Program-made: the position numbers and the translations under genes
The notes under the pieces: model-generated
What the model was told of the DNA's origin: nothing
Databases searched by the model: none
The model's input: only the letters and a program-made list of their open reading frames with translations
Virus record (IMG/VR): IMGVR_UViG_3300042923_000601
Location: 124,001 to 188,000 of that record
DNA from: a virus
Length of the DNA stretch: 64,000 bases
Strand: one strand, 5' to 3'
In this document: positions 1-64,000 of the stretch, in pieces
Layout of the letters: every line of letters begins with the position of its first letter
Position numbering within the stretch: position 1 is the stretch's first letter

Positions 1-242
1 CAGCGCTAACTTCCCCTAGCCGTATTGCGATTAACGGTACTCCACAGGCTGGAGACTATGTATTGACCTCAGCAGCAGGTTGGGTGCATGTTGAAATCAC
101 CCTGCAAATCTTCGTTGGGACAGATGTATATTTCCCTAACCTCTATGGTACATCTGGAAGCACTATACAGATTGCTATGCCGGTATTGGTACCAGGAAGG
201 CACGGTGTAGGGATTCATGAATCCCCAATTTCAGCCGTATAA
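1..242 (+). CDS. C-terminal fragment of a probable tail/virion protein
   Basis: The window opens inside a rightward reading frame (first full codon at position 3) that stays open for 79 codons to a TAA at 240-242. The visible end is rich in Gly, Ser, Thr and beta-branched residues, with the stretch AGWVHVEITLQIFVGTDVYF, as expected of a beta-sandwich domain in a virion or tail appendage protein. A strong terminator follows immediately and the next gene is the giant tail fibre, so a tail or baseplate role is inferred from context only. The N-terminus lies outside the window and no specific family was recognised. Confidence 0.55.
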   Translation, partial: ALTSPSRIAINGTPQAGDYVLTSAAGWVHVEITLQIFVGTDVYFPNLYGTSGSTIQIAMPVLVPGRHGVGIHESPISAV

Positions 243-258
243 CGTATCGCACAAATCG

Positions 259-291
259 AGAAGAGACGGTAAATACTGTCTCTTCTTTTTT
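259..291 (+). terminator. Rho-independent terminator after the first tail gene
   Basis: Inverted repeat AGAAGAGAC / GTCTCTTCT (259-267 and 278-286) followed directly by a run of T to 291. It separates the partial upstream gene from the tail fibre gene. Confidence 0.85.
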
Positions 292-369
292 GCATGAGAG
301 TCTATTCGACAAAACAACATGATAAGTACATGTATCAAAATCATACTTACACGAAGGGGGATAAGCCCG

Positions 370-3300
370 ATGTCATTACCTTATGTGCTTTCTGAATTGG
401 GGAAATTGAGCAACTCGCTCACAAATGTAATCCAGCAGATTGAAACTCAGCTGGGAAACGGCACGTTAACGTTAGACGGGCTGAAAAGTGATATCCAGGC
501 TATCTTGAATAGCGCTGGTCAGGCGAATGGGCTGGCACCACTCAATGGTACAGCCACGATCAACAAGCAGTATCTGCCACCTATACAAGAGCTGGTTAAA
601 CACGGCAACGAGTGGCATGACAAAGCGTATGTGACTCAGACCGAGATTGATACCTCGGTTAGCGCGTATGCGGCTAGACGGGACAACCCGAACGTCGTTA
701 CAAAGGCACAGGTCGGTTTGAGTAACGTGGACAACGTTAAACAAGAACCCTACCGTAACCTTGGTCTGAACGCCAAATCGGCGACTGACTTGCCGAATAC
801 CTACCCTGTAGGGATCAGCTATATGCTGGCTGATAGCACTAAAGGATTCCCATTTACCGGAGTCCATAATGGTGTAATGACTTACAACTTGAGCGATGGC
901 ACCACATCTACTTACCAATTTGCATTCAATTATGAGAATGCAAGGGTTCCCCGTATACGCGTACGCTCAGCTACCCTGGGTAATACAGCATGGGGTGACT
1001 GGGCTGTTATGTATACCAGCGCAGAGCCTCCTACAAAGGCTGATCTGGGTCTTGGGAATGTACAGAACTACCCAGTTGCAACTGATGCTGAAGCAGCTGC
1101 TGGGGTATCTAACGTAACGTACATGACACCTGCCCGGACTAAAACTACTGTAGATGCTGCGGTTTCCAGTGTCAGCAATACACAGGTACTTGGCCCAGGT
1201 ACAAATCTTGTAACGGCTGGTAAAGAGGGCGCAGAGCTTGACCTGAAGGTTAATGGTCGCACCCTTGTAAATATTCTGGGTACAATGGGTAGTGGGGAGT
1301 CCGTGGCAAACTGGGGTATATCCGGTACAGCACCAACTATATCCACTACACAGAAACGGTCAGGAACAGCTTCGTTTAAATTCAGCACGACTGACACGTC
1401 AGGTGTGTTGGTCAAAGACCTTGCCATCCCACTGGATAAATCCAAGTATTATATGGTGACTTGCTGGGCGTATGTTGAATCGTATACTAGCGGTGGAGCA
1501 ACACTTAACATTCGTGAATACAATACATCAAATGTACGATACAATGTGAGTGTGAATACGACGAAAGTCGGCGAATGGCAGCAGCTTCTTCTTAAGGTAC
1601 CTAATAACAACACCATCTCTACCACTGAAGGGTTCCGTATCATTGCTGGTGTCAACACCACTGGTACAATGGTTGTATACTACGATGAACTTCGACTGTA
1701 TGAAGTTTCTGCAGCTGAATACGCCGCCATTGGTACTACGCTGGCCACACCAGAGCAGATCGACGCCTATTTCCCGTACGTGGATGGTAAACAACACGTT
1801 CAAGGCGTTGCTATTACGAAGCAGGGTAAGAACTTGCTGCTCCCACTGACTCAAAGAGGTACAAACAACGGTACTGTAATCGATGCGTATGCATTTGACC
1901 ATCCAGCACTCGTTGCCTTCGGTAATGGGTACATGACGTATGATGTAATTCCCAATACCGACTACGTTTTTTCTGCGGTGCCAGGTGCTACAGGTCAAAT
2001 GGGTGTATACAATGACACTGCTACGGTAGCGTTATCGGATTATGCCAACACTCCACGTGCATTTAATAGTGGAGCAAATACAAAGGTGCGCATATATTTC
2101 AGAAATACAGTTGTAGGCACAGTTCGATTCTCTGATCTTCAACTGGAATTCGGCACTGTAGCTACACCATTCGCACCCGCTGAACCTCAAACTGTCGTCC
2201 TTCCAGTGACACTTGGTGAAGTTGGAGGGATAAAAGACTCCGTATCGAACGCAGGTACTGAGTGGTTGTACACTGAGAGAGTAAGGAAGAACGTAGTAAT
2301 CGACGGGTCATTAACATGGGCCTATAATGATTCTCCCGGTACTGGGCTTAGAGTTGTCAAAACCGCAATGGCTGGTGGTAGTTCTGCAATGCCTGTCCGT
2401 ACCGTGTTGTATGATGGCCGTGTAGGGGGTTCACACTTACCTGCCGGTACAAATAACCGTGCAAGTGCAACCACGGATACGTTCTACATTATGGTTTCAA
2501 ATGCTGAAGCTGGGTGGACAGATACACTTACACCTAGCGCCAATGCAATTAAAGCGCTGATGAATGGATGGGAGGCAGTTGCTAACAACGGTACCACGTA
2601 CACAAGCTGGACGTCTATCCTTGACGGAAGTGTAGCACCGACAAATACTGAAGCATGGGTTGCCGCAAATAAGGCACCGAGCTGGAGTGCATGGTGTTCA
2701 CTTGACTATGCGTTGGGAACCGCCGCTATACCGGTTACTATCTCATCTGCTGAAGGTGCAATCAGCCTTCACCCGGGTGGCAATCAGGTAACCGTTGAGA
2801 CCGGTATTATTCAACGCGAGAAAATCGCCCCTCAACTTTCAACTACCTACGGTAGATACTACATCAATGAAGTGGGTGCAACAGTATCCGCTGTTGACTC
2901 TCCTTTGAAGTACAAAACAAATCGGATTTTGGATGTCTATGCTGGCGGAACCAAAGCCAAATGGATATCTGAAACCAATGCATCTAACCAGAACGGGACG
3001 GCGATCGCCTCCATTCTCACAGCCGACTATGACGCGTCCAAAACTTACTATGCAACGTATATTGCACTGGATAAGTATCTGATGACGCCATCTGTCGCGG
3101 AAGTAAATGCATCATGGAAATCCGGTTTAAACGGTGTTGTGCCTGAATTGGCTCAAAGCGTTGCCGATCTTAAATCAGCAATGGATTATCCTGTACTCTA
3201 TTCGCCTGAAATGCTAGGTGAACCAACAGTACCGACAGCGCCTGATGGTACTCGAAATAAGCAAGCTGCTAGTACAGAGTTTGCAGCTAAAGTTGCCGAA

Positions 3301-6300
3301 TCCTATGCAAATGCAAAGTTCATTAAAGAAGACCATACTCAGGCCATCAGCCAAGGGCTGTCGATTATCAATGGTGGTGAGACAGGCGCAGACGTTGATT
3401 TCAGTATTAACGGTCGCACATTAGTCAACCTTCTTGGTAATTACGGTAATTTTGAGGTTGATAGTAATAATGACGGTCTCGGAGATGGCTGGATTCGACA
3501 AGGTGGAACGCTTACCCTGTCAACGACAGGTGTAGCATATGGCACTAAATCTCAACGGATCACATCGACTTCATCTGACACATCCATAACAGACCGCGGT
3601 ATGTATCGGTATGTATGGCTTGAGGCAAGTAAGTACTATGTGGCAATTGCACATTTGACTACTGATGGTACTACTATTGGTATGATTCGCATGGAGGAAG
3701 GTGCATCTGGTACCAATATAGATACAAGTTCCTCAGTTAACCAAACGTTGTTCATTAAGTTCTCGCCAGTAGCTACCAAAAACTTTGTCTTCCGGGTATT
3801 TAACCGGGCACCTGTTGGGTCTGTTGGCTGGATTGAAATTGACGGTATTAGTATTTACGAAGTAGATGCGGCCACGTATGCACGAATTGGTGTAGATATT
3901 ACTGCATCCAACATTCGCACATATCTCCCATATGTGGATGGTAAACAGCATCTGCAGAATATTGTCATCAGTAAGCAAGGACTTAACCTAATGCCAAACG
4001 CGCCTGAAAGTGTTAGCACTGTTGCTAAGCTGGATGGGCCGTATGCCATGACTTTAGTTGCAACCGCAGCAGGACAGAGCAGTTTCTGGGATATTCCTGT
4101 TAAACCTGGTGTAACGTATACAATACGAGCTGAACTGACAGGTACAGTTGGTATTATCGCACGCACTCTGTTTAAGGAAGACCTATCTACGAACGCTGCA
4201 TATGCAACAGCTTTAACTTCTACAGGTACGTACACCTTCACCGCATTTGAAGGTTCGGCATTTGTACGGGTATATTTTAATAGCACGGCTGCAGGCACAT
4301 CTACACTTAAGAATTGGATGATGGTAGTTGGTGATGCAACTGCTTTACCGACAACATTTGTTCCGTCTGATATCCCGCAAACCGTTATTCTCCCGGTTAC
4401 TCTCGGTGAAACGAGTGGGGTTACAGATACCGTTTACAACTCTGGGTCTGAGTGGCTCTACGTTGAACGGATTAAGAAAAATGTACCGCTTGTAGGTGGC
4501 CTTGCATGGGCGTTTAATACAACCTTCACTGGTGTAAAACGTCTATCTCTTGCTCTATCACCAGCAGCACTCAGCGGGTTTTCATCCGCTCGTGTTGTCC
4601 GGTATGATGGTCTCCAGTTTAAAAATAATGAAACTACGGCGTCCGGCAATCCTAACGTCAGTCAGATATCAAACAATCAACTTCTTTTGAATTTGGCTAC
4701 TGCTGATACGGGCTGGGTTGACGCACTAACCCCTAACACAAATGCAATCAAGGCATTCTTCAACGGCTGGAAAGCGACTGCTAATAATGGAACGGCTTAT
4801 ACCACATGGGCATCCTCTATTGATGGTAGCGCACCAGCCACTAACACCGAAGCATGGGTTGCAGAGAATAAGGCACCGGGAATGACTACATGGGGTACTG
4901 TAGACTATGTACTGGCATCTGCTGAAGTACCAACTGCTGTTTCAGCCGCAGAAGGTAGTATCACCTTACACCCTGGTAATAATCAGATTTCTGTAAACAC
5001 TGGTGTTATCGTTCGTGAGAAAGTTAACCCTGTGTTTTACGTATCTGGTAATTACTACGTCATCAATAATATCGCAACCACACAGAATCTCTACCTCAGC
5101 ATGTTGAAGTACCGCATGGCTGATGTAGTGACACTGTACGAAGAATCAACTGTGTTCAACCGGTATATCAAGCGTGCACATGGTAATGCGTACGGGACGT
5201 ATCAAATGGAGATTTCACCATCAAATTTTGATACCACCAAGGATTACTACCTCACGTACATCGCACGGGATAAACCAGCGTTCTCTGGTTTTGTCACCGA
5301 CATGACCGCAAACTGGAAGACAGGTATTACTGGCACCGTGACCGAACTTGTTCAAGCTGTTGCTGAGCTTCGTAACGGTGACGATACGAAAATGTACCAT
5401 AATCCACACTTTACAGGTGAGCCAACTGTACCAACGGCAGCCGATGGTACTCGTACCAAGCAAGCTGCCAGTACCGAGTTCACAGGTAGAGCGATCGACA
5501 ATTTCTCGGCTTCCAAGCTACAACGTGCGGATAACGTGCAGGTTTTGAGTCAAGGTACAAATATCATTGATGGTGGTGACACCGGAGGTGATCTTGATCT
5601 TACCGTAAACGGTCGCACACTGGTCAACCTCCTTGGTAACTACGGTTCCGGAGAGAGTTTATCTGGGTGGTCACTGGCCGGTACCACGGTGCCAACGATA
5701 TCCACCACCCAAAAACGTTCAGGTACCTCGTCATTTAAAATGGCAACGGGTGCAACTGGAGGAAGTTATCTGTTCCGAGACTTCAACACTTCCCTTCAAT
5801 CGACTAAGCAATATGTAGTAGCCGGGTGGGCATTTGTTGAGTCATGGTCGTCAGTAGCGGCTGGCCCCTCAATTACCTTGTATGATGTAGGTACAAATAC
5901 TCAGAAATATCAGGTACTGGGCGATAAAGCGATTATTGGTTCATGGCAGCCTCTGGTTCTGAAAGTACCAACTAGCAATACTCTTGTAGGGACAGGGTTC
6001 AGAATCTTAATAGGGCATGGTAGTGCAGGTGCAAGTGTGTCTTATTACAGCGACATTCGTCTGTATGAAGTTACTGCCGCCGAATATGCTGCTATCGGTA
6101 CGACGATTACAGGTGATGCATTTGACACTGCTTTCCCATACGTTAATGGTAGACAGCATGTGCAAGGTGTTGCTATCACTAAGCAAGGTCAAAACTTACT
6201 AGCAAGTAAACCACCCGTGCTTAATGCAAGAGCAAGAATGAATGGTCCGTATGATATGGTATTGGATGCCACTGGAGGTAACGATTCGTCGTATTTCCTA

Positions 6301-9300
6301 ATTGATGTCCCTGCCAACACTACGATTACGCTAAGTTTAGCACATAACGGACGCGTAGCTATTGCCAACGCAGCCGGGACTGTGAATCTCGTAGGGTATT
6401 CGTCATCCCAATTACTTACGGTAAACACCGGCAGTAATACTACTATCGGGGTACACTTCAGTAACTACTCGGCTGGAACGGGTACATTTACATTTAAGAA
6501 CTGGATGCTTGTCATTGGGGATGCAACCGCACTCCCGTCGACATTCACTCCAGCTGAACCACAAACCGCTATTCTACCTGTAACTCTCAGCCAGATTGGA
6601 GATGCACGGGATACCGTGTACAAAGAGGGTTCAGACTGGATGTATAACGAACGAATCAAGAAAGGAGTCACACTGACGGGTGCTCTGCCATGGACACTTG
6701 GGACTAGCTATACTGGATACAAGTACGTAACCGTGCAGTCCAGTAATTTCCCAGGAATGTATATGGATAAAACAGCCGCGAATATATCGACAGCTCCACC
6801 GCTTCGTGTCACTAAGTATAACGGAGAACCTGTTACGCATGCAGTGTCTTTCTCATCCGAAGGGTCGGACAGATTTAACTATGGTACCGACGTGTCCAAG
6901 GTTGATATCACGGTGTCATCAGGAGATTCTGGATGGGGTGACAGCTACAGTCCATCAGCGGCTGAAATTGCTGCCTATTTCTATGGATATCGCATGAATA
7001 ACGGTACATTTGGTACTGCGTATAACGGAACTGGTACTAAAACATGGGCTGTTATTGGCGCGACAAATAATACCGGTGCGGTAACCGTTGTCCCAACATC
7101 TCAAGCACCAATCACGGCATTGTGGAGTCCGTATATTCTTGACTACACGTTGTCATCAGCTGCAGCACCTTCATTCATCCCTAATGCTGAGGGTGACATC
7201 ACTCTGCATCCGGGAAAGAACCAAATTGCTGTAGAGACCGGAATTATCCAGAGAGAGAAGGTTACACCAAGTCCATATCTAACCAATTACTACATCAACG
7301 CACTTTCAGGGGATAAACTGTCCCTAAGACCATCACGCATACTACAGGTTTATAAAGGAAATAATGCGGATTCTAAGTGGATACAGATAACTAGATCGAC
7401 ATCTGAGGAACCTTCGTATTCTGTATATGGGCCAGCGTATGCCATTATAAAGTCTGGTGATTTTGACCCGACTGCAACCTATTACGTAACATATGTGGTT
7501 GCCCAGAAACACACCAGATCAGCTAATCTGTCTGACGTAACTACATCATGGAAATCCGGTATTAACGGGGTAGTTGCCGAGCTTACTCAGGCCGTAGCTG
7601 ATCTTCGCGAATCCATCGATTATCCTGTACTCTATTCACCTGAAATACTGGGTGAGCCAACAGTTCCAACAGCACCAGACGGTACTCGAAATAAGCAAGC
7701 GGCTAGTACAGAGTTTGCAGCCCGGGTTGCCGAGAATTACACCGCTGCCACGCTTGACGGTGTGACAAACGTCCAAACACTTGCTTCCGGTGTGTCCCTT
7801 ATCACCGCAGATAAGGTTGGGTCGGACCTTGACCTGATCATTAATGGTCGGACGCTGGTTAACATCTTGGGCACCGTTGGGGGTGGAGAAAGCTTAACTG
7901 GTACCATACCAGCCGGTGTTGCTCCAGTGATTTCTACTACCCAGAAACGGTCTGGTTTATCGTCATACAAGTATGTACCAACGGCATCATCTCCGAGTTA
8001 CTTTTATAAAGACTACACTGTTTCGCTTGACAAGTCAAAGTACTATGTACTTGGCGCATGGTTTTATACTGAGTCAACAGCGAATACTGGTATGACTGAA
8101 GTGTCACTACGTGACGCTGGATCGTTTACAGCTAGATACTCGATATACGGAGCCCAATCGGTTACGGGTAGCTGGCAATGGCGGTTCGCGAAAATACCGG
8201 CTAACAATACCTTAGTTGGAAATGGGTTTAGACTTCTTGTCGGTATGGGCGGTGGTTATGCAGGTGTGTTCTATATCGATGATATTCGTCTCTATGAGAT
8301 CACTGCTGCGGAATACAACGCAATTGGGACAACGATTGATGGAGATGCTGTTGACCAGTACTATCCGTATGTGGATGGGAAAAAGCATACCCAAGGTTTA
8401 GCGATCACTAAATTCGGGCGAAATTTGCTGGATGGTATTCCGATCACGCTTCATGCTAACGCTAAGATGAATGGGCTGTATGATCTGACACTAACTGCAA
8501 CCGCCACCTGGTCTCATAGCTGGTTACCAACTATACCAGTTGTCGGTGGCCGAAAGATGACGTTCTCAATTGATCCGTTAACAGTGAACGGTGCCTATGT
8601 CTACGTCTTTGAGTATGACAGTAATGGGACGCAGCTTTCATCCGTGGGAGCGGTTGCGAATATCAACTTCTCATCTCTGACATTCACAACCAATACACAA
8701 ACGGTAACAATTCGTGTTCAACTTACTAATGCGATTGCTAGTGGCACGTTCACCTTTAAGAATTGGAAGTTGGAATACGGTGACAAGACACCATTTGAAC
8801 CAGCGGCACCACAGAATGTAATCATCCCAGTTACCCTTGGGCAAATTGGTGATGTTACTGACACTGTGTACAATGCAGGTTCAGACTGGATGTACGCTGA
8901 GCGCATTAAGAAAGATGTTGTTTTGGACGGTTCTTTGACTTGGGGAGTGTATAGTACAGTAACAGGGTTTAAGAATGTTCAGGCCGCAATCCCTTCACTG
9001 AGTGGGACGGGCGGCGCTGATGACGCTGCACTTGCTGTGCGATATGACGGAATACCCCTTAAGAATGTAGATGAAGCTGTTGCATCTTGGACACAGCCGG
9101 ATTATTTCAGACTGTATAACGGATCGGTTTATATGTCTATCAGATCGACCGACTCTGGTTGGACTGATGCGCTGAACCCTAACGTTAACGCGGTCAAAGC
9201 ATTTATGAATGGGTGGAAGGCTGTTGGAAGCAATGGTACTGTATACACAAGCTGGGTATCCATCCTTGATGCAAGTGTACCGACAACCAATACCGAAGCA

Positions 9301-12300
9301 TGGGTTGCTGCCAATAAAGCACCGGGCTGGACTGGTTGGGCGACGCTTGATTATGTGATGACATCAGCACCAGCACCTGTACCGATTCGACTCTCTGAAG
9401 GCAGCATCTCTCTACATGGTGGCGTAAACCAGATTATGGTTGAAACCGGGGTCATCCAACGGGAAAAAGCTAAGCCGATCTATGACAACGGATTTTGGAA
9501 CATCAACGCCCAAGTCGGAAGTAACAACGATTCAAAACTTGCATACCGCACTAAACGGACACTAGCTATCTATAAAGACGCTAACATCGATCCAAGCTGG
9601 ATTGTTGGAACACGTCCAAGTACAAGCACACTGATTCCACTATTCGGCAATGATGGGGTTCAGGCTCCGACTGCCATGTATGATCCAACTGCTACTTATT
9701 ACGTCACATATCTGGTATTAGATCAGTATGCTGTGACTCCTAGTCTTACGAATATCAGTGCATCGTGGAAAACCGGTCTTAACGGTGTAGTAACATCCCT
9801 TGCACACGATGTCGCCATGCTTCAGGCAGACAACGATCGTCAGGACTTTGCTGACAAGTATCTGAATGACAAAGTGGCAGTGTTGCAAAACCTCTACCCT
9901 ACCACACTTACAGGAGATTTTGCCATCAATGCAAACGGTAAAGACCTTCTGCAAATGGTTGTAGCTGCTGGTAATGGATTTAAGACGCTTTGCGCCAATT
10001 CAACATCCACTAACATACCTTCTGGGGTAACATTCCGAGGGCATTCTTTTGGATCAGTTGGGTCTGACGGGGAGTGGACTGGCTTTGTACAGCTGTACAG
10101 TCAGCTTAACACTAACTTCAGTAACTTCCGGTACGGTGCTTCCGGTTGGGGTGGTTGGCAGAAAAACATCAATGAAAATATGGCATCCGGTGAAACTCGC
10201 GTCAATGCTATCAGCCTCGGCGGGTATAATGTTGAGAAGACGAAGTCGTATGCGATCCCAAATACCTTAACTAACGCAAAAATGGATATTACTTGGGAAC
10301 CAGTTCTTAGTTCCGGCACGGTGGAAATCACAGTCACATGTGGATTTAACACTGTGAACGCGAACGGGGTTATCCGAAAGGTGATCAGCTACGGCTCAAA
10401 CGCATCAGGTGGAATCAATCCGTATAACTCCTATTACAAAGAGGTACTTGGACCAATCAAGAACTACCTTGGTGTATCGGAGCTGGTATACGACTCAACT
10501 ACCGCAAATTTAAAAATTACGGTAGAGACACTAGCCAATGGGTACGTGTTTGGTGGTACTGTAACGGTGAAGTTTCTTTCATCTATGGGACGCGCTGTTC
10601 CAAATATCACAATCGGTGATCCGTACTCTGGTGCTTCCCTCGGGTCAGTTGTCCCTGTACAGGTAATACCGGATGATACAGTAACTACCTCCGGATACCA
10701 GATTCAGAAGCATCCGCTGACGAACAATATCGGTCAAAATATTCTACTGACGGCCAACACCGACCTCAACACCGTTGTTACAGCAGGTTTCTACAGCGGA
10801 AATGGATTAACAAATGCTCCAACCAATGAAGTAACATGGTGGTATGTTCAGGTATATGTACACAGCGGGTCTGTCGGGTATGTATTACAGAGAGCCTATC
10901 ATTTGAGTGCAACTGGAACGCCGACCGAGTATATTCGCCGCAGGGTCAATAATACTTGGACAACATGGGTTTACGTACCAAATAGCAGTATGCTTAATGT
11001 GGCAAACGGTATTCTACAACTGGACAGCAGCGGACTCGCACCACTGGCACAACTCCCAGCTATTCAGAAATGGCTGCTTACTAGCAATACTGGTTCTGGT
11101 AAGGATGGTGTTGCAACGTACGACCTCAACACACTCATTACCACAGGGTACTATTCCATAAATACCAACAGCACGAATATGCCGATATCAGGATCATCCA
11201 CCATGCTTCTTGTGATGTACTTCGGATCGACATACTACCAGCAAGAAGCTACAGTCTATGCAACAGGGCCAGTGGTTCGTAAGTTCGTTCGCGAAACACG
11301 AAACTCTGGTACTACTTGGACCGCATGGGCGGAAATCGAAACAACTGCTAAAAAGGATGTCGCGAACGGTTATGCAGGGTTAAATGCCAGCGGGGTTTTA
11401 CTACCTTCTGTCATGCCAGCCACTGTGACCAAACGGGTCAACCTGTATGGACAGCTTCAGATTACGTCATATCGTAGATCGGTTGTTGCGCTTTGCGAAG
11501 TGACAAACACTGAACCTGGGGCTACTTCCTATACCAATGGCGTACTCACCTTCAAGCGTGTTAATGGGCTTGCTGGACAGACTACCATTATGGTAAGTGC
11601 TGAAAAACGATGGAGTAGTACAGCGATGAATATCTCAGTCCTTAAGATGGGATTGACTGGTGCTGCCATTCGCCCATGTACGTTTACGTATAATGGTGTG
11701 AAATACGGTGGACTTGAAATCTATATCGAGGCTGCTGAATCGCAACTGGTTGAGTTTAATGGTGCTGGTAACTTCACACCGTTTGGTGTGGATTACTATA
11801 CCGTAAACACATCCACTGTCGTTAATGCCGAGATAAACAACTCGCTTGGGCTTGTCGAGGGAACCGACTTCTATTACATCAACGGGATTTTCATGAATGA
11901 TGTCAGTATTTCCCCTACGACAGACTCAATTGCGAACAGACCAGTGCTACGCGACAGTAACAAAAAGATCGCAGAAGTTGCATCTACTCGTAGCAACGGG
12001 GTCAACATTGCCCTTACTGCCACGAATACGTTGACAACAGCTGTCTCTTACACCACGTCAGGTGTCGTAGCGAACTATGTTGTGTATGTCACAATATGGC
12101 CAAGCGTAGCGACCACATTAACAATCCAACTGACGTACACTTCACCAATGGGAGGCTCACAAACTACGGTGATCTTAAACGCCAAACAGCTTGCAGCCGG
12201 GGCTGAGTCTAGCCTAATCCCACTGTACGTTACAGCAAATGCATTCTCAACTATGAACCTCCAGTATCTGAGCACGACGACGAACTCGACGAATCCTCTG

Positions 12301-12330
12301 AGAATATCGTACACAATACAGGAGATGTAA
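370..12330 (+). CDS. Giant repeated tail fibre / host-recognition protein (3986 aa)
   Basis: Start at 370 is chosen because AAGGGGG lies about 9 bases upstream; the in-frame ATG at 319 has no ribosome binding site. The N-terminal ~350 residues contain a pyocin-knob-like segment (ending GDWAVMYTS) and tail-fibre linker motifs such as KADLGLGNVQNYP. The centre holds four tandem modules of roughly 720-745 residues, each starting near NGRTLVN(I/L)LG, carrying two carbohydrate-binding-like jelly-roll regions (ending YYDELRLYEV and similar), a PYVDGKQH motif, a W-rich block around EAWVAANKAP, and closing near GEPTVPTAPDGTR. The C-terminal ~700 residues have further knob-like domains with GxTWTxW motifs. 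Such proteins bind host surface glycans at the tail tip. Function follows from domain style and position next to the lysis and tail genes; the ligand cannot be read from sequence. Confidence 0.85.
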   Translation: MSLPYVLSELGKLSNSLTNVIQQIETQLGNGTLTLDGLKSDIQAILNSAGQANGLAPLNGTATINKQYLPPIQELVKHGNEWHDKAYVTQTEIDTSVSAYAARRDNPNVVTKAQVGLSNVDNVKQEPYRNLGLNAKSATDLPNTYPVGISYMLADSTKGFPFTGVHNGVMTYNLSDGTTSTYQFAFNYENARVPRIRVRSATLGNTAWGDWAVMYTSAEPPTKADLGLGNVQNYPVATDAEAAAGVSNVTYMTPARTKTTVDAAVSSVSNTQVLGPGTNLVTAGKEGAELDLKVNGRTLVNILGTMGSGESVANWGISGTAPTISTTQKRSGTASFKFSTTDTSGVLVKDLAIPLDKSKYYMVTCWAYVESYTSGGATLNIREYNTSNVRYNVSVNTTKVGEWQQLLLKVPNNNTISTTEGFRIIAGVNTTGTMVVYYDELRLYEVSAAEYAAIGTTLATPEQIDAYFPYVDGKQHVQGVAITKQGKNLLLPLTQRGTNNGTVIDAYAFDHPALVAFGNGYMTYDVIPNTDYVFSAVPGATGQMGVYNDTATVALSDYANTPRAFNSGANTKVRIYFRNTVVGTVRFSDLQLEFGTVATPFAPAEPQTVVLPVTLGEVGGIKDSVSNAGTEWLYTERVRKNVVIDGSLTWAYNDSPGTGLRVVKTAMAGGSSAMPVRTVLYDGRVGGSHLPAGTNNRASATTDTFYIMVSNAEAGWTDTLTPSANAIKALMNGWEAVANNGTTYTSWTSILDGSVAPTNTEAWVAANKAPSWSAWCSLDYALGTAAIPVTISSAEGAISLHPGGNQVTVETGIIQREKIAPQLSTTYGRYYINEVGATVSAVDSPLKYKTNRILDVYAGGTKAKWISETNASNQNGTAIASILTADYDASKTYYATYIALDKYLMTPSVAEVNASWKSGLNGVVPELAQSVADLKSAMDYPVLYSPEMLGEPTVPTAPDGTRNKQAASTEFAAKVAESYANAKFIKEDHTQAISQGLSIINGGETGADVDFSINGRTLVNLLGNYGNFEVDSNNDGLGDGWIRQGGTLTLSTTGVAYGTKSQRITSTSSDTSITDRGMYRYVWLEASKYYVAIAHLTTDGTTIGMIRMEEGASGTNIDTSSSVNQTLFIKFSPVATKNFVFRVFNRAPVGSVGWIEIDGISIYEVDAATYARIGVDITASNIRTYLPYVDGKQHLQNIVISKQGLNLMPNAPESVSTVAKLDGPYAMTLVATAAGQSSFWDIPVKPGVTYTIRAELTGTVGIIARTLFKEDLSTNAAYATALTSTGTYTFTAFEGSAFVRVYFNSTAAGTSTLKNWMMVVGDATALPTTFVPSDIPQTVILPVTLGETSGVTDTVYNSGSEWLYVERIKKNVPLVGGLAWAFNTTFTGVKRLSLALSPAALSGFSSARVVRYDGLQFKNNETTASGNPNVSQISNNQLLLNLATADTGWVDALTPNTNAIKAFFNGWKATANNGTAYTTWASSIDGSAPATNTEAWVAENKAPGMTTWGTVDYVLASAEVPTAVSAAEGSITLHPGNNQISVNTGVIVREKVNPVFYVSGNYYVINNIATTQNLYLSMLKYRMADVVTLYEESTVFNRYIKRAHGNAYGTYQMEISPSNFDTTKDYYLTYIARDKPAFSGFVTDMTANWKTGITGTVTELVQAVAELRNGDDTKMYHNPHFTGEPTVPTAADGTRTKQAASTEFTGRAIDNFSASKLQRADNVQVLSQGTNIIDGGDTGGDLDLTVNGRTLVNLLGNYGSGESLSGWSLAGTTVPTISTTQKRSGTSSFKMATGATGGSYLFRDFNTSLQSTKQYVVAGWAFVESWSSVAAGPSITLYDVGTNTQKYQVLGDKAIIGSWQPLVLKVPTSNTLVGTGFRILIGHGSAGASVSYYSDIRLYEVTAAEYAAIGTTITGDAFDTAFPYVNGRQHVQGVAITKQGQNLLASKPPVLNARARMNGPYDMVLDATGGNDSSYFLIDVPANTTITLSLAHNGRVAIANAAGTVNLVGYSSSQLLTVNTGSNTTIGVHFSNYSAGTGTFTFKNWMLVIGDATALPSTFTPAEPQTAILPVTLSQIGDARDTVYKEGSDWMYNERIKKGVTLTGALPWTLGTSYTGYKYVTVQSSNFPGMYMDKTAANISTAPPLRVTKYNGEPVTHAVSFSSEGSDRFNYGTDVSKVDITVSSGDSGWGDSYSPSAAEIAAYFYGYRMNNGTFGTAYNGTGTKTWAVIGATNNTGAVTVVPTSQAPITALWSPYILDYTLSSAAAPSFIPNAEGDITLHPGKNQIAVETGIIQREKVTPSPYLTNYYINALSGDKLSLRPSRILQVYKGNNADSKWIQITRSTSEEPSYSVYGPAYAIIKSGDFDPTATYYVTYVVAQKHTRSANLSDVTTSWKSGINGVVAELTQAVADLRESIDYPVLYSPEILGEPTVPTAPDGTRNKQAASTEFAARVAENYTAATLDGVTNVQTLASGVSLITADKVGSDLDLIINGRTLVNILGTVGGGESLTGTIPAGVAPVISTTQKRSGLSSYKYVPTASSPSYFYKDYTVSLDKSKYYVLGAWFYTESTANTGMTEVSLRDAGSFTARYSIYGAQSVTGSWQWRFAKIPANNTLVGNGFRLLVGMGGGYAGVFYIDDIRLYEITAAEYNAIGTTIDGDAVDQYYPYVDGKKHTQGLAITKFGRNLLDGIPITLHANAKMNGLYDLTLTATATWSHSWLPTIPVVGGRKMTFSIDPLTVNGAYVYVFEYDSNGTQLSSVGAVANINFSSLTFTTNTQTVTIRVQLTNAIASGTFTFKNWKLEYGDKTPFEPAAPQNVIIPVTLGQIGDVTDTVYNAGSDWMYAERIKKDVVLDGSLTWGVYSTVTGFKNVQAAIPSLSGTGGADDAALAVRYDGIPLKNVDEAVASWTQPDYFRLYNGSVYMSIRSTDSGWTDALNPNVNAVKAFMNGWKAVGSNGTVYTSWVSILDASVPTTNTEAWVAANKAPGWTGWATLDYVMTSAPAPVPIRLSEGSISLHGGVNQIMVETGVIQREKAKPIYDNGFWNINAQVGSNNDSKLAYRTKRTLAIYKDANIDPSWIVGTRPSTSTLIPLFGNDGVQAPTAMYDPTATYYVTYLVLDQYAVTPSLTNISASWKTGLNGVVTSLAHDVAMLQADNDRQDFADKYLNDKVAVLQNLYPTTLTGDFAINANGKDLLQMVVAAGNGFKTLCANSTSTNIPSGVTFRGHSFGSVGSDGEWTGFVQLYSQLNTNFSNFRYGASGWGGWQKNINENMASGETRVNAISLGGYNVEKTKSYAIPNTLTNAKMDITWEPVLSSGTVEITVTCGFNTVNANGVIRKVISYGSNASGGINPYNSYYKEVLGPIKNYLGVSELVYDSTTANLKITVETLANGYVFGGTVTVKFLSSMGRAVPNITIGDPYSGASLGSVVPVQVIPDDTVTTSGYQIQKHPLTNNIGQNILLTANTDLNTVVTAGFYSGNGLTNAPTNEVTWWYVQVYVHSGSVGYVLQRAYHLSATGTPTEYIRRRVNNTWTTWVYVPNSSMLNVANGILQLDSSGLAPLAQLPAIQKWLLTSNTGSGKDGVATYDLNTLITTGYYSINTNSTNMPISGSSTMLLVMYFGSTYYQQEATVYATGPVVRKFVRETRNSGTTWTAWAEIETTAKKDVANGYAGLNASGVLLPSVMPATVTKRVNLYGQLQITSYRRSVVALCEVTNTEPGATSYTNGVLTFKRVNGLAGQTTIMVSAEKRWSSTAMNISVLKMGLTGAAIRPCTFTYNGVKYGGLEIYIEAAESQLVEFNGAGNFTPFGVDYYTVNTSTVVNAEINNSLGLVEGTDFYYINGIFMNDVSISPTTDSIANRPVLRDSNKKIAEVASTRSNGVNIALTATNTLTTAVSYTTSGVVANYVVYVTIWPSVATTLTIQLTYTSPMGGSQTTVILNAKQLAAGAESSLIPLYVTANAFSTMNLQYLSTTTNSTNPLRISYTIQEM
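1172..9870 (+). repeat. Four diverged tandem modules inside the tail fibre gene
   Basis: Units run approximately 1172-3330, 3331-5528, 5529-7764 and 7765-9870. Equivalent anchors encoding NGRTLVN occur near 1252, 3409, 5608 and 7842, giving spacings of about 2157, 2199 and 2234 bases; a weaker NGKDLLQM anchor near 9930 marks a degenerate fifth start. Anchor and linker segments are best conserved while the jelly-roll faces differ, consistent with old duplication and diversification. Confidence 0.85.
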
Positions 12331-12339
12331 AACAATATG

Positions 12340-12360
12340 GTGGGGACCTTGTGTCCCCAC
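12340..12360 (+). terminator. Hairpin after tail fibre gene (weak terminator)
   Basis: Perfect stem GTGGGGAC / GTCCCCAC. It is followed by TCTATTTATA rather than a clean T run, so it may attenuate rather than stop transcription into the next gene. Confidence 0.5.
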
Positions 12361-12390
12361 TCTATTTATATCAAATAGGAGGCGAATACA

Positions 12391-13845
12391 ATGGGTCAAC
12401 TAATCGTGTCAGGCGACGCAACCGCAGCTGACGTCCTTATAGGGCATACTTTTAGTGCTGGGCCGTTAAACGGTGTAGCCGGTACAATGCCTGATAACGG
12501 AGCCGGAGGAACGGTAACTCCTTCTGCATCCACACAAACAAAGGCCGCAGGATATTATTCAAGCGCTATTACAATATCGGCTGTAACGTTCACCGCAGCA
12601 AATGTATTAACAGGAACAACAATCGCGGGTACGGCAGGTACGATGCCAAACCGTGGAGCAGTAACAATCACCCCGTCTTCCGCTGCTCAAACTATCGCCG
12701 CCGGATACCATAATGGGTCAGGTACAGTTGCCGCAGTTACCGTGCCTGCCGCTAACGTATTGACAGGAACAACAATTGCAGGTGTGGCAGGGACCATGGT
12801 GAATAATGGTGCAGGTGGAACCGTAACTCCTTCTGCATCTACACAAACCAAACCAGCCGGATATTATTCAAGTGCTATTACAATTTCGGCAGTATCGGTT
12901 CCTGCAGCCAACGTTTTAACAGGTACTACAATTGCAGGAACCGCAGGTACGATGCCTAACCGTGGAGCAGTAACAATCACCCCGTCTGCCTCCGCTCAAA
13001 CCATTGCTGCTGGGTACCATAATGGCTCAGGTAGTGTTGCTGCTGTAACATTTCCGACAGAGTATGTTCTAAATGGTGTTGTTATTGCAGGCACTGAAGG
13101 AACGATGGCGAGTTATGGTGACCAAGAGATGATAACCGCTGGTGGGACAATGGGCGAAGGTTATGTCACGCTATCCAGTTACGCAGAGGGGTATGTTAAT
13201 AGTGGAACCACATACTCTTTGCAGTCGGGCGTTATTTCAGCCTCTAAGATTCTAGCCGGGCAGAATATTCTCGGTTTAGGGGGAACTGCGACATCTGATG
13301 CGACTGCTGTGGCCGCTGACGTCTTATCTGGTAAGACAGTATATATTAACGGGGCAAAAATTATTGGGACGATGCCTAACATTACGTCTGGATCAGACCC
13401 AGCACAAGGCGTTGGTCTATGGGGGGATGGCGGCTTAGCAGTGTATCCATCACCAGGATATCGTAAGGGTGGTGCGGGTGCTGGTGAAATTAAAGTATCT
13501 GTGGCTCAGCTCCAAACAGTCGCAAGTATACAGCCGGGGAACATCCGTAGTGGGGTTACTTTATTTGGAGTGGTGGGTAATGTGGTACCACGCGTGTATT
13601 CATACTATTCCTTCAGTATGGACGCGGGCTCTAACGTAGTCGGATATAACGCGGGGTTTACACCAAGGGCGATTGCAGTTAGAGGTACAGTTGGACAAAC
13701 TGTAGTTGCCGCATCCTGGTTTTCGGACGGCAATGTGTATGGGTCATTTGCCCAATACATTGCCATTTCCACAGCTGGAAATAACATCACTTTTACTAGA
13801 CAAACCTCCGGGACTATCAATTTTGATGTATCGATATTTGGCTAA
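12391..13845 (+). CDS. Gly/Ala/Thr-rich repeat tail protein (484 aa)
   Basis: A strong AGGAGG sits 10 bases before the ATG. About the first 230 residues are built from ~51-residue repeats around NVLTGTTIAGTAGTM followed by TPSASxQTxxAGYxxxS; two repeat types alternate (GYYSS and GYHNGSG). Further looser repeats of the V(L/I)xGxxIxGxxG type follow, and the last ~75 residues look like a compact beta-sandwich. This repeat is common in tail fibre or fibre-associated proteins of Firmicute phages and prophages. It lies between the giant fibre and the endolysin, so it is probably a tail appendage or fibre tip protein. The exact role is inferred. Confidence 0.65.
   Translation: MGQLIVSGDATAADVLIGHTFSAGPLNGVAGTMPDNGAGGTVTPSASTQTKAAGYYSSAITISAVTFTAANVLTGTTIAGTAGTMPNRGAVTITPSSAAQTIAAGYHNGSGTVAAVTVPAANVLTGTTIAGVAGTMVNNGAGGTVTPSASTQTKPAGYYSSAITISAVSVPAANVLTGTTIAGTAGTMPNRGAVTITPSASAQTIAAGYHNGSGSVAAVTFPTEYVLNGVVIAGTEGTMASYGDQEMITAGGTMGEGYVTLSSYAEGYVNSGTTYSLQSGVISASKILAGQNILGLGGTATSDATAVAADVLSGKTVYINGAKIIGTMPNITSGSDPAQGVGLWGDGGLAVYPSPGYRKGGAGAGEIKVSVAQLQTVASIQPGNIRSGVTLFGVVGNVVPRVYSYYSFSMDAGSNVVGYNAGFTPRAIAVRGTVGQTVVAASWFSDGNVYGSFAQYIAISTAGNNITFTRQTSGTINFDVSIFG
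12499..13080 (+). repeat. Tandem ~309-bp dimeric repeat within the repeat-rich tail gene
   Basis: Near-identical coding blocks start at about 12499 (GGAGCCGGAGGAACGGTAAC) and 12808 (GGTGCAGGTGGAACCGTAAC), each containing one GYYSS-type and one GYHNGSG-type sub-repeat of about 51 codons. The high identity between copies suggests recent duplication or gene conversion. Confidence 0.75.
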
Positions 13846-13915
13846 AAACGCAACACTAGACCTGGTATTATCAAACAATCTAATAACCCAAGTAAAAAAG
13901 GAGTGGATAAATCAT

Positions 13916-14860
13916 ATGCAAACCAAAGGCAATTTCCTGCTGATGGAACTGTCTGAGTTTCAGGCGTGGTTGGAGAAGCAAGTAATCACCCGTGCTGTTT
14001 CTAAAGTTCAGTTCCATCACACCGCAAGTCCTAACTACACAACACGTAAGATGGTTAATGGTGTAGCGACCCAGGATCACTTTAAGTGTCTGGAAGGCAT
14101 GCGCGACTACCATATCATCACCAACGGATGGTCTGCAACCGGTCAAAACATCACCATCTTCGAAGACGGTAAAGTGGCAATCAGTCTTGACCGCGATTTG
14201 AACAAAACTCCTGCTGGTATCACTGGCCAGAACACCGGTCAAATCTGTATCGAAAACATCGGTAACTTCGACAAGGGTGGCGACACGATGACAGCTAAGC
14301 AACGCGAAGCTATCATCCATGTGTATGCTTGCTTGGCTAAGAAGTTTAACCTGCCGATCGATACTGACCATTTTGTATACCATGCATGGTTTACAGCTAG
14401 TGGCACAAGACTCGCTGACTATACCCCTGGTAAGTCCTCGAAGTCCTGCCCGGGCACCAACTTCTTCGGCGCAGGAAACACGGTTGCATCTGCTAAAACG
14501 GTCGTGTTCCCGCTGATTCAAGCTGAACTCAACAGATTGAACGCGCCTGTTACTCCGCCGCAGCCGGTTCCATCAACAGATATCCCGCAGGAAATCACAG
14601 TGTATTACAACACCGTGAAGGATACCGGGGTACTGTACAATAACAAAACGTATGTCAAGCTTACCAAGCTGGCTGAAGTACTTGGATTTGAAGCCGGTTA
14701 TGATAACGCCACGAAGAAAGCAACAATCAACGGTAAGGAACTGCAAGATACCCTTGTAGTTGACGGTCGTGCATTTATTCAGGCACGTCCAATCGTTGAT
14801 GCCTTCGGCGGTGAACTGAGCTGGAATAATGATACCAAGGTGCTCAAGGTCACTAAGTAA
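13916..14860 (+). CDS. Endolysin: N-acetylmuramoyl-L-alanine amidase with copper-amine-oxidase-N-like C-terminal domain (314 aa)
   Basis: The ATG at 13916 follows AAAAAAGGAGTGG; a longer frame start at 13706 would overlap the upstream gene. Residues ~25-200 form an Amidase_2 (PGRP-like) domain: FHHTASP at residues 33-39 supplies the first zinc histidine, and YHAWF plus KSCPGTNFFG supply the later His and Cys ligands. It would cleave the amide bond between MurNAc and L-Ala. A proline-rich linker (PVTPPQPVPSTD) leads to ~85 C-terminal residues (VYYNTVKDTGVLYNNKTYVK, LAEVLGF, DGRAFIQARP) resembling the copper amine oxidase N-terminal-like domain, frequent in Paenibacillaceae extracellular proteins and here a likely cell-wall-binding part. 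It sits with a holin-like gene downstream, so a lysis role is the best call. Confidence 0.88.
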   Translation: MQTKGNFLLMELSEFQAWLEKQVITRAVSKVQFHHTASPNYTTRKMVNGVATQDHFKCLEGMRDYHIITNGWSATGQNITIFEDGKVAISLDRDLNKTPAGITGQNTGQICIENIGNFDKGGDTMTAKQREAIIHVYACLAKKFNLPIDTDHFVYHAWFTASGTRLADYTPGKSSKSCPGTNFFGAGNTVASAKTVVFPLIQAELNRLNAPVTPPQPVPSTDIPQEITVYYNTVKDTGVLYNNKTYVKLTKLAEVLGFEAGYDNATKKATINGKELQDTLVVDGRAFIQARPIVDAFGGELSWNNDTKVLKVTK

Positions 14861-14883
14861 TCGGCCACTCTGGTAACATGCAC

Positions 14884-14917
14884 AAAAGCATGAGGTTAAT
14901 CCCTCATGCTTTTCTAT
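14884..14917 (+). terminator. Rho-independent terminator after endolysin
   Basis: Stem AAAAGCATGAGG / CCCTCATGCTTTT with a TTAAT loop, followed by CTATCTT. Confidence 0.8.
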
Positions 14918-14963
14918 CTTAAACAAATGATAAATCATGTAACGGAGTTGAGGAGGGTTTACA

Positions 14964-15998
14964 ATGAAATTTCTTGGGAAAAAAGTGAAACGCCGTATTT
15001 ATGTATTTATATCTTCGGCTGTTATCGCCATTACACTGCTGGTGACTTATCAGTCGATTGTATATGCTGCTAAACTGGATGCTGATGATAGGCAATCAGA
15101 TAAAATAACAGCTATTCGCTCTGCTGAATGGAATGCTGTAAATGTTATTATTAAGGACACGATTGAGCAGGCAGGGCAGAAGCTCGATCAAGAGATAATT
15201 CCTGCTCTCTTAGATGATATCAACTCCTATTATGGAGATGATACCGAAAAGCTTAGTCATGATTTGGAAAATTTAGCCAACCCTGACTATGATAATCCGT
15301 TGACTCACACTATTGCTAAACATATTAGAGGGAAGTACCTATTTGGTGTCACATCAGACGCCAATGACATCTTCGCCCTCACAAAAAAAGACGGCGTTAT
15401 TGCCGATTTGTCTGTTAGTACAAGCTCTCCTGAGCGACCTCGGAGTTTATCAGCCGAGGCGAATGCACACTACAACGTAACGTTAGCAAACTCTGCGTTC
15501 AGTGCGATTGTAAATCAAGCTCGTTCGGTGAACCAGCCGGTGATCTTCTGGCAATTTAATCAACCAGATGACACATACGCAGGGTCAATAACCGGTATGA
15601 AGCTAAGTGAAATGCGAAAATACTTTGAAGAGAATAACGGGAGTTTGGACTCCCTACGTTCGTTTGAATTTTTGGTGCCCAGATATATCTTCTTTGACCA
15701 TGACCTTTTAGGTAATGAGCTTGTAGATGATAGGGGTGTCCAGCATTCTATTTATCAAATTGTGTTAGTTCAAGGATTTAGCATTACCGAGATTATTGAA
15801 AATACGGATATGCTAGATTCTATTTATAACGGTATTAACGTTAACGATATCGCTAATGTAAGTGGGTATTTATCTCTCAGCCGAATGCAGCAGATTCTCA
15901 TTTTTGGGGGACTGTTTGTGATTACGTGTTGGGTGCAGTTTTCAGTACAAACTAAAAGGAAATACGTGGATCAGCATGAATCAACTATAAATATATAG
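14964..15998 (+). CDS. Two-TM membrane protein with large external domain (344 aa)
   Basis: Preceded by GGAGTTGAGGAGGG. A basic N-terminus (KKVKRR) precedes a transmembrane segment at about residues 12-34, a ~275-residue presumably extracytoplasmic region follows, and a second transmembrane segment lies at about 309-330 with a short basic tail. This in-out-in layout, with FALTKKDGVIADL in the external part, is reminiscent of bacterial Cache-type sensor ectodomains, but no signalling module follows the second helix. It lies between endolysin and holin-like genes, so it could be a lysis regulator (antiholin-like or spanin-like) or a host-surface modifier such as superinfection exclusion. No family was recognised with confidence. 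Confidence 0.55.
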   Translation: MKFLGKKVKRRIYVFISSAVIAITLLVTYQSIVYAAKLDADDRQSDKITAIRSAEWNAVNVIIKDTIEQAGQKLDQEIIPALLDDINSYYGDDTEKLSHDLENLANPDYDNPLTHTIAKHIRGKYLFGVTSDANDIFALTKKDGVIADLSVSTSSPERPRSLSAEANAHYNVTLANSAFSAIVNQARSVNQPVIFWQFNQPDDTYAGSITGMKLSEMRKYFEENNGSLDSLRSFEFLVPRYIFFDHDLLGNELVDDRGVQHSIYQIVLVQGFSITEIIENTDMLDSIYNGINVNDIANVSGYLSLSRMQQILIFGGLFVITCWVQFSVQTKRKYVDQHESTINI

Positions 15999-16104
15999 AT
16001 AATTAACCCCGCGTGGTTTCCGTGCATCCACCAAACCCTGATTTCGATTATCCATTACACCGATGCATATCACAAAACGGGCCGTGGAGGTGAGGGGGAG
16101 TTTT

Positions 16105-16452
16105 ATGAGCCAGCCATTCCAGATCGAGCCATTTTTACAAGATGATATCACATTGTTTCTCGTTGTACTCTCGCTTACCATCCTCGGGTCGTACGTGAAA
16201 GATGTGTTCTCCAGGAAGCAATCGAGGCGGAAAACGACCTTACCAATGATATACTCATCTGCAGTAATCATGACCATCTTAATTTTTGCTACGTCGGATA
16301 TTATCATGAAGTACTTTCCGGGTCGGAACTTCCTTGCTGTCTGTGTTGTCGGGGGATTGGTTTCTGTTGAAGTTGTCCAGAGACTGACGACGCTTGGTGG
16401 TATAAAGAAGTTTATCGACGAGTTCATTGAGTTTTACAAGAAGAAAAAATAA
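16105..16452 (+). CDS. Putative holin (115 aa, three TM segments)
   Basis: The start at 16105 has GGTGAGGGGGAG just upstream; an in-frame ATG at 16063 lacks a site. Hydrophobic segments lie at about residues 15-32, 47-66 and 72-92, with basic loops (SRKQSRRK) and a lysine-rich end (KKFIDEFIEFYKKKK). Small size, three membrane passes, a charged tail and location just downstream of the endolysin fit a class I holin that permeabilises the membrane to release the amidase. Family membership cannot be settled by eye. Confidence 0.6.
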   Translation: MSQPFQIEPFLQDDITLFLVVLSLTILGSYVKDVFSRKQSRRKTTLPMIYSSAVIMTILIFATSDIIMKYFPGRNFLAVCVVGGLVSVEVVQRLTTLGGIKKFIDEFIEFYKKKK

Positions 16453-16466
16453 ATTGTAAAGAAGAG

Positions 16467-16499
16467 GGAGAGACAGCTAAATGCTGTCTCTCCTTTCTT
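16467..16499 (+). terminator. Terminator ending the rightward tail/lysis block
   Basis: Perfect 11-bp stem GGAGAGACAGC / GCTGTCTCTCC with a TAAAT loop, then TTTCTT. It lies at the convergence with the leftward unit that starts at 16605. Confidence 0.88.
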
Positions 16500-16515
16500 A
16501 AGTTTGGAAGAAGAA

Positions 16516-16605
16516 TTACTTCTTCTTACCGTCGCCAGTGGTACCTACCGGAATACCAATAGTAGTGTGGTCGATATCACCGCGTTTTTGTCTGAGGTTG
16601 ATCAA
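16516..16605 (-). CDS. Very small ORF with TTG start (29 aa)
   Basis: Reading leftward, GGAGGAGG is followed 8 bases later by TTG and 29 codons ending LysLysLys-TAA (MINLRQKRGDIDHTTIGIPV, then GTTGDGKKK). The ribosome binding site is as strong as any in the window. A consensus phage promoter and a 5' leader hairpin lie directly upstream, and no other open frame uses this transcript. No family is known for so short a peptide. It could be a small host-takeover peptide, or the leader of a transcript whose RNA is the functional part. Confidence 0.5.
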   Translation of the reverse strand: MINLRQKRGDIDHTTIGIPVGTTGDGKKK

Positions 16606-16628
16606 TGTTGTCACCTCCTCCAATATAA

Positions 16629-16658
16629 AGTGAACCTAGATTTGTTGCTAGGTTCACT
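16629..16658 (-). promoter_or_regulatory. Leader hairpin at the 5' end of the small-ORF transcript
   Basis: Perfect 11-bp stem AGTGAACCTAG / CTAGGTTCACT with an 8-base loop. It begins within the GTG at the end of the promoter motif, so the transcript would start with the hairpin and then reach the GGAGGAGG site. It could stabilise the mRNA, or terminate transcription arriving from the 73-aa gene. Confidence 0.55.
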
Positions 16659-16671
16659 AATATGATATATA
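16655..16671 (-). promoter_or_regulatory. Phage promoter motif (TATATATCATA-N3-GTG)
   Basis: Leftward sequence TATATATCATATTAGTG, one mismatch from the window consensus TATATATTATA-N3-GTG. Drives the 29-codon ORF. Confidence 0.65.
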
Positions 16672-16688
16672 CTTGGAACCCTATAAAA

Positions 16689-16910
16689 TTACGGCTTGAA
16701 CGGCGGTGTGATTTGAACACCAAGATCATGCGCCATCGTAAAAAGTTGGCGTGTTTCTGCCGTAAGATGCATCATTGCAATGGCAGCAAGCGAGACCTCG
16801 ATCTCATCCATTGACTGCACAATGATATCAGAATGGTGTTCGATCTGCTGGCTCAGATTGTTGACACGAGCCTGAATGTGCATTCGAGTTAGCTCTAATG
16901 CTTTATCCAT
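16689..16910 (-). CDS. Small helical protein (73 aa), downstream of PPK1
   Basis: AAGGGGAG precedes the ATG at 16910, 18 bases after the polyphosphate kinase stop, so the two are likely co-transcribed. The sequence is almost wholly helical with heptad-like hydrophobics (MHIQARVNNLSQQIEHHSDI) and suits a small coiled coil or four-helix partner. It has no transmembrane segment or cysteines and no recognised family. Placement suggests an accessory to PPK1, but this is only inference. Confidence 0.6.
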   Translation of the reverse strand: MDKALELTRMHIQARVNNLSQQIEHHSDIIVQSMDEIEVSLAAIAMMHLTAETRQLFTMAHDLGVQITPPFKP

Positions 16911-16928
16911 CCGGTTTCTCCCCTTGTG

Positions 16929-19900
16929 TTATCTAATGAAATACTTGTGAGCATCCAGGGATGACGGTGCATCAGGTGCCGCACCATCTTCACCCCGAAC
17001 AAGGTTTAATTCACGGTAAGGAACATACCCTACAGCATAACTGATGAAACTATTCTCCGTATCATCCAGCAATACCTGAAGGTTTCCTTGTACCCGCAGT
17101 TTAAGGTTTGGATCAGATACCATGAACATCAACTCCAACCGGCGATCCAGATTACGGGTCATCAGGTCGGAAGAACTGAGGAATACATCATCCCCGAATT
17201 GGAATACCCGGCTGTGCTCAAGGAACCGGCCAACAATCGATTTTACTTTGATATTTTCGCTGTACCCTGGAATACCTGCAATCAGAGAGCAAGCTGACCG
17301 GCAAATGATATCGATATTAACACCGGCATTAGATGCTTGATACAGTTTTTCCGCCATACCAGGGTCAGACAGATTGTTCACCTTAATGATAATTCGGCCA
17401 TCAGACCCAAGCGCGATCTGCTGGTCAATCAAGGTGTATAAGGTTGACCGGATTGCAATTGGTGCAATCTTGATATTGTTAAGCTGACTATCTTCGGAGA
17501 TGAATCCGCCAGTCAGCATGTTAAAGATACTATTGATATCCGAGCAGACTTTCTTATCCGAAGTGAAGTAGCTGTAATCGGTATACACCTTGGAGTTCTT
17601 TTCACTGTAGTTACCAGTGCCGATATGACAGAACTGTTCACCTGTCTTTCCTTTGAGGCGGAATACATGAGTCATCTTGGCATGAGTCTTAATATGCTCA
17701 TAACCATAGACAACGGTTGCACCTGCCCGCTGGAGTTTATCTGCCCATTCAATATTGGTTCCTTCATCATACCGAGCTTTAAGTTCCATTACCACGGTCA
17801 CGTTCTTTCCAGCCTCAGCCGCTTTGATCAGGTGACGGATGATCTTAGAATCATTACCCGACCGGTACAGCGTCTGTTTGATGGAAATGACATGAGGGTC
17901 TTCGCATGCATCGCGGATGAATCGTACGACGCTATCAGTGAAGCTTTCATACGGATGATGTACCAGCACATCCCGTTTCGCAATCCGAGCCAGCATCGTT
18001 TTCTTATTATGCTCTTCATACAGTGGACGCGGCTTGAAGTGAGGGTACTTAAGTGCAGGGTCATCAGATGCTTTATACAGCTGAATGACATCCGACATTT
18101 TGATCCGTTCTTGAACGTGGAATACATACCGGCTTGGGATATCCAAGGACGACTGAAGTGCTGATTTGATTTTCTTATTCGCACCAGCCAAGATATCCAG
18201 TCGAACCGGATCGTTGTACAGCATACGGCTTTGGACATTCATAACCATTGTTTCCACATAACCTTTATCCTCATCCACAACCACAGTGTCACCATCGCGG
18301 ATCACACGGAAAATCGTGATATCAGAGCAGGTTGAACCCGGATAGAGATCAGTGATGTTAGCAAGGATGATGTCTTCGATGAAGTACCAACCGTGTTTAC
18401 CGATCTTAACAATCCGATCCAAGTGGGTTGGGATTTCGATCAGCCCCATACGTTCAGTACCGTCTGCTGTCTCTACAAAGAGTGCAATGTAGATAGAGAG
18501 TGGTTTAAGGTGCGGGATTGGACGAGTCACATCCAGAGCCAGTGGTGCAAGTGCAGGCTTGATAGTGTAATTGAAGTACTTCTTGACCTTGTTACGTTCA
18601 AAATCGGTCAGGATGTGAATGTCAGACTCAGCCAGCTTGTCAATTAAATGCCGATATGTGGAATCCATTCGTTCCACCATGGACTTGCATTCGCTGATAA
18701 TGTTATTAACGACCTGACGGTCTTCGACTTCATCTTCTTCCTCATCATCCAGTTCTTCATCGTCTTTGAGTCTGGATGCTACACGAACAGCGAAGAATTC
18801 ATCCAGATTAGAGTTCGCGATAGATAAGAACTTCACTCGTTCCAGGAGAGGTGTAGTGTCCTTATCTGCAAGGGACAATACCCGATTGTTGAAGCTTATC
18901 CAGGAAAGCTCCCGGTCAATGTAGGGCATTTCAGCCGTATTAATTCCAGTTGTCATTGTAGTACCTCCGTTTACTTTGTTGATTATATCATCAGTGTTAG
19001 CCATTAAATCAGGATGCTGGAAATCAAGGATCATGGCTTCAATATCAGCCAAACTTCTTTCTATACCATGCACATTCTTCAGTTTCTTCTGTATCTTTTC
19101 AGCAACCGTTGGTGTAGATTCTAACTTAAATCGGCCGAAGTGTGCAGGTGGCGTAGGATCAAGAATTTGAGTCATCCGTAGAATGATCTCCTTAATGTCA
19201 TGTAACTCCATTGATATATTACATATCGATTTCAGATCACGCTGAATCTCAACTGGTGTCTTGTATATGGGCCCAGCCTCATACTCTGCCTGAGACCGAA
19301 AAGTGTGCTCTTCGTTATCTTGCAGTATTGTTATGATCGCATCAAACTGCTGGGGTATACCTATTGGCAGGGTTTGTGCCGTTCTTAGAACAGACATCGC
19401 ATGCTTTACCGGTATATTAGGTTTGTTGAATAACATAGGCGCAATTCGAATATCTTCTTTATTGACAATAATTCTGTCATTAATCTTCGCACCTAGCTTA
19501 TCTTTGTCGAAGTTCAACCTTACAGGTTCGGCGTTAATCGTCTTAACTAGCCGGTCGTATTGCTGGATAGTGGATGTGATCAGTTTAATACCCACGTCCA
19601 CACCATAATCAGACTTCAGTATGCCATCAATCTCGTCTGGCGTCAGGTGCACAGCATCTTCTCCACGCTCAGCCCATTGTATATAAGCCTGAGAATTTTG
19701 AAGTAATGCTATGATAGCCTTGAATATTTTTGAAATACTGAGTGATGACCACGGTATCGAGGTCAACGTATGCCTAGCTTCATCCGCCGTCAGCTGATTA
19801 TCAAAGAAGGCAGGTGCAATTCTAATGCCTTCGTCATCAATAATGATTCTTTTAAAGCGAACCTTCGGCGCATCCGCGCTATGGCTTCCGCCACGTCCAG

Positions 19901-20051
19901 GTTCATTGTCAGTTCTGGTTTCACTCCCTTCATCGTCAAGCTGTGTATTTTCATTGTTGTTACTGGTCTCAACGTCAGAAAGCATTTCGCCAGAACGAGT
20001 TCCCCCGTCATTCATTCCATTTCCACTCGCACTGCCGTTCGTTTCGTTCAT
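16929..20051 (-). CDS. ppk1: Polyphosphate kinase (PPK1 family) with ~365-residue N-terminal extension (1040 aa)
   Basis: PPK1 transfers the gamma phosphate of ATP reversibly onto polyphosphate. From residue ~376 the protein matches the family throughout: ELSWISFNNRVL (381-392, ATP-binding N domain), ARYDEGTNIEWA, KTHAKM with the autophosphorylated-type His790, CHIGTGNYSEKN with His809, and EHSRVF with His946. Spacings (19 and 156) match His435/454/592 of E. coli Ppk (19 and 157), so it should be active. Residues 1-62 are acidic and low complexity; 68-176 and 192-300 are two copies of an unrecognised domain (RIIIDDEGIRIAP and RIIVNKEDIRIAP), with a partial third to ~360. The start has GGAGG 10 bases upstream. 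An internal ribosome binding site would start a normal 675-residue PPK1 at Met366. A consensus phage promoter lies at 20087. A phage-borne PPK1 is unusual; it may reshape host phosphate, stress or nucleotide pools. Confidence 0.92.
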   Translation of the reverse strand: MNETNGSASGNGMNDGGTRSGEMLSDVETSNNNENTQLDDEGSETRTDNEPGRGGSHSADAPKVRFKRIIIDDEGIRIAPAFFDNQLTADEARHTLTSIPWSSLSISKIFKAIIALLQNSQAYIQWAERGEDAVHLTPDEIDGILKSDYGVDVGIKLITSTIQQYDRLVKTINAEPVRLNFDKDKLGAKINDRIIVNKEDIRIAPMLFNKPNIPVKHAMSVLRTAQTLPIGIPQQFDAIITILQDNEEHTFRSQAEYEAGPIYKTPVEIQRDLKSICNISMELHDIKEIILRMTQILDPTPPAHFGRFKLESTPTVAEKIQKKLKNVHGIERSLADIEAMILDFQHPDLMANTDDIINKVNGGTTMTTGINTAEMPYIDRELSWISFNNRVLSLADKDTTPLLERVKFLSIANSNLDEFFAVRVASRLKDDEELDDEEEDEVEDRQVVNNIISECKSMVERMDSTYRHLIDKLAESDIHILTDFERNKVKKYFNYTIKPALAPLALDVTRPIPHLKPLSIYIALFVETADGTERMGLIEIPTHLDRIVKIGKHGWYFIEDIILANITDLYPGSTCSDITIFRVIRDGDTVVVDEDKGYVETMVMNVQSRMLYNDPVRLDILAGANKKIKSALQSSLDIPSRYVFHVQERIKMSDVIQLYKASDDPALKYPHFKPRPLYEEHNKKTMLARIAKRDVLVHHPYESFTDSVVRFIRDACEDPHVISIKQTLYRSGNDSKIIRHLIKAAEAGKNVTVVMELKARYDEGTNIEWADKLQRAGATVVYGYEHIKTHAKMTHVFRLKGKTGEQFCHIGTGNYSEKNSKVYTDYSYFTSDKKVCSDINSIFNMLTGGFISEDSQLNNIKIAPIAIRSTLYTLIDQQIALGSDGRIIIKVNNLSDPGMAEKLYQASNAGVNIDIICRSACSLIAGIPGYSENIKVKSIVGRFLEHSRVFQFGDDVFLSSSDLMTRNLDRRLELMFMVSDPNLKLRVQGNLQVLLDDTENSFISYAVGYVPYRELNLVRGEDGAAPDAPSSLDAHKYFIR
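18954..18968 (-). promoter_or_regulatory. Internal ribosome binding site within ppk1 (GGAGGT, 6 bases before ATG for Met366)
   Basis: Leftward sequence GGAGGTACTACAATG lies exactly at the junction between the extra N-terminal region and the PPK1 core. A full Shine-Dalgarno at ideal spacing and in frame suggests either two isoforms (1040 and 675 aa) or a relic of two formerly separate genes that fused. Confidence 0.6.
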
Positions 20052-20086
20052 AACTTAAATTCCTCCAGTATAGTTAGGATGTGATA

Positions 20087-20103
20087 CACTTGTATAATAT
20101 ATA
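20087..20103 (-). promoter_or_regulatory. Phage promoter motif upstream of ppk1
   Basis: Leftward TATATATTATACAAGTG, an exact match to the consensus TATATATTATA-N3-GTG, 36 bases before the ppk1 start. Confidence 0.7.
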
Positions 20104-20180
20104 CCTGAAATCAATAATATTTGCACGTTATGCTATGTGTAAGAAACAATAGGATAATCTAAGATAAAGGAGTGAAAGCC

Positions 20181-20555
20181 ATGCTGACACCATCTGAATT
20201 TTTGATCATCGTCGCTGTGGTAGCTGGTGCAATTGCAGTTACCGGTCGCTGGGTATATTACAAAAGAACGGGGAAAGAACTGGTTGAGGGTGATAGCAAC
20301 CTGATTCTGAATCTCCGCAACACAGTGGTATCGACTCTCCTCGAAGGTATTCACCTGAAGGAAATCGAAACCGAGCAAGGTCGAGATGCTGTCCGGGATG
20401 AAATCGCAGCTAAGGCTAAGCAAATCCTCGCTGAAACCACAGCTTTGACGGAAGGTGAAAAGGAGCTTGTATCCAAGCTCGACTTCACATTATTCATTGC
20501 ACTGGTTGAGAAGGAACTTATTAGTCGCGGTGTACTCGAACCTGAGAAATCATAA
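20181..20555 (+). CDS. One-TM protein, LL-H-type holin-like (124 aa)
   Basis: The ATG at 20181 follows AAAGGAG by 8 bases; the GTG at 20172 overlaps that site and is less likely. Residues ~5-24 form one transmembrane segment (FLIIVAVVAGAIAV), then a basic turn, then ~95 residues of charged helix ending in LVEKELISRGVLEPEKS. This layout is like the LL-H holin family (Phage_holin_6 type), in which a short membrane anchor carries a cytoplasmic helical domain. It is a lone rightward gene between leftward units and ends in its own terminator, so it could equally be another membrane-anchored phage protein. Confidence 0.45.
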   Translation: MLTPSEFLIIVAVVAGAIAVTGRWVYYKRTGKELVEGDSNLILNLRNTVVSTLLEGIHLKEIETEQGRDAVRDEIAAKAKQILAETTALTEGEKELVSKLDFTLFIALVEKELISRGVLEPEKS

Positions 20556-20561
20556 GAAGAA

Positions 20562-20594
20562 CGGACATGGAGATTCCTCCATGTCCGGTTTTTA
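20562..20594. terminator. Strong terminator between convergent genes
   Basis: Perfect 11-bp stem CGGACATGGAG / CTCCATGTCCG followed by GTTTTTATTT on the plus strand. On the leftward side it overlaps the 3' end of the 420-aa gene. Confidence 0.85.
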
Positions 20595-21854
20595 TTTGTC
20601 GTAATCCTTGCCCTTACTATTGAGGTCTCGCTCGTTGATCAATTTCTGAATCTCCATGATATAAGGCATGTTCAGATACACACATACCGTATATACACTT
20701 TGAGGCTTAGCCTGCTTCATGGTCAGTTCATACGTATCACCCTTGAACTCATAGACATCAGGGTTCTCAGGAACAAGTTCTTCCCATTCATAGATAACGA
20801 TCTGGGAATACGGTTCCGTAAGACCATTGTCATTAATGTACTTGATTGCATCACGGACATCAACCCCTATAAAATCCATCAGTCCAAGGGTTTCCTTAGG
20901 CTTATCATACTCAACCTTAACTGAGGTGTACAGGCTGTATCCGTTACGTACAGTCTCAATCACAGGAGCTTTGGACTCAAGATAAATACGAACCGTGTAA
21001 GAGTTCAGCATATCCGTTGGGTTACCCGGGAGGATATCCTTAGTCACCAAGAGGAAATTCTCCATTACGTTAACCTCTACCCGGATTTGGAATTCCAATT
21101 GGGTAAGATGGTCAATACGCTGAGACCGAGTTCGATCCAGTGTAGGTAGGTCAGGGAGATGAAGTTGCAAGGTACTCTTTGCTAATACAAAGAACTCCGT
21201 CTTTCCTGTAGCCGGTCGGTGCAGTCGAACAATAGTTGCAGTTGACATTCGGTTTAGCTCGGCCAGGAATTCAGGGGTAGACTGATCCATCCCTAATCGC
21301 TCTGCCAAATAATCAATGAATGCCTTTGGGATCAGCGTTTCGGTATACCGCTCAATACCAAACATGTGCCGGAACCGAAGGTTTGCACGAAGGTATTTAA
21401 GCAGGTTAGTACCGAGCATATTGGTTTCAGTCAGCATAACAATACGAAATGCAAAGCTTTCTCTGGCGATAGTATAGCCCAGCGCATAGTCAGGTGGATC
21501 ACCATCCGTCAGGAAGAACTCCGCATTCATGTGATTGAACACAGGGTCGTTCATATGGTCAATCGGAATAAATTTATCCCATTGTATCTTAGGGAGAGCC
21601 GAGGATTCATCATCCGGTAGATACTTAGGGTCGATAATCAAGGTCGGTGTTTCACGCTGGATCATGTTTTTATTCTGACCCCGGATATTCTTAAAGGCAA
21701 CCTCAGTTGTAACATACGTTTCTTTAAAGAAACTAGGAGACGGCATCGCATCCTTGATGTAGTGCTCAATGATTGCAGTCAAATTGCCTAGTATGTGAGA
21801 GAATGAGGTGGTCGCTTTATACATCTTACTCTGCCATTCATGCTTTTCGCCCAC
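20592..21854 (-). CDS. Unknown, probable virion protein (420 aa)
   Basis: The start is GTG at 21854 with AAGGAAAGG about 12 bases upstream. The protein has no transmembrane segment, no cysteine cluster and no recognised enzyme motif. It alternates helical and beta stretches with aromatic-rich patches (FRHMFGIERYTETL, YEWEELVPENPD), in the style of jumbo-phage head or tail components. It follows the beta' N-terminal gene after a strong terminator and must depend on read-through or an unrecognised (perhaps late) promoter. A virion role is inferred from proximity to the 753-aa and 275-aa structural-like genes in the same leftward block. Confidence 0.5.
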   Translation of the reverse strand: MGEKHEWQSKMYKATTSFSHILGNLTAIIEHYIKDAMPSPSFFKETYVTTEVAFKNIRGQNKNMIQRETPTLIIDPKYLPDDESSALPKIQWDKFIPIDHMNDPVFNHMNAEFFLTDGDPPDYALGYTIARESFAFRIVMLTETNMLGTNLLKYLRANLRFRHMFGIERYTETLIPKAFIDYLAERLGMDQSTPEFLAELNRMSTATIVRLHRPATGKTEFFVLAKSTLQLHLPDLPTLDRTRSQRIDHLTQLEFQIRVEVNVMENFLLVTKDILPGNPTDMLNSYTVRIYLESKAPVIETVRNGYSLYTSVKVEYDKPKETLGLMDFIGVDVRDAIKYINDNGLTEPYSQIVIYEWEELVPENPDVYEFKGDTYELTMKQAKPQSVYTVCVYLNMPYIMEIQKLINERDLNSKGKDYDK

Positions 21855-21891
21855 GGGTATTCAGTCCTTTCCTTGGTTTAATGGGTTGTTT

Positions 21892-21930
21892 TAACGAAAA
21901 AAATATAGGTACACCCGAAGGTGTACCTAT
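21892..21930 (-). terminator. Strong leftward terminator after beta' N-terminal gene
   Basis: Perfect 11-bp stem ATAGGTACACC / GGTGTACCTAT around a four-base loop; reading leftward the stem is followed by ATTTTTTTC. Confidence 0.9.
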
Positions 21931-21937
21931 TGTCAAT

Positions 21938-23455
21938 TTACGAAGCATTTTCACCCAGAGCGTAGAGTTCAGACAGGATCAAGATGTAGTCCTTAATGAA
22001 CTTCATGCGCTCAGAATAGTTACCATGCGTACGAGACACATAGTTGTATTTCGGGCTGAGGGTTGGTTCGAAGGTCTTGATCAATCTCCAGTCCTTCATT
22101 GGGAAGTAGTACAAGCTGTCCCCGTCATGGTCTCCCGCATATCCGTCAAGCAGAGATGGTGAGATACGCATACACAGGTCGTCAATGTCATTACCAACAG
22201 CCACGACTTGCAGTAGACGAATGGAACGGTCAGATAGAGTAGGTGGACGACCAACCATTACACAAATCGGCGTCTTGGACTCTTTCAAGATCGTCATCAT
22301 CAGTGCATAGATACGTGGATTGTAAATCCGCAGGCTATCGTTGATGATCTTGTAAGCTTCATTCTCCGTAATATCATCCAAGATACACAAGAGGTGAATC
22401 AACTCAAGTTCAAGGAATACGATACCTGTAATGTACGGGATTTGAACATCGCATGGTCTAAGATGTACACCTGGGATGATGATGCTTCGGGCCGCGTAGT
22501 CAATACGAACGCCACCGAAGTTCGATCGGAACATCCCTTCTTTACCGGAATACGTATCAACCAGCCATGCATACAGGTCATTCAGTTTCTGCTGAATACC
22601 ATGCAGTGCGGGCACGATGGTCAGCTCGTTATCCGGCTCCGTTACGATCAGGTTGTATTGAGACATGATCATACCATAGAGCTTGTTCGGTTTAAAGGCA
22701 CGAACCTTTTCATTATTCTCGATATGCGGGCGAATGATCGCGCTGTATACCGGGATATAGTTAGTAAAGATCGATTCCTTGTCCCTAACCAGGAGCTCGT
22801 AATGATCACGCTTCTTATTGGCTGTATCAAGACCCATATAGAAATCAAGGATTTCGTCAATGTGCTTATACAGATACATCATGCCTACATTATGGTATCG
22901 TTTACGCGGCTCAACATCATCTCTGAGATTCCCATCGACTGACCATCTGGCGGTGCTCATCTTGAGGATGTTCTCAAGTTCGCCTTTACCAAACAAGATG
23001 TTCATATGGGTATACATAGCTGGGTTGATAACCACATACTGCTGCAGGGGAATCCAGCCCATGATGCTAAGGTCAGCATCCATGAATTTAACTGGTGTTC
23101 CGCACACTGGGCAAATCTCATCAATGGAAATTGCACCGCCTGTTTCACCGCACTGACACCGGTAAGCATCTTGCCGTCCGGTTTGGTTGTCGAATTGGGT
23201 GTAACCATAACGAGGTGAGAAGATACCGTCCACGGTTTTATTGCCAGCTTTATCAATGGCTTCAGGGTTTGTCACAAGGAAGTCTTTCCCGGACTTAAGA
23301 CCCTTCTCCGCCTCTTTACGGAGATTTACTTTAATCAACTGCTCAGATTCGATGGACTGATCATAGTCCTCAAAGTAGCGTTTAACCTCGGGTAATTGGA
23401 ATTGCTTGACGTCACCATAGTCGATGACGTCTCCGTTTAACATAACTTCTTGCAT
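21938..23455 (-). CDS. RNA polymerase beta' subunit, N-terminal part (505 aa)
   Basis: The start at 23455 has ATAGGAGGC 10 bases upstream; a longer frame to 23521 would run into the preceding gene. An N-terminal zinc ribbon is present at about residues 98-120 (CQCGETGG and CPVCG). The catalytic loop near residues 437-450 reads DGYAGDHDGDSLYYFP, the divergent phage form of the NADFDGD motif whose three aspartates hold the active-site magnesium. Upstream, FGGVRIDYAARSIIIPG matches the universal beta' region before the catalytic loop (RVDYSGRSVIVVGP in bacteria). This is half of a split beta', as in phiKZ/AR9-group multisubunit polymerases; the rest is the 399-aa gene at 24170-25369. A consensus promoter heads its operon, so at least this subunit may be made early. 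Confidence 0.9.
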   Translation of the reverse strand: MQEVMLNGDVIDYGDVKQFQLPEVKRYFEDYDQSIESEQLIKVNLRKEAEKGLKSGKDFLVTNPEAIDKAGNKTVDGIFSPRYGYTQFDNQTGRQDAYRCQCGETGGAISIDEICPVCGTPVKFMDADLSIMGWIPLQQYVVINPAMYTHMNILFGKGELENILKMSTARWSVDGNLRDDVEPRKRYHNVGMMYLYKHIDEILDFYMGLDTANKKRDHYELLVRDKESIFTNYIPVYSAIIRPHIENNEKVRAFKPNKLYGMIMSQYNLIVTEPDNELTIVPALHGIQQKLNDLYAWLVDTYSGKEGMFRSNFGGVRIDYAARSIIIPGVHLRPCDVQIPYITGIVFLELELIHLLCILDDITENEAYKIINDSLRIYNPRIYALMMTILKESKTPICVMVGRPPTLSDRSIRLLQVVAVGNDIDDLCMRISPSLLDGYAGDHDGDSLYYFPMKDWRLIKTFEPTLSPKYNYVSRTHGNYSERMKFIKDYILILSELYALGENAS

Positions 23456-23469
23456 ATTGTGTCTGCCTC

Positions 23470-24048
23470 CTATTGCTTTTTGTGTATACTGCGTCCTACT
23501 TCTTTGTATAAAAGATCGCAAAATACCTTCATATGAGTTTTGCGGAATTCGACCGGTAAATTTGGCACTCCCACTAATTCATATGGGAATGCATACTTGC
23601 CGATGTGTTTATACGGGATGATTTCGTTAGACATGTGCTTGAGAAATATGGTTCGTCTACCTTCATGAATATCTTTCCGAGTAAGTTCGGTGAATTCAGA
23701 TAAGTATCGCCACTCATGATAGATTTTCTCCGGCGCGTAGGTTGTCATTTCAACCGCCGTGTTAACAAAGATTAAAATCGTTTCGATCAGGATCATTTCC
23801 AGCAACTGACCGAACTTTGCTCTTTCTACAGCGCCGTAATTTGCCTTGATGGCAGCCACGATAGCGTTTGGTGATATCGTAACTTCTCTTACAACGGTTC
23901 TTGCACGGCCGGTAAACTTAAACCGGACCAGTTCACCAGTGGGTATATTCCCAATGATAACGTTCGTTGCTAATTTCAGGCTGTTATCTCCCCTACAGAC
24001 CTGAATCATTTCGTTGAGCCGCCTCTTGACTCTCCGTTTACTGAACAT
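23470..24048 (-). CDS. Unknown protein, first gene of the beta' N-terminal operon (192 aa)
   Basis: GGGAGGG lies 7 bases before the ATG. The N-terminus is strongly basic (SKRRVKRRLNEM), then comes a mixed region with GRARTVVREVTISP and a hydrophobic helix FGQLLEMILIETILIFVNTAV that may be buried rather than membrane-spanning. No family was recognised. It ends 14 bases before the beta' N-terminal start and shares its promoter, so a role in the phage polymerase (for instance a polymerase-associated or promoter-recognition subunit, which AR9-type enzymes need) is worth considering but unproven. Confidence 0.6.
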   Translation of the reverse strand: MFSKRRVKRRLNEMIQVCRGDNSLKLATNVIIGNIPTGELVRFKFTGRARTVVREVTISPNAIVAAIKANYGAVERAKFGQLLEMILIETILIFVNTAVEMTTYAPEKIYHEWRYLSEFTELTRKDIHEGRRTIFLKHMSNEIIPYKHIGKYAFPYELVGVPNLPVEFRKTHMKVFCDLLYKEVGRSIHKKQ

Positions 24049-24094
24049 TGCACAACCCTCCCTACTAACGGTATAGTGAACATCTCTGTGTTTA

Positions 24095-24111
24095 CACAGC
24101 TATAATATATA
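24095..24111 (-). promoter_or_regulatory. Phage promoter motif for the beta' N-terminal operon
   Basis: Leftward TATATATTATAGCTGTG, an exact consensus match, 47 bases before the 192-aa gene. A small hairpin CTGTGTAAACACAG follows at the presumed 5' end. Confidence 0.72.
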
Positions 24112-24130
24112 ACCATTCATTTCATCCATA

Positions 24131-24162
24131 AAGATAAGAGATACGGAACAAATCCGTATCTC
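24131..24162 (-). terminator. Terminator after beta' C-terminal gene
   Basis: Stem GAGATACGGA / TCCGTATCTC; leftward it continues TTATCTTTATGG. The opposite side has a CCCTTTTTATTT run, so it may act both ways. It isolates the unit starting at 24111. Confidence 0.7.
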
Positions 24163-24169
24163 TCCCTTT

Positions 24170-25369
24170 TTATTTACCGATAAGGTCATCCACCGTCACG
24201 CGGTAAGTATAAACCTTTTTGTTATGGAACGCCTTAAGCCGCTTATTCATCATCGTCGATCCAATCTTGGACGACGCTATACCAACGGCTTTAAGTTTAA
24301 GTCTATACGATTGTGAACCCAGACATGCATTACAGATATGCGGTTTAGGCTGGTGGCAGAACATTGGTGATCTAAACTTCATCCGTCTTCCCTCATACTG
24401 CTTGAAGTTTTCAGGGGTCAGTTCCACCAACTTCTTACCATCAATCATATTCATGTACATGAGTTCGTTCTTAAAGAATGGGTCTACAACCATGTGGATG
24501 TACCCATCAGTACCGCAGTCTGAACCCTTTGGTCCAGATGCAACGTCTTGCAGGGTTGCAATAAACTTCTGAGCTGCATAACCACCCATCGCAACCCCTT
24601 TAGCGCGCTGGAATGTACCATATACAGCTGAGTCAGCAAGCAAGTGATACTCTTCTTTGGATATCCCGTCATCGTAGTTTGAGGTAGCGATCTTCCAATC
24701 GCCTGTCCCTGTATCAACGATCGGACCCTTCATGAGCATCATGGTCTTGAAGTTATTATCGAAATTGAGCTTCGCGTCAGAAGCAAAGTTATCCCACTCT
24801 GGGAGTTTCTCCAAATGCTTCTTCGCCATATCAACCAGCTCTTTTTCAATCTTCGCGCCGACGATAACATCACCCTCGGCGATTTCCTTCGCGTATTTCT
24901 TAAAGAGCATTGCGCGGTGTTCCTTGACCTCTTTCGGGATGGTAAAGAGTCTAGGCGAGAGTGATACATTGATCAATTCTGCCAAATCACCACCACCAAG
25001 CCAGTCAAGAGAGTCAATTAACTCAAAGAACTGCGCAGACACAATCTTGTCTTCAAACAGGGCTTGGGAGATTAACGTGTAAATTTTCTTTAGCACGCCG
25101 CCTGTAATCGGGGTGTTTACATAACCAACCACATCCGAGAAATGTTTATCGATAACCAAGCGGTTAAAGATGTACAATCCGATTGTGGTCAGACCCTTTA
25201 TATTTTTGCAGCATGCATTCTCCGGTAAGAAGAACCAATCTGTTGTGGTGAACCTTGGTGTTGGGTTATTGCGTGTCCGGCCAAAGTAACTCTTCAGCAG
25301 CGTGGTTGTGATGTCGTCTTGTGTTAACTTAATGACTTCCTGTATTTCTTCGGGAGTCAGTGATCTCAT
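24170..25369 (-). CDS. RNA polymerase beta' subunit, C-terminal part (399 aa)
   Basis: The start at 25369 follows AAAGGGAGG. Residues ~255-285 carry AKGVAMGGYAAQKFIATLQD and SDCGTDG, the phage counterpart of the beta' trigger-loop/bridge-helix region and the EDCGT motif. Residues ~330-350 read GRRMKFRSPMFC then CNACLG, matching the second zinc-binding module (CRSxxxC...GxCxxCYG in bacteria). The end, SSKIGSTMMNKRLKAFH, corresponds to the conserved C-terminal region of the largest subunit. With the 505-aa gene it completes a split beta'. It is separated from that gene by a terminator, a promoter and the 192-aa gene, and lies downstream of two virion-like genes with only short gaps, so it may also be made late. 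Confidence 0.85.
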   Translation of the reverse strand: MRSLTPEEIQEVIKLTQDDITTTLLKSYFGRTRNNPTPRFTTTDWFFLPENACCKNIKGLTTIGLYIFNRLVIDKHFSDVVGYVNTPITGGVLKKIYTLISQALFEDKIVSAQFFELIDSLDWLGGGDLAELINVSLSPRLFTIPKEVKEHRAMLFKKYAKEIAEGDVIVGAKIEKELVDMAKKHLEKLPEWDNFASDAKLNFDNNFKTMMLMKGPIVDTGTGDWKIATSNYDDGISKEEYHLLADSAVYGTFQRAKGVAMGGYAAQKFIATLQDVASGPKGSDCGTDGYIHMVVDPFFKNELMYMNMIDGKKLVELTPENFKQYEGRRMKFRSPMFCHQPKPHICNACLGSQSYRLKLKAVGIASSKIGSTMMNKRLKAFHNKKVYTYRVTVDDLIGK

Positions 25370-25383
25370 AGTATAACCTCCCT

Positions 25384-26211
25384 TTAGATGATGTACACCT
25401 TATACGAGAAGGTGAAGAATGATTCAGCATCCCGCAAGAACATGTTTGGAATGTTAAGCTTGGTCACCGCACGCACACCTGCAAAGTCGGTTCCATCAAG
25501 GAAGCCAGCGATCAGGGTGATACTGTTGAATCGGCAGTTTGCGATGTTACCATACGTTGCCACGTACCACTCACGTACATCTTGCGGTGAAATCGTGAAT
25601 ACGACTTCTGCGAACGCAAGAATGCCAAGTGTAGTGTCCACACTGTCAATGTTCGGAGGAACTTCAGTTCCATCGGTGAACAGGTGACGAACGACCGGGT
25701 CTACGTCAAAGCGTTTACCGTAATAATAGAACTTAGAACCAACCTGTTTCTTCATGGCGTACTTGGCCTGGTCGGCTGTAGACAAGTCAGCGGTAGTGTC
25801 AACCACACGAATCGGGATCATACCGGATACGGATTTGTCTTTGAACTTAACAGCGCGGATCAAGTCAGGTGTTTCTACACCGGCATTACCGATCATGATG
25901 CCAAAGATCGTCTCATTTTTGAGGTTATCTTGGTTCGGCGTGATCGTATGTTTGATCTGCAGGTCTTGGGATAGCGTGGTCTGTCCAAATGACGACCGAC
26001 GTTTAAACATTTGCTCCAAGATGTACGTGGAACCCGGGAGAATGATATCATTGAATCGAAACATCTTTCTCCCAGTGATCCCATTCGTGATTTCAAGCAC
26101 ACCAACTACCTTTGTTTTGTCCAGCCCTCCGACGAGCAAACGCCCATCGGAAAGCATAAGTTCATCACGAACGCCTACCTTATCTGTTAAACTATCCGGA
26201 AATATATTCAT
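25384..26211 (-). CDS. Unknown, probable virion structural protein (275 aa)
   Basis: Start preceded by ATTAGGAGG; it overlaps the end of the 753-aa gene by 20 bases, so translation is coupled. Predicted largely beta (TNGITGRKMFRFNDIILPGS, NAGVETPDLIRAVKFKDKSV, DSVDTTLGILAFAEVVFTIS), with no membrane segments or catalytic motifs. The beta-rich composition and tight coupling with the large upstream gene fit a tail or baseplate component. No family was recognised. Confidence 0.55.
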   Translation of the reverse strand: MNIFPDSLTDKVGVRDELMLSDGRLLVGGLDKTKVVGVLEITNGITGRKMFRFNDIILPGSTYILEQMFKRRSSFGQTTLSQDLQIKHTITPNQDNLKNETIFGIMIGNAGVETPDLIRAVKFKDKSVSGMIPIRVVDTTADLSTADQAKYAMKKQVGSKFYYYGKRFDVDPVVRHLFTDGTEVPPNIDSVDTTLGILAFAEVVFTISPQDVREWYVATYGNIANCRFNSITLIAGFLDGTDFAGVRAVTKLNIPNMFLRDAESFFTFSYKVYII

Positions 26212-28453
26212 ACTGACTACCTCCTAATTGGGCTATAATTTCAAGATCATCGGTAACGCGAATCGAAGTCTCTTTCTTTAGTGTTCCCCGAATACCGACA
26301 TCGTCGACCACAGTAACGTTGTTATGGTAGAATGCGGTACCGGCTGCACTGTATGAATCCACCACTTTGATATTATTGAGCATATCGTCAATATTGTAAG
26401 TGACAGACATAGAGAATACATTGATCGAGAACGCTTTAAAGGTATTGATGAGTTTAAGGACATACGTCTTGAGGATATTCTCACTTGATACGGTCGGCAT
26501 CTTTAAGAAGACGTAATCAAACCGTGTTGTTTGAATATACTCCTCTAGAGTAGTGAGTAATTTGAAGATTGTGGTGTCGATTAGATCGTCATCCAGGTTT
26601 TCAAGATAAATACCCACAACTTGGTTAGCCGCCGATAGGTAGTCCTGATACGTTTCAGCGATCTGACCGTTTGGTTTTGTGAATACTGAGGCGGATAGTT
26701 TTGACTGACTCATGTATCGGAGCAATTCACTTACCGTTTGGTATTCAGCAAGGCTCCGAGTCGAGGTCTTGATAGCCAGTAGGCGATCGTAAACCTCTTT
26801 GTTTCGGAAGTACAGGTTAATGAGTTCAGACGGCTGGGTAAATGGGCCTGGTGGAAGGATTGCAGATACATTCCCAGGCACGGTGTAGCCATATTTCTTC
26901 ATGATTGCATCAACGTCTGCCATATTTCGGTCAAAGTTGAACTTGTGTACGACGGCAATATCAATCGGGTCAGTGATAATGTCACCCGCAAAGCCTACCT
27001 TGCGGCTAGTCAATGCTGCCAGCATATTGATAGCATAGAAAAGGGTGATACGTTGTCCAAGGAAAGGCTCTGTCAGTACCAATCGATCCAGTGACGCACG
27101 AAGTGCCATCGTCATAGATAAGAAGTAAGATACTTCAAAGGACAGTTTGGACATATTGTACGCAGTATTGATATTGATGTAGTCCGTGTCAATATAGTTG
27201 AAAGGCTTCTCAAGGAGTTTCTGTCTGATACCTTCCTTGGACTCGTAGCCTCCCCAGTACGGGTCATCGGTAACCACATCTACGTAGGCCAACCGGTTCT
27301 CTGGTTTACGAATCTCATTGTCGATATTGGTTGAGTTAATATCAACCTGTGCGAAGTTAACATCGTACATTTCGTCATACTTTGGTGTCACACCGTCGGC
27401 CTCGTATGAGAAGATATAGTTATCGTCTGAGTCCTTCAGGTGTTCCTTTACCAAGATGAATTTACGGACAGTGATGTCATCAAAGCCAAAGATTGAGAAT
27501 ATCTTTGCGATAACTTCATCCGTGCCTCTAGATACGATTAGGGAGTTGATGTTGTCCGCAATCTTCTTACGGTACACAAACGGAATGTCATCGAAGATAT
27601 CAAGTTTATAGGACTGAAGTAGATTATGGATCATAAGTTCATTGGTGTATTCCTTGGCATTATAAATATCAATGGCTTCGTTAATGGTCATAATTAAGGC
27701 GTTTACCATAATCATAAAGCCGATGTATGAATCGAAGTACGTCTGGTCAACAGAAAATCGCCGATTGTAGTAGTTGTTAAGAATGTAAGTCTGGGATCGG
27801 ATATAGTTGACATCAAACCGCTGTTTAATAAAGGCATTGTTCGGCGGGGATGACCGGATAATATCAAACCGCTTAGCTTCACGGGCAGTCATAACCCCAA
27901 TCCGATTCGCACCCAAGTACTTCAGGTACGCACGGTCAGGATACTTCGTCTTCAGGGATTCAATGTATCCCATATTATTCAGAATGAAGATTTCATCATC
28001 CGTCATTTCATGGACGGGCTTAGAAACATCAACCCCCTGGATAGGAGCCTGAATGTAGATTTTGAGATAATCGGTTGTAGATGGGAGGCCATTGAGCATT
28101 CGGTAGTAGTTGTTCTTCTCCTCGAACTCTTCCAATATCTTCTCCCGTTTAAGCTCAACCAGTGCATCACGAAGCTCATATGGGATATTCCGCTTAGATT
28201 TAAGCGCCTCTGCAATCTGTGCAGTTGTTAACCCAACGGCTTCTAATAGATCAACCTCAAAGTTCAGATACGTATCGAAGGTATCACTACCCCGTATAAC
28301 AGCAGCGTATTCTTCATAATTGCGAAGTGTGTCTAACGTCTCACCGGCGTTAGCCAAATCTTCTCGCTTTACAACGACGTTTGCCATCATTGCTATAAGT
28401 TCTTTCGCCAGTTCCATTACATATGACGCTTCAACATTAAGTTCATCAGCCAC
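26192..28453 (-). CDS. Large probable virion structural protein (753 aa)
   Basis: GTG at 28453 is preferred because GAGAGG ends 9 bases before it; the GTG at 28462 overlaps the site. The protein is long, mostly helical, rich in Tyr, Asn and Asp, and without cysteines, membrane segments or recognisable enzyme motifs. Notable stretches are NYYNRRFSVDQTYFDSYIGF and WGGYESKEGIRQKLLEK. Size and composition resemble the large uncharacterised structural proteins of jumbo myophages. It leads an overlapping pair with the 275-aa gene, followed by RNA polymerase beta' genes, suggesting a late virion operon. Confidence 0.6.
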   Translation of the reverse strand: MADELNVEASYVMELAKELIAMMANVVVKREDLANAGETLDTLRNYEEYAAVIRGSDTFDTYLNFEVDLLEAVGLTTAQIAEALKSKRNIPYELRDALVELKREKILEEFEEKNNYYRMLNGLPSTTDYLKIYIQAPIQGVDVSKPVHEMTDDEIFILNNMGYIESLKTKYPDRAYLKYLGANRIGVMTAREAKRFDIIRSSPPNNAFIKQRFDVNYIRSQTYILNNYYNRRFSVDQTYFDSYIGFMIMVNALIMTINEAIDIYNAKEYTNELMIHNLLQSYKLDIFDDIPFVYRKKIADNINSLIVSRGTDEVIAKIFSIFGFDDITVRKFILVKEHLKDSDDNYIFSYEADGVTPKYDEMYDVNFAQVDINSTNIDNEIRKPENRLAYVDVVTDDPYWGGYESKEGIRQKLLEKPFNYIDTDYININTAYNMSKLSFEVSYFLSMTMALRASLDRLVLTEPFLGQRITLFYAINMLAALTSRKVGFAGDIITDPIDIAVVHKFNFDRNMADVDAIMKKYGYTVPGNVSAILPPGPFTQPSELINLYFRNKEVYDRLLAIKTSTRSLAEYQTVSELLRYMSQSKLSASVFTKPNGQIAETYQDYLSAANQVVGIYLENLDDDLIDTTIFKLLTTLEEYIQTTRFDYVFLKMPTVSSENILKTYVLKLINTFKAFSINVFSMSVTYNIDDMLNNIKVVDSYSAAGTAFYHNNVTVVDDVGIRGTLKKETSIRVTDDLEIIAQLGGSQYEYISG

Positions 28454-28539
28454 TCTGATCACCCTCTCATTTAAACATTCGATAAAGCATTTATCCCATG
28501 TTTTCGAGCTAAAATCACACTTAATATAAGGAGGTTTAT

Positions 28540-28830
28540 ATGAAAATTAAAGAGATGCAAATGTCTGGCGGCAGGACAGCGTGGCGTATTTATTGCCCAG
28601 GCTGTAAGGCTTTTCATATGATCACAGCTGATGGCTGGAGTTTTAACGGTGACATTGATAAACCGACGTTCTCACCTTCTCTGGTTGTCGATGCGAACTC
28701 CAGTACAGTATGTCATAGCTTTATTCGCGAAGGTAAGATCGAGTTTCTGTCAGACTCCTACCATGAGTTAGCTGGCCAGACCGTTGACTTACCGTCATTT
28801 GAATTAGAGCTTAGATCATCATATAGATAA
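28540..28830 (+). CDS. DUF6527-like small protein (96 aa)
   Basis: TAAGGAGG precedes the ATG. The sequence has the pattern of a small phage-frequent family annotated DUF6527: YCPGCKAFHM near the start, then WSFNGDIDKPTFSPSLVV, CHSFIREGKIEFLSDS and HELAGQTVDLPSF. The Cys/His pairs (CPGC, CHSF, and His in YHELAG) suggest a bound metal. Function of the family is not known. It starts a rightward three-gene group divergent from the 753-aa virion gene. Confidence 0.7.
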   Translation: MKIKEMQMSGGRTAWRIYCPGCKAFHMITADGWSFNGDIDKPTFSPSLVVDANSSTVCHSFIREGKIEFLSDSYHELAGQTVDLPSFELELRSSYR

Positions 28831-28849
28831 TCAGGAGAGGAGAATCATA

Positions 28850-29479
28850 ATGAGCGATATTACATTTAAGGGGAAACGTAATCCTAAGATCGTATCGAAT
28901 ATAGACCCTGACCAAGCTATCCGGTTTTATCTGAACAGCAAAGATTTATTCCATGAGGATGATTTCTCTAACTTCCGGAATGCATGTAAGGGTATTACCC
29001 GACAGAGCGCGCGGTACACCAATGTTAAAGCTGCATTATTTGAGCTTGGGCTTGATCGTTGCCAAGTATTCTCGGGTATCACCAAGGACATGGCTCCACT
29101 TGAAATGCATCATGGGCCGATCTTTGATATGAACGCGATCTGCTCTATTGTCATTGACCACCTTTTGATGGAAGAAGAGCCTGAATTGACGACATTTAAA
29201 GTGGCTGATCTCGTACTGCGTGAACATGAGCTACATAACATTCAGCTTTTCATGCTGTGTGAAACGGCTCATCAAGCAGCAGAGAATGGCTCTGTATTCC
29301 TTAACTTCAATCAAGCGTATGGTCGTCTTGACCGGTTCATCAAGAAATACCGTAAGGGTATCCGTATTGAACACCTTGATCTTATCGAGGACTATATTGA
29401 AAAATCCAAGGAATTCAAGTCAACAGATAACGGTGTATTTGACCTGTACAAAAAGGTCAAAAAATATGTAAAAAAATAA
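28850..29479 (+). CDS. HNH-like conserved phage protein (209 aa)
   Basis: GAGAGGAG precedes the ATG. The core reads CQVFSGITKDMAPLEMHHGPIF, followed by a helical region with TFKVADLVLREHELHNIQLF and CETAHQAAENG. The LEMHH segment, the later His residues and the overall order fit an HNH/beta-beta-alpha-like fold that recurs in large Firmicute phages. A second copy with the same layout is at 39231-39974. It is not a typical HNH homing endonuclease: no intron or DNA-binding NUMOD is seen. Nuclease activity is possible but unproven. Confidence 0.6.
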   Translation: MSDITFKGKRNPKIVSNIDPDQAIRFYLNSKDLFHEDDFSNFRNACKGITRQSARYTNVKAALFELGLDRCQVFSGITKDMAPLEMHHGPIFDMNAICSIVIDHLLMEEEPELTTFKVADLVLREHELHNIQLFMLCETAHQAAENGSVFLNFNQAYGRLDRFIKKYRKGIRIEHLDLIEDYIEKSKEFKSTDNGVFDLYKKVKKYVKK

Positions 29480-29481
29480 GG

Positions 29482-29514
29482 GTAGTGGCTCCGACTGGGG
29501 CCACTACTTTTTAC
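29482..29514 (+). terminator. Terminator after HNH-like gene
   Basis: Stem GTAGTGGC / GCCACTAC followed by TTTTTACT. Confidence 0.85.
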
Positions 29515-29555
29515 TATACCCGACAATTAATAAATCAATGAAAAGGACTGATAAT

Positions 29556-30011
29556 ATGTACACAACATGGTTTATGTTAGCCTTGCTTTTAGCAGGTGTA
29601 ATCTGCCTCATATCCATTTCGTTTGCAGTATGGATGTACGGTTTGAACCTTAGAAAAATACGGAAGAACCCACCTCGGAAACCACTTGAGTACAATCCGG
29701 CTGTGGTTCAGGCATTTAATGAATGGTTGCTGAGTAATATAGGGATGCACTTGACGGAATACGTCGAGGGGAAGACTGGGCTTACCCGTTCTAAGCTGAA
29801 GGAACTCACTCTTGATTCCAAGTTCACATCCGACTGTGTTGAAAAGGTATCCCAAAGCGTTACCTCTAATATGCCGGTGTACTACGAGGTTTATATGACA
29901 CAATTCCATGGGCGTGATCGATTTGCTAATGTTATCTACCGGATGACGAAGCGTGTCGTTACCCAGTGGGTCACCAAGCAATTAGCCGACCGCCGAGACG
30001 AATTTCAATAA
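29556..30011 (+). CDS. Membrane-anchored unknown protein (151 aa)
   Basis: The ATG at 29556 has AAAAGGACTG upstream; the in-frame ATG at 29538 has no site. Residues ~5-28 form one strong transmembrane helix (FMLALLLAGVICLISISFAV) followed by a basic stop-transfer run (LRKIRKNPPRK), leaving ~115 cytoplasmic residues that are helical and moderately basic. No family was recognised. It lies last in the rightward group, before a bidirectional terminator. Confidence 0.6.
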   Translation: MYTTWFMLALLLAGVICLISISFAVWMYGLNLRKIRKNPPRKPLEYNPAVVQAFNEWLLSNIGMHLTEYVEGKTGLTRSKLKELTLDSKFTSDCVEKVSQSVTSNMPVYYEVYMTQFHGRDRFANVIYRMTKRVVTQWVTKQLADRRDEFQ

Positions 30012-30012
30012 A

Positions 30013-30042
30013 AAAGAGAAGCCTCTAAGGGCTTCTCTTTTC
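30013..30042. terminator. Bidirectional terminator between convergent genes
   Basis: Stem AAAAGAGAAGCC / GGGCTTCTCTTTT with a short loop; A and T runs flank both sides, serving the gene ending at 30011 and the leftward gene ending at 30053. Confidence 0.88.
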
Positions 30043-30052
30043 ACCGGTTGAT

Positions 30053-30508
30053 TTAGCTGAACGTAACTTCTACGGATATTGCATCCGGAATCTCCATCTT
30101 GAATTCCGATGTTATAGACGCATGGGCTTTGGTAATGACATCGGCAGTCCACCCGAACCACATGTCAGTCCAAGGTTCTGTAAACTCAACAACCACAGTG
30201 GCATCAGTTGCTTCAAATTCCATTCGGGTAGTGTTACCACTTGTCTTGACACTGAATGCATACCGTTCAAAATCATCGCGAAACCGTTTATTCTGATCCA
30301 CCAGATCGAGCAATTCGAATGTAGGGGCACCTTCGTCATGTAAGACTTCTGCCACATTACATTCAGACATATCCATATTCTCACCGGATGTGTTGAACTC
30401 CTGGATCGCAGCTGCGATAATTTCTTCGTTTGTCATACCATCGGTATCATCAAGGGCAATATGGCGTTTAAATTCCACTACAGTTCTGCGTGATTGTTTG
30501 GTTGTCAT
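30053..30508 (-). CDS. Unknown acidic protein (151 aa)
   Basis: A weak-to-moderate site (AATGGGG) precedes the ATG at 30508. The N-terminus has a basic stretch, then DDTDGMTNEEIIAAAIQEFN (helix) and a C-terminal half of alternating beta strands (VKTSGNTTRMEFEATDATVV, WTDMWFGWTADVI). No motif, membrane segment or cysteine cluster allows a family call. It follows a terminator, so it is transcribed separately from the 90-aa gene upstream unless read-through occurs. Confidence 0.55.
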   Translation of the reverse strand: MTTKQSRRTVVEFKRHIALDDTDGMTNEEIIAAAIQEFNTSGENMDMSECNVAEVLHDEGAPTFELLDLVDQNKRFRDDFERYAFSVKTSGNTTRMEFEATDATVVVEFTEPWTDMWFGWTADVITKAHASITSEFKMEIPDAISVEVTFS

Positions 30509-30536
30509 TTTAATATCCCCATTCGTTTAATTATTA

Positions 30537-30565
30537 GTGAAAAAGCCTACCTATTCGGTAGGCTT
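30537..30565 (-). terminator. Leftward terminator overlapping a stop codon
   Basis: Stem AAGCCTACC / GGTAGGCTT with a TATTC loop, then a T run leftward. The TAG stop of the 90-aa gene (30551-30553) lies inside the hairpin, so ribosomes finishing that gene may disturb the terminator. Confidence 0.85.
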
Positions 30566-30823
30566 ATCAGTTTGGCGTGTATCATCAGAGGCCAGATACT
30601 CTCGTAATCCTGGCATTTGTGTTATTGGGTGTGGCGGAGCGTCATTTTCTTCATCTAGCGCGGCTTCAAAGAACGCGTTCAATGTGTCCATGATACCTGC
30701 ACCGCTGAAATATATAGCCCGCTCAACGTTATCCACCGCCTTAAGTTCAGCTAATGGATCGTCATTATGGGTTCTAGGCTTAAAGGGTATAACGTTACTT
30801 TTAGATTCGTGTTCGTTTTGCAT
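30551..30823 (-). CDS. Small acidic unknown protein (90 aa)
   Basis: ATG at 30823 lies 9 bases after GGAAGGG (TTG two codons earlier is an alternative). The protein is acidic (EAALDEENDAPPH), with a short PFKPRTHNDDP segment and an AIYFSGAGIMDTLNAFFEA helix. It lies 21 bases after the twin-FDGD gene and is likely co-transcribed from the 31883 promoter. No family was recognised. Confidence 0.5.
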   Translation of the reverse strand: MQNEHESKSNVIPFKPRTHNDDPLAELKAVDNVERAIYFSGAGIMDTLNAFFEAALDEENDAPPHPITQMPGLREYLASDDTRQTDKPTE

Positions 30824-30844
30824 GTTCAAACGCCCTTCCAGAGT

Positions 30845-31852
30845 TTAAATTGTCCCGCGCTTAGTTAGCGAATGGTAGTATTCTTCTGCTGACCAAGTCT
30901 GCGGACGATATACTGGTACATATGTGTCAATATAGTCCATCATGGTTTTATATGGCACAGTATTAACCAACACCCTCAGGCCGTTCGGTAATAAGCATAT
31001 TGCTCTATGAGTAGAGCGTGGATCGCGCGGGTAATCGGTATTGTATATGAAATGTGCTGCAAGAACCCGATTTCCAGCCTTCTTAGATAAACGACGGAGG
31101 ACACGTCTCTCCTTTCGAGATAAGCCATTCTTAGCATCAATGTTCCATTTGATATAAGGCTCTCTCCTCGGTGAGAACGGAGTTCTTGCAGATTGTCCCT
31201 CCAGTATAATAAGTTCCTGATGCTCAGGTTTAAAGTCTGCACCAAATGGCTTGAGTGTATCGCCTATCGTAGAGTCACCCTTTATACCAATTGTCTGGAA
31301 TAATGTATGGCCGAGTGGTTTGAGTGCAATTCGGTCACCATCAAAATCAGGTGGCTGCTTACCCTCGTGTATATGCAACTGCTCAACGGGCATATACAAT
31401 CTGTCACCGTCGAAGTTAGCATCCCATCTTGATCTGTCAAATGCCCCGAGGTCCTCAACGGGAATGTCATTGACCGCAGGATTTGCCTTGAGTAATTCCT
31501 TTAGTCTAGATTTCGGCATGACAAGGGCGTCATCAATCTCAGCATCGCGCCCCAATGATCCCTTGGTATGTACATACGCGAGGAGCGAATCGCTGATACG
31601 CTTCGAATTGGCAACATCACCTTCTGCATACCTTGAAATCGCATCGTTTGCCTCTGACCCTAACCCCACATCGATAGGATGGTCAGGTAGACAGTCCAGT
31701 AGGCGTTGATGTTCCTCAATAGACATTTCAATTTCGTTTGGCTTTCCATTAGGGAGAATACTGGCCCGTGCTGAAAAGCTCTTTGGTCTATCATTATTAC
31801 CTTTCCCGAAAAGTCTATTCAGCATTCCTTTTACAGCTGCTCTCTTTGTCAT
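30845..31852 (-). CDS. Unknown protein with two FDGD motifs (335 aa)
   Basis: The ATG at 31852 has AAAAGGAG 9 bases upstream; an ATG at 31885 lies inside the promoter and lacks a site. Residues 145-154 read ANFDGDRLYM and 169-175 read DFDGDRI, two copies of the Asp-Phe-Asp-Gly-Asp pattern that in RNA polymerase beta' holds the catalytic magnesium (NADFDGD). The phage's own beta' uses GDHDGDSLYYFP, so ANFDGDRLYMP is a notable look-alike. The remainder is unlike a polymerase: a lysine/arginine-rich helix (LSRKERRVLRRLSKKAGN) and a C-terminal domain with RAICLLPNGLRVLVNT. It may be a metal-binding protein, a decayed polymerase segment or coincidence. A consensus promoter lies directly upstream. 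Confidence 0.55.
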   Translation of the reverse strand: MTKRAAVKGMLNRLFGKGNNDRPKSFSARASILPNGKPNEIEMSIEEHQRLLDCLPDHPIDVGLGSEANDAISRYAEGDVANSKRISDSLLAYVHTKGSLGRDAEIDDALVMPKSRLKELLKANPAVNDIPVEDLGAFDRSRWDANFDGDRLYMPVEQLHIHEGKQPPDFDGDRIALKPLGHTLFQTIGIKGDSTIGDTLKPFGADFKPEHQELIILEGQSARTPFSPRREPYIKWNIDAKNGLSRKERRVLRRLSKKAGNRVLAAHFIYNTDYPRDPRSTHRAICLLPNGLRVLVNTVPYKTMMDYIDTYVPVYRPQTWSAEEYYHSLTKRGTI

Positions 31853-31882
31853 ACGAATTTCTCCTTTTAGTGGGTTATTGTG

Positions 31883-31899
31883 CACATTTATAATATATA
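31883..31899 (-). promoter_or_regulatory. Phage promoter motif for twin-FDGD gene
   Basis: Leftward TATATATTATAAATGTG, an exact consensus match, about 31 bases before the ATG at 31852. Confidence 0.72.
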
Positions 31900-31921
31900 T
31901 CTGTATAGGTTGGTTATTACA

Positions 31922-31960
31922 TATAAAAATACTCAGTAGGAGGTTATCCTACTGAGTATT
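31922..31960 (-). terminator. Strong leftward terminator
   Basis: 14-bp stem AATACTCAGTAGGA / TCCTACTGAGTATT, followed leftward by TTTATATG. Confidence 0.9.
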
Positions 31961-31966
31961 CGTTAT

Positions 31967-32149
31967 CTATTCTCTGAGTCGAACTTCATATCGGTCAGAT
32001 ACGTCTTCATTCGACAGCCATGTGTCTCCACCCATGCAGGCAGCAGTGAGTTCATACACAAAGCCATCTACTCCAACGTAAAGCCGACTATCTTCAGAAT
32101 TAACTGCGACATCGTTTTGTTTATCCCATATGACGATTTGTATTGGCAT
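31967..32149 (-). CDS. Small unknown protein (60 aa)
   Basis: GGAGGGACTCTAATG: a perfect site 7 bases before the start, and the ATG overlaps the TAA of the 226-aa gene by one base, so translation is coupled. The product is small and beta-rich (QIVIWDKQNDVAV, RLYVGVDGFVYEL). No family was recognised. Confidence 0.6.
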   Translation of the reverse strand: MPIQIVIWDKQNDVAVNSEDSRLYVGVDGFVYELTAACMGGDTWLSNEDVSDRYEVRLRE

Positions 32150-32829
32150 TAGAGTCCCTCCGGTGGAGACAGTCTCTCTACAGCATCGAGAGCGAGCCTG
32201 ATGACGTACTCTCGGCGGCTTTCTTTAGCTCTCTTCGCCAATTCGTGATCGTCAGGGAACATAACCGATCTGGTTTCGATTACTATCTTGGCACCAGCAT
32301 GTTTACCGCTGGCTGCATATAGTGCGAATTGAGTTGGGCGCGCCACATTATCAAATGTGCGATCCACTTCCCAACCTGCTGGGAGTGCATTATCAATATC
32401 ATTATGATACCATGGTATATCCGATGTGAATTCAAGCTTCTCGGATAAAACGGTTGCTTCCCTTAGCCGTTCCATTGGATCAGACATCACTGTAAGCGGG
32501 CCGATCTTCTCACCTGTAAAATATGAGGTGTAGGCGTATTGCTTAACCTTAACTACATTATTAAAAGCTGCCAACACGATTTCTAATGCATTAGTTATAA
32601 TAGCGTCAGCTATAAGATTAGCCCGGGTAGCACCTGCTTCACCAGCCGTACTCTCATATAGTGAGGCCATATCAACCGAAAGTGGAATTTCCACTGTTGG
32701 ATCATCGATTAGGCTAATTGAGATACATGGAATGGCTGGGGAGTATCTCTTGCGATCTACGTTTAATATCCACCCAGTAGGCAGTTTTGCATTCACTCTA
32801 GCATACGCTTCTTCAATAATTGGTAGCAT
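32149..32829 (-). CDS. Unknown protein (226 aa)
   Basis: AAAGGAG lies 9 bases before the ATG. A soluble alpha/beta protein with a long helical segment (ANLIADAIITNALEIVLAAF) and a basic C-terminal helix (ELAKRAKESRREYVIRL). It has no enzyme signature. It is the first gene of a coupled pair with the 60-aa protein, flanked by terminators on both sides, but no consensus promoter is seen upstream. Confidence 0.55.
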   Translation of the reverse strand: MLPIIEEAYARVNAKLPTGWILNVDRKRYSPAIPCISISLIDDPTVEIPLSVDMASLYESTAGEAGATRANLIADAIITNALEIVLAAFNNVVKVKQYAYTSYFTGEKIGPLTVMSDPMERLREATVLSEKLEFTSDIPWYHNDIDNALPAGWEVDRTFDNVARPTQFALYAASGKHAGAKIVIETRSVMFPDDHELAKRAKESRREYVIRLALDAVERLSPPEGL

Positions 32830-32866
32830 TAGTATCGACTCCTTTAGATTATTAAAAACGTGTTAA

Positions 32867-32892
32867 AGGTAGAGTAGAAACCTACTCTACCT
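32867..32892 (-). terminator. Leftward terminator after the 247-aa gene
   Basis: Perfect 11-bp stem AGGTAGAGTAG / CTACTCTACCT; leftward it is followed by TTAACACG, a short T tract. Confidence 0.7.
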
Positions 32893-32905
32893 AAATGACT
32901 GCTAC

Positions 32906-33649
32906 TTAACGCCAGGTGGCATCCACGTACGTGATTGCACGATCGCTGACAATGTCAGCTGTTTCAGGGGCATCGAATTGAAGACCAAGAATGTCCACAA
33001 CAGCCTGATCCAAGACACTGGCTGCCACATCCAAGAGTTCTCTCATTTCGAACGGGTTTGTTTTGGTGATTACTTGGCGCGTTTGGTATACCACGCGATT
33101 CTGACCCACTTCGGTATGTGGGTTGTGCTTAATCGCAAGCTGCTGGAATACTACATATGTAGCATCTGTAATGATGACATGGTCTGATGGTATACGAATG
33201 TCAAGTGACAAGACGTTAACCTCGGACCCGTTATGCGTAACCGTTTGTGTGCCGTGTTTGTACGGTTTAAGTTCAACTGCGCCGTCAGTCACAATCTGGT
33301 ATGCGTCAATGACATTAGGTTTAACGGAGAACCGAGCCGGGATAGCGACCCGAGGTTCTTTGTTAATCACCCGTGTCAAGCCGTATTTATCAAGAAGCTG
33401 CTGGAATGCATCCGACCGGAAGTAGAAATACTCCTCAGTTGGGCTTTGTACAATGACAATTTCGCCGTCTTCCAGCTTATGGTGAAGCTGCTTTCCTTTG
33501 ACAACGTACAAGTAGCCGTTATCAACGTAGATACGATACCCTTCGATTTCAAATTGATTCTTAGGAGATGTCGATTTAGTAGCATCTTCCACGTCAATTC
33601 GAACTCGGGTATACTTTTTAGAATTGGTCTGTGAGCTTATAACATGCAT
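32906..33649 (-). CDS. Unknown protein, predominantly beta (247 aa)
   Basis: The ATG at 33649 has AAGGCGGGG about 8 bases upstream. The protein is beta-rich (EGYRIYVDNGYLYVVKGKQL, PTEEYFYFRSDAF, HVIITDATYVVFQQL) and ends in a helical region (RELLDVAASVLDQAVVDIL). No family was recognised. Immediately upstream the same frame continues open and protein-like for 20 codons back to a TGA, before which a further 10 in-frame codons start with ATG (see the entry at 33650-33742). The annotated start may therefore be a truncated version of a longer ancestral protein. Confidence 0.6.
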   Translation of the reverse strand: MHVISSQTNSKKYTRVRIDVEDATKSTSPKNQFEIEGYRIYVDNGYLYVVKGKQLHHKLEDGEIVIVQSPTEEYFYFRSDAFQQLLDKYGLTRVINKEPRVAIPARFSVKPNVIDAYQIVTDGAVELKPYKHGTQTVTHNGSEVNVLSLDIRIPSDHVIITDATYVVFQQLAIKHNPHTEVGQNRVVYQTRQVITKTNPFEMRELLDVAASVLDQAVVDILGLQFDAPETADIVSDRAITYVDATWR

Positions 33650-33742
33650 GGATAATTCCCCGCCTTCAATTGTATAATGATGATGGAAGACTGTGGCCCA
33701 GCCTCCCGGTCAATAAATTGTTTCCAGAATATAGTATTTCAT
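33650..33742 (-). other. In-frame upstream extension interrupted by TGA
   Basis: Reading leftward from 33742, ATG opens MKYYILETIY, then TGA, then PGGWATVFHHHYTIEGGELS, which runs without a stop into Met1 of the 247-aa protein. Both halves share one frame and look like protein, so a single base change (for example CGA to TGA) could have truncated the gene, or the TGA could be read through. The upstream ATG has only a poorly placed GGAG. Confidence 0.35.
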
Positions 33743-33758
33743 ACTCCGGAACGCAGAG

Positions 33759-33798
33759 AAAAAAAGATACTGAGAGACGGAATTAGCCGCCTCTCAGT
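33759..33798 (-). terminator. Leftward terminator after the 96-aa gene
   Basis: Stem ACTGAGAG-CGG / CCG-CTCTCAGT with one A-C mismatch, followed leftward by ATCTTTTTTTCTC. Confidence 0.85.
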
Positions 33799-33801
33799 TC
33801 T

Positions 33802-34092
33802 CTACTGTAAATTAATCGTGACAACACCCGGTGCAGGAGATGTGACCAGCCCAACACTGGATAATCCCGGCGGGAATTTGTCGATTACTGATGCTTTGGT
33901 TCGAATCATAAAAGCACCATCTTCGTTTGGATACAGTCCGCCGACGTAATGCTCGTCAGCATATACCTCACCGGGGGAAGCCATGTTGTATTTAGCCTGA
34001 ATATCCAACATTTGTTCATGTGTAATTGAGATGTTAATATCTGAGACAACGCATTGCATATCAATTACGTATACGGGTAACGTATATGACAT
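33802..34092 (-). CDS. Small unknown beta-rich protein (96 aa)
   Basis: The ATG at 34092 lies 9 bases after GAGGAG (TTG three codons upstream overlaps the site). Beta-strand-rich (SYTLPVYVIDMQCVVSDINI, VGLVTSPAPGVVTINLQ), with EHYVGGLYPNEDGAFMIRTK in the middle. Its size and beta pattern would suit a small virion decoration or baseplate subunit, but there is no direct evidence. It is likely in one unit with the 267-aa gene, 45 bases upstream. Confidence 0.5.
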   Translation of the reverse strand: MSYTLPVYVIDMQCVVSDINISITHEQMLDIQAKYNMASPGEVYADEHYVGGLYPNEDGAFMIRTKASVIDKFPPGLSSVGLVTSPAPGVVTINLQ

Positions 34093-34137
34093 ATTAGCCA
34101 ACTCCTCTGAATGATTATATTGCCCTGTTAGAGCAAA

Positions 34138-34941
34138 TCATTTCGAGATGAAAAAGAACCGCTGGATAAGCGTGATGATATAGGTCATGTAGTTGAAACT
34201 ATGGTCTACATCAAACCCATCCAAGTAATGTAATGCGTATATGGAGTTATCTCTACCCGGTATACCTAGATTATACATGCTATTGGCATTTAGTTCCCGG
34301 TAGTAGTGATAGTCTAACTCCTGAGCTTTATACTGAGAAGCAAACTTCTTGATCTTAGTAACGACTCGTTTGTTATCAGCTGTCTCCAGCAGTGAGAATA
34401 TATCTTTCAGGAATGAAAGCATAGCTTCATGGTACTGTAGTTTATCGTCATTGATACCCTTGACCGCTATCTCTCTCCCTTTATTTCGGAAGTAGTATTC
34501 GTAATTACCAAACTTATGAAACGATGTGTACCTGTTCTTTAAGGCAAATTCCACATTAGAGAAGGAGGTTTTATCACACCGCTTATTAATCAGAAAGATC
34601 GCATCCTTACGGATCGAGAGAATCTGGTGCTCCTCGATCTTATTGTCAATAAAGAACTTCTTACGCATCTTGGCAAAGCCCTTCAGCATTTCCTTGGCTA
34701 GGTTACGGTCTTCTCGTTGTAATAGACCGATACGAATCTTACGCTCGTCCTTAGATAGTGAAGCTAAGTATTTGATGGTGCTGTCGTCTAGCAGTTCGTA
34801 ATACTTGATGATGTTAAAGCCTGCATCCCGCATATCATACTCGAAGATGTTGGCTCCGATGATATAGTCAATATCTTGAGTGTATAACTCTCGTTTCCAT
34901 AAGCTATGGTTAAGTAATTCTATAGGAACCAGTTTGTCCAC
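34138..34941 (-). CDS. Conserved unknown protein of large Firmicute phages (267 aa)
   Basis: Start GTG at 34941 has GAAGGAGG 9 bases before it. Recognisable features are LNHSLWKREL, IGANIFEYDMRDAGFNIIKY, IRIGLLQREDRNLAKEM, ILSIRKDAIFLINKRC and YTSFHKFGNYEYYFRNKG. From memory, proteins with this pattern (NIFEYDM-AGFNIIKYY, IGLLQR, LSIKKDAI) recur in large Bacillus-group phages without assigned function; this could not be checked here. The KKDAIF-type strand could belong to a nucleotidyl-transferase or polymerase-like fold. No active-site triad can be named. A weak promoter-like TGTATATTAAAG lies at about 34965-34976. Confidence 0.5.
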   Translation of the reverse strand: MDKLVPIELLNHSLWKRELYTQDIDYIIGANIFEYDMRDAGFNIIKYYELLDDSTIKYLASLSKDERKIRIGLLQREDRNLAKEMLKGFAKMRKKFFIDNKIEEHQILSIRKDAIFLINKRCDKTSFSNVEFALKNRYTSFHKFGNYEYYFRNKGREIAVKGINDDKLQYHEAMLSFLKDIFSLLETADNKRVVTKIKKFASQYKAQELDYHYYRELNANSMYNLGIPGRDNSIYALHYLDGFDVDHSFNYMTYIITLIQRFFFISK

Positions 34942-34984
34942 TGATGTAAACCTCCTTCCTCTTTAATATACAGTTATGTATTTA

Positions 34985-35018
34985 ACCAAAAAAGAAGGAG
35001 AGGCAATAAGCCCCTCCT
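34985..35018 (-). terminator. Leftward terminator after the 270-aa gene
   Basis: Stem AGGAGAGGC / GCCCCTCCT (one wobble pair), followed leftward by TCTTTTTTGG. Confidence 0.85.
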
Positions 35019-35038
35019 ACCTTTGTCTAGCAGCCGGA

Positions 35039-35851
35039 TTATTCGGCAGTGTCGTTAATCATGTCGTACACTTTGTGCGCCACGTTAATAGCGTCTTCTT
35101 TGCTCCAGCGATCACGTTTCTTGGAAACGTCAGCTGCAGCGATTGCCTTCTTGACGCGTTTAGCAGCCTTTTCGCTGTGGTTTTCATACAGCCCAATTGC
35201 TTTGACCACGGAACCCTTCTTAACTTCGTCCAGATCATCGCATTGGCCGATGTACAGTACGATGCGAGTAATCGCATGCTTTCCTTCCAGCTTGTCAAGC
35301 GCCTTCACGCCGTCGAAGGAGAGCGATACGTTTTCCTTTGCATAGTCCTGCATGTAGGATTTGAATTTCTTGTTGCGCTTGGATTCGCCTTTGGTGGATT
35401 TCCAGTTGTCCTTAACGGACTTCAGGTAATCACCAAGCTTGATACGTTTAACACCGAAGGTGTCCTTGAAGTACTCCGCCAGTGCTTGCAGGAAGCCGGT
35501 TTTCCATTCTTCGTCGGATACAACGAGAACCGGAATATAAGTTCCTTCATTCAAGCCCCGGATGATGGTGTAGACAAAGAATTCCTTCTCGCTCTGCTTC
35601 AGCTCTTTAGCATATGCCTTAGCGAACTTCTTTTTGGCCTTCTTACTGACATTGTCTCCAGTAACAGTTGCCAGAAGCTCGGCAGATGGGCGCAGTGCGC
35701 TGAGTGTATCATTGCCGATAACGACTTCATCGTCGCCATCTTTCATTGTCAGTTTCAGTTCCGGTGACATGAGATACACGAATGTGTTTTCCAGTGGACG
35801 GGAACCATCAGCTGCCAACTTTTCGAACTTGCTTTCGTTTACAATAATCAT
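35039..35851 (-). CDS. Unknown lysine-rich soluble protein (270 aa)
   Basis: TAGGAGG lies 8 bases before the ATG. Helical and lysine-rich in the middle and C-terminal parts (KKAKKKFAKAYAKELKQSEK, SEKAAKRVKKAIAAADVSKK), with beta-like segments at the start. No transmembrane segment or motif gives a function; the charge suggests nucleic-acid or polymerase contact. It lies between the kinase-like gene and a strong terminator. Confidence 0.55.
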   Translation of the reverse strand: MIIVNESKFEKLAADGSRPLENTFVYLMSPELKLTMKDGDDEVVIGNDTLSALRPSAELLATVTGDNVSKKAKKKFAKAYAKELKQSEKEFFVYTIIRGLNEGTYIPVLVVSDEEWKTGFLQALAEYFKDTFGVKRIKLGDYLKSVKDNWKSTKGESKRNKKFKSYMQDYAKENVSLSFDGVKALDKLEGKHAITRIVLYIGQCDDLDEVKKGSVVKAIGLYENHSEKAAKRVKKAIAAADVSKKRDRWSKEDAINVAHKVYDMINDTAE

Positions 35852-35899
35852 TACGTATTCCTCCTAGGGATTGGTTATAATTTCATCATTGGAGTGTTT

Positions 35900-35924
35900 C
35901 CGGAGTAGTATAATACTACTCCGG
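35900..35924 (-). terminator. Intergenic hairpin without T run
   Basis: Perfect 11-bp stem CCGGAGTAGTA / TACTACTCCGG between the kinase-like and 270-aa genes. Leftward it is followed by AAACACTCC, so it may be a processing or mRNA-stability hairpin rather than a terminator. Confidence 0.5.
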
Positions 35925-35944
35925 TATTTCCATGAATTGATACC

Positions 35945-37660
35945 TTAATTGTTTCCTTCGCCTTCAAAATACTGGCCGTCGTAATCCTTATTGAATTCAC
36001 GGATCGGCTTTGCAACCATAGACGATACAATCATGTCGTCCATGTGGTCAGGTGGGAGATACTCCACCAGCCGTTTCAAGTGCTCCACCAGGTCAATCGT
36101 AAACACAGTGCCATTGGCAGATGCCACGATAATCGGGTGACGTTTTAAGTCTTCAACAACCATACCAATATGAATCTCATTGCTATAGCCGTTAGGTATT
36201 AACATTGTAATTCCAGCATCCTTGGCCACGTCCCGCTGATCTTGCTCAGCCTGTGGTGACACGGGAGCTGTTGCGACTGGCTCAGGTGTAGTTCCAAACC
36301 GGGCATGGATCATTTGAATGAGTCCAAGTGCATCGGTCTTAGAGAGGTCACCGATATGCTCAGATGCTTTACTCCAGTCAAAAGCTGGAGGTGCAATCGG
36401 CTGAGGCGTATCTGTAACTTTCACGTATTGTGCTTCCTGTACTTCAACCGGGCTGCTTTCAGGTTCAACATGTGCAACCGGCCGGTTGTTAAGGCTTTTG
36501 AGATTTTCCAGCATACGCCGTTCTTCCTCTTCAGCCAGTCTGCTTTGCTCTTGAAGCTCTGCATCATCGACCTCTGTTTCATCCGGGTGTACATTATATT
36601 TACGAAGGTCGGATAATGCAGCTTCGACGACATCATTCCCAGAAGTAAGAGCACGCTGAGGAGTTTCCTCCCGGTACTCAGGGGTGATATCAATTATACC
36701 ACCACGCTTTTTTTGCCAAATGTCTACCGATGGACCAGCCGAGGATGACGGGGTGTAATCCTGTCGACTGTCATCAGATTGCTTGGAACCTCCAAGCTTC
36801 TTCTTCCACATGTCTTTCACGGACACCATGCCAGATTCTCCTTTCGGGGTTTTGTCCCGGGTAATCTTAACGTACTCTTTCAGGTTGTCGTTGTATGACG
36901 TCGCATCAGATTTGTGCCGGGTTGTCTTATAAGATCGATAAAATTCCGCCAGCTCAGGTGTAAGCTCAAAGTAGTCCGTCCTTGGAGGGACGGCATACAT
37001 ATCGGAATTGTATCCTTCCATTAATACCGAAATCGAAAATACGTTACCACATTTCGGACATTGCATCATCGTGAAGGTCTTATTGTATTCAAGAGTTCCC
37101 TTACACTGCTTATAATCGTTATCAAGTGCTTGATGCGGGCATCTGAACTCGGCCAGGGATTTATATTCCACATAACCGAAGTCGATAACCGATATGTTGC
37201 CGTTTTTATCCCGTCCATAGTTCTTAGGTTTATCTGTACCCAAGTCTACGAGAACGAAGCCTGCTTTATCCAAATCTTGGAGCAGCTTCCTTACGGCCTT
37301 TTGTGTGTCTTTGGCATAGAATTCATTCAAACTGAAGGTTTTCTTCTTAGTCTGAACCAGTATATAGCCATCAGCATCAATATCATGGCTCGTTGGGAAA
37401 GCGCTGTGTTTTGCGGATTTCTCATACTCATTCAGATTATCCGATACGCCTTGCTCATCAAGCGCAACTTTGAAGACGACTTTTGGAAATTCGTTATGAG
37501 TAAAGATTTGCCGGTTCGTACCCATGTCGAGTTCTTTGAAGTCAAGCTTCTTCAGAATCTTTTTGTAGTAGTCGGCTTTTTCATGCTGATCGACCGGTTT
37601 AATAACCATCTTCCCGATCTTCTCCAGTATTTCGTCATTCAGTAAATCGTGTAAAATCAT
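35945..37660 (-). CDS. Protein-kinase-fold protein with zinc ribbon and long tail (571 aa)
   Basis: AAAGGAG precedes the ATG. Residues ~38-165 carry a minimal kinase fold: MGTNRQIF (46-53, glycine-loop position), VVFKVALD with Lys64, DNLNEYE (74-80, helix C glutamate), LVDLGTDKPKNYG (137-149, catalytic-loop-like, with Asp139 and Asn147) and VIDFGYV with Asp160 of a DFG motif. Cys174, Cys186, Cys201 and Cys204 (CPHQALD, CKGT, CPKC) form a likely zinc ribbon. Residues ~250-460 are low-complexity Pro/Gln/Glu-rich, and the last ~110 residues are a separate folded domain (IGMVVEDLKRHPIIVASANG). Similar kinase-like plus zinc-finger proteins occur in large phages; activity and targets are unknown. 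Its own consensus promoter suggests expression apart from virion genes, compatible with host takeover. Confidence 0.65.
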   Translation of the reverse strand: MILHDLLNDEILEKIGKMVIKPVDQHEKADYYKKILKKLDFKELDMGTNRQIFTHNEFPKVVFKVALDEQGVSDNLNEYEKSAKHSAFPTSHDIDADGYILVQTKKKTFSLNEFYAKDTQKAVRKLLQDLDKAGFVLVDLGTDKPKNYGRDKNGNISVIDFGYVEYKSLAEFRCPHQALDNDYKQCKGTLEYNKTFTMMQCPKCGNVFSISVLMEGYNSDMYAVPPRTDYFELTPELAEFYRSYKTTRHKSDATSYNDNLKEYVKITRDKTPKGESGMVSVKDMWKKKLGGSKQSDDSRQDYTPSSSAGPSVDIWQKKRGGIIDITPEYREETPQRALTSGNDVVEAALSDLRKYNVHPDETEVDDAELQEQSRLAEEEERRMLENLKSLNNRPVAHVEPESSPVEVQEAQYVKVTDTPQPIAPPAFDWSKASEHIGDLSKTDALGLIQMIHARFGTTPEPVATAPVSPQAEQDQRDVAKDAGITMLIPNGYSNEIHIGMVVEDLKRHPIIVASANGTVFTIDLVEHLKRLVEYLPPDHMDDMIVSSMVAKPIREFNKDYDGQYFEGEGNN

Positions 37661-37700
37661 GCTACACTCTCCTTTTGTGCTCTACATAATAAGTCGGATT

Positions 37701-37717
37701 CACATCTATAATATATA
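37701..37717 (-). promoter_or_regulatory. Phage promoter motif for kinase-like gene
   Basis: Leftward TATATATTATAGATGTG, an exact consensus match, 41 bases before the start codon. Confidence 0.72.
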
Positions 37718-37736
37718 ACTATACTGCAAAATGAAC

Positions 37737-38327
37737 TTACAATCCATGCTTGGTCCAGAAGCTCTCAGTAATATCCTGACGCCCTTCTTTAATATTACGT
37801 AGTGCTTCTTTGAAGTCCTCCAGATTCTCGTCATACTGAGTTCCTGATAGGCGACTTCTATCTTTGTCAGCCATTTGACTGATAAGTTTCCTATGATCCT
37901 TCTTACTGAGATGGACTTGGTCATATGACTTGTACTCCATCATCGAAGCAAGTTTGCCCTTCTTCTTCCTCTCTTTCGCCAGTTTTTTGTTTTTCTTCTT
38001 GGTCTTCTGGATGTCCCGACGAAGACCAGCCAATGTTTTGGCTGGTTTAGAATTCAAAGGTCGATTTGTTTCATTTGGAATTTCCGGTTCATCCGGGGTC
38101 CTAAGATGTTCCTGCGCAGCCCATTCCTCTTCTTTAACCAAGAATTGAATAAACTGTTCCTTTCGTGTAGGTGATAGACTATCATAATAAATTTTGACAT
38201 TCCCAGACAGTTTGCTTTCGATGAACTCTCCCTTGGTTACATGGGGATTCTCATCGTGAAGTTTTTTGTCTAGCTTATCTAATTTGCCAAGCAACTTATT
38301 CAGCTTTTTGGTACCTTTCTTTTTCAT
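37737..38327 (-). CDS. Highly basic lysine-rich protein (196 aa)
   Basis: ATG at 38327 lies about 11 bases after AAAGGCGG; a longer frame exists but lacks a site and would overlap the RNase H-like gene further. Lysine-rich tracts dominate (MKKKGTKKLNKLLGKLDKLD, IQKTKKKNKKLAKERKKKGK), with no cysteines or membrane segments. The composition suits a nucleic-acid-binding protein. It overlaps the end of the RNase H-like gene by 32 bases, so the two are translationally coupled and may act together on RNA or DNA. Confidence 0.55.
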   Translation of the reverse strand: MKKKGTKKLNKLLGKLDKLDKKLHDENPHVTKGEFIESKLSGNVKIYYDSLSPTRKEQFIQFLVKEEEWAAQEHLRTPDEPEIPNETNRPLNSKPAKTLAGLRRDIQKTKKKNKKLAKERKKKGKLASMMEYKSYDQVHLSKKDHRKLISQMADKDRSRLSGTQYDENLEDFKEALRNIKEGRQDITESFWTKHGL

Positions 38328-39057
38328 CCATGATGCCGCCTTTCTTCTGCGACTTTCTAATGATACCACGACGGAGAAGCCCGTCATCTAATTCTTCAGT
38401 TGCAAGTTGATCCACCTCCATATTACATACAAGTAGACGAAGTAATTCTAGACTAGAAATTGACATCTTATTCTTACGATAAAAGGTTTCCTTAGCTTTA
38501 ATAAATTTCGAATTACTAAATAGCTCATTATGCAGTTTACCTAAGAGTTCTTTATCAGGCACTCCATGTACTAAACAATCTTTAAGTCGACGAATACTTT
38601 GCTTGAAGAACTTCTTATCAATACAGTGACTATTCAAATGCAAGAAATGAATATTGTATTTCGAATTCATCAAGAATCGGTGATAGATTTCCTCATATAG
38701 TTCGTGACTAGCTACAGGTTCACCTTTAGCTGTCCGCATAACGCCACCTTTAGAATCTTTAACCCATTGGAATATCCGATACTCTAAAGCTTCTTTTGTG
38801 ATCAAATTGTCGGTAAATAAATTTATGGTATAGGGAGGCTTGACTTTTTCCTTATCGACCTTTTTGATTGCTTGGTCAAAAGCTTCCAGCGCCGATAGAA
38901 TTCCATCAATTTCAGCATGATTCCCAGTTTCTCCTACCATAAACTTGCTACCTGCCGTAATTGTGCGTCCGATTATACATAATTGGTAGGCGCTTGAGCT
39001 GTAGAATTCAGCATCGTGGACGTAGGCCGCGCCGTCGGTGAAAATTTCAAATACCAC
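38296..39057 (-). CDS. RNase H-like protein (253 aa)
   Basis: GTG start at 39057 follows AAGGAGG by 9 bases. The N-terminal ~150 residues have the RNase H order of acidic residues: FTDGAA with Asp8, GNHAEIDGILSAL with Glu49, NLFTDNLITKEAL with Asp83, then FLHLNSHCID containing His140 and Asp147 in the place of the last HxxxxND/E motif. This fits an RNase HI-type nuclease cleaving RNA in RNA:DNA hybrids, useful for primer or R-loop removal. Residues ~150-253 form a helical, basic C-terminal region not found in standard RNase HI. A promoter motif lies 62 bases upstream, and the basic 196-aa gene follows with overlap. Confidence 0.65.
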   Translation of the reverse strand: MVFEIFTDGAAYVHDAEFYSSSAYQLCIIGRTITAGSKFMVGETGNHAEIDGILSALEAFDQAIKKVDKEKVKPPYTINLFTDNLITKEALEYRIFQWVKDSKGGVMRTAKGEPVASHELYEEIYHRFLMNSKYNIHFLHLNSHCIDKKFFKQSIRRLKDCLVHGVPDKELLGKLHNELFSNSKFIKAKETFYRKNKMSISSLELLRLLVCNMEVDQLATEELDDGLLRRGIIRKSQKKGGIMDEKERYQKAE

Positions 39058-39118
39058 TTGTCAGGCCCTCCTTATTGGTTTTTTAGTTCGTGATGTATTT
39101 AGCTTATATGTATGATGG

Positions 39119-39135
39119 CACATTTATAATATATC
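39119..39135 (-). promoter_or_regulatory. Phage promoter motif for RNase H-like gene
   Basis: Leftward GATATATTATAAATGTG, one mismatch from consensus (first T replaced by G). Confidence 0.68.
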
Positions 39136-39190
39136 ACTAAAATTGCATATAAAATTCAAAATATTGTCATCTGGCCCAGTAGTTTGGCAA

Positions 39191-39224
39191 TAGAAATAAG
39201 CAAGGGAATTATCTCCCTTGCTTA
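39191..39224 (-). terminator. Leftward terminator after second HNH-like gene
   Basis: Stem TAAGCAAGGG / CCCTTGCTTA followed leftward by TTTCTATTG. It separates the HNH-like gene from the RNase H promoter. Confidence 0.78.
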
Positions 39225-39230
39225 GCATTA

Positions 39231-39974
39231 CTACATATAGCCCTTATCTCTCTTGATATCATGCAAGACTTTCTCAAATGCATCCACCTTTAGGAAACCA
39301 GGGCACTCATAGTAGAGCATTTTAGGTTTCATGTAATTCGGGATGATGTCTTCGAACTTCTCATACCGGACAGAGAGGTCTTGAAGGTATTCGTAATTTT
39401 CCCGAGTAGAATCCGGAATCCACTTCTTATACTCTTTGTAGAATGCATGGAAGTCCCATGGGTCGTCGATAAATTGTAGCGGTACAAAGACTTCAGGTGC
39501 ATTCTCACTATGAATCAGGGAGTGAGTTGTCTTATCTAGAGGTACTAAGCCGACCTGTCCGGTGAAGTGGAGATACATGACTTCATGTGCAACCTCCAAA
39601 GCATCCAGGCTTTCACCCATTTCTTGACGTTTACGTGCAACTGCATACACAATATCCTCCAGGGTGAACGGTGTGTGGTGAATCTCGATAGAGAACTTCT
39701 TGTCCGCCACATCCTCTATACCCTTGAAGAACATACTTTTATTCATACCACGGTGTACCTTTAAAAAAGGTATGAGCCTGGTCTTGTACTCGAACGACCC
39801 ACGAACGGTCTTCTTATACTCATTCATTGCACGGCGCAGTTCCTTTGGATTATCAAAGTCAAAAGCCGGGTCAAACTCAATAGGTTCAAGACTATCTTCG
39901 TCAATATGCTTAATGACGACCTCATCATGGCTAGTCTCAGCATATGCTTTTAAATCAATTTTTGGGCTTCTCAT
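39231..39974 (-). CDS. HNH-like conserved phage protein, second copy (247 aa)
   Basis: ATG at 39974 follows AGGAGGAG by about 10 bases; longer in-frame extensions overlap the acidic 178-aa gene and lack a site. The core FSIEIHHTPFTLEDIVYAVA, then HEVMYLHFTGQVGLVPLDKT, HSLIHSENAPEVFVPLQF and DFHAFYKEYKKWI lines up in order with the 209-aa HNH-like protein at 28850. This copy has a distinct N-terminal ~100 residues (acidic, then a basic helix). Several His residues could bind metal. The paired occurrence suggests a phage-specific family with diverged roles; nuclease activity is not shown. Confidence 0.6.
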   Translation of the reverse strand: MRSPKIDLKAYAETSHDEVVIKHIDEDSLEPIEFDPAFDFDNPKELRRAMNEYKKTVRGSFEYKTRLIPFLKVHRGMNKSMFFKGIEDVADKKFSIEIHHTPFTLEDIVYAVARKRQEMGESLDALEVAHEVMYLHFTGQVGLVPLDKTTHSLIHSENAPEVFVPLQFIDDPWDFHAFYKEYKKWIPDSTRENYEYLQDLSVRYEKFEDIIPNYMKPKMLYYECPGFLKVDAFEKVLHDIKRDKGYM

Positions 39975-40049
39975 GGTCAGGACTCTCCTCCTATATAGCG
40001 TAGTTGCCTTTAATTGGCTGTTGGTTAACTCCGGATAGGTTCCATAAAC

Positions 40050-40083
40050 GACAAAAAAGAAGAGAGCCATTTGGCCCTCTTCT
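40050..40083 (-). terminator. Leftward terminator after acidic gene
   Basis: Stem GAAGAG-GCC / GGC-CTCTTC with one mismatch, followed leftward by TTTTTTGTCG. Confidence 0.85.
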
Positions 40084-40092
40084 ACAACGTGA

Positions 40093-40629
40093 TCAATAAT
40101 CGTCGTCATCGTCTTCATTCCTAGTGACGATGACACCAAGCGGGCCCGGATTTGCTGGTGGAATAGTCAGACCAATGTCGTCCAGTCCTTCATCATCCTC
40201 AGCGTCATCATCTTCGTCGTCAGCTTCAGCCGCGTTTTCAGCTGCGCGAGTAGCAAAGAGTTCAAGCTCCTCTTTAGCTGTCTCAAACGAATGATGGAAG
40301 TCCTGTGCTTCGTCAGGGATCAGGTTTGTTCTAATATTAAACACACCATAACCCTGAACGTAGTCGTTCTCCGGAGCCTCAACCGCTTCAGATTCCTCAC
40401 TATAGATGTCGACAACGTCGCCGTCATCATCGACTGTGGCATACAGCGGTCTGGTTTCATACCGGCCACGTCTAGCGTACTTAACCGCCGCATCCTCGTC
40501 GCGATCGAAATCAAGCAAGGTCTCATCGCATGTGCGGCACATTAAAACGACGTTGTCGTCACCATACTGTATGGCCTTGATCTTGTGTCCAACGTGCGGT
40601 TCCAAATCGTAGAATCCTTCCAATGCCAT
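40093..40629 (-). CDS. Strongly acidic protein with aspartate-rich tail (178 aa)
   Basis: AAAGGATGG precedes the ATG. The N-terminal ~60 residues are folded and contain one CRTC pair; the rest becomes highly acidic (AAEADDEDDDAEDDEGLDD, ending NEDDDDDY). Such Asp/Glu runs are seen in DNA-mimic or histone-like-binding phage proteins and in scaffolding-type proteins, but nothing here proves either. It has its own promoter motif, so expression with early or middle genes is likely. Confidence 0.6.
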   Translation of the reverse strand: MALEGFYDLEPHVGHKIKAIQYGDDNVVLMCRTCDETLLDFDRDEDAAVKYARRGRYETRPLYATVDDDGDVVDIYSEESEAVEAPENDYVQGYGVFNIRTNLIPDEAQDFHHSFETAKEELELFATRAAENAAEADDEDDDAEDDEGLDDIGLTIPPANPGPLGVIVTRNEDDDDDY

Positions 40630-40675
40630 TGTTCATCCCATCCTTTTGTCTAAGATTTTGTGGTCTTACTTTGAT

Positions 40676-40686
40676 TATAATATATA
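40676..40686 (-). promoter_or_regulatory. Phage promoter core for acidic gene
   Basis: Leftward TATATATTATA exact core, followed by ATCAAAG instead of N3-GTG. Confidence 0.6.
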
Positions 40687-40693
40687 ACTATAA

Positions 40694-41353
40694 TCACAGA
40701 ATAATTTGAAATGACTGTGGTACAGTCGGGTTAGCGATAAGTTCCCTGAACGCCCTGATGATATGTGCAGTATCATCCTGGCTGAACTCAATAGTACCAT
40801 AAAGTTCCGATTGTACCTTCAGTGTGAAGGTAGTGCCCTCAATCTGTGGCTCTCGAATAAAGTCCATCCACTTATGCCGATGCATCGTTTCGAGGAAATG
40901 GAATGAATCTGCGTCAACTTGAAAATCAATGGTGTTGACAGTCGGTACCAACGTCGGGTCACTCTGAATAGGTAAGTCACGCACGGTTAATGTCACCGTT
41001 ACGACGCCGTCTTCGATTGGCATTCCAGCAGCCGTATTAACTACGTTAGAAAAGCTATGCGGTGCAATCCCGTCTTCCTGAATTGATTGGATAACGGGCT
41101 GCATGACGTTTATATGGCGAACAAGCTGATTCAAAAACGCTGGAGTCACGTCAATCTTAATTTGATCATCCGTCAGTCGTTCCCCTGTAATAAGCTGGGT
41201 TTCTCCAAGACCAAGTTGACTCGTGTCAAATGGTCGCAGGATGTCTAATGCCTCTTCTGGTGTAACAGCATGGGTCTCACGGTGTAATGCACCGCATTTA
41301 CTTGCAAAATCAACAAGAAGCGTAAATTCCTCATTATTTACAGTAATCTGCAT
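40694..41353 (-). CDS. Unknown protein (219 aa)
   Basis: ATAAGGAGG lies 10 bases before the ATG. Mixed alpha/beta protein with strands near VVTVTLTVRDLPIQ and FTLKVQSELYGTIEF, and two cysteine/histidine-containing segments (ASKCGALHRETHAV). No family was recognised. Last gene of the 42933-to-40694 leftward cluster of three closely spaced genes; no clear terminator is seen before the next promoter. Confidence 0.55.
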   Translation of the reverse strand: MQITVNNEEFTLLVDFASKCGALHRETHAVTPEEALDILRPFDTSQLGLGETQLITGERLTDDQIKIDVTPAFLNQLVRHINVMQPVIQSIQEDGIAPHSFSNVVNTAAGMPIEDGVVTVTLTVRDLPIQSDPTLVPTVNTIDFQVDADSFHFLETMHRHKWMDFIREPQIEGTTFTLKVQSELYGTIEFSQDDTAHIIRAFRELIANPTVPQSFQIIL

Positions 41354-41371
41354 GTGTCATTTTCCTCCTTA

Positions 41372-41938
41372 TTATATTCTGCTCACTGTAAGATCAAATA
41401 CTATACCAGAGTATAATGCGCTCGACATTGATGCATCCTTGGTATACATATGATCTTCGATCTCGTACTTGATCAGAATCTGATTGATATCCGACTCTGT
41501 GATAAAGACATCCCGGAAATGAGTAGGTGTGAGGTCATCGTTATGGTCTTCCAAATATTCCCTGAGGGTCTCATAGAAATTCGAATAGCCCTCAGCGTTA
41601 TCGTTATAAAGGACGTACTGGATTTCATCATCCTCCATTTTCAGATAATCTGTGATGATATCTGCGATCTCAGCAGCGATGTTCTCATCACCCTGGGCGT
41701 TCTGGATGGTCACGCTGACTGTCACGTCAGAGTTAAAGAATCTGGAGTCAGTTTCTTCAGTGATGATATCCTGGAGGATACCTTGGATATTAGAAGTATC
41801 CACATTAGGCCCAACCAGATTGAAGGCTCTGACATATGGACCGTGCATAATCAGAATAGCAACTTCTTGAACTTCCTCATTGTCGTCCATCGACGCATAG
41901 ATAACAGCTTTTGGAACTCTTGTGATTGGTAGTTTCAT
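41372..41938 (-). CDS. Unknown acidic protein (188 aa)
   Basis: The start overlaps the end of the 332-aa gene by 4 bases (ATGA), with AGGAGATG upstream inside that gene. Acidic alpha/beta protein (SVTIQNAQGDENIAAEIADI, EYLEDHNDDLTP) without cysteines or membrane segments. No family was recognised. Coupled translation suggests it acts with, or in the same particle as, its neighbours. Confidence 0.55.
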   Translation of the reverse strand: MKLPITRVPKAVIYASMDDNEEVQEVAILIMHGPYVRAFNLVGPNVDTSNIQGILQDIITEETDSRFFNSDVTVSVTIQNAQGDENIAAEIADIITDYLKMEDDEIQYVLYNDNAEGYSNFYETLREYLEDHNDDLTPTHFRDVFITESDINQILIKYEIEDHMYTKDASMSSALYSGIVFDLTVSRI

Positions 41939-42933
41939 CTTCGATCATCTCCTAGTATAATATATGACATATTGCTATCAATACGAAGCATCGTCCATAC
42001 CAGATCACTGATGGTCTTAGTATACGTCTTGGCTGGAGGCTCTGCATGATACTCAAACAACTCTGCCATCTCACTGAATGAAATAGAGATAAAAGCGTCA
42101 ACCATTACGGATGATGGCAAGACGGCATCTAGTACCGACTTAGACCGTTTACGTGACCGAACGAACCGTGTGATAAATCGAAGGACTCGATTCGTATTGA
42201 CATCTATCTGGACACGGTCGGAGTCAAGGTTTGCATCCGGTGTAAGATCACTAAGCCGAAGTGTGGTTGGTGTCTCCGTGATAAAAGCATCATCAGATTC
42301 AAACCGAATCCCTTGGTGGGTACAATAGTCATTAGCGACAACGTTATATCCATCCAGTACAAGATCACGGTAGATATACTGAGGAACTTTTAACTGAATC
42401 GTTACGGAAAAGAGATAGCTCAGTTCTTCTCTGGATAATTCGGATGCACTGAGTGCGGCCAAGAAATCTCGACCCAGCGTCCGCATGTCGTTAAGGATGT
42501 TATGTGCGAAGTTAGATTGATAATGGAATTCGGTGTCTTTCGATTTCCATTCTCCCCCGCTTATCGGGTCTTTCCGGGCATTGATGAAACGAGTGGTTTG
42601 AGACAACCGTGACAACTGATACGCGATATCATTGGTTTCCGCCATTTGGATAATATCCTCATAGGCACCAACTGTCACGCTCATGTAGTAGTGGTTATCC
42701 GTCTCAACCAACTTAATGTATTGCCGGTGAGGCGACTTAATATTCATGATCTGAAGAAGTTCGGTTGAAAGGTATTCATCTTCCCGTTTTGGGATTTCGA
42801 CAATAAGTAACAGGTGGCGGTAGCTGCGACTATCATGCTCGCTAATATCATCCAGACCATATTTATTGGCCAGTATACGGGAGATATAGGAGCTAATATT
42901 CCTACCATTTGGGGTAAAATACAGCAATTTCAT
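41935..42933 (-). CDS. Unknown protein (332 aa), first gene of a three-gene cluster
   Basis: AAAGGAGG lies 7 bases before the ATG. The sequence mixes helical and beta regions (LFSVTIQLKVPQYIYRDLVL, FITRFVRSRKRSKSVLDAVL) and has a single cysteine (YCTHQG). There is no transmembrane or catalytic signature. It diverges from the 43075 gene; leftward upstream sequence has GGAATATTAAAGGAGG but no consensus promoter, as for virion-type genes. A structural role is possible but unproven. Confidence 0.55.
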   Translation of the reverse strand: MKLLYFTPNGRNISSYISRILANKYGLDDISEHDSRSYRHLLLIVEIPKREDEYLSTELLQIMNIKSPHRQYIKLVETDNHYYMSVTVGAYEDIIQMAETNDIAYQLSRLSQTTRFINARKDPISGGEWKSKDTEFHYQSNFAHNILNDMRTLGRDFLAALSASELSREELSYLFSVTIQLKVPQYIYRDLVLDGYNVVANDYCTHQGIRFESDDAFITETPTTLRLSDLTPDANLDSDRVQIDVNTNRVLRFITRFVRSRKRSKSVLDAVLPSSVMVDAFISISFSEMAELFEYHAEPPAKTYTKTISDLVWTMLRIDSNMSYIILGDDRR

Positions 42934-43027
42934 TAGTGATCCTCCTTTAATATTCCGGTAAAGTTATCCTATTCTGATGTCGTATTTGGAATTAGTTACT
43001 ATTGCCGTAATTACCTTGATTTCGGGT

Positions 43028-43044
43028 TATATATCATCTACGTA
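43028..43044 (+). promoter_or_regulatory. Phage promoter motif, rightward
   Basis: TATATATCATCTACGTA, matching the consensus with two core mismatches and GTA for GTG, 31 bases before the 211-aa gene. Confidence 0.6.
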
Positions 43045-43074
43045 GAAACCAATACAAATTAGGAGGAATTTAAT

Positions 43075-43710
43075 ATGTCAACAGTAAAAATCTCTCGTGA
43101 AAACCGCAAAGGTCCAGTTGGATATGCAGCTCGTATTTACAAGGTGGTAGAAGAAGGACATCAAGCAGGACGGTCACCTCGGAAAATTTCCAAGTCCGTT
43201 CGCGAAATCCTTGGGCAGGTGAAAGAAAAGGACATGGCTGAAACTGCCACGCTTCTATTCGATGATCTGCTGGTCGATCACGACCTCTACACCTTGTTCG
43301 CACGGGTACAAGCCAATCTGGAAGTTGAAGCTTTCACTGAGAAATTCAGAGCACTGCAAGCCAATGCCGAGAAAGCCCCACTCTTCAAGGTTAACGGCTA
43401 TGACTTCACTGACAAGGATGGGGTGAAAGCTGCTGCCCGTACTGAGGCTAAGGCTGATGGTGCTGATGATATGTGGGCAGCTGAGGATGAAGAATCTGAA
43501 GAACCACGCGTTGTCCTGACCAATACGAAGAAAGACGGCGTAGAAAAAGAAGACAAGAAGCCGAACTTCTTCACGATGGATAAGGAAGAACGTAACGCTC
43601 TGATCAAAGAAGAGCTGGAACTGCGTCCTCGTATCATCAAAGCCAAAATTGACACACAGGCTCGGATGTCATGGTTCCACCTGAAACATGCATTTGGTTT
43701 CAAAGGATAA
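43075..43710 (+). CDS. Unknown charged protein (211 aa)
   Basis: TTAGGAGG lies 9 bases before the ATG. The N-terminal ~110 residues are helical and basic (RSPRKISKSVREILGQVKEK), an acidic linker follows (EDEESEEP), then a lysine/glutamate-rich helical end finishing SWFHLKHAFGFKG. It has no cysteines or membrane segments. Bipartite charge suggests a nucleic-acid- or protein-binding role, possibly scaffold-like. It has its own promoter and terminator, so it is a monocistronic unit. Confidence 0.6.
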   Translation: MSTVKISRENRKGPVGYAARIYKVVEEGHQAGRSPRKISKSVREILGQVKEKDMAETATLLFDDLLVDHDLYTLFARVQANLEVEAFTEKFRALQANAEKAPLFKVNGYDFTDKDGVKAAARTEAKADGADDMWAAEDEESEEPRVVLTNTKKDGVEKEDKKPNFFTMDKEERNALIKEELELRPRIIKAKIDTQARMSWFHLKHAFGFKG

Positions 43711-43741
43711 AGAAGGAGGACTTTCCTCCTTCTTCTTTTTT
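43711..43741 (+). terminator. Terminator after 211-aa gene
   Basis: 10-bp stem AGAAGGAGGA / TCCTCCTTCT followed by TCTTTTTTG. Confidence 0.88.
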
Positions 43742-43801
43742 GTACAAAAGTATCGCTTAAACTACGATGTGATATGAAATTTATAGAGGCGGTGTTTATT
43801 A

Positions 43802-44191
43802 ATGGGTAATTATCAGGTATCATTCGACAAAGACGCGGATTTGGAACTCGTTGAAAAGCAGCTTGCTAAGCTGGTAGAGGAGTGGACCGAAGAGTCCGGT
43901 GATAACTGGGTGATTTCGACTGGGTTCCTCCCACGGAAAGTTATCGAAGCTAAGGGATGGTCAACGGCGATCCACGACATGTTCGATCGTGTTATCCCGG
44001 AAGGTCACATTCTGCATGTGAACCAATCGTTTGAAACGCTGGAAGAATGCATGGCTAATCTTGAAGAGACCCGGCGTATCATTGCAAATGGAACAACTCG
44101 GCTGTATGTACTGGGTACGAAGTTGAACCCTGGTGTAGTAGCTGAAATCAATGCACGTGCATCCGGCTCAATCTTCTTCCCATCGGTTTAA
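43802..44191 (+). CDS. Unknown small protein (129 aa)
   Basis: GAGGCGGTG precedes the ATG. Alpha/beta protein with a helical acidic first part (LELVEKQLAKLVEEWTEESG), a central RVIPEGHILHVNQSFETLEE and a C-terminal RLYVLGTKLNPGVVAEIN resembling a flavodoxin- or Rossmann-like strand-helix, without a nucleotide motif. No family was recognised. It is monocistronic between two terminators. Confidence 0.55.
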   Translation: MGNYQVSFDKDADLELVEKQLAKLVEEWTEESGDNWVISTGFLPRKVIEAKGWSTAIHDMFDRVIPEGHILHVNQSFETLEECMANLEETRRIIANGTTRLYVLGTKLNPGVVAEINARASGSIFFPSV

Positions 44192-44199
44192 CGTAGAAA

Positions 44200-44230
44200 A
44201 GAGACTACCTCACGGTAGTCTCTGTTTTTT
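44200..44230. terminator. Bidirectional terminator between convergent genes
   Basis: Stem AGAGACTACC / GGTAGTCTCT followed by GTTTTTT rightward and TTTTC leftward. Confidence 0.88.
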
Positions 44231-44789
44231 ATGAAATCATGAGTTTATCATAGCAAGCCTTGACGACGCGAGCGTCGTGCAGCGCGTTACGTTTATTGCC
44301 CGGTACACAGTGATCCACGAAGTCTTCGCGTGTGACATCAGGGTCAACGCCTTTCGTAGTCATCAGTGTACAAATATCCATTGGGATATATGAAATCTGT
44401 CTTGGGATTGCATATTCGGGTGCCCACAGTTCCCGGAAAAGTGTCCAATCATAGTTAAGGCAATCCGACCATACGGTGACACCACCTGTATCGACGTCTT
44501 TTGCCACTCTGTTGATCCACTCTCCAAGTTTTGTACGCACGAACCGTTTATGCCCCTTATACCAGAGCGTGTCACCCTGATCTTTTACCCACACTTCACC
44601 GTCGCTGTCATTCATGACAAGATTGTCAATGACATTAGTCAGCAGCCAAGTGTCACCAGCTACATGATCGCGATTGTAGTCGGTAAGTTCCGCATAAAAA
44701 CTTTTACCGGTTTCGGTTACAAACCCAATACTAACCAGAGTCGTATCTTGACGTAGCCCTGTGTATTGAGCTCGCATAAATAAATTCAT
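44229..44789 (-). CDS. DnaQ-like 3'-5' exonuclease fold, apparently inactive (186 aa)
   Basis: GAGAGGATGG precedes the ATG. The order TGLRQDTTLVSIGFVTE, SFYAEL, WSDCLNYDWTLF and RNALHDARVV follows Exo I, II and III of DEDDh exonucleases. The Exo I acidic pair (normally DxExTG) is replaced: the protein starts MNLFMRAQYTGL, with Arg and Gln in place of Asp and Glu. In Exo III the usual H-N-A-L-x-D has Arg for the His, while the final Asp remains. Two or three of five catalytic residues are therefore missing, so nuclease activity is unlikely. The fold may be kept for binding nucleic acid or a partner. It lies 57 bases beyond the RNA polymerase beta stop, after a hairpin. Confidence 0.7.
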   Translation of the reverse strand: MNLFMRAQYTGLRQDTTLVSIGFVTETGKSFYAELTDYNRDHVAGDTWLLTNVIDNLVMNDSDGEVWVKDQGDTLWYKGHKRFVRTKLGEWINRVAKDVDTGGVTVWSDCLNYDWTLFRELWAPEYAIPRQISYIPMDICTLMTTKGVDPDVTREDFVDHCVPGNKRNALHDARVVKACYDKLMIS

Positions 44790-44818
44790 CTAAATCCATC
44801 CTCTCAAATTGTGAATAT

Positions 44819-44838
44819 GGCGGAGGTTGTCCTCCGCC
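44819..44838 (-). terminator. Hairpin after RNA polymerase beta gene
   Basis: Stem GGCGGAGG / CCTCCGCC with TTGT loop. Leftward it is followed by ATATTCAC, not a T run, so read-through into the DnaQ-like gene is likely. Confidence 0.55.
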
Positions 44839-44846
44839 CATCTATC

Positions 44847-47800
44847 TTATAGTTCCTCTCCATATATTTCCTGATACATCTTAGCAGTATTTTTCTTGGC
44901 CCCAATCAAGATACCGTTAATCATAGAGGTCTTGATCAAGCTAAGAACCATACGTGCTCCGACCGAAATAACCCCGATATACGCATCAATCTTGTCGTTA
45001 GGATCGCTAAGCAAATAGGGTTCTTCGCCTTCCTTGAACACGTCACAGGCGATTGCTTTGGTTGCAACGAATGAAGTCAGCTTATCACCAACGCCGAAAA
45101 CGTCTCTATACTTAGTGTAGATTTCAATCAGGAGACCTTCACCTACACGAGTACCTTTGACCTTTCCTGTGGCATCAGGCGTAACTTGCTCGACTTCAGT
45201 GAGGGTTACATCCAGCATTTTAGCATCAATACCCGTTTCCTTAGATACCCGGCGGAGTACTTTCGCATTTTCTGCTTCGTAGTAGTCGATGACCTTACGG
45301 GCAGATTCAGATAGTTCTTCCTTTGGAACGGTGTAATAAATCTTGATATCCTCGATTACGCCGTTGTGTTTGGATACAACTGGTGTCTTAGACGCTTCCT
45401 TGATATCTCCGCTGAACTCATCTGACATTTTAGCCAGCATTTTATTCGTCAGTTCATCATCATGGGACGTATCGAATATGATCAGAGGGTCGTTAACCTT
45501 GATTTCCTGACCCTTCTTAACGATATAGTCGATATTCGAGTTCCGACCAAGTGTGAGCGGTCTCTTTACAACGATATCCGAACTCATCTTACCAGCTAGT
45601 GGCGTGGATACGATAGTTGAATCCTCGAATACCTTGGAGGAGTACCGGATAGCAATACGGGCAAGTGGTCCTGTCATAGTGACAGGGTTACCTGTACGTT
45701 TGTCAATTGTGAAGAAGTCCTTATTGCAAGCAACAATGGCTCCTTCTTTAAAGGATGCACCAGCCTCAAGTATAGGGGAGAGTTTATTGGAGATGAAGAA
45801 TCCACTACCAGCATTCTTACCCATATCTGGACTGAGGTTAACCGTGTCAATTGTACCGTCCCCATACTTCAAAATCATGGTATGCGAGACGTCATCAATT
45901 TTCAGGATTGTACCGTCTTTTTTAGCTTTGAATACGAAGGTATCCCCGATGATATGCGGGAGGACCTTTTCATATCCCGTTCCAAGTGGAGCACGTTCAC
46001 TACCAACGCAAGCCAAGGTATGACGGCTTTGCGCTGAGGTCATTGCTGTACGTTCAGGGTCATCAGATGACACACCAAACGGGATCAATGATTCGGCAGC
46101 ACTAATCATCTTAGCCGTAGACAGTTGGTTGATCTCGTCTTTATTCTGAGCTACTTTGATGTAACCGCGAGCCGATGTGATATTTGCGTCCAGTGTCAAG
46201 GTACGTGCGATACCAATCGAACCCGAGATCGGGGACGCCTGACTGAGTACGCCGACCATACTCGGATGGTATGAACGTTTCGACAGGTTAAAGGCTCGGT
46301 CTTGGTTCATACCGCCGATACCTTTCCAAGTCGTGGAGGATTTAAGTTCGGCTGTGTAGATTGGGTTAAGGTCAGAGTAGTCTTTGGTTAATTGGTTAGA
46401 CAAGATGTCGACCAATACCGCGTCTTTACGAACTGACATCTTAACCGGGTTAGGATTGTTAGCTGTAAACCGGTACGTTTGGTATGCCTTAGCCAGTGCC
46501 TTATATAAGAAGGCGACCACGGCCTCATTCGACCGCGCCCGGTGAACACTCATGTCACCATCATCTGTCATTGAGTTATCTTCAAGCAGCATGTTAGCAT
46601 ACAGGAAAATGTCAATGAAGTTTGTTGGTAGACCATAGTCGCGGAGTACTTCTTCAGTAACGGGGTCAATCAGCAATTGCTGGAAGTTCTCAAACGCATA
46701 CCCGATATTCTTCCGACCAAAGAGGTTCTCGAAGAGTTCAAAGTACACATCCTTACCCAGAAACTCTTGAATCTTGTAAATCTTCGTTGGGATTTCACAG
46801 AAGCCGTTCATAAGAAGAGAGTTTCTCAGTGGATACATTGGGTATACCAACCAAGCATCTTCAAACTCAATGGCTTCTTCTTCGCCAGACTTAAGGTCAA
46901 GCGCCTTTTTACCATCCTCTTTAGCTATGATGCGGTAGTTGATCTCGGCACGCTTCATCATGGAGAGTAACCCATCAAGGAAGGAAAGAAGGAGAGCGAC
47001 AGGAACTTTCTTTTCCATGATTTTTGCCCGGTTATACATATACTTACGACCTGGACGGATATTCGCGAACGGTTTCTCAAACTCTGGGTTGGTTTTCCCG
47101 ATCTCAGAGATCACGAAGTCCATAAGCTGCATGTTGGTACCTTCAACCTTACTGGACTCCGTATCCAGATAGATAATATCCTTACCGTTACGGATCGCGA
47201 TAGGAAGCTTCGTGCTGGTTGCTTCAGGCACAGGCTTCTTCATATCAGCCAGTAACTGGCGGATGAACTTCTGGTTGAAGAAGATTTCGATATTCGGTGT
47301 TTTGATACGGCGATATTTAGTAGCCAGTTCATCATACTCAATGGTGCGGATGTACTCCCGGTTTGCACGAGTGGATTCACCGACTTCGACCTTTACATCT
47401 TTATGCCGGTTCTCACCAATCGACTTCAGGAATACCGCAACCTTAGGAGAGATAGACTGGCCAAACCGCTGAATGAATACCTTTTGATAGGTTGCAATCT
47501 GGACAGTATCCGGCCCGGTTTTCGTGATCGGGAGAGGAATGATCTGATTGGACATGATCTTCTTATTCCCGCCGACCTTGAGGAATCGACCGTTGATAAA
47601 TTTAGGCATGTTAACCACCACAGTGTGGCGACGGCCAGCCTCATCTTCAAACTTGTACGTATGCTCTTCCAGCGAGTTCAGGGAATCACTGATGTCTTTG
47701 ATCTCAGCATCAATGAGATACAGAGGATGATCCTTATACTGGAACGAGCTAACGATCTTAGCGATGTCGGCACGATACAGCTTTTTCAGGTAGGCTTCAT

Positions 47801-49130
47801 CAAAGTTCGGGAATGTCATTTCTTTGAGAGCCGGGTTAACGGTATCAATAGGGAATGTAACCGGTTCGATCGTATTAGCTTCTGCACGAGCCAACACCTC
47901 ACCCAGTGTCATATCGCCCATCTTAACGTCTTTCATCTCTTGAACCAGCTTAACCTCACGGGCAAGACGTGCTCTGGACTTTGGAACGATGTTTTGCATC
48001 TCTGCTTGAATTCTTTCCAGTTCCATCTCCTTGGTCTCTACAACATCAGCCACTTCTTCAGGTGGTAGTTCAGCCTTAGAGACGTCAACATCAGCTTTAC
48101 CGATCGCGTTATCGACGATCTTACTAACGGCATCGTCCGTTGGCGTAACACCTGATGCGGTTAAATCTTCAACAACTTTATCTGCAATAGCCGTTTTGTT
48201 TATAGCGACTGTTGCATCAGCATTTTGCGCCGCTGGTTCCTGTGAGGTAGTGGCGGCATCTACCTTAGGTTCAATCTTGCGGAACTTCGTCATCAGCGTT
48301 ACGAACTCGTCCGCAGACTTTTCATTAACGGTATCCGGTTCCCACAGAAGAATCTGGTTGCCCGACATGAAGTAGAATTTCCATCCGGCGAAGTTGGTGC
48401 TGAAATAAGCATGGTCATTCGCCAGTTTATTGTAGAACAAGGAAATCCAGTTTGACGTATTCTGGAGACGATAGAGTGTACGATCACGTGGGTCGCTGAT
48501 CCAGTCATCCAGTTGGATAAGCATATGTCGATTTGGGTAATTAGCTGATACAACCTTGTCCGCAGTAAATTCTTTGAAGAGGCGGAAGTACTCATTGACG
48601 CGATTCATCGCAAGACGAGTATCCTTTTCACCAAAGAATCTTTCATTATAAGGACCGATTTCGTAGATATAGTTTTTCCGGTTGAGTGCACTCTGATTGA
48701 GGACTAACGTAAAATGTGGAAGCGTAGGCTGAACCTGCCCTTTGAAAATAGTCTGGGCTTCCATGTCGGATAACCGGTATTTGACAAGTGAATTATATAT
48801 TCTATAATTGTATACACGATCCAGTACATATGCACTGGTGTAGCGCATGAGGATATTTGGCCGGTTAAAGAACTCGACCGTTGACTGGATACTCTTTGTG
48901 ACTGCCACGTATACAGACCCATGATTAATATCCTTAGGATCAGTAGGGAGGCGAAACTGCGATGGACTTCTGTACACCTTGTTTGGAACGAGCTGTTCCA
49001 AGCCCAGCCCTGCTTCAAGTAGTATTTGGGCATTTTCTGTTAACAAATCATCGTCCACTGAATCAGGTGGGGATGGCATTTGGTACGTGCCTGCTTGAAT
49101 AGCACGAAGTTGGTCTTGTAGATTATTCAT
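44847..49130 (-). CDS. RNA polymerase beta subunit, single chain (1427 aa)
   Basis: AAAGGAG precedes the ATG. About the first 290 residues are a phage-type N-terminal domain, followed by an Ala/Asp-rich linker (~295-370). Recognisable beta regions are GRFLKVGGNKKIMSNQIIP (~515-530, the region of INGxERVIVSQ), AMTSAQSRHTLACVGSERAP then LGTGYE (~1035-1052, region of MQRQAVPL...PLVGTGxE) and FGVGDKLTSFVATKAI (~1345, the GDK motif contacting NTP/RNA). AR9/phiKZ enzymes usually have beta split in two genes; here it is one chain while beta' is split at 21938 and 24170. Whether it is the virion-packaged or the infection-produced enzyme cannot be decided from sequence alone. It starts 162 bases from a divergent gene and lacks an obvious consensus promoter. 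Confidence 0.92.
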   Translation of the reverse strand: MNNLQDQLRAIQAGTYQMPSPPDSVDDDLLTENAQILLEAGLGLEQLVPNKVYRSPSQFRLPTDPKDINHGSVYVAVTKSIQSTVEFFNRPNILMRYTSAYVLDRVYNYRIYNSLVKYRLSDMEAQTIFKGQVQPTLPHFTLVLNQSALNRKNYIYEIGPYNERFFGEKDTRLAMNRVNEYFRLFKEFTADKVVSANYPNRHMLIQLDDWISDPRDRTLYRLQNTSNWISLFYNKLANDHAYFSTNFAGWKFYFMSGNQILLWEPDTVNEKSADEFVTLMTKFRKIEPKVDAATTSQEPAAQNADATVAINKTAIADKVVEDLTASGVTPTDDAVSKIVDNAIGKADVDVSKAELPPEEVADVVETKEMELERIQAEMQNIVPKSRARLAREVKLVQEMKDVKMGDMTLGEVLARAEANTIEPVTFPIDTVNPALKEMTFPNFDEAYLKKLYRADIAKIVSSFQYKDHPLYLIDAEIKDISDSLNSLEEHTYKFEDEAGRRHTVVVNMPKFINGRFLKVGGNKKIMSNQIIPLPITKTGPDTVQIATYQKVFIQRFGQSISPKVAVFLKSIGENRHKDVKVEVGESTRANREYIRTIEYDELATKYRRIKTPNIEIFFNQKFIRQLLADMKKPVPEATSTKLPIAIRNGKDIIYLDTESSKVEGTNMQLMDFVISEIGKTNPEFEKPFANIRPGRKYMYNRAKIMEKKVPVALLLSFLDGLLSMMKRAEINYRIIAKEDGKKALDLKSGEEEAIEFEDAWLVYPMYPLRNSLLMNGFCEIPTKIYKIQEFLGKDVYFELFENLFGRKNIGYAFENFQQLLIDPVTEEVLRDYGLPTNFIDIFLYANMLLEDNSMTDDGDMSVHRARSNEAVVAFLYKALAKAYQTYRFTANNPNPVKMSVRKDAVLVDILSNQLTKDYSDLNPIYTAELKSSTTWKGIGGMNQDRAFNLSKRSYHPSMVGVLSQASPISGSIGIARTLTLDANITSARGYIKVAQNKDEINQLSTAKMISAAESLIPFGVSSDDPERTAMTSAQSRHTLACVGSERAPLGTGYEKVLPHIIGDTFVFKAKKDGTILKIDDVSHTMILKYGDGTIDTVNLSPDMGKNAGSGFFISNKLSPILEAGASFKEGAIVACNKDFFTIDKRTGNPVTMTGPLARIAIRYSSKVFEDSTIVSTPLAGKMSSDIVVKRPLTLGRNSNIDYIVKKGQEIKVNDPLIIFDTSHDDELTNKMLAKMSDEFSGDIKEASKTPVVSKHNGVIEDIKIYYTVPKEELSESARKVIDYYEAENAKVLRRVSKETGIDAKMLDVTLTEVEQVTPDATGKVKGTRVGEGLLIEIYTKYRDVFGVGDKLTSFVATKAIACDVFKEGEEPYLLSDPNDKIDAYIGVISVGARMVLSLIKTSMINGILIGAKKNTAKMYQEIYGEEL

Positions 49131-49256
49131 TTCACTTCTCCTTTCGAGAGGAACAATCTCGGCATTTTGATGATTATTAGTCTGTTTTGGAGGTGGCTTT
49201 CTAACAGTATCTTAATATAGTCCCATAATAGTATAGTTTTTAAGTTGCATAGAAAC

Positions 49257-49273
49257 TGTATAGTATAGACTCT
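49257..49273 (+). promoter_or_regulatory. Weak phage promoter-like motif
   Basis: TGTATAGTATAGACTCT; nine of eleven core bases match the consensus but GTG is absent. 20 bases before the 88-aa gene. Confidence 0.35.
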
Positions 49274-49292
49274 GATAAAGGAGGAATTTTTA

Positions 49293-49559
49293 ATGCGGGC
49301 ACTTATCGATATTAATAGGGGCACGATTATGAGCATGCTTCGTACTGATCTGGAGGGCTTCCAGCCTAAGGCAGTCGAAGATGTTGCGAAAGACGTGCAT
49401 CATCTGGTAAGCGGCGGTGACGATTCTGGTTACCAGCAGCGTAGTTTCAAAATCGTAAATGGCTATGGTCGCAATAAAGATGGATTCATCATGCTCTTTC
49501 CGATCGAATCAAATAATACTACGAGTAACAGTAAAAAGAAGACGGCTAAGAAAAAGTAA
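49293..49559 (+). CDS. Small unknown protein with lysine tail (88 aa)
   Basis: AAAGGAGG lies 9 bases before the ATG. Helical start (RALIDINRGTIMSMLRTDLE), a beta-like middle (YQQRSFKIVNGYGRNKDGFI) and a basic tail (KKKTAKKK), suggesting nucleic-acid contact. No family was recognised. It is followed by the 181-aa gene in the same direction. Confidence 0.55.
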   Translation: MRALIDINRGTIMSMLRTDLEGFQPKAVEDVAKDVHHLVSGGDDSGYQQRSFKIVNGYGRNKDGFIMLFPIESNNTTSNSKKKTAKKK

Positions 49560-49625
49560 TCATTGATAGTTTCCTATTTTATGGACTATCATATAACTCA
49601 CCACTATTTTAAGGAGGCAATTAAA

Positions 49626-50171
49626 ATGAGTACAGAACTTACTGTAGCACAAACCTTGGCAAAACTGAAAGAAAACAATCCTAACCCGCGTAAAATCTAC
49701 AACCGTAATGAACTGACTTCGCTGGTGCAGGCCATCCTGTCGGATGATACCTACCTGGCTAAGGTTCTGAAGGTTAAAGGCGGCGAGTTCATGACTGAAG
49801 ATCGTCAGCTGGCTGGCGCATTCAAGAAGGCTCTGGTTGATGTGGTTAAGAAACTCGGCCTGAGCACAAAAGAAGCTGAAGATGCAATCGCAGACTACAA
49901 AGTGTCCAAGGCACTGGCTGCGTCTATCATCGATGCCGTATCTTACGGCCAGCATACTTACATGAAAGAAGTAGGCAAAGGTGTTACCCTGCTGGGCGAC
50001 GGCGATGTTCAGCAAACCTTCTTCTTCAAAGAAGTTGGCGAGAAAACGCACAACATTCCGAAGGATCGCAATGGCAACGCGCCAGCGCACAGCCAGGTTA
50101 AGGTACAACCTCATGCCCGTATCGGCACAAAGGTTAAGTACAATCCGGCTCTGAAACAGCTGCTTAAATAA
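49626..50171 (+). CDS. Unknown basic protein, possibly DNA-binding (181 aa)
   Basis: TTAAGGAGG lies 8 bases before the ATG at 49626; an in-frame earlier ATG lacks a site. The first ~105 residues are helical (LTSLVQAILSDDTYLAKVLK, LVDVVKKLGLSTKEAEDAIA). The end is basic and beta-rich (GKGVTLLGDGDVQQTFFFKE, HSQVKVQPHARIGTKVKYNP), an order faintly like HU/IHF-type proteins where helices precede a beta arm; this comparison is tentative. Codons are notably regular (CTG, GGC, AAG), perhaps reflecting high expression. It ends in a strong terminator before the tape measure gene. Confidence 0.5.
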   Translation: MSTELTVAQTLAKLKENNPNPRKIYNRNELTSLVQAILSDDTYLAKVLKVKGGEFMTEDRQLAGAFKKALVDVVKKLGLSTKEAEDAIADYKVSKALAASIIDAVSYGQHTYMKEVGKGVTLLGDGDVQQTFFFKEVGEKTHNIPKDRNGNAPAHSQVKVQPHARIGTKVKYNPALKQLLK

Positions 50172-50208
50172 TCGGCATACCGTCTGCACGCACAGATTAG
50201 CCGAGAAG

Positions 50209-50247
50209 AGAGTACGTGGGGATAATTCCCTGCGTACTCTTTTTTTC
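50209..50247 (+). terminator. Strong terminator upstream of the tape measure gene
   Basis: Stem AGAGTACG-GGGA / TCCC-CGTACTCT followed by TTTTTTT. Confidence 0.9.
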
Positions 50248-50302
50248 GTTTTGATCGGTATTTAGAAAACATCAGGATAATGCATATACAGGAGGTGGAA
50301 TC

Positions 50303-53300
50303 ATGGCTAAAGAAAACACAGCGGTTAAATCATACGTGGCTAATATCACACAGTCACTACTGCATGCGGGAAAGATCGTTGTTAAGGATGCAATGCCGAC
50401 GATGAGTTCGACGGTAGACAAGAACCAGCAGCTTGTAAAGTCGGGTCTTACTTACACCCGAGAGTTTCTTTCTCACAAAGGCCCTGCCAGTGGTGGATCA
50501 AACAAACTCCTCACTAACGTGATGAAAGACGTTGATGCAATCAAGAAGAATGCATTCGAACGTTTGAAGTCTGGTAAACTGACAGACTTCGATAAGCAAA
50601 CGGATGATCTTGATGATCTGCTCAACATGGGAGGCGAATTCGCGATCGATTGGGGTGACAGTAATGGAGACCCTTTCGCTGACCCGAATGAACCTTGGCT
50701 CAATGATGATACAATGGCGTCGATTAAAGCTGTACGGTCGGCTGCCAAGATTCAGCATGATGGTGATAATATCCGAACCAAAGTAATGGTGGATTCGATT
50801 TATCAGTCTGCTGAACAGGCTGCCAACTACACGGCAAAGACAGCTACCAAGCTTCAAACGATCAAGATGAATATGGCAGCTCAAATGCATACGGAAACTG
50901 TCAAACTGATGGGTAATACAAATGCTCTCCTTCAGAACATGGTTAGTTTCAATAATAACCAAGTCGTAGAGCAGATGAACCGTCAGACGGACTTCTACCA
51001 AGCTGTCATCCTTGAACTTCAAGAGATTAAGGCGTCTGTTAAGATGCCTGAAAAGCAGCAGAGAGGACTTGAAACGTCTGCTGTGGATGAGGTATTCGGT
51101 AGCGGTGGTCTTGATCTGGCAGCCTACGCTAAGCAAATCAAAGGTAACTTCATGAATAGCTCCGTTGGTACCATGCTTGGTATGGGTAAAACGGGTGCTG
51201 ACATGATGGGCGGTAGTGTAATGGATCGCCTGAAGAACGATCCTTTTGGTGTAGTCATTAGTATGCTTGGTGCTGGACTACTCCCTAAGAGCATTGGTTC
51301 GGCGATGAAGAATCTTGACAATTCCTTCTCGGGTCTGATGTCCGCTATGGTACTTAGGCTCAATGGTATGAGAGATAATATCTCGATTCTGGGTGATCTG
51401 TCTCTCCCAAACCTGCTTGGTCTTAATATCGGTCAGAAAAAGACGTTCAATGTGGGTGGTTACCACCGGGAAGCGATGCAATATAACGGTAAAGCAGATA
51501 AAGCGCTGACTGAAGTTATCCCGACCTTACTGAGTCATATTCTCTCCACTCTGCAAGGTACTTCATCCGTTGCTCACTTCGATTACACTACCGGCCGGTT
51601 TAGAGACGGTGCGGCAATAATCAAAGAGAATAATCAACGGGTTAAGGATGCGAAACGTAGTCCTCTGCTGGATGTTAAATCCTCCATGAGACGGTCTCTG
51701 CGTGCATTACCAGGCGGTGATTCAGCAGCTATGGAGAAAGACCTGGACACATTCCTGGAGTATATCGTGGATAGTGGAAAGCTGTACAACCCACGTAAGG
51801 AAACCAGTGCACAAGAAATGAAGAATAAGGGCTTAGACCTTAGTAGTCCTGATGTGTACAACGCCTTGCGGGCGGCATTCCTTAATATGCCTAAGCATTT
51901 ACAGAACACTGCACCACGAGGGGCACTTGAGGGTCGAGGTGCTGGCGACCGTACCATGCGGACAATCGAAAATGATCTGTTTGACACCGGTCTGTCGTCT
52001 GTATATGGTGACTTAACCAAGGTTACTGGCCCGACCGTTAAAGGCCCGGGTGCAATTACACCGGTATCACTCCTGAAAGATATCAAAAATATTCTCATAG
52101 ACGGGATTATCGTCTATGGGGCAGGGAATGTGAACGATCGTAACCCGTCTTCACCTAAGCAGATTCTTAAACGTCGCACGAAGAATCGCCGGGCTAACTC
52201 CGAGGAAGCTCGTGCTGAACTGCAGGCTAGAATTCGGGAAACCGAAGCCAATGGTCCTCGTCCAGAGCTTGATGACATCACAAGAATGCCGTTTGACGAC
52301 ATGCGTACAAGAATGGCTTCGGCTAATAATCCGGGTGACGATCGTGATCGTATGAACTCCGGATTCCTTCGTCGTTTGCTTAATGAACGCAGTATGGTCA
52401 GACGCGCTGGGATGATTCGAGATAAGGTTACCAACCCATCTCAGCTTATTACTGGTATCATTGGCCGTATGGATAGCATGATCTATCGTATGATTTACGG
52501 GAAAGATGATAGTAGTGGTGGAAGTGACGACGCTGACGGCGACGGTGGGGGCGGTGGACGACGCGGTATCATCGGGCGTATCACAGATGCGCTCAGACGT
52601 GGGATGGATAAATCTATCCGGTTTATTGATGCCAAAATCTTCACGCCCATGCATGAGAAGTTCTTCGGTGAACAAGGTCTCTTCACTAAATTTATGGAAA
52701 GCTTCGATCCATTTATTGATAGAATGAAAGAGATGGGTGCTACCGGGTTTAAGAAAGTCACCAAGTTCTTAATGGGTGATAAAAACGCACAGGGATTTTA
52801 TACTGGCGGTGCCCTAGCTGACGTTGGGAACATGTTCGTTGATTTCGGTAATGCTACCCGTAACCTTTTGACCGGTGGCGGTTACACTAGATCAGACGGT
52901 ACCCAAGTTGGTGAGAACGGTCAAAGCGTGTTCTCCTACGTGAAGCAGTACTCCAAAGCCTTATTTGAGAATATCAAAGTGGGGTTGTTTGGGGAAAAGA
53001 AGGAGATCATCAAAGAGGATGGTACTGTTGTCCTCCAGCATGATGGAACCGGTCTGTTTAACGGTGTTGTAGATAGCCTTAAGAACTCTATGAGCGTTTT
53101 CACCTCGATGTTTAAAACCAAAGAGGGCGAAGACCCAAGTGATGTTCAGAAGACTGTTGATAAGTGGAAGGGTGAGCTGAAAGGTTTCCTTCCAAAAGGT
53201 ATTGCCGGTGGAACCGCTGGTATGATGGCAAGCATGTTGTTACCGGGCGGACCAATCCTCGGCGCAATGCTTGGTTCCACATTAGCGTTTGCTTCACACT

Positions 53301-56300
53301 CCAGTCAGTTCCGTGAGATGCTCTTTGGTAACGAAGAGGCCGGAAAAGACGGTATGATTCCAAAGAAATACGTGGACGGGTTCAAGAAATACTTCCCTTC
53401 CATGAGTGCTGGTGGGCTCCTTGGTATGGTTGGTAGCGTTGTACTCCCGGGCGGTCCACTACTTGGACTGATGCTGGGATCATCTATCGGCTATGCATCT
53501 AAGTCTGAACGAGTACAGGAACTCCTCTTTGGTAAAGAAGAGGATGGTAAGGTTATCAAAGAAGGTTTGCTCGGTTCGAAATTCAAGGGCAACCTCAAAA
53601 AGTTCTTCCCTAACATGGGTGCTGGCGGTATCATGGGTATGATCGGTAGTGCATTCCTCCCAGGGGGTCCACTTATTGGTCTGATGCTCGGTTCTGCTGC
53701 TGGATTTGCATCCAAGTCAGAAGCCATCAAGGAGATGCTATTCGGTAAAGAGGAAGACGGTAAGGTAACGAAAAAGGGTTTGTTCTCCCCTGCTACACAA
53801 GCGAAGCTTAAAAAGGCTCTCCCAGTGGGCGTCCTTGGTGGACTTGCAGGTGTTGTTTCCGGCACCGTCGGATTCTTATCCCCAGCAGGACCATTACTCG
53901 GTGCTATGCTCGGAGCCACACTGGCTATCGCTGGTACGGGCGACAAATTCAAAGACATGATCTTTGGTAAGTATGACCCTGAAGAAGAGAAACGTAAGGG
54001 CGGAGCACTTGGCCGCATACGTGACTTTATGAAAACTGAACTGTTCGACCCATTCCGTGAGTGGAGAAAGAAGAAAGGTCTTCAGGTACAGGACTGGTTC
54101 ATGGAATCCGTTCGTAAGCCATTTGAGGCCGCTCTTGATCCATTCAAGCAGGCTATGGGTATGATTGGAACGAAGTTCAGAGATTCATTCGTTGAACTGA
54201 AAGACAGCTTTAAGGGTGCAATCAACCGCGTGTTTGAAAAGAGCGTCGGTGCGCCTTTAGGTGAACTGGTTAAGAAATACATTACCGATCCAATGAAGGG
54301 TGTGCTTGATAAACTCTTTAACGCTATCGGTAAAGGACTCGCTGTAATTGCAACTTCTCCAATCAAGTTCATGACACGCGTTGCGAATAGTGTACTTGAA
54401 AAAGAGGAAGATGAAAAGAAAACAGACAAGTCCGATAAGAAGAAAAAGTCGTTCCGTGATCGGTTTGAAGGTGCAATGGGCAGCCTTAACGGTGCTTACA
54501 TTGGATTCCTTGACTCCATGAAACCTGCAAAGGATAAAGCAGTTAAGGATACCAAAGAGAAAGCTGCTTCTGCATCCAATCAAGTACGTAGAGTCGCTAC
54601 CAATATTAAGGGAAGTCTCCTTAATCTGATTGGTCGATTGAAGTTTGATCCTAAGACGGGCGACGTTATCGTAGACACTGAGCAAGAAGGTGCTGCACAT
54701 ACGGATCAAGGCGTTCGCGTAGATGCTAAGGCGAACTCCACTGTCCCAAATAACGCTGTATTACCACCAACAGCTCCTCAGCCAGAGAACCTTGCTACAA
54801 AAGCTATTGAGGAAGCAAAGGCGGAGTCTGACAAAAATACGGGCCTGGGCACAGGAGAAAAACCACCCCATTCTTCATCTGGTATAAACGGATTGTTCTT
54901 TGACGGTGTGGTTACCTTGTCCGGAGAACTTGATCTCAAGAAACTTGGTTCACACGTTGAGACCACAAATAAGAACGTCCAAACCATTCGTGACGAGGTT
55001 CATGGTCAACTGAACGGTGTGGGCTGGAACTTGCAGTACATTGCAAATATCTTAACCGATGTATACGGGTCACCATCAACTTCCCCTGAAGAGATGGAGA
55101 AACGTGGTAACAAACGTCGTAAAGGGTTCTTCGGTAGAATGACAGATATGCTTAGAAACCCTGTTAAGGCATTCGGTGGACTTTTGAAAGACCTGGTTAC
55201 AGCCCCATTTAAGATGGTAACATCCCTTACGAAGAGTCTCATCGGTGGGATTGTTGGTACTGTCAAGAATGTTATCGGTCCGATCCTAAGACTCCCGGCT
55301 GAAATCGTTAAGATCACTGGTAAAGTCATTGGTACGGTAGGAAGAGTGTTTGCAACCGCACTTGATATGGTTGCACCAGCCGTTAAGGGTATTCTGACCA
55401 CCATTGGCACAGCCACGACTTCAATCATGAAGGGTGCGGGTAAGCTTCTGGTTGGAGCAGCTGACGGGCTAGGAAGAATTATAGCTGGCGCGGGTAAAAC
55501 CGTAGGTTCAGCAATCGCATTAGTAGGCGACTTTGCTCGCCACACCATACCTAAACTCACCAGCGCGCTTGGTCGTTTGACTGGTGTAGTGGGCGACGTT
55601 GTTGTGGGTATTGGTAAGTTTGCTAAAGATATGGTACTTGGCAGTATTCGAGGTGTTGCGAATCTCTTTAAGAAGATTCCGACCCTGACAAAATCGGTTC
55701 AGCAAGTATACGTTGCTGGCGGTACGCTGGATACTGTTAAATCCGTAACAACCATCAAGGAGATTCATACACTGGAACGCTTGGTTAACATTGGTCCACC
55801 TCCGATTGCACCGGGTTCGATTATGAGACGAGTTGCTCGTCGACAGAGTCATGCATCCGGCCTTGACGTCGTACCATACGATAACTACCAAGCCAACCTC
55901 CACCGTGGGGAAATGGTTGTACCGGGCGAACAAGCCAACTTGCTCCGTATTGCAGCAGGTGAATCTCCAGTTCCGATCAGTACAACAAAAGGTCTTCGTG
56001 GTATCAAGAATCAACTCAGCAATAAAATTGGTCAAGCCGTTCAAAAATCTCCAGTATTGCGTAACTTTAGTAAATTTGGTCGCATGCTGAGACGCTTTAC
56101 CTCTAACTTCATTCGTCCAATGTTCCCTCGTATTGATTATCTGGCAAAACAAATCGAGCGAGTTAACACTGAGGACGGATTCAATCAGGCACACATTGGA
56201 TTACTGAATGATATCGCGGTAAGTAACATCCAGATTCTCAACGCGATTGGTGCCAAGCAAAAAGATTCCCTGTGGGATATGCTGAAGGGATTACTAACGG

Positions 56301-59300
56301 GTCTTGGTTCACTCCTTAACCCACTTAAATTCCTTAAAGGATTCCCGGGTAGCTTAATTGACCGACTCCGGTCAACATTCCCATCTCTGAACTGTCCGTG
56401 CCCAACCCCAACCGGTGGCGGTGGAGGCGGTGGGGGAGGCGGTACTCGCACTGTCATTGTAGGTGGTGCTACAAAATCTGGTTCTGGCACGAAAACAACA
56501 TCCTCTGATACTAGAGGTCGTCAGACTCCTGAACGTGGACCAAGCACCTCGCCTACAGTCAAGCCAGGTACAAAAGCACCTAGTCGTACGGTTATACCGG
56601 GTCCAGGTCGCACTACACCTACGGAGCCTACTCCGATACGCACGGTTGTGCCAGGTACTCAAGAGACAGTAACACCTGCAGGGCCTAGAATAGTGAACCC
56701 ATCACGTAATACACCTGCTGAGCCAACTCCTCTTAGACCTGCAGCATCTGCTTCTACCACATTAACAAATGCATTTAATGACATCCAAGCTAGAAAATTG
56801 ATGTTCCAGCCGCAGACTCTGCAACTTGCTGCTACTGGCACTGACGGTGCAGTAATGTACAGCCCTCTGGGGTCGAACTCACCTGTTATGTCCGCTGGTT
56901 CGAATTCAGGCAACATCGTTCAGTTCAGAGGTAGCACATCTTCAACTGGATCATCATATGCGGGTGGATCAAGTAGCACTGGTGGGCCACGTGTACCATC
57001 CAACCTTAGGGTCTTGAACCCAACTGCTACAGTATCAACCGCACCTCCTATCACTGTAGATTCAGCAGGTCGAATCATCAGAAATCCGCAAATCGTACCA
57101 TCTACTCCAGTGACCGTGTCTGGTACAGGTAAGATCAACCGGATTGCAGGTGCTACTGAACCGACTGTGACTTCATCTAATAATGTAGTGACATTCGGGT
57201 CAAAGGCAGCTAAGAGTACGACAGCACCAATTACGGTTGATGGGACAGGGCGAATTATTATCAACACAAACGCCGTGTCATCGGGTAAAGTCGTAGACTT
57301 CGCTCCACGTACAGGCGGCCCGTTTATCAATCAAAATGCCCCATTGACAGTAGATTCAGCTGGTAGAATTACCCGTACTGCCACAAACGTAGTTGAATTC
57401 AATGGTGCAAAATCGGGTACTTCAACATCATCAAGCGTCATGAAAGTTCCTAATGGCGCAGCTGCATATGCACCACTGATTGACACAGCTACTGGGTTTA
57501 GTAAGTGGCTTCCAGCAATTGGCCAGGCTGTGCAGTATGGCGATGCATTAAGACAAGTCGTTGTGGCTGAAGACAAGAATAAAGCATTCTCAGGTGCGCT
57601 AGGGACAATCTCTGGTGGTACTATGGGGGCTGAAATCGGTGCTGCCGTTGGTGGTCCATACGCTCCAGTAACAGGGGCGCTCGGCGGACTGCTAGGCATG
57701 TTTGTGGGTAAAGAGGCCATGGTTGCTATGCATGATAAAGTAACTAAGGGTGTAGACTGGCCGAAGCTTGCATTAAACGTCACCCACGGCATTCAAGATT
57801 ATATCTTCACACCTGTAACAGACACCGTATCAAATATTGGCAAGCGTCTTTCATCTCTGGGTAAAGCTATGGGTGATACATGGGATGCAATTGCCAAGGA
57901 AGGGATAACGTGGGGTACAATAAAGGATAAAATGTTTAGTGCTACCACTTTATTCACGAAGATCACCAATGGAATATCAGATGGGGCTACTAACCTCTGG
58001 AACAAGATTACCGGTAAGGAAGATAAGGAGGAGGAAACTACTCCAACTTGGAAGCCTTTAAACACACCTTCTGGTAATACGCTTACTGACGCGATTACGA
58101 ATTACATGAACGGCAGTAAGACCGAGACCAAGAAGGCTGAAACACCGGCTCCGAAATCTGTTGTCTTTAAGCCTGTCACTACAACTAAACCCCAACCTAA
58201 AATCACTGATTTCCTACTGGGTGGTAAAGGCGGCGAATCTAGTGAGGCGAAACAATACTTGCTCCCATCTTCGATCGGAAATGCATCCACTCTCAACACG
58301 TATGCGAATGGGACAGCAAGTACAATCGGTAGTCTGGCACCAGCAGCTGTAATCAACAGTGTACCTCATATTTCACAGCTGAGTACGGGTGTCAAAACCC
58401 AGAAGTTCGGTAAAACGAAAGATACACTGGGTGATTCCGGATGTGCACCTGCGGTAGCTGCGATGGCGTTGTCTGCTATTATTGGACGCCAAGTAACGAT
58501 CACAGAGATGGCAAATCTGGCGGCAAGCAAAGGATTTAAGGTTGGTTTTAACGGCACTAACCCTCTCTTCTTTAAGTATCTGGAGAAGGATTATCCAGTT
58601 CGTGTGACTAACGTCACCGGCCAATCCATGTCTAAACGAGTCCTGAAAGCACTGCAAGATGGACACCTCGTCATCTTGATGGGTGGTGGACAGGATAAAA
58701 CGGACGCCTTGACCAGAAGCACTGGGTCATCGACTCCATTTGGATCGGTTGCTCACTATGTACTGGCCACAGGCTACGATCAAACGAAGAACCGAATCAC
58801 CGTAAATGATCCATTGTCAAAATCGGGTAGTGACACTTACAACCTGACATCCACATTGGCATCTTCTACCGGCGCGTTCGTCATTCAATCACGCTCGTCT
58901 GGAATGGGAGCCTTCAGCTTGAGAGATATGGACAAATTCCTTCCTGGTTTGACCATGCCTATGCTGGGTAAAGGTGATGATACAGACGCTGGTATCCGTA
59001 GTGAATTCGGGTATGCTATCGGTAAGGGTAAGTCTGACATTACCGTAGATGACATCCGAATGATTAAAAAGCTGGGTGCAGAGTACGGCGTTAACCCGCA
59101 TTTATGGCTTGCACTGGCTGAAGTTGAAAGTGGCTGGAACTCGAAAGCAGAGAACTCCAAGTCTTCTGCTAAGGGTTGGGGTCAAGTTATTAAGGGTACT
59201 GGTAAGTGGTTGTATACTGACAAGCTTAAACTCGGCTCCTACTACGACCATGATACAATGGCTCTTGACAAAGAAACAAATGCTAGAATGTCGATGTACT

Positions 59301-60685
59301 ACTTGGCATCTAACATCAAGTCCCATAGTGGTAATATTGACCGTGCCTTGATCCGTTACAACGGTAATGAGCTAGGTCAAGAATATCCAAACCGGGTATC
59401 CAAATATCTGAGGGAGAACTCTGGTCTGACCTTCGCAGATGTAGGCAACGTTGAAGCCACTGGTGTAAACACCTACAACGGAAGCAGTGATTCCAGCACT
59501 CCAGTAGATGATGGTAAAATCCGTTCAATGTCTGACTTGATGACAAACATCACCAGCACTCTCACATCTCTGACAACGGATCGATACGGTATTGATGTTA
59601 CGAAGTTGCTGAGTGGCGTGGATGAATTATTTGGCCTCGTTGATCCACTTAACGACGGCACAATGTCATCTGACTCATCCTCTAGCGCTTCGTCTAGCAC
59701 TATTGCATGGAACCCTAATGCATCCTCAAGTAGCGATGACGGAAAAGCCGGAGAGTATAAGAACTACATCTTGAGTAAATACACCAACCTGAAGGGCGAT
59801 ACTGACATGCACGAGTTCTTGGCGCAGCGTATCAGTAATCTGGCTTCAGCATATGGTAAATCCGTCGATGTAACAAGCGGCTGGAGAAGTGCTCAGGAGC
59901 AACAAAGACTGATCACGGAATGGCGTCAACGTAACCCAGGGGCGTCCGATACTGAACGTCGTAAATGGGTTGCTGATCCAGGTCAAAGTAAGCATGACAT
60001 TGGCCTTGCAGCAGACTTAGCAGGTTGGATCAAGCAAGTTCCAGCTGCTGAGCTTGCCAAGTATGGTCTCTGGAAGCCAATGTCGAATGAGGACTGGCAC
60101 TTTGAACCAATTGAAACGAAGGCTATTGGGCGGGATAAGCAAGAATATCTGCGTTCAATCTTCGGTCAACCTTATAGTCCTGCAACTGGATATGAAAAGT
60201 ATCTACAGGCAGGGTTTGGCAAGGGTGGAACACCTAAGCCTGTTCTTAAAGCCGTCTCGGTTGGTAAAGAACTGCCGGTTGTTGGTAATGGTATCGGCGA
60301 TCCTGACAGTAATCCGGGTGCTGTTGTAAACGGTGCGCCTAGTGCGGCTGAATATGCAGCAAATGCCCAGCTTGCAGCGTCCTACTTCATGCCATCCTCA
60401 TCTTCACGTGCTGGAGGAGGGGACGATCAAGTCGTTGCTCTGCTGAAAACCATCATCGATCGCTTGGATAGTCTGGTTAATATTTCAGCCGAATCCAAAA
60501 CCATCTTCAAAAACCTTGCATCATCCCTTATGAATGGAACAATTTCTCAAGAAAGTGGTTCGCCAACGGTAGCCATCATCCGCCCTTCTAGCCAAACACA
60601 ATCAACAAATCCTATGATAGATGGGCAGGGACGGTCTCCGTCTAAATCAAGTATTATGGCGGCCATAGCTGCGGGAACAAGATAA
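50303..60685 (+). CDS. Tape measure protein with C39-like, SLT and M15/VanY-like cell-wall enzyme domains (3460 aa)
   Basis: ACAGGAGG lies 7 bases before the ATG. The protein spans the tail lumen, sets tail length and is injected ahead of DNA. Glycine-rich hydrophobic repeats of the LPGGPLLGxMLGSxxG kind occur four times at ~965-1220, separated by F(P)xMxAGG units. The tape-measure hallmark DVVPYDNYQANLHRGEMVVP lies near 1855-1875. Gly/Ser/Thr/Pro-rich linkers fill ~2035-2390. Then come a C39-like peptidase fold (~2690-2860; GDSGCAP with Cys2714, AHYVLATG with His2818, NDP), a transglycosylase SLT domain (~2920-3040; VESGW with catalytic Glu2942, AKGWGQ) and an M15 D,D-carboxypeptidase-like domain (~3185-3270; SGWRS, SKHDIGLAAD with His3231 and Asp3238, DWHFEP with His3266). 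At about 1.5 A per residue it would specify a tail near 0.5 micrometre if the whole chain is ruler. Confidence 0.9.
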   Translation: MAKENTAVKSYVANITQSLLHAGKIVVKDAMPTMSSTVDKNQQLVKSGLTYTREFLSHKGPASGGSNKLLTNVMKDVDAIKKNAFERLKSGKLTDFDKQTDDLDDLLNMGGEFAIDWGDSNGDPFADPNEPWLNDDTMASIKAVRSAAKIQHDGDNIRTKVMVDSIYQSAEQAANYTAKTATKLQTIKMNMAAQMHTETVKLMGNTNALLQNMVSFNNNQVVEQMNRQTDFYQAVILELQEIKASVKMPEKQQRGLETSAVDEVFGSGGLDLAAYAKQIKGNFMNSSVGTMLGMGKTGADMMGGSVMDRLKNDPFGVVISMLGAGLLPKSIGSAMKNLDNSFSGLMSAMVLRLNGMRDNISILGDLSLPNLLGLNIGQKKTFNVGGYHREAMQYNGKADKALTEVIPTLLSHILSTLQGTSSVAHFDYTTGRFRDGAAIIKENNQRVKDAKRSPLLDVKSSMRRSLRALPGGDSAAMEKDLDTFLEYIVDSGKLYNPRKETSAQEMKNKGLDLSSPDVYNALRAAFLNMPKHLQNTAPRGALEGRGAGDRTMRTIENDLFDTGLSSVYGDLTKVTGPTVKGPGAITPVSLLKDIKNILIDGIIVYGAGNVNDRNPSSPKQILKRRTKNRRANSEEARAELQARIRETEANGPRPELDDITRMPFDDMRTRMASANNPGDDRDRMNSGFLRRLLNERSMVRRAGMIRDKVTNPSQLITGIIGRMDSMIYRMIYGKDDSSGGSDDADGDGGGGGRRGIIGRITDALRRGMDKSIRFIDAKIFTPMHEKFFGEQGLFTKFMESFDPFIDRMKEMGATGFKKVTKFLMGDKNAQGFYTGGALADVGNMFVDFGNATRNLLTGGGYTRSDGTQVGENGQSVFSYVKQYSKALFENIKVGLFGEKKEIIKEDGTVVLQHDGTGLFNGVVDSLKNSMSVFTSMFKTKEGEDPSDVQKTVDKWKGELKGFLPKGIAGGTAGMMASMLLPGGPILGAMLGSTLAFASHSSQFREMLFGNEEAGKDGMIPKKYVDGFKKYFPSMSAGGLLGMVGSVVLPGGPLLGLMLGSSIGYASKSERVQELLFGKEEDGKVIKEGLLGSKFKGNLKKFFPNMGAGGIMGMIGSAFLPGGPLIGLMLGSAAGFASKSEAIKEMLFGKEEDGKVTKKGLFSPATQAKLKKALPVGVLGGLAGVVSGTVGFLSPAGPLLGAMLGATLAIAGTGDKFKDMIFGKYDPEEEKRKGGALGRIRDFMKTELFDPFREWRKKKGLQVQDWFMESVRKPFEAALDPFKQAMGMIGTKFRDSFVELKDSFKGAINRVFEKSVGAPLGELVKKYITDPMKGVLDKLFNAIGKGLAVIATSPIKFMTRVANSVLEKEEDEKKTDKSDKKKKSFRDRFEGAMGSLNGAYIGFLDSMKPAKDKAVKDTKEKAASASNQVRRVATNIKGSLLNLIGRLKFDPKTGDVIVDTEQEGAAHTDQGVRVDAKANSTVPNNAVLPPTAPQPENLATKAIEEAKAESDKNTGLGTGEKPPHSSSGINGLFFDGVVTLSGELDLKKLGSHVETTNKNVQTIRDEVHGQLNGVGWNLQYIANILTDVYGSPSTSPEEMEKRGNKRRKGFFGRMTDMLRNPVKAFGGLLKDLVTAPFKMVTSLTKSLIGGIVGTVKNVIGPILRLPAEIVKITGKVIGTVGRVFATALDMVAPAVKGILTTIGTATTSIMKGAGKLLVGAADGLGRIIAGAGKTVGSAIALVGDFARHTIPKLTSALGRLTGVVGDVVVGIGKFAKDMVLGSIRGVANLFKKIPTLTKSVQQVYVAGGTLDTVKSVTTIKEIHTLERLVNIGPPPIAPGSIMRRVARRQSHASGLDVVPYDNYQANLHRGEMVVPGEQANLLRIAAGESPVPISTTKGLRGIKNQLSNKIGQAVQKSPVLRNFSKFGRMLRRFTSNFIRPMFPRIDYLAKQIERVNTEDGFNQAHIGLLNDIAVSNIQILNAIGAKQKDSLWDMLKGLLTGLGSLLNPLKFLKGFPGSLIDRLRSTFPSLNCPCPTPTGGGGGGGGGGTRTVIVGGATKSGSGTKTTSSDTRGRQTPERGPSTSPTVKPGTKAPSRTVIPGPGRTTPTEPTPIRTVVPGTQETVTPAGPRIVNPSRNTPAEPTPLRPAASASTTLTNAFNDIQARKLMFQPQTLQLAATGTDGAVMYSPLGSNSPVMSAGSNSGNIVQFRGSTSSTGSSYAGGSSSTGGPRVPSNLRVLNPTATVSTAPPITVDSAGRIIRNPQIVPSTPVTVSGTGKINRIAGATEPTVTSSNNVVTFGSKAAKSTTAPITVDGTGRIIINTNAVSSGKVVDFAPRTGGPFINQNAPLTVDSAGRITRTATNVVEFNGAKSGTSTSSSVMKVPNGAAAYAPLIDTATGFSKWLPAIGQAVQYGDALRQVVVAEDKNKAFSGALGTISGGTMGAEIGAAVGGPYAPVTGALGGLLGMFVGKEAMVAMHDKVTKGVDWPKLALNVTHGIQDYIFTPVTDTVSNIGKRLSSLGKAMGDTWDAIAKEGITWGTIKDKMFSATTLFTKITNGISDGATNLWNKITGKEDKEEETTPTWKPLNTPSGNTLTDAITNYMNGSKTETKKAETPAPKSVVFKPVTTTKPQPKITDFLLGGKGGESSEAKQYLLPSSIGNASTLNTYANGTASTIGSLAPAAVINSVPHISQLSTGVKTQKFGKTKDTLGDSGCAPAVAAMALSAIIGRQVTITEMANLAASKGFKVGFNGTNPLFFKYLEKDYPVRVTNVTGQSMSKRVLKALQDGHLVILMGGGQDKTDALTRSTGSSTPFGSVAHYVLATGYDQTKNRITVNDPLSKSGSDTYNLTSTLASSTGAFVIQSRSSGMGAFSLRDMDKFLPGLTMPMLGKGDDTDAGIRSEFGYAIGKGKSDITVDDIRMIKKLGAEYGVNPHLWLALAEVESGWNSKAENSKSSAKGWGQVIKGTGKWLYTDKLKLGSYYDHDTMALDKETNARMSMYYLASNIKSHSGNIDRALIRYNGNELGQEYPNRVSKYLRENSGLTFADVGNVEATGVNTYNGSSDSSTPVDDGKIRSMSDLMTNITSTLTSLTTDRYGIDVTKLLSGVDELFGLVDPLNDGTMSSDSSSSASSSTIAWNPNASSSSDDGKAGEYKNYILSKYTNLKGDTDMHEFLAQRISNLASAYGKSVDVTSGWRSAQEQQRLITEWRQRNPGASDTERRKWVADPGQSKHDIGLAADLAGWIKQVPAAELAKYGLWKPMSNEDWHFEPIETKAIGRDKQEYLRSIFGQPYSPATGYEKYLQAGFGKGGTPKPVLKAVSVGKELPVVGNGIGDPDSNPGAVVNGAPSAAEYAANAQLAASYFMPSSSSRAGGGDDQVVALLKTIIDRLDSLVNISAESKTIFKNLASSLMNGTISQESGSPTVAIIRPSSQTQSTNPMIDGQGRSPSKSSIMAAIAAGTR

Positions 60686-60697
60686 TAAGGGACGGAG

Positions 60698-60728
60698 GAC
60701 GGAGGGTTAACACCCTTCGTCTTTCCTT
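60698..60728 (+). terminator. Terminator after tape measure gene
   Basis: 10-bp stem GACGGAGGGT / ACCCTTCGTC with one G-T pair, followed by TTTCCTTAT. Confidence 0.7.
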
Positions 60729-60754
60729 ATATTCGAATGAACGAGGTGAGTAAT

Positions 60755-62476
60755 ATGGCTATAAGCATTGTATATCAGGTTGGTGATAGTACCGTCGTTG
60801 GTACGATTGGTACAGCGGCGGGTATCCACACTTCTGCCGACATGACGTCTGTTGTTGTCGGGCAATTAGCCCGAGGTGACAAGGTTACCGTAACTGAAAT
60901 TAAGAAAGACCCGATGTTGGCAAAAACCACATGGGGAAAGCATAGTAGAGGATGGACACCTATAACATCATCGGGGATTGTTGTTATGGTACCTATCACT
61001 ACCAATCAAGCACCTGCAACTACACCTGTAACAACACCAACGGTGAATGAGACTCAATCTTTCACGGACGATGAAATCACTCAGACGATCCGTACCATCA
61101 ATAATGAGTACAAGATGACATCCGACGTTCAATTTCGGATGAAATCTGCACGATCGATTATGGGACTCCCCCATCAATTCATCAATACAGCTGATCCTCG
61201 TATCAAGAACTCTGGGTTTGGCCGCATGTTTACTGAGAATATTCTTATGGACATGCCGATTGTATCCATTATCCCAGGTGGGCCAAAGTTCCTTTCGGGT
61301 AAAGGAATCAGTAAGAAAGCCAGAGCTGACCTTGTCAACGCTGTCGTTAAAGGGCTTAACGCTCCTACCGAAATGGTCGGTAACATGATTGATGACCTGA
61401 CCGGTGGTAAGAATGCTAAGTATTACTCCTTTGAAACACAGTACTCGGAGTATATGATGTACGTTAACAACCTTACACGTATCATGTCGATCTATCTTGG
61501 ACTCCGAAAGAATGCGCTCTGGGGCGGAAATAAATCCTACGGAGACTTCAACTGGGAAACCAAGAAGACTGAGGTTGATGGTGCAACATCTCTGATCGAA
61601 TTGCTGGGTAGTCACGGTGCCGTTACTTTTTATTATGACAAATCAGGCACAGGAATGAACGAATCCATGAGTAACAGCACGGATAAGTCCATGCTTGACT
61701 CCGCGATGAATAACGCCTCGAACATGGCGAAAGAAGCCGAATTTATCTTCGGTGTCGGAGCCGGTAAGAGCGTAGACTTCATGAATGAGGCTTTGGCTGA
61801 GCAGAAGATCAACACTCTCTCGGAAAATTTGGCTGGGAATAGTAATATTTTCAGTACGTTATGGACAAATCTAAAAGCTGGGATGACCACAGTTGTATCT
61901 GGTGCCAATATGCTTTTGCCTGAGATTTGGAGAGGTCATACATTCTCCCGTAACTACACGGTGGATATCAACCTCGTATCTCCATATGGTACACCTGAGG
62001 CATTTTATCTCAACATTGGCGTCCCACTATGCTTCCTACTGCCACTTGTTGCTCCTAGACAATTTGGTGCCAATGGCTTCTATTCTCCATTCTTGGTACA
62101 GGCATTCTCAAACGGGATGTTCAACTGCTCTCTTGGCATTGTAGACTCCATGTCGATTAGCCGATTTGGTACAGGGGATTCGATCTCTAGAAAGGGATTG
62201 CCACTTGAGGTTAAGGTGAGTTTGACCTTTAAGGATATGTATGATGCAATGGGTGTCTCTACTGCTGCTAACATGACAGCCCTTATGAATAATACGCCTT
62301 TGCTCGACTTTATGGCGAACTTATCCGCCGTTAACCTTAATGACCCTGACTTGGTTCGTAAAATGAGAATCTTCATTTCATCCAAAGCAGATACGATCAC
62401 AGACCTACCGGGTAACGTTATCAACCGGATATTTGACGCTGCTCGTGACAATATAAATAATTCAATCACATACTAA
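60755..62476 (+). CDS. Probable tail/baseplate structural protein with N-terminal SH3-like region (573 aa)
   Basis: ATG at 60755 has GAGGTGA just upstream; an in-frame ATG at 60737 lacks one. Residues ~1-75 resemble a bacterial SH3 (wall-binding) fold: VGTIGTAAGIHTSADMTSVV, VGQLARGDKVTVTEI, WGKHSRGWTPI. A Thr/Pro linker follows (~85-105). The large remainder has Gly/Asn-rich loops and structural-type segments (GLRKNALWGGNKSYGDFNWE, FLLPLVAPRQFGANGFYSPF). It follows the tape measure directly, where tail-tip and baseplate hub proteins are usually encoded. Exact function was not recognised. Confidence 0.6.
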   Translation: MAISIVYQVGDSTVVGTIGTAAGIHTSADMTSVVVGQLARGDKVTVTEIKKDPMLAKTTWGKHSRGWTPITSSGIVVMVPITTNQAPATTPVTTPTVNETQSFTDDEITQTIRTINNEYKMTSDVQFRMKSARSIMGLPHQFINTADPRIKNSGFGRMFTENILMDMPIVSIIPGGPKFLSGKGISKKARADLVNAVVKGLNAPTEMVGNMIDDLTGGKNAKYYSFETQYSEYMMYVNNLTRIMSIYLGLRKNALWGGNKSYGDFNWETKKTEVDGATSLIELLGSHGAVTFYYDKSGTGMNESMSNSTDKSMLDSAMNNASNMAKEAEFIFGVGAGKSVDFMNEALAEQKINTLSENLAGNSNIFSTLWTNLKAGMTTVVSGANMLLPEIWRGHTFSRNYTVDINLVSPYGTPEAFYLNIGVPLCFLLPLVAPRQFGANGFYSPFLVQAFSNGMFNCSLGIVDSMSISRFGTGDSISRKGLPLEVKVSLTFKDMYDAMGVSTAANMTALMNNTPLLDFMANLSAVNLNDPDLVRKMRIFISSKADTITDLPGNVINRIFDAARDNINNSITY

Positions 62477-62482
62477 CAATAA

Positions 62483-62510
62483 ACGGATAGGGCTCTCCTA
62501 TCCGTACTTC
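62483..62510 (+). terminator. Terminator after the baseplate-like gene
   Basis: Perfect 9-bp stem ACGGATAGG / CCTATCCGT followed by ACTTCATTTATT. Confidence 0.75.
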
Positions 62511-62800
62511 ATTTATTAAAAAGATAAATGGGTTATGACAAAAAAGTATACCCTAACCAAAATCTCTGAGACAGAGGGGCGGCGGGCGGGATTAGATAAG
62601 AATTAAGAACAAATAACTCGAAGAAGGAAAGAGGAATAGGATAGTGATAATATAACTAGCTTAGATAAAGTAAATCCCCGAAGGGGAGAGAAGGATAAAT
62701 AAAAGGTTTAAAAGAATTAAAGACAGGTGGAACCCCCCTCCTGGAAGGACCCGTTAAATTTCGATACATAGGAGAAGCTTTAGGGCTTCTCTTTTGTCTA
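62511..62800 (+). ncRNA. Candidate structured, purine-rich non-coding RNA region
   Basis: This is most of the only gap over 300 bases (62477-62863). It has no convincing ORF with a ribosome binding site. Composition shifts sharply to purine-rich on the plus strand (62591-62740), with a G-run GGGGCGGCGGGCGGG at 62576-62590 and small hairpins CTCT-GAGAC-AGAG (62564-62576) and CCCC-GAA-GGGG (62677-62687). It ends in a clean terminator (62772-62796). This suggests a terminated non-coding transcript; its start is not located. Confidence 0.35.
62772..62796 (+). terminator. Terminator of the purine-rich region
   Basis: Stem GAGAAGC / GCTTCTC with a six-base loop, followed by TTTTG. Confidence 0.75.
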
Positions 62801-62822
62801 TGTAAAAACATACCCATCTGGT

Positions 62823-62839
62823 TATATATTATAAAGGTG
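62823..62839 (+). promoter_or_regulatory. Phage promoter motif, rightward
   Basis: TATATATTATAAAGGTG, an exact consensus match, 25 bases before the 108-aa gene; demonstrates the motif on the plus strand. Confidence 0.72.
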
Positions 62840-62863
62840 AACCCTACTAAATAGGAGGTAAAA

Positions 62864-63190
62864 ATGAACACTTATTTAATCGTTGCAACTGGTAAAACGT
62901 CATATCGATTTTATGTAGGAGCATCATCCTACAAACAAGCTGTTGAAAACGCAGCTGACACTCTGATTGAATCCGTGGTAGACTTATTCCACGAGGTCAC
63001 AGACCCTAATCTTGATCCGGTATGCTACTTTGCCATTCAGGATGAAGATGGTGACCAACGCAATGTATTCTTCCTCTATATCGTTAATGAGGAAAACAGC
63101 GCACGGTATAGCTTAAAGACATTCACTAGAGCTACAGATGCGGTGTACCTAGAGAAAAAATTCAATCTGTTAATTAGGAGAGACGTTTAA
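62864..63190 (+). CDS. Small unknown protein (108 aa)
   Basis: ATAGGAGG lies 6 bases before the ATG. Compact alpha/beta protein (TYLIVATGKTSYRFYVGASS, NVFFLYIVNEENSARYSLKT) with one conserved-looking CYFAIQDEDGDQ segment. No family was recognised. It is first in a rightward unit; its stop overlaps the next start by one base. Confidence 0.6.
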   Translation: MNTYLIVATGKTSYRFYVGASSYKQAVENAADTLIESVVDLFHEVTDPNLDPVCYFAIQDEDGDQRNVFFLYIVNEENSARYSLKTFTRATDAVYLEKKFNLLIRRDV

Positions 63191-63627
63191 TGCCCCATGC
63201 ACCATTTAATACTGTAGAGTTTGCCAAGTACTATCCTGACAGACGGATGCTGGAATCAATGATGGCCAAGGTCACCTTATCCACGGATTCAGCAAGCGTT
63301 CGTGCTTTGATTGAAGAGTATATGCTGACTCATAAAGAGTTATCAGCTGATACCACAGCACTCTTATCTTTCATTCTGGTTCACCATCGTACGCTGCTTA
63401 AGACGACAGTTGTATCTGACACCAGTTGGTGCAATATTAAATTCTTGGTCAGACCTGAAAAGGTCTACGATCTATCAAATCCTAAATTCCGTATTGACGG
63501 AGACGTGGAACGGAAGCTCGTATGTTATACCCGGAATGCATCCAGAATCTTTATTAATTTATCTTCAATACCAACTGACGTTAATGCCAATCAATCGGGG
63601 TATCTTGTACACCCTACACTAACCTAG
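63190..63627 (+). CDS. Unknown protein (145 aa)
   Basis: TAGGAGAG precedes the ATG, which overlaps the upstream TAA (TAATG), so translation is coupled. Mixed alpha/beta protein with helical first half (LIEEYMLTHKELSADTTALL) and strand-rich second half (ASRIFINLSSIPTDV). No family was recognised. The next gene starts 15 bases downstream. Confidence 0.55.
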   Translation: MPHAPFNTVEFAKYYPDRRMLESMMAKVTLSTDSASVRALIEEYMLTHKELSADTTALLSFILVHHRTLLKTTVVSDTSWCNIKFLVRPEKVYDLSNPKFRIDGDVERKLVCYTRNASRIFINLSSIPTDVNANQSGYLVHPTLT

Positions 63628-63641
63628 GAGGAAATTGAATA

Positions 63642-64000
63642 ATGCCACTTATCGGAAAGAAAGAAGATTTGAATAGCTTGATCGCAAGACTGGAAAAGTA
63701 TCCTTACACCTCTAAACCATATAAAGAACTGCTGAAAGCCATCGCTAAACAATGCGAAGGTAAGTATAAGGATCAAGCAATCCTCTGTGTTCCTAGAGTG
63801 GCAGCTACGCCTGGGACACATAATATGAATCCAGCCAACGGGAAGCACAGTGATATTGCAACGTTGTTTGGGATGAAACTGGCGTTTGAAGAGGAAAGCC
63901 TCCTTACGTACAGACCACGTAACGAAGTGGAATATGATATGGCTTACCAGCAGGTTATTGCATGTGCTTACGTAACGGATGGAGACCGTTACGTATTCCT
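63642..64000 (+). CDS. Possible NUDIX-like phage protein, 3' end outside the window (119 codons seen)
   Basis: TAGGAGG lies 10 bases before the ATG. The visible part begins MPLIGKKEDLNSLIARLEKY, has an Ala/Pro-rich middle, and near the edge reads TYRPRNEVEYDMAYQQVIAC then AYVTDGDRYVFL. The order 'R-x-E-x-E-x-x-x-x-Y-Q-Q-(I/V)-I-x-(C/P)-x-Y-V' followed by a strand ending in FL resembles the segment before the Nudix box in large-phage NUDIX hydrolases. The box itself (GX5EX7REUXEEXGU) would lie beyond 64000, so the call is tentative. Confidence 0.4.
   Translation, partial: MPLIGKKEDLNSLIARLEKYPYTSKPYKELLKAIAKQCEGKYKDQAILCVPRVAATPGTHNMNPANGKHSDIATLFGMKLAFEEESLLTYRPRNEVEYDMAYQQVIACAYVTDGDRYVF

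Follow-up and report, generated by a model that had tools for sequence, protein, structure and literature searches.

The locus described here raises the question of whether a jumbo phage encodes a polyphosphate kinase of its own and, if so, what the enzyme would do in the infected cell. It lies in a stretch of 64,000 nucleotides (hereafter the window), part of a 246,689-bp IMG/VR record of a jumbo phage of the AR9/PBS1 type, which has multisubunit RNA polymerases (RNAPs). Polyphosphate acts on stress responses, proteolysis and phosphate storage, and a sequence-only reading of the window had proposed that one of its genes (16929..20051, minus strand) encodes a complete polyphosphate kinase of the PPK1 type.

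Catalytic Core and Predicted Fold of the Phage PPK1

In its full-length reading, the gene is a 1040-aa ORF with an ATG start, preceded by a GGAGG Shine-Dalgarno sequence for Met1 (20062..20066, minus strand). The core proposed to be complete proved to be so: residues 377-1005 (17037..18923, minus strand) matched positions 2-648 of the 673 in TIGR03705 (poly_P_kin) with 676 bits (5e-203), the curated cut-off being 465.85 bits; the Pfam domains for the N, middle, C1 and C2 parts (PF13089, PF02503, PF17941 and PF13090) were all matched; and residues 374-1004 aligned to E. coli Ppk (1XDO) with 8e-95. In that alignment, H790, H809 and H946 correspond to E. coli H435, H454 and H592. All three catalytic histidines are present as claimed, and of their spacing, which had been said to equal that of E. 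coli, the first interval is identical (19 residues) and the second is one residue off (137 vs. 138). The equivalents of H435 and H592, together with the K-H-K, TGN and ARxDE motifs, are invariant across 19 phage PPK1s, and the H454 equivalent is Q in two sequences of that alignment (L037 and L038).

An AF2 model of the core, built on 19 phage PPK1s, reached a pLDDT of 86, with 1XDO as the best PDB match (TM 0.86/0.81, E 2e-53). The predicted fold, consisting of an N domain, a head and two PLD-like C domains, is that of E. coli Ppk. The two enzymes also have in common the four-domain core, the three histidines and the ARxDE, K-H-K, TGN and LEH motifs, at ~30% identity; unlike E. coli Ppk, the window PPK1 has a 365-aa N-terminal extension, an internal start and a phage early promoter. 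By every available sequence and predicted-fold test, the product of this ORF is classified as a phage-encoded PPK1. When predicted viral proteins were searched by structure (BFVD), PLD-like proteins were the best matches, and the matches listed included a single protein named PPK, a C-domain of ~200 residues, and no full-length PPK1. Moreover, PF03976 (PPK2) had no match across the whole record of the window phage, and neither PPK2 nor exopolyphosphatase (Ppx) families were found in 25 records searched, PPK1 thus being the only one of the three enzymes carried. A search with Rfam gave no match within the window or close relatives.

Genomic Context and Promoter

The sequence-only reading had placed the gene among structural and polymerase genes of a jumbo phage, and both flanks agree with this. 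On one side lies gp420 (phrog_21946; 20592..21854, minus strand), a conserved gene of cluster c1 (14 loci) with homologues in AR9, BpSp and a Staphylococcus phage. It is followed by the N-terminal part of the phage RNAP beta' subunit (21938..23521, minus strand; phrog_2987), a homologue, according to the AR9 annotation, of g270 of the AR9 non-virion RNAP; by the C-terminal part of beta' (24170..25369, minus strand; phrog_2962); and, farther away, by the 1427-aa beta subunit (44847..49130, minus strand; phrog_3148, 9e-160). The best named matches of the window RNAP are from the Bacillus phages Goe21, BpSp, AR9 and PBS1, and also from phiR1-37. On the other flank are an endolysin of the Amidase_2 family and a protein of 4003 aa with matches to tail families. 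In addition, the GC content of the PPK1 gene (0.445) equals that of the phage genome (0.446), and GC3 likewise matches.

Two giant ORFs were observed in the window, at 319-12330 (4003 aa) and at 50303-60685 (3460 aa), and the former, which bears the tail-family match, is internally repetitive. The endolysin (13706-14860) contains a Cu_amine_oxidN1 domain (Pfam), and the amidase endolysin of another contig (L016, 5128-6189) shows SLH-like repeats by eye; these domains hint at Gram-positive hosts.

The phage-type promoter ascribed to the gene was also recovered. The motif TATATATTAT-N6-G (20087..20103, minus strand; predicted transcription start 20087) sits ~43 nt 5' of the PPK1 start codon, and it is the same as the early promoter of the AR9 virion RNAP, mapped experimentally as AAATATATATTAT-(6N)-G (PMC5312081). 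In its 17-nt form, the motif has 23 exact copies in the 246.7-kb record, where 0.2 would be expected, and 18 of these lie at most 150 nt upstream of an ORF. Among 23 distinct phage loci, moreover, 14 have its 10-mer in the 160 nt that precede PPK1, where 0.31 would be expected. Given this AR9-type early promoter, the window PPK1 is probably an early gene. A two-sided terminator-like hairpin (20562..20587) separates the RNAP/gp420 unit from PPK1, and an intrinsic terminator-like hairpin (16467..16493, minus strand) marks the end of the PPK1 transcription unit. Between the latter and PPK1 lies a 73-aa ORF (16689..16910, minus strand), which starts after an 18-nt gap, has an SD-like GGGGAGAAA, and is probably co-transcribed with PPK1.

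PPK1 in Other Viral Contigs

The search of phage genomes and metagenomes that had been suggested with the sequence-only reading revealed PPK1 in ~37 IMG/VR contigs beyond the window. These relatives came from IMG/VR through two scans based on alignments and a follow-up based on the RNAP; when viral contigs were scanned with the full window protein as a single sequence, no relatives appeared. The RNAP beta' gene was also present in 26 of the 32 PPK1 contigs from the first scan, the six contigs lacking it being 11-79 kb long, and the same phage RNAP gene was carried by 26 of the 27 first-scan contigs of at least 50 kb. Among RNAP-bearing contigs of at least 150 kb, PPK1 was found in 16 of 26, with the window counted. 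Furthermore, 14 loci have gp420 upstream of PPK1, at a distance of a few ORFs at most, and in most of these the beta' gene is upstream of gp420. The phages closest to the window PPK1 are L008, L009, L010 and L032, with identities of 56-61% for the three that were aligned and 54% for the best segment of L032, and the nearest of several hundred bacterial PPK1s reached about 39-41%.

Several irregular copies were noted along the way. The apparent frame breaks of the L032 gene, which arise from a near-repeat of ~200 bp and from a frameshift further on, are most simply taken as assembly errors. In L009, the complete gene is preceded by an extra partial PPK1 (6763-7041, ~92 aa), 80% identical to that of L010. 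Neither case served as evidence. A PPK1-like protein that the phage PPK1 model matches only piecewise, possibly a degenerate or highly diverged PPK1, is encoded at ~39-41 kb and 44-46 kb in the AR9-like phages G255 and G260 (records of L202 and L210). The beta' gene is in several pieces in L015, L022, L024, L025, L036, G020 and G025, as expected for introns or homing-endonuclease insertions; the AR9 annotation of g270 has an HNH gene inside it.

Some candidates were discarded. Most of the "phage" PPK1 matches in the phage collection were found to be, or possibly to be, bacterial chromosome, in a check that covered the Acinetobacter phage MD-2021a contigs and MT835512 and MT835510 (both "Bacteriophage sp."); these were dropped as phage evidence. 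CAKLQH020000010, CAKLQF020000010, MT835512 and MT835510, although labelled as phage, are plainly bacterial, with pqq and norVW, smc and ftsY, or SusC/SusD-like genes. Likewise, L014 (41 kb, without AR9-type RNAP) groups with bacterial PPK1s and may be bacterial.

Relation to Known Phages and Enzymes

Phage PPK1 as such is already known, so that the earlier statement that no well-characterised phage enzyme was known has to be revised. The Vibrio jumbo phages vB_VcorM_GR7B and GR11A (MT366760 and MT366761), isolated phages of ~200 kb, have an annotated PPK1 of ordinary length, with 33-35% identity to the window PPK1; unlike the window phage, they lack an AR9-type RNAP. Virus-encoded polyphosphate kinases are also said to be the subject of work by Li et al., published in Water Research in 2025. 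Viral ppk1 and ppk2 from reservoir sediments have been described as auxiliary metabolic genes (PMC13188868), and the available part of that report presents contigs encoding polyphosphate kinases, without evidence on lineage, promoter, synteny or co-inheritance.

The cultured relatives compared, on the other hand, carry the polymerase and not the enzyme. AR9/PBS1-like phages (Takahashivirus), MarsHill, LPJP1 and phiR1-37 have a split multisubunit RNAP, as does the window phage; the gp420 homologue is shared with Bacillus and Staphylococcus phages; and PPK1 is absent from each of the AR9/PBS1-like phages, BpSp, MarsHill, LPJP1 and phiR1-37. This absence from all cultured relatives compared would explain why PPK1 has gone unnoticed. 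Polyphosphate is unmentioned in two jumbo-phage surveys, and we found no description in the literature of a PPK1 that is old, is inherited together with the RNAP, and occupies a conserved RNAP locus under an early-type promoter.

Evolutionary History of the Phage PPK1

A PPK1 tree had been proposed as a means of seeing whether phage copies form a clade. In an unrooted tree of 71 PPK1 sequences, a single branch (67 bootstrap/92 SH-aLRT) sets 24 jumbo-phage copies apart from the rest, which lends moderate support to their monophyly, and the clade of five that includes the window PPK1 received 100/100. The copies of GR7B and GR11A nest instead with gammaproteobacterial and Bacteroidota PPK1s (100/99), a grouping that identifies them as an independent acquisition.

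We then compared the enzyme with the polymerase. For 18 phages, the distances of PPK1 and of RNAP were strongly correlated (Mantel r 0.96, p 0.0002); their trees, which differ at local nodes only, are nearly congruent. Moreover, judging from dN/dS values of 0.13-0.15 in the closest pairs, phage PPK1 is under purifying selection. The occurrence of PPK1 beside a viral RNAP gene in many uncultured giant phages makes it look like an old gene of this phage group, rather than a stray bacterial one taken up in an isolated capture.

In the RNAP tree, AR9, BpSp, MarsHill, LPJP1 and phiR1-37, which all lack PPK1, share a branch that is itself nested within PPK1-positive ones, and this suggests ancestral presence and loss; a second, uncultured branch likewise lacks the gene. 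Another jumbo phage with AR9-like RNAP, G028 (L017-L020, L035), has a bacterial-like PPK1 among terminase-like and structural genes, an apparent replacement of the lineage copy. The simplest reading of these trees would be an ancestral PPK1 that was lost at least twice and was replaced once, in G028, by a copy of bacterial type; as the trees are unrooted, several early gains of PPK1 are an alternative. In addition, the lack of PPK1 in 10 of 26 large RNAP-bearing contigs and in the cultured relatives compared indicates that the gene is dispensable in some settings.

Proposed Role and Alternative Explanations

Based on these results, we consider it probable that the window phage encodes a catalytically competent PPK1, heritable in the AR9/PBS1-like lineage and transcribed early, which makes polyphosphate in the infected cell. 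According to this proposal, the virion-packaged RNA polymerase would transcribe the gene at the start of infection from the gene's own early promoter. The enzyme would autophosphorylate on H790 (E. coli H435), the active site also containing H946 (H592) and H809 (H454), and would polymerise the gamma-phosphate of ATP into polyphosphate. The phage may benefit from an early remodelling of host physiology and from a phosphate/energy buffer for copying its ~250-kb genome. In E. coli, polyphosphate and Hfq silence prophages and other mobile DNA (PMC10954037). A polyphosphate synthase with an early-type promoter that was probably kept through deep divergence implies that polyphosphate is important in infection.

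The main rival to this proposal concerns the direction of the reaction. PPK1 might work mainly in reverse, drawing on polyphosphate granules of the host and regenerating ATP or GTP for replication; its reversibility is established enzymology, so that the direction taken in vivo is not settled by sequence, and, with no exopolyphosphatase or PPK2 in these phages, it would be their only polyphosphate-using tool. Nevertheless, PPK1-type enzymes are the synthesis-biased class, utilisation being the bias of PPK2. Furthermore, of 200 genomes sampled across the phylum of Halobacillus, which may not be that of the host, no more than 31 gave a match to PPK1, so that a host store made by PPK1 is not assured and a host lacking PPK1 is plausible. 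We regard reverse use as rather unlikely, and the direction that we favour is net synthesis of polyphosphate from ATP as infection begins. It is improbable, moreover, that polyphosphate synthesis has been lost and the core repurposed, e.g., as a structural protein or as a PLD-like enzyme acting on nucleic acids. The fold is common to PPK1 and PLD enzymes, and no other phage in the comparison has this large N-terminal extension, but the active-site histidines and motifs are kept, related phages show a low dN/dS, and the majority of phage copies are as long as an ordinary PPK1.

The origin of the gene bears on two further explanations. PPK1 is a bacterial enzyme, and both the Vibrio phages and G028 (the L017/L035 type) provide precedents for the recent capture of a bacterial auxiliary metabolic gene without a lineage-wide role; here, such a capture has only a very slim chance of being correct, as identity is markedly lower to the best sampled bacterium than among related phages, the RNAP and PPK1 trees are congruent, locus and promoter are conserved, and GC and GC3 equal those of the genome. 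As to host contamination, which had been named as a finding that would overturn the sequence-only reading, mis-assemblies joining host DNA to a phage contig are common in metagenomic viral sets, and several "phage" PPK1 matches in the phage collection did turn out to be bacterial chromosome. In the present record, RNAP subunits and tail and lysis genes flank PPK1, its base composition matches, and the same gene order recurs across independent contigs, a recurrence that already refutes mis-assembly and leaves it next to no probability.

The N-Terminal Extension and a Putative Internal Start

Finally, we examined the N-terminal extension (365 aa; 18957..20051, minus strand). Its first ~60 residues are of low complexity, and they are followed by a unit of ~105 aa present twice, the halves being 29% identical (E 2e-9). 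Relatives of the extension were found neither in viral contigs nor in the window's own record or the fetched loci, and its single-sequence AF2 model had a pLDDT of 35, too low to be informative. At the end of the extension, an in-frame GGAGG-N7-ATG (18954..18968, minus strand) offers an internal start at Met366, which is 11 codons ahead of the PPK1 domain and corresponds to the usual beginning of a PPK1. In the ORFs of the 246.7-kb record, just two sites of this kind, this one included, are found more than 60 codons in, vs. ~10 expected from codon shuffling, i.e., they are rarer than chance. By eye, no AR9-type late promoter was recognised ahead of the internal start. The L008 PPK1 has a different extension, of 118 aa and without an internal GGAGG-ATG site, and most other phage copies are of ordinary PPK1 length.

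Either the extension was recently fused onto a complete gene, or two proteins are made. A more elaborate proposal, which we put forward as unlikely, is that PPK1 is an ancestral early takeover enzyme of jumbo phages with multisubunit RNAPs, made here both as a 675-aa enzyme starting at Met366 and as a 1040-aa form with a novel N-terminal domain that would direct polyphosphate synthesis to a particular site. If this were true, synthesis would be localised, e.g., in a polyphosphate-scaffolded condensate on host or phage DNA.
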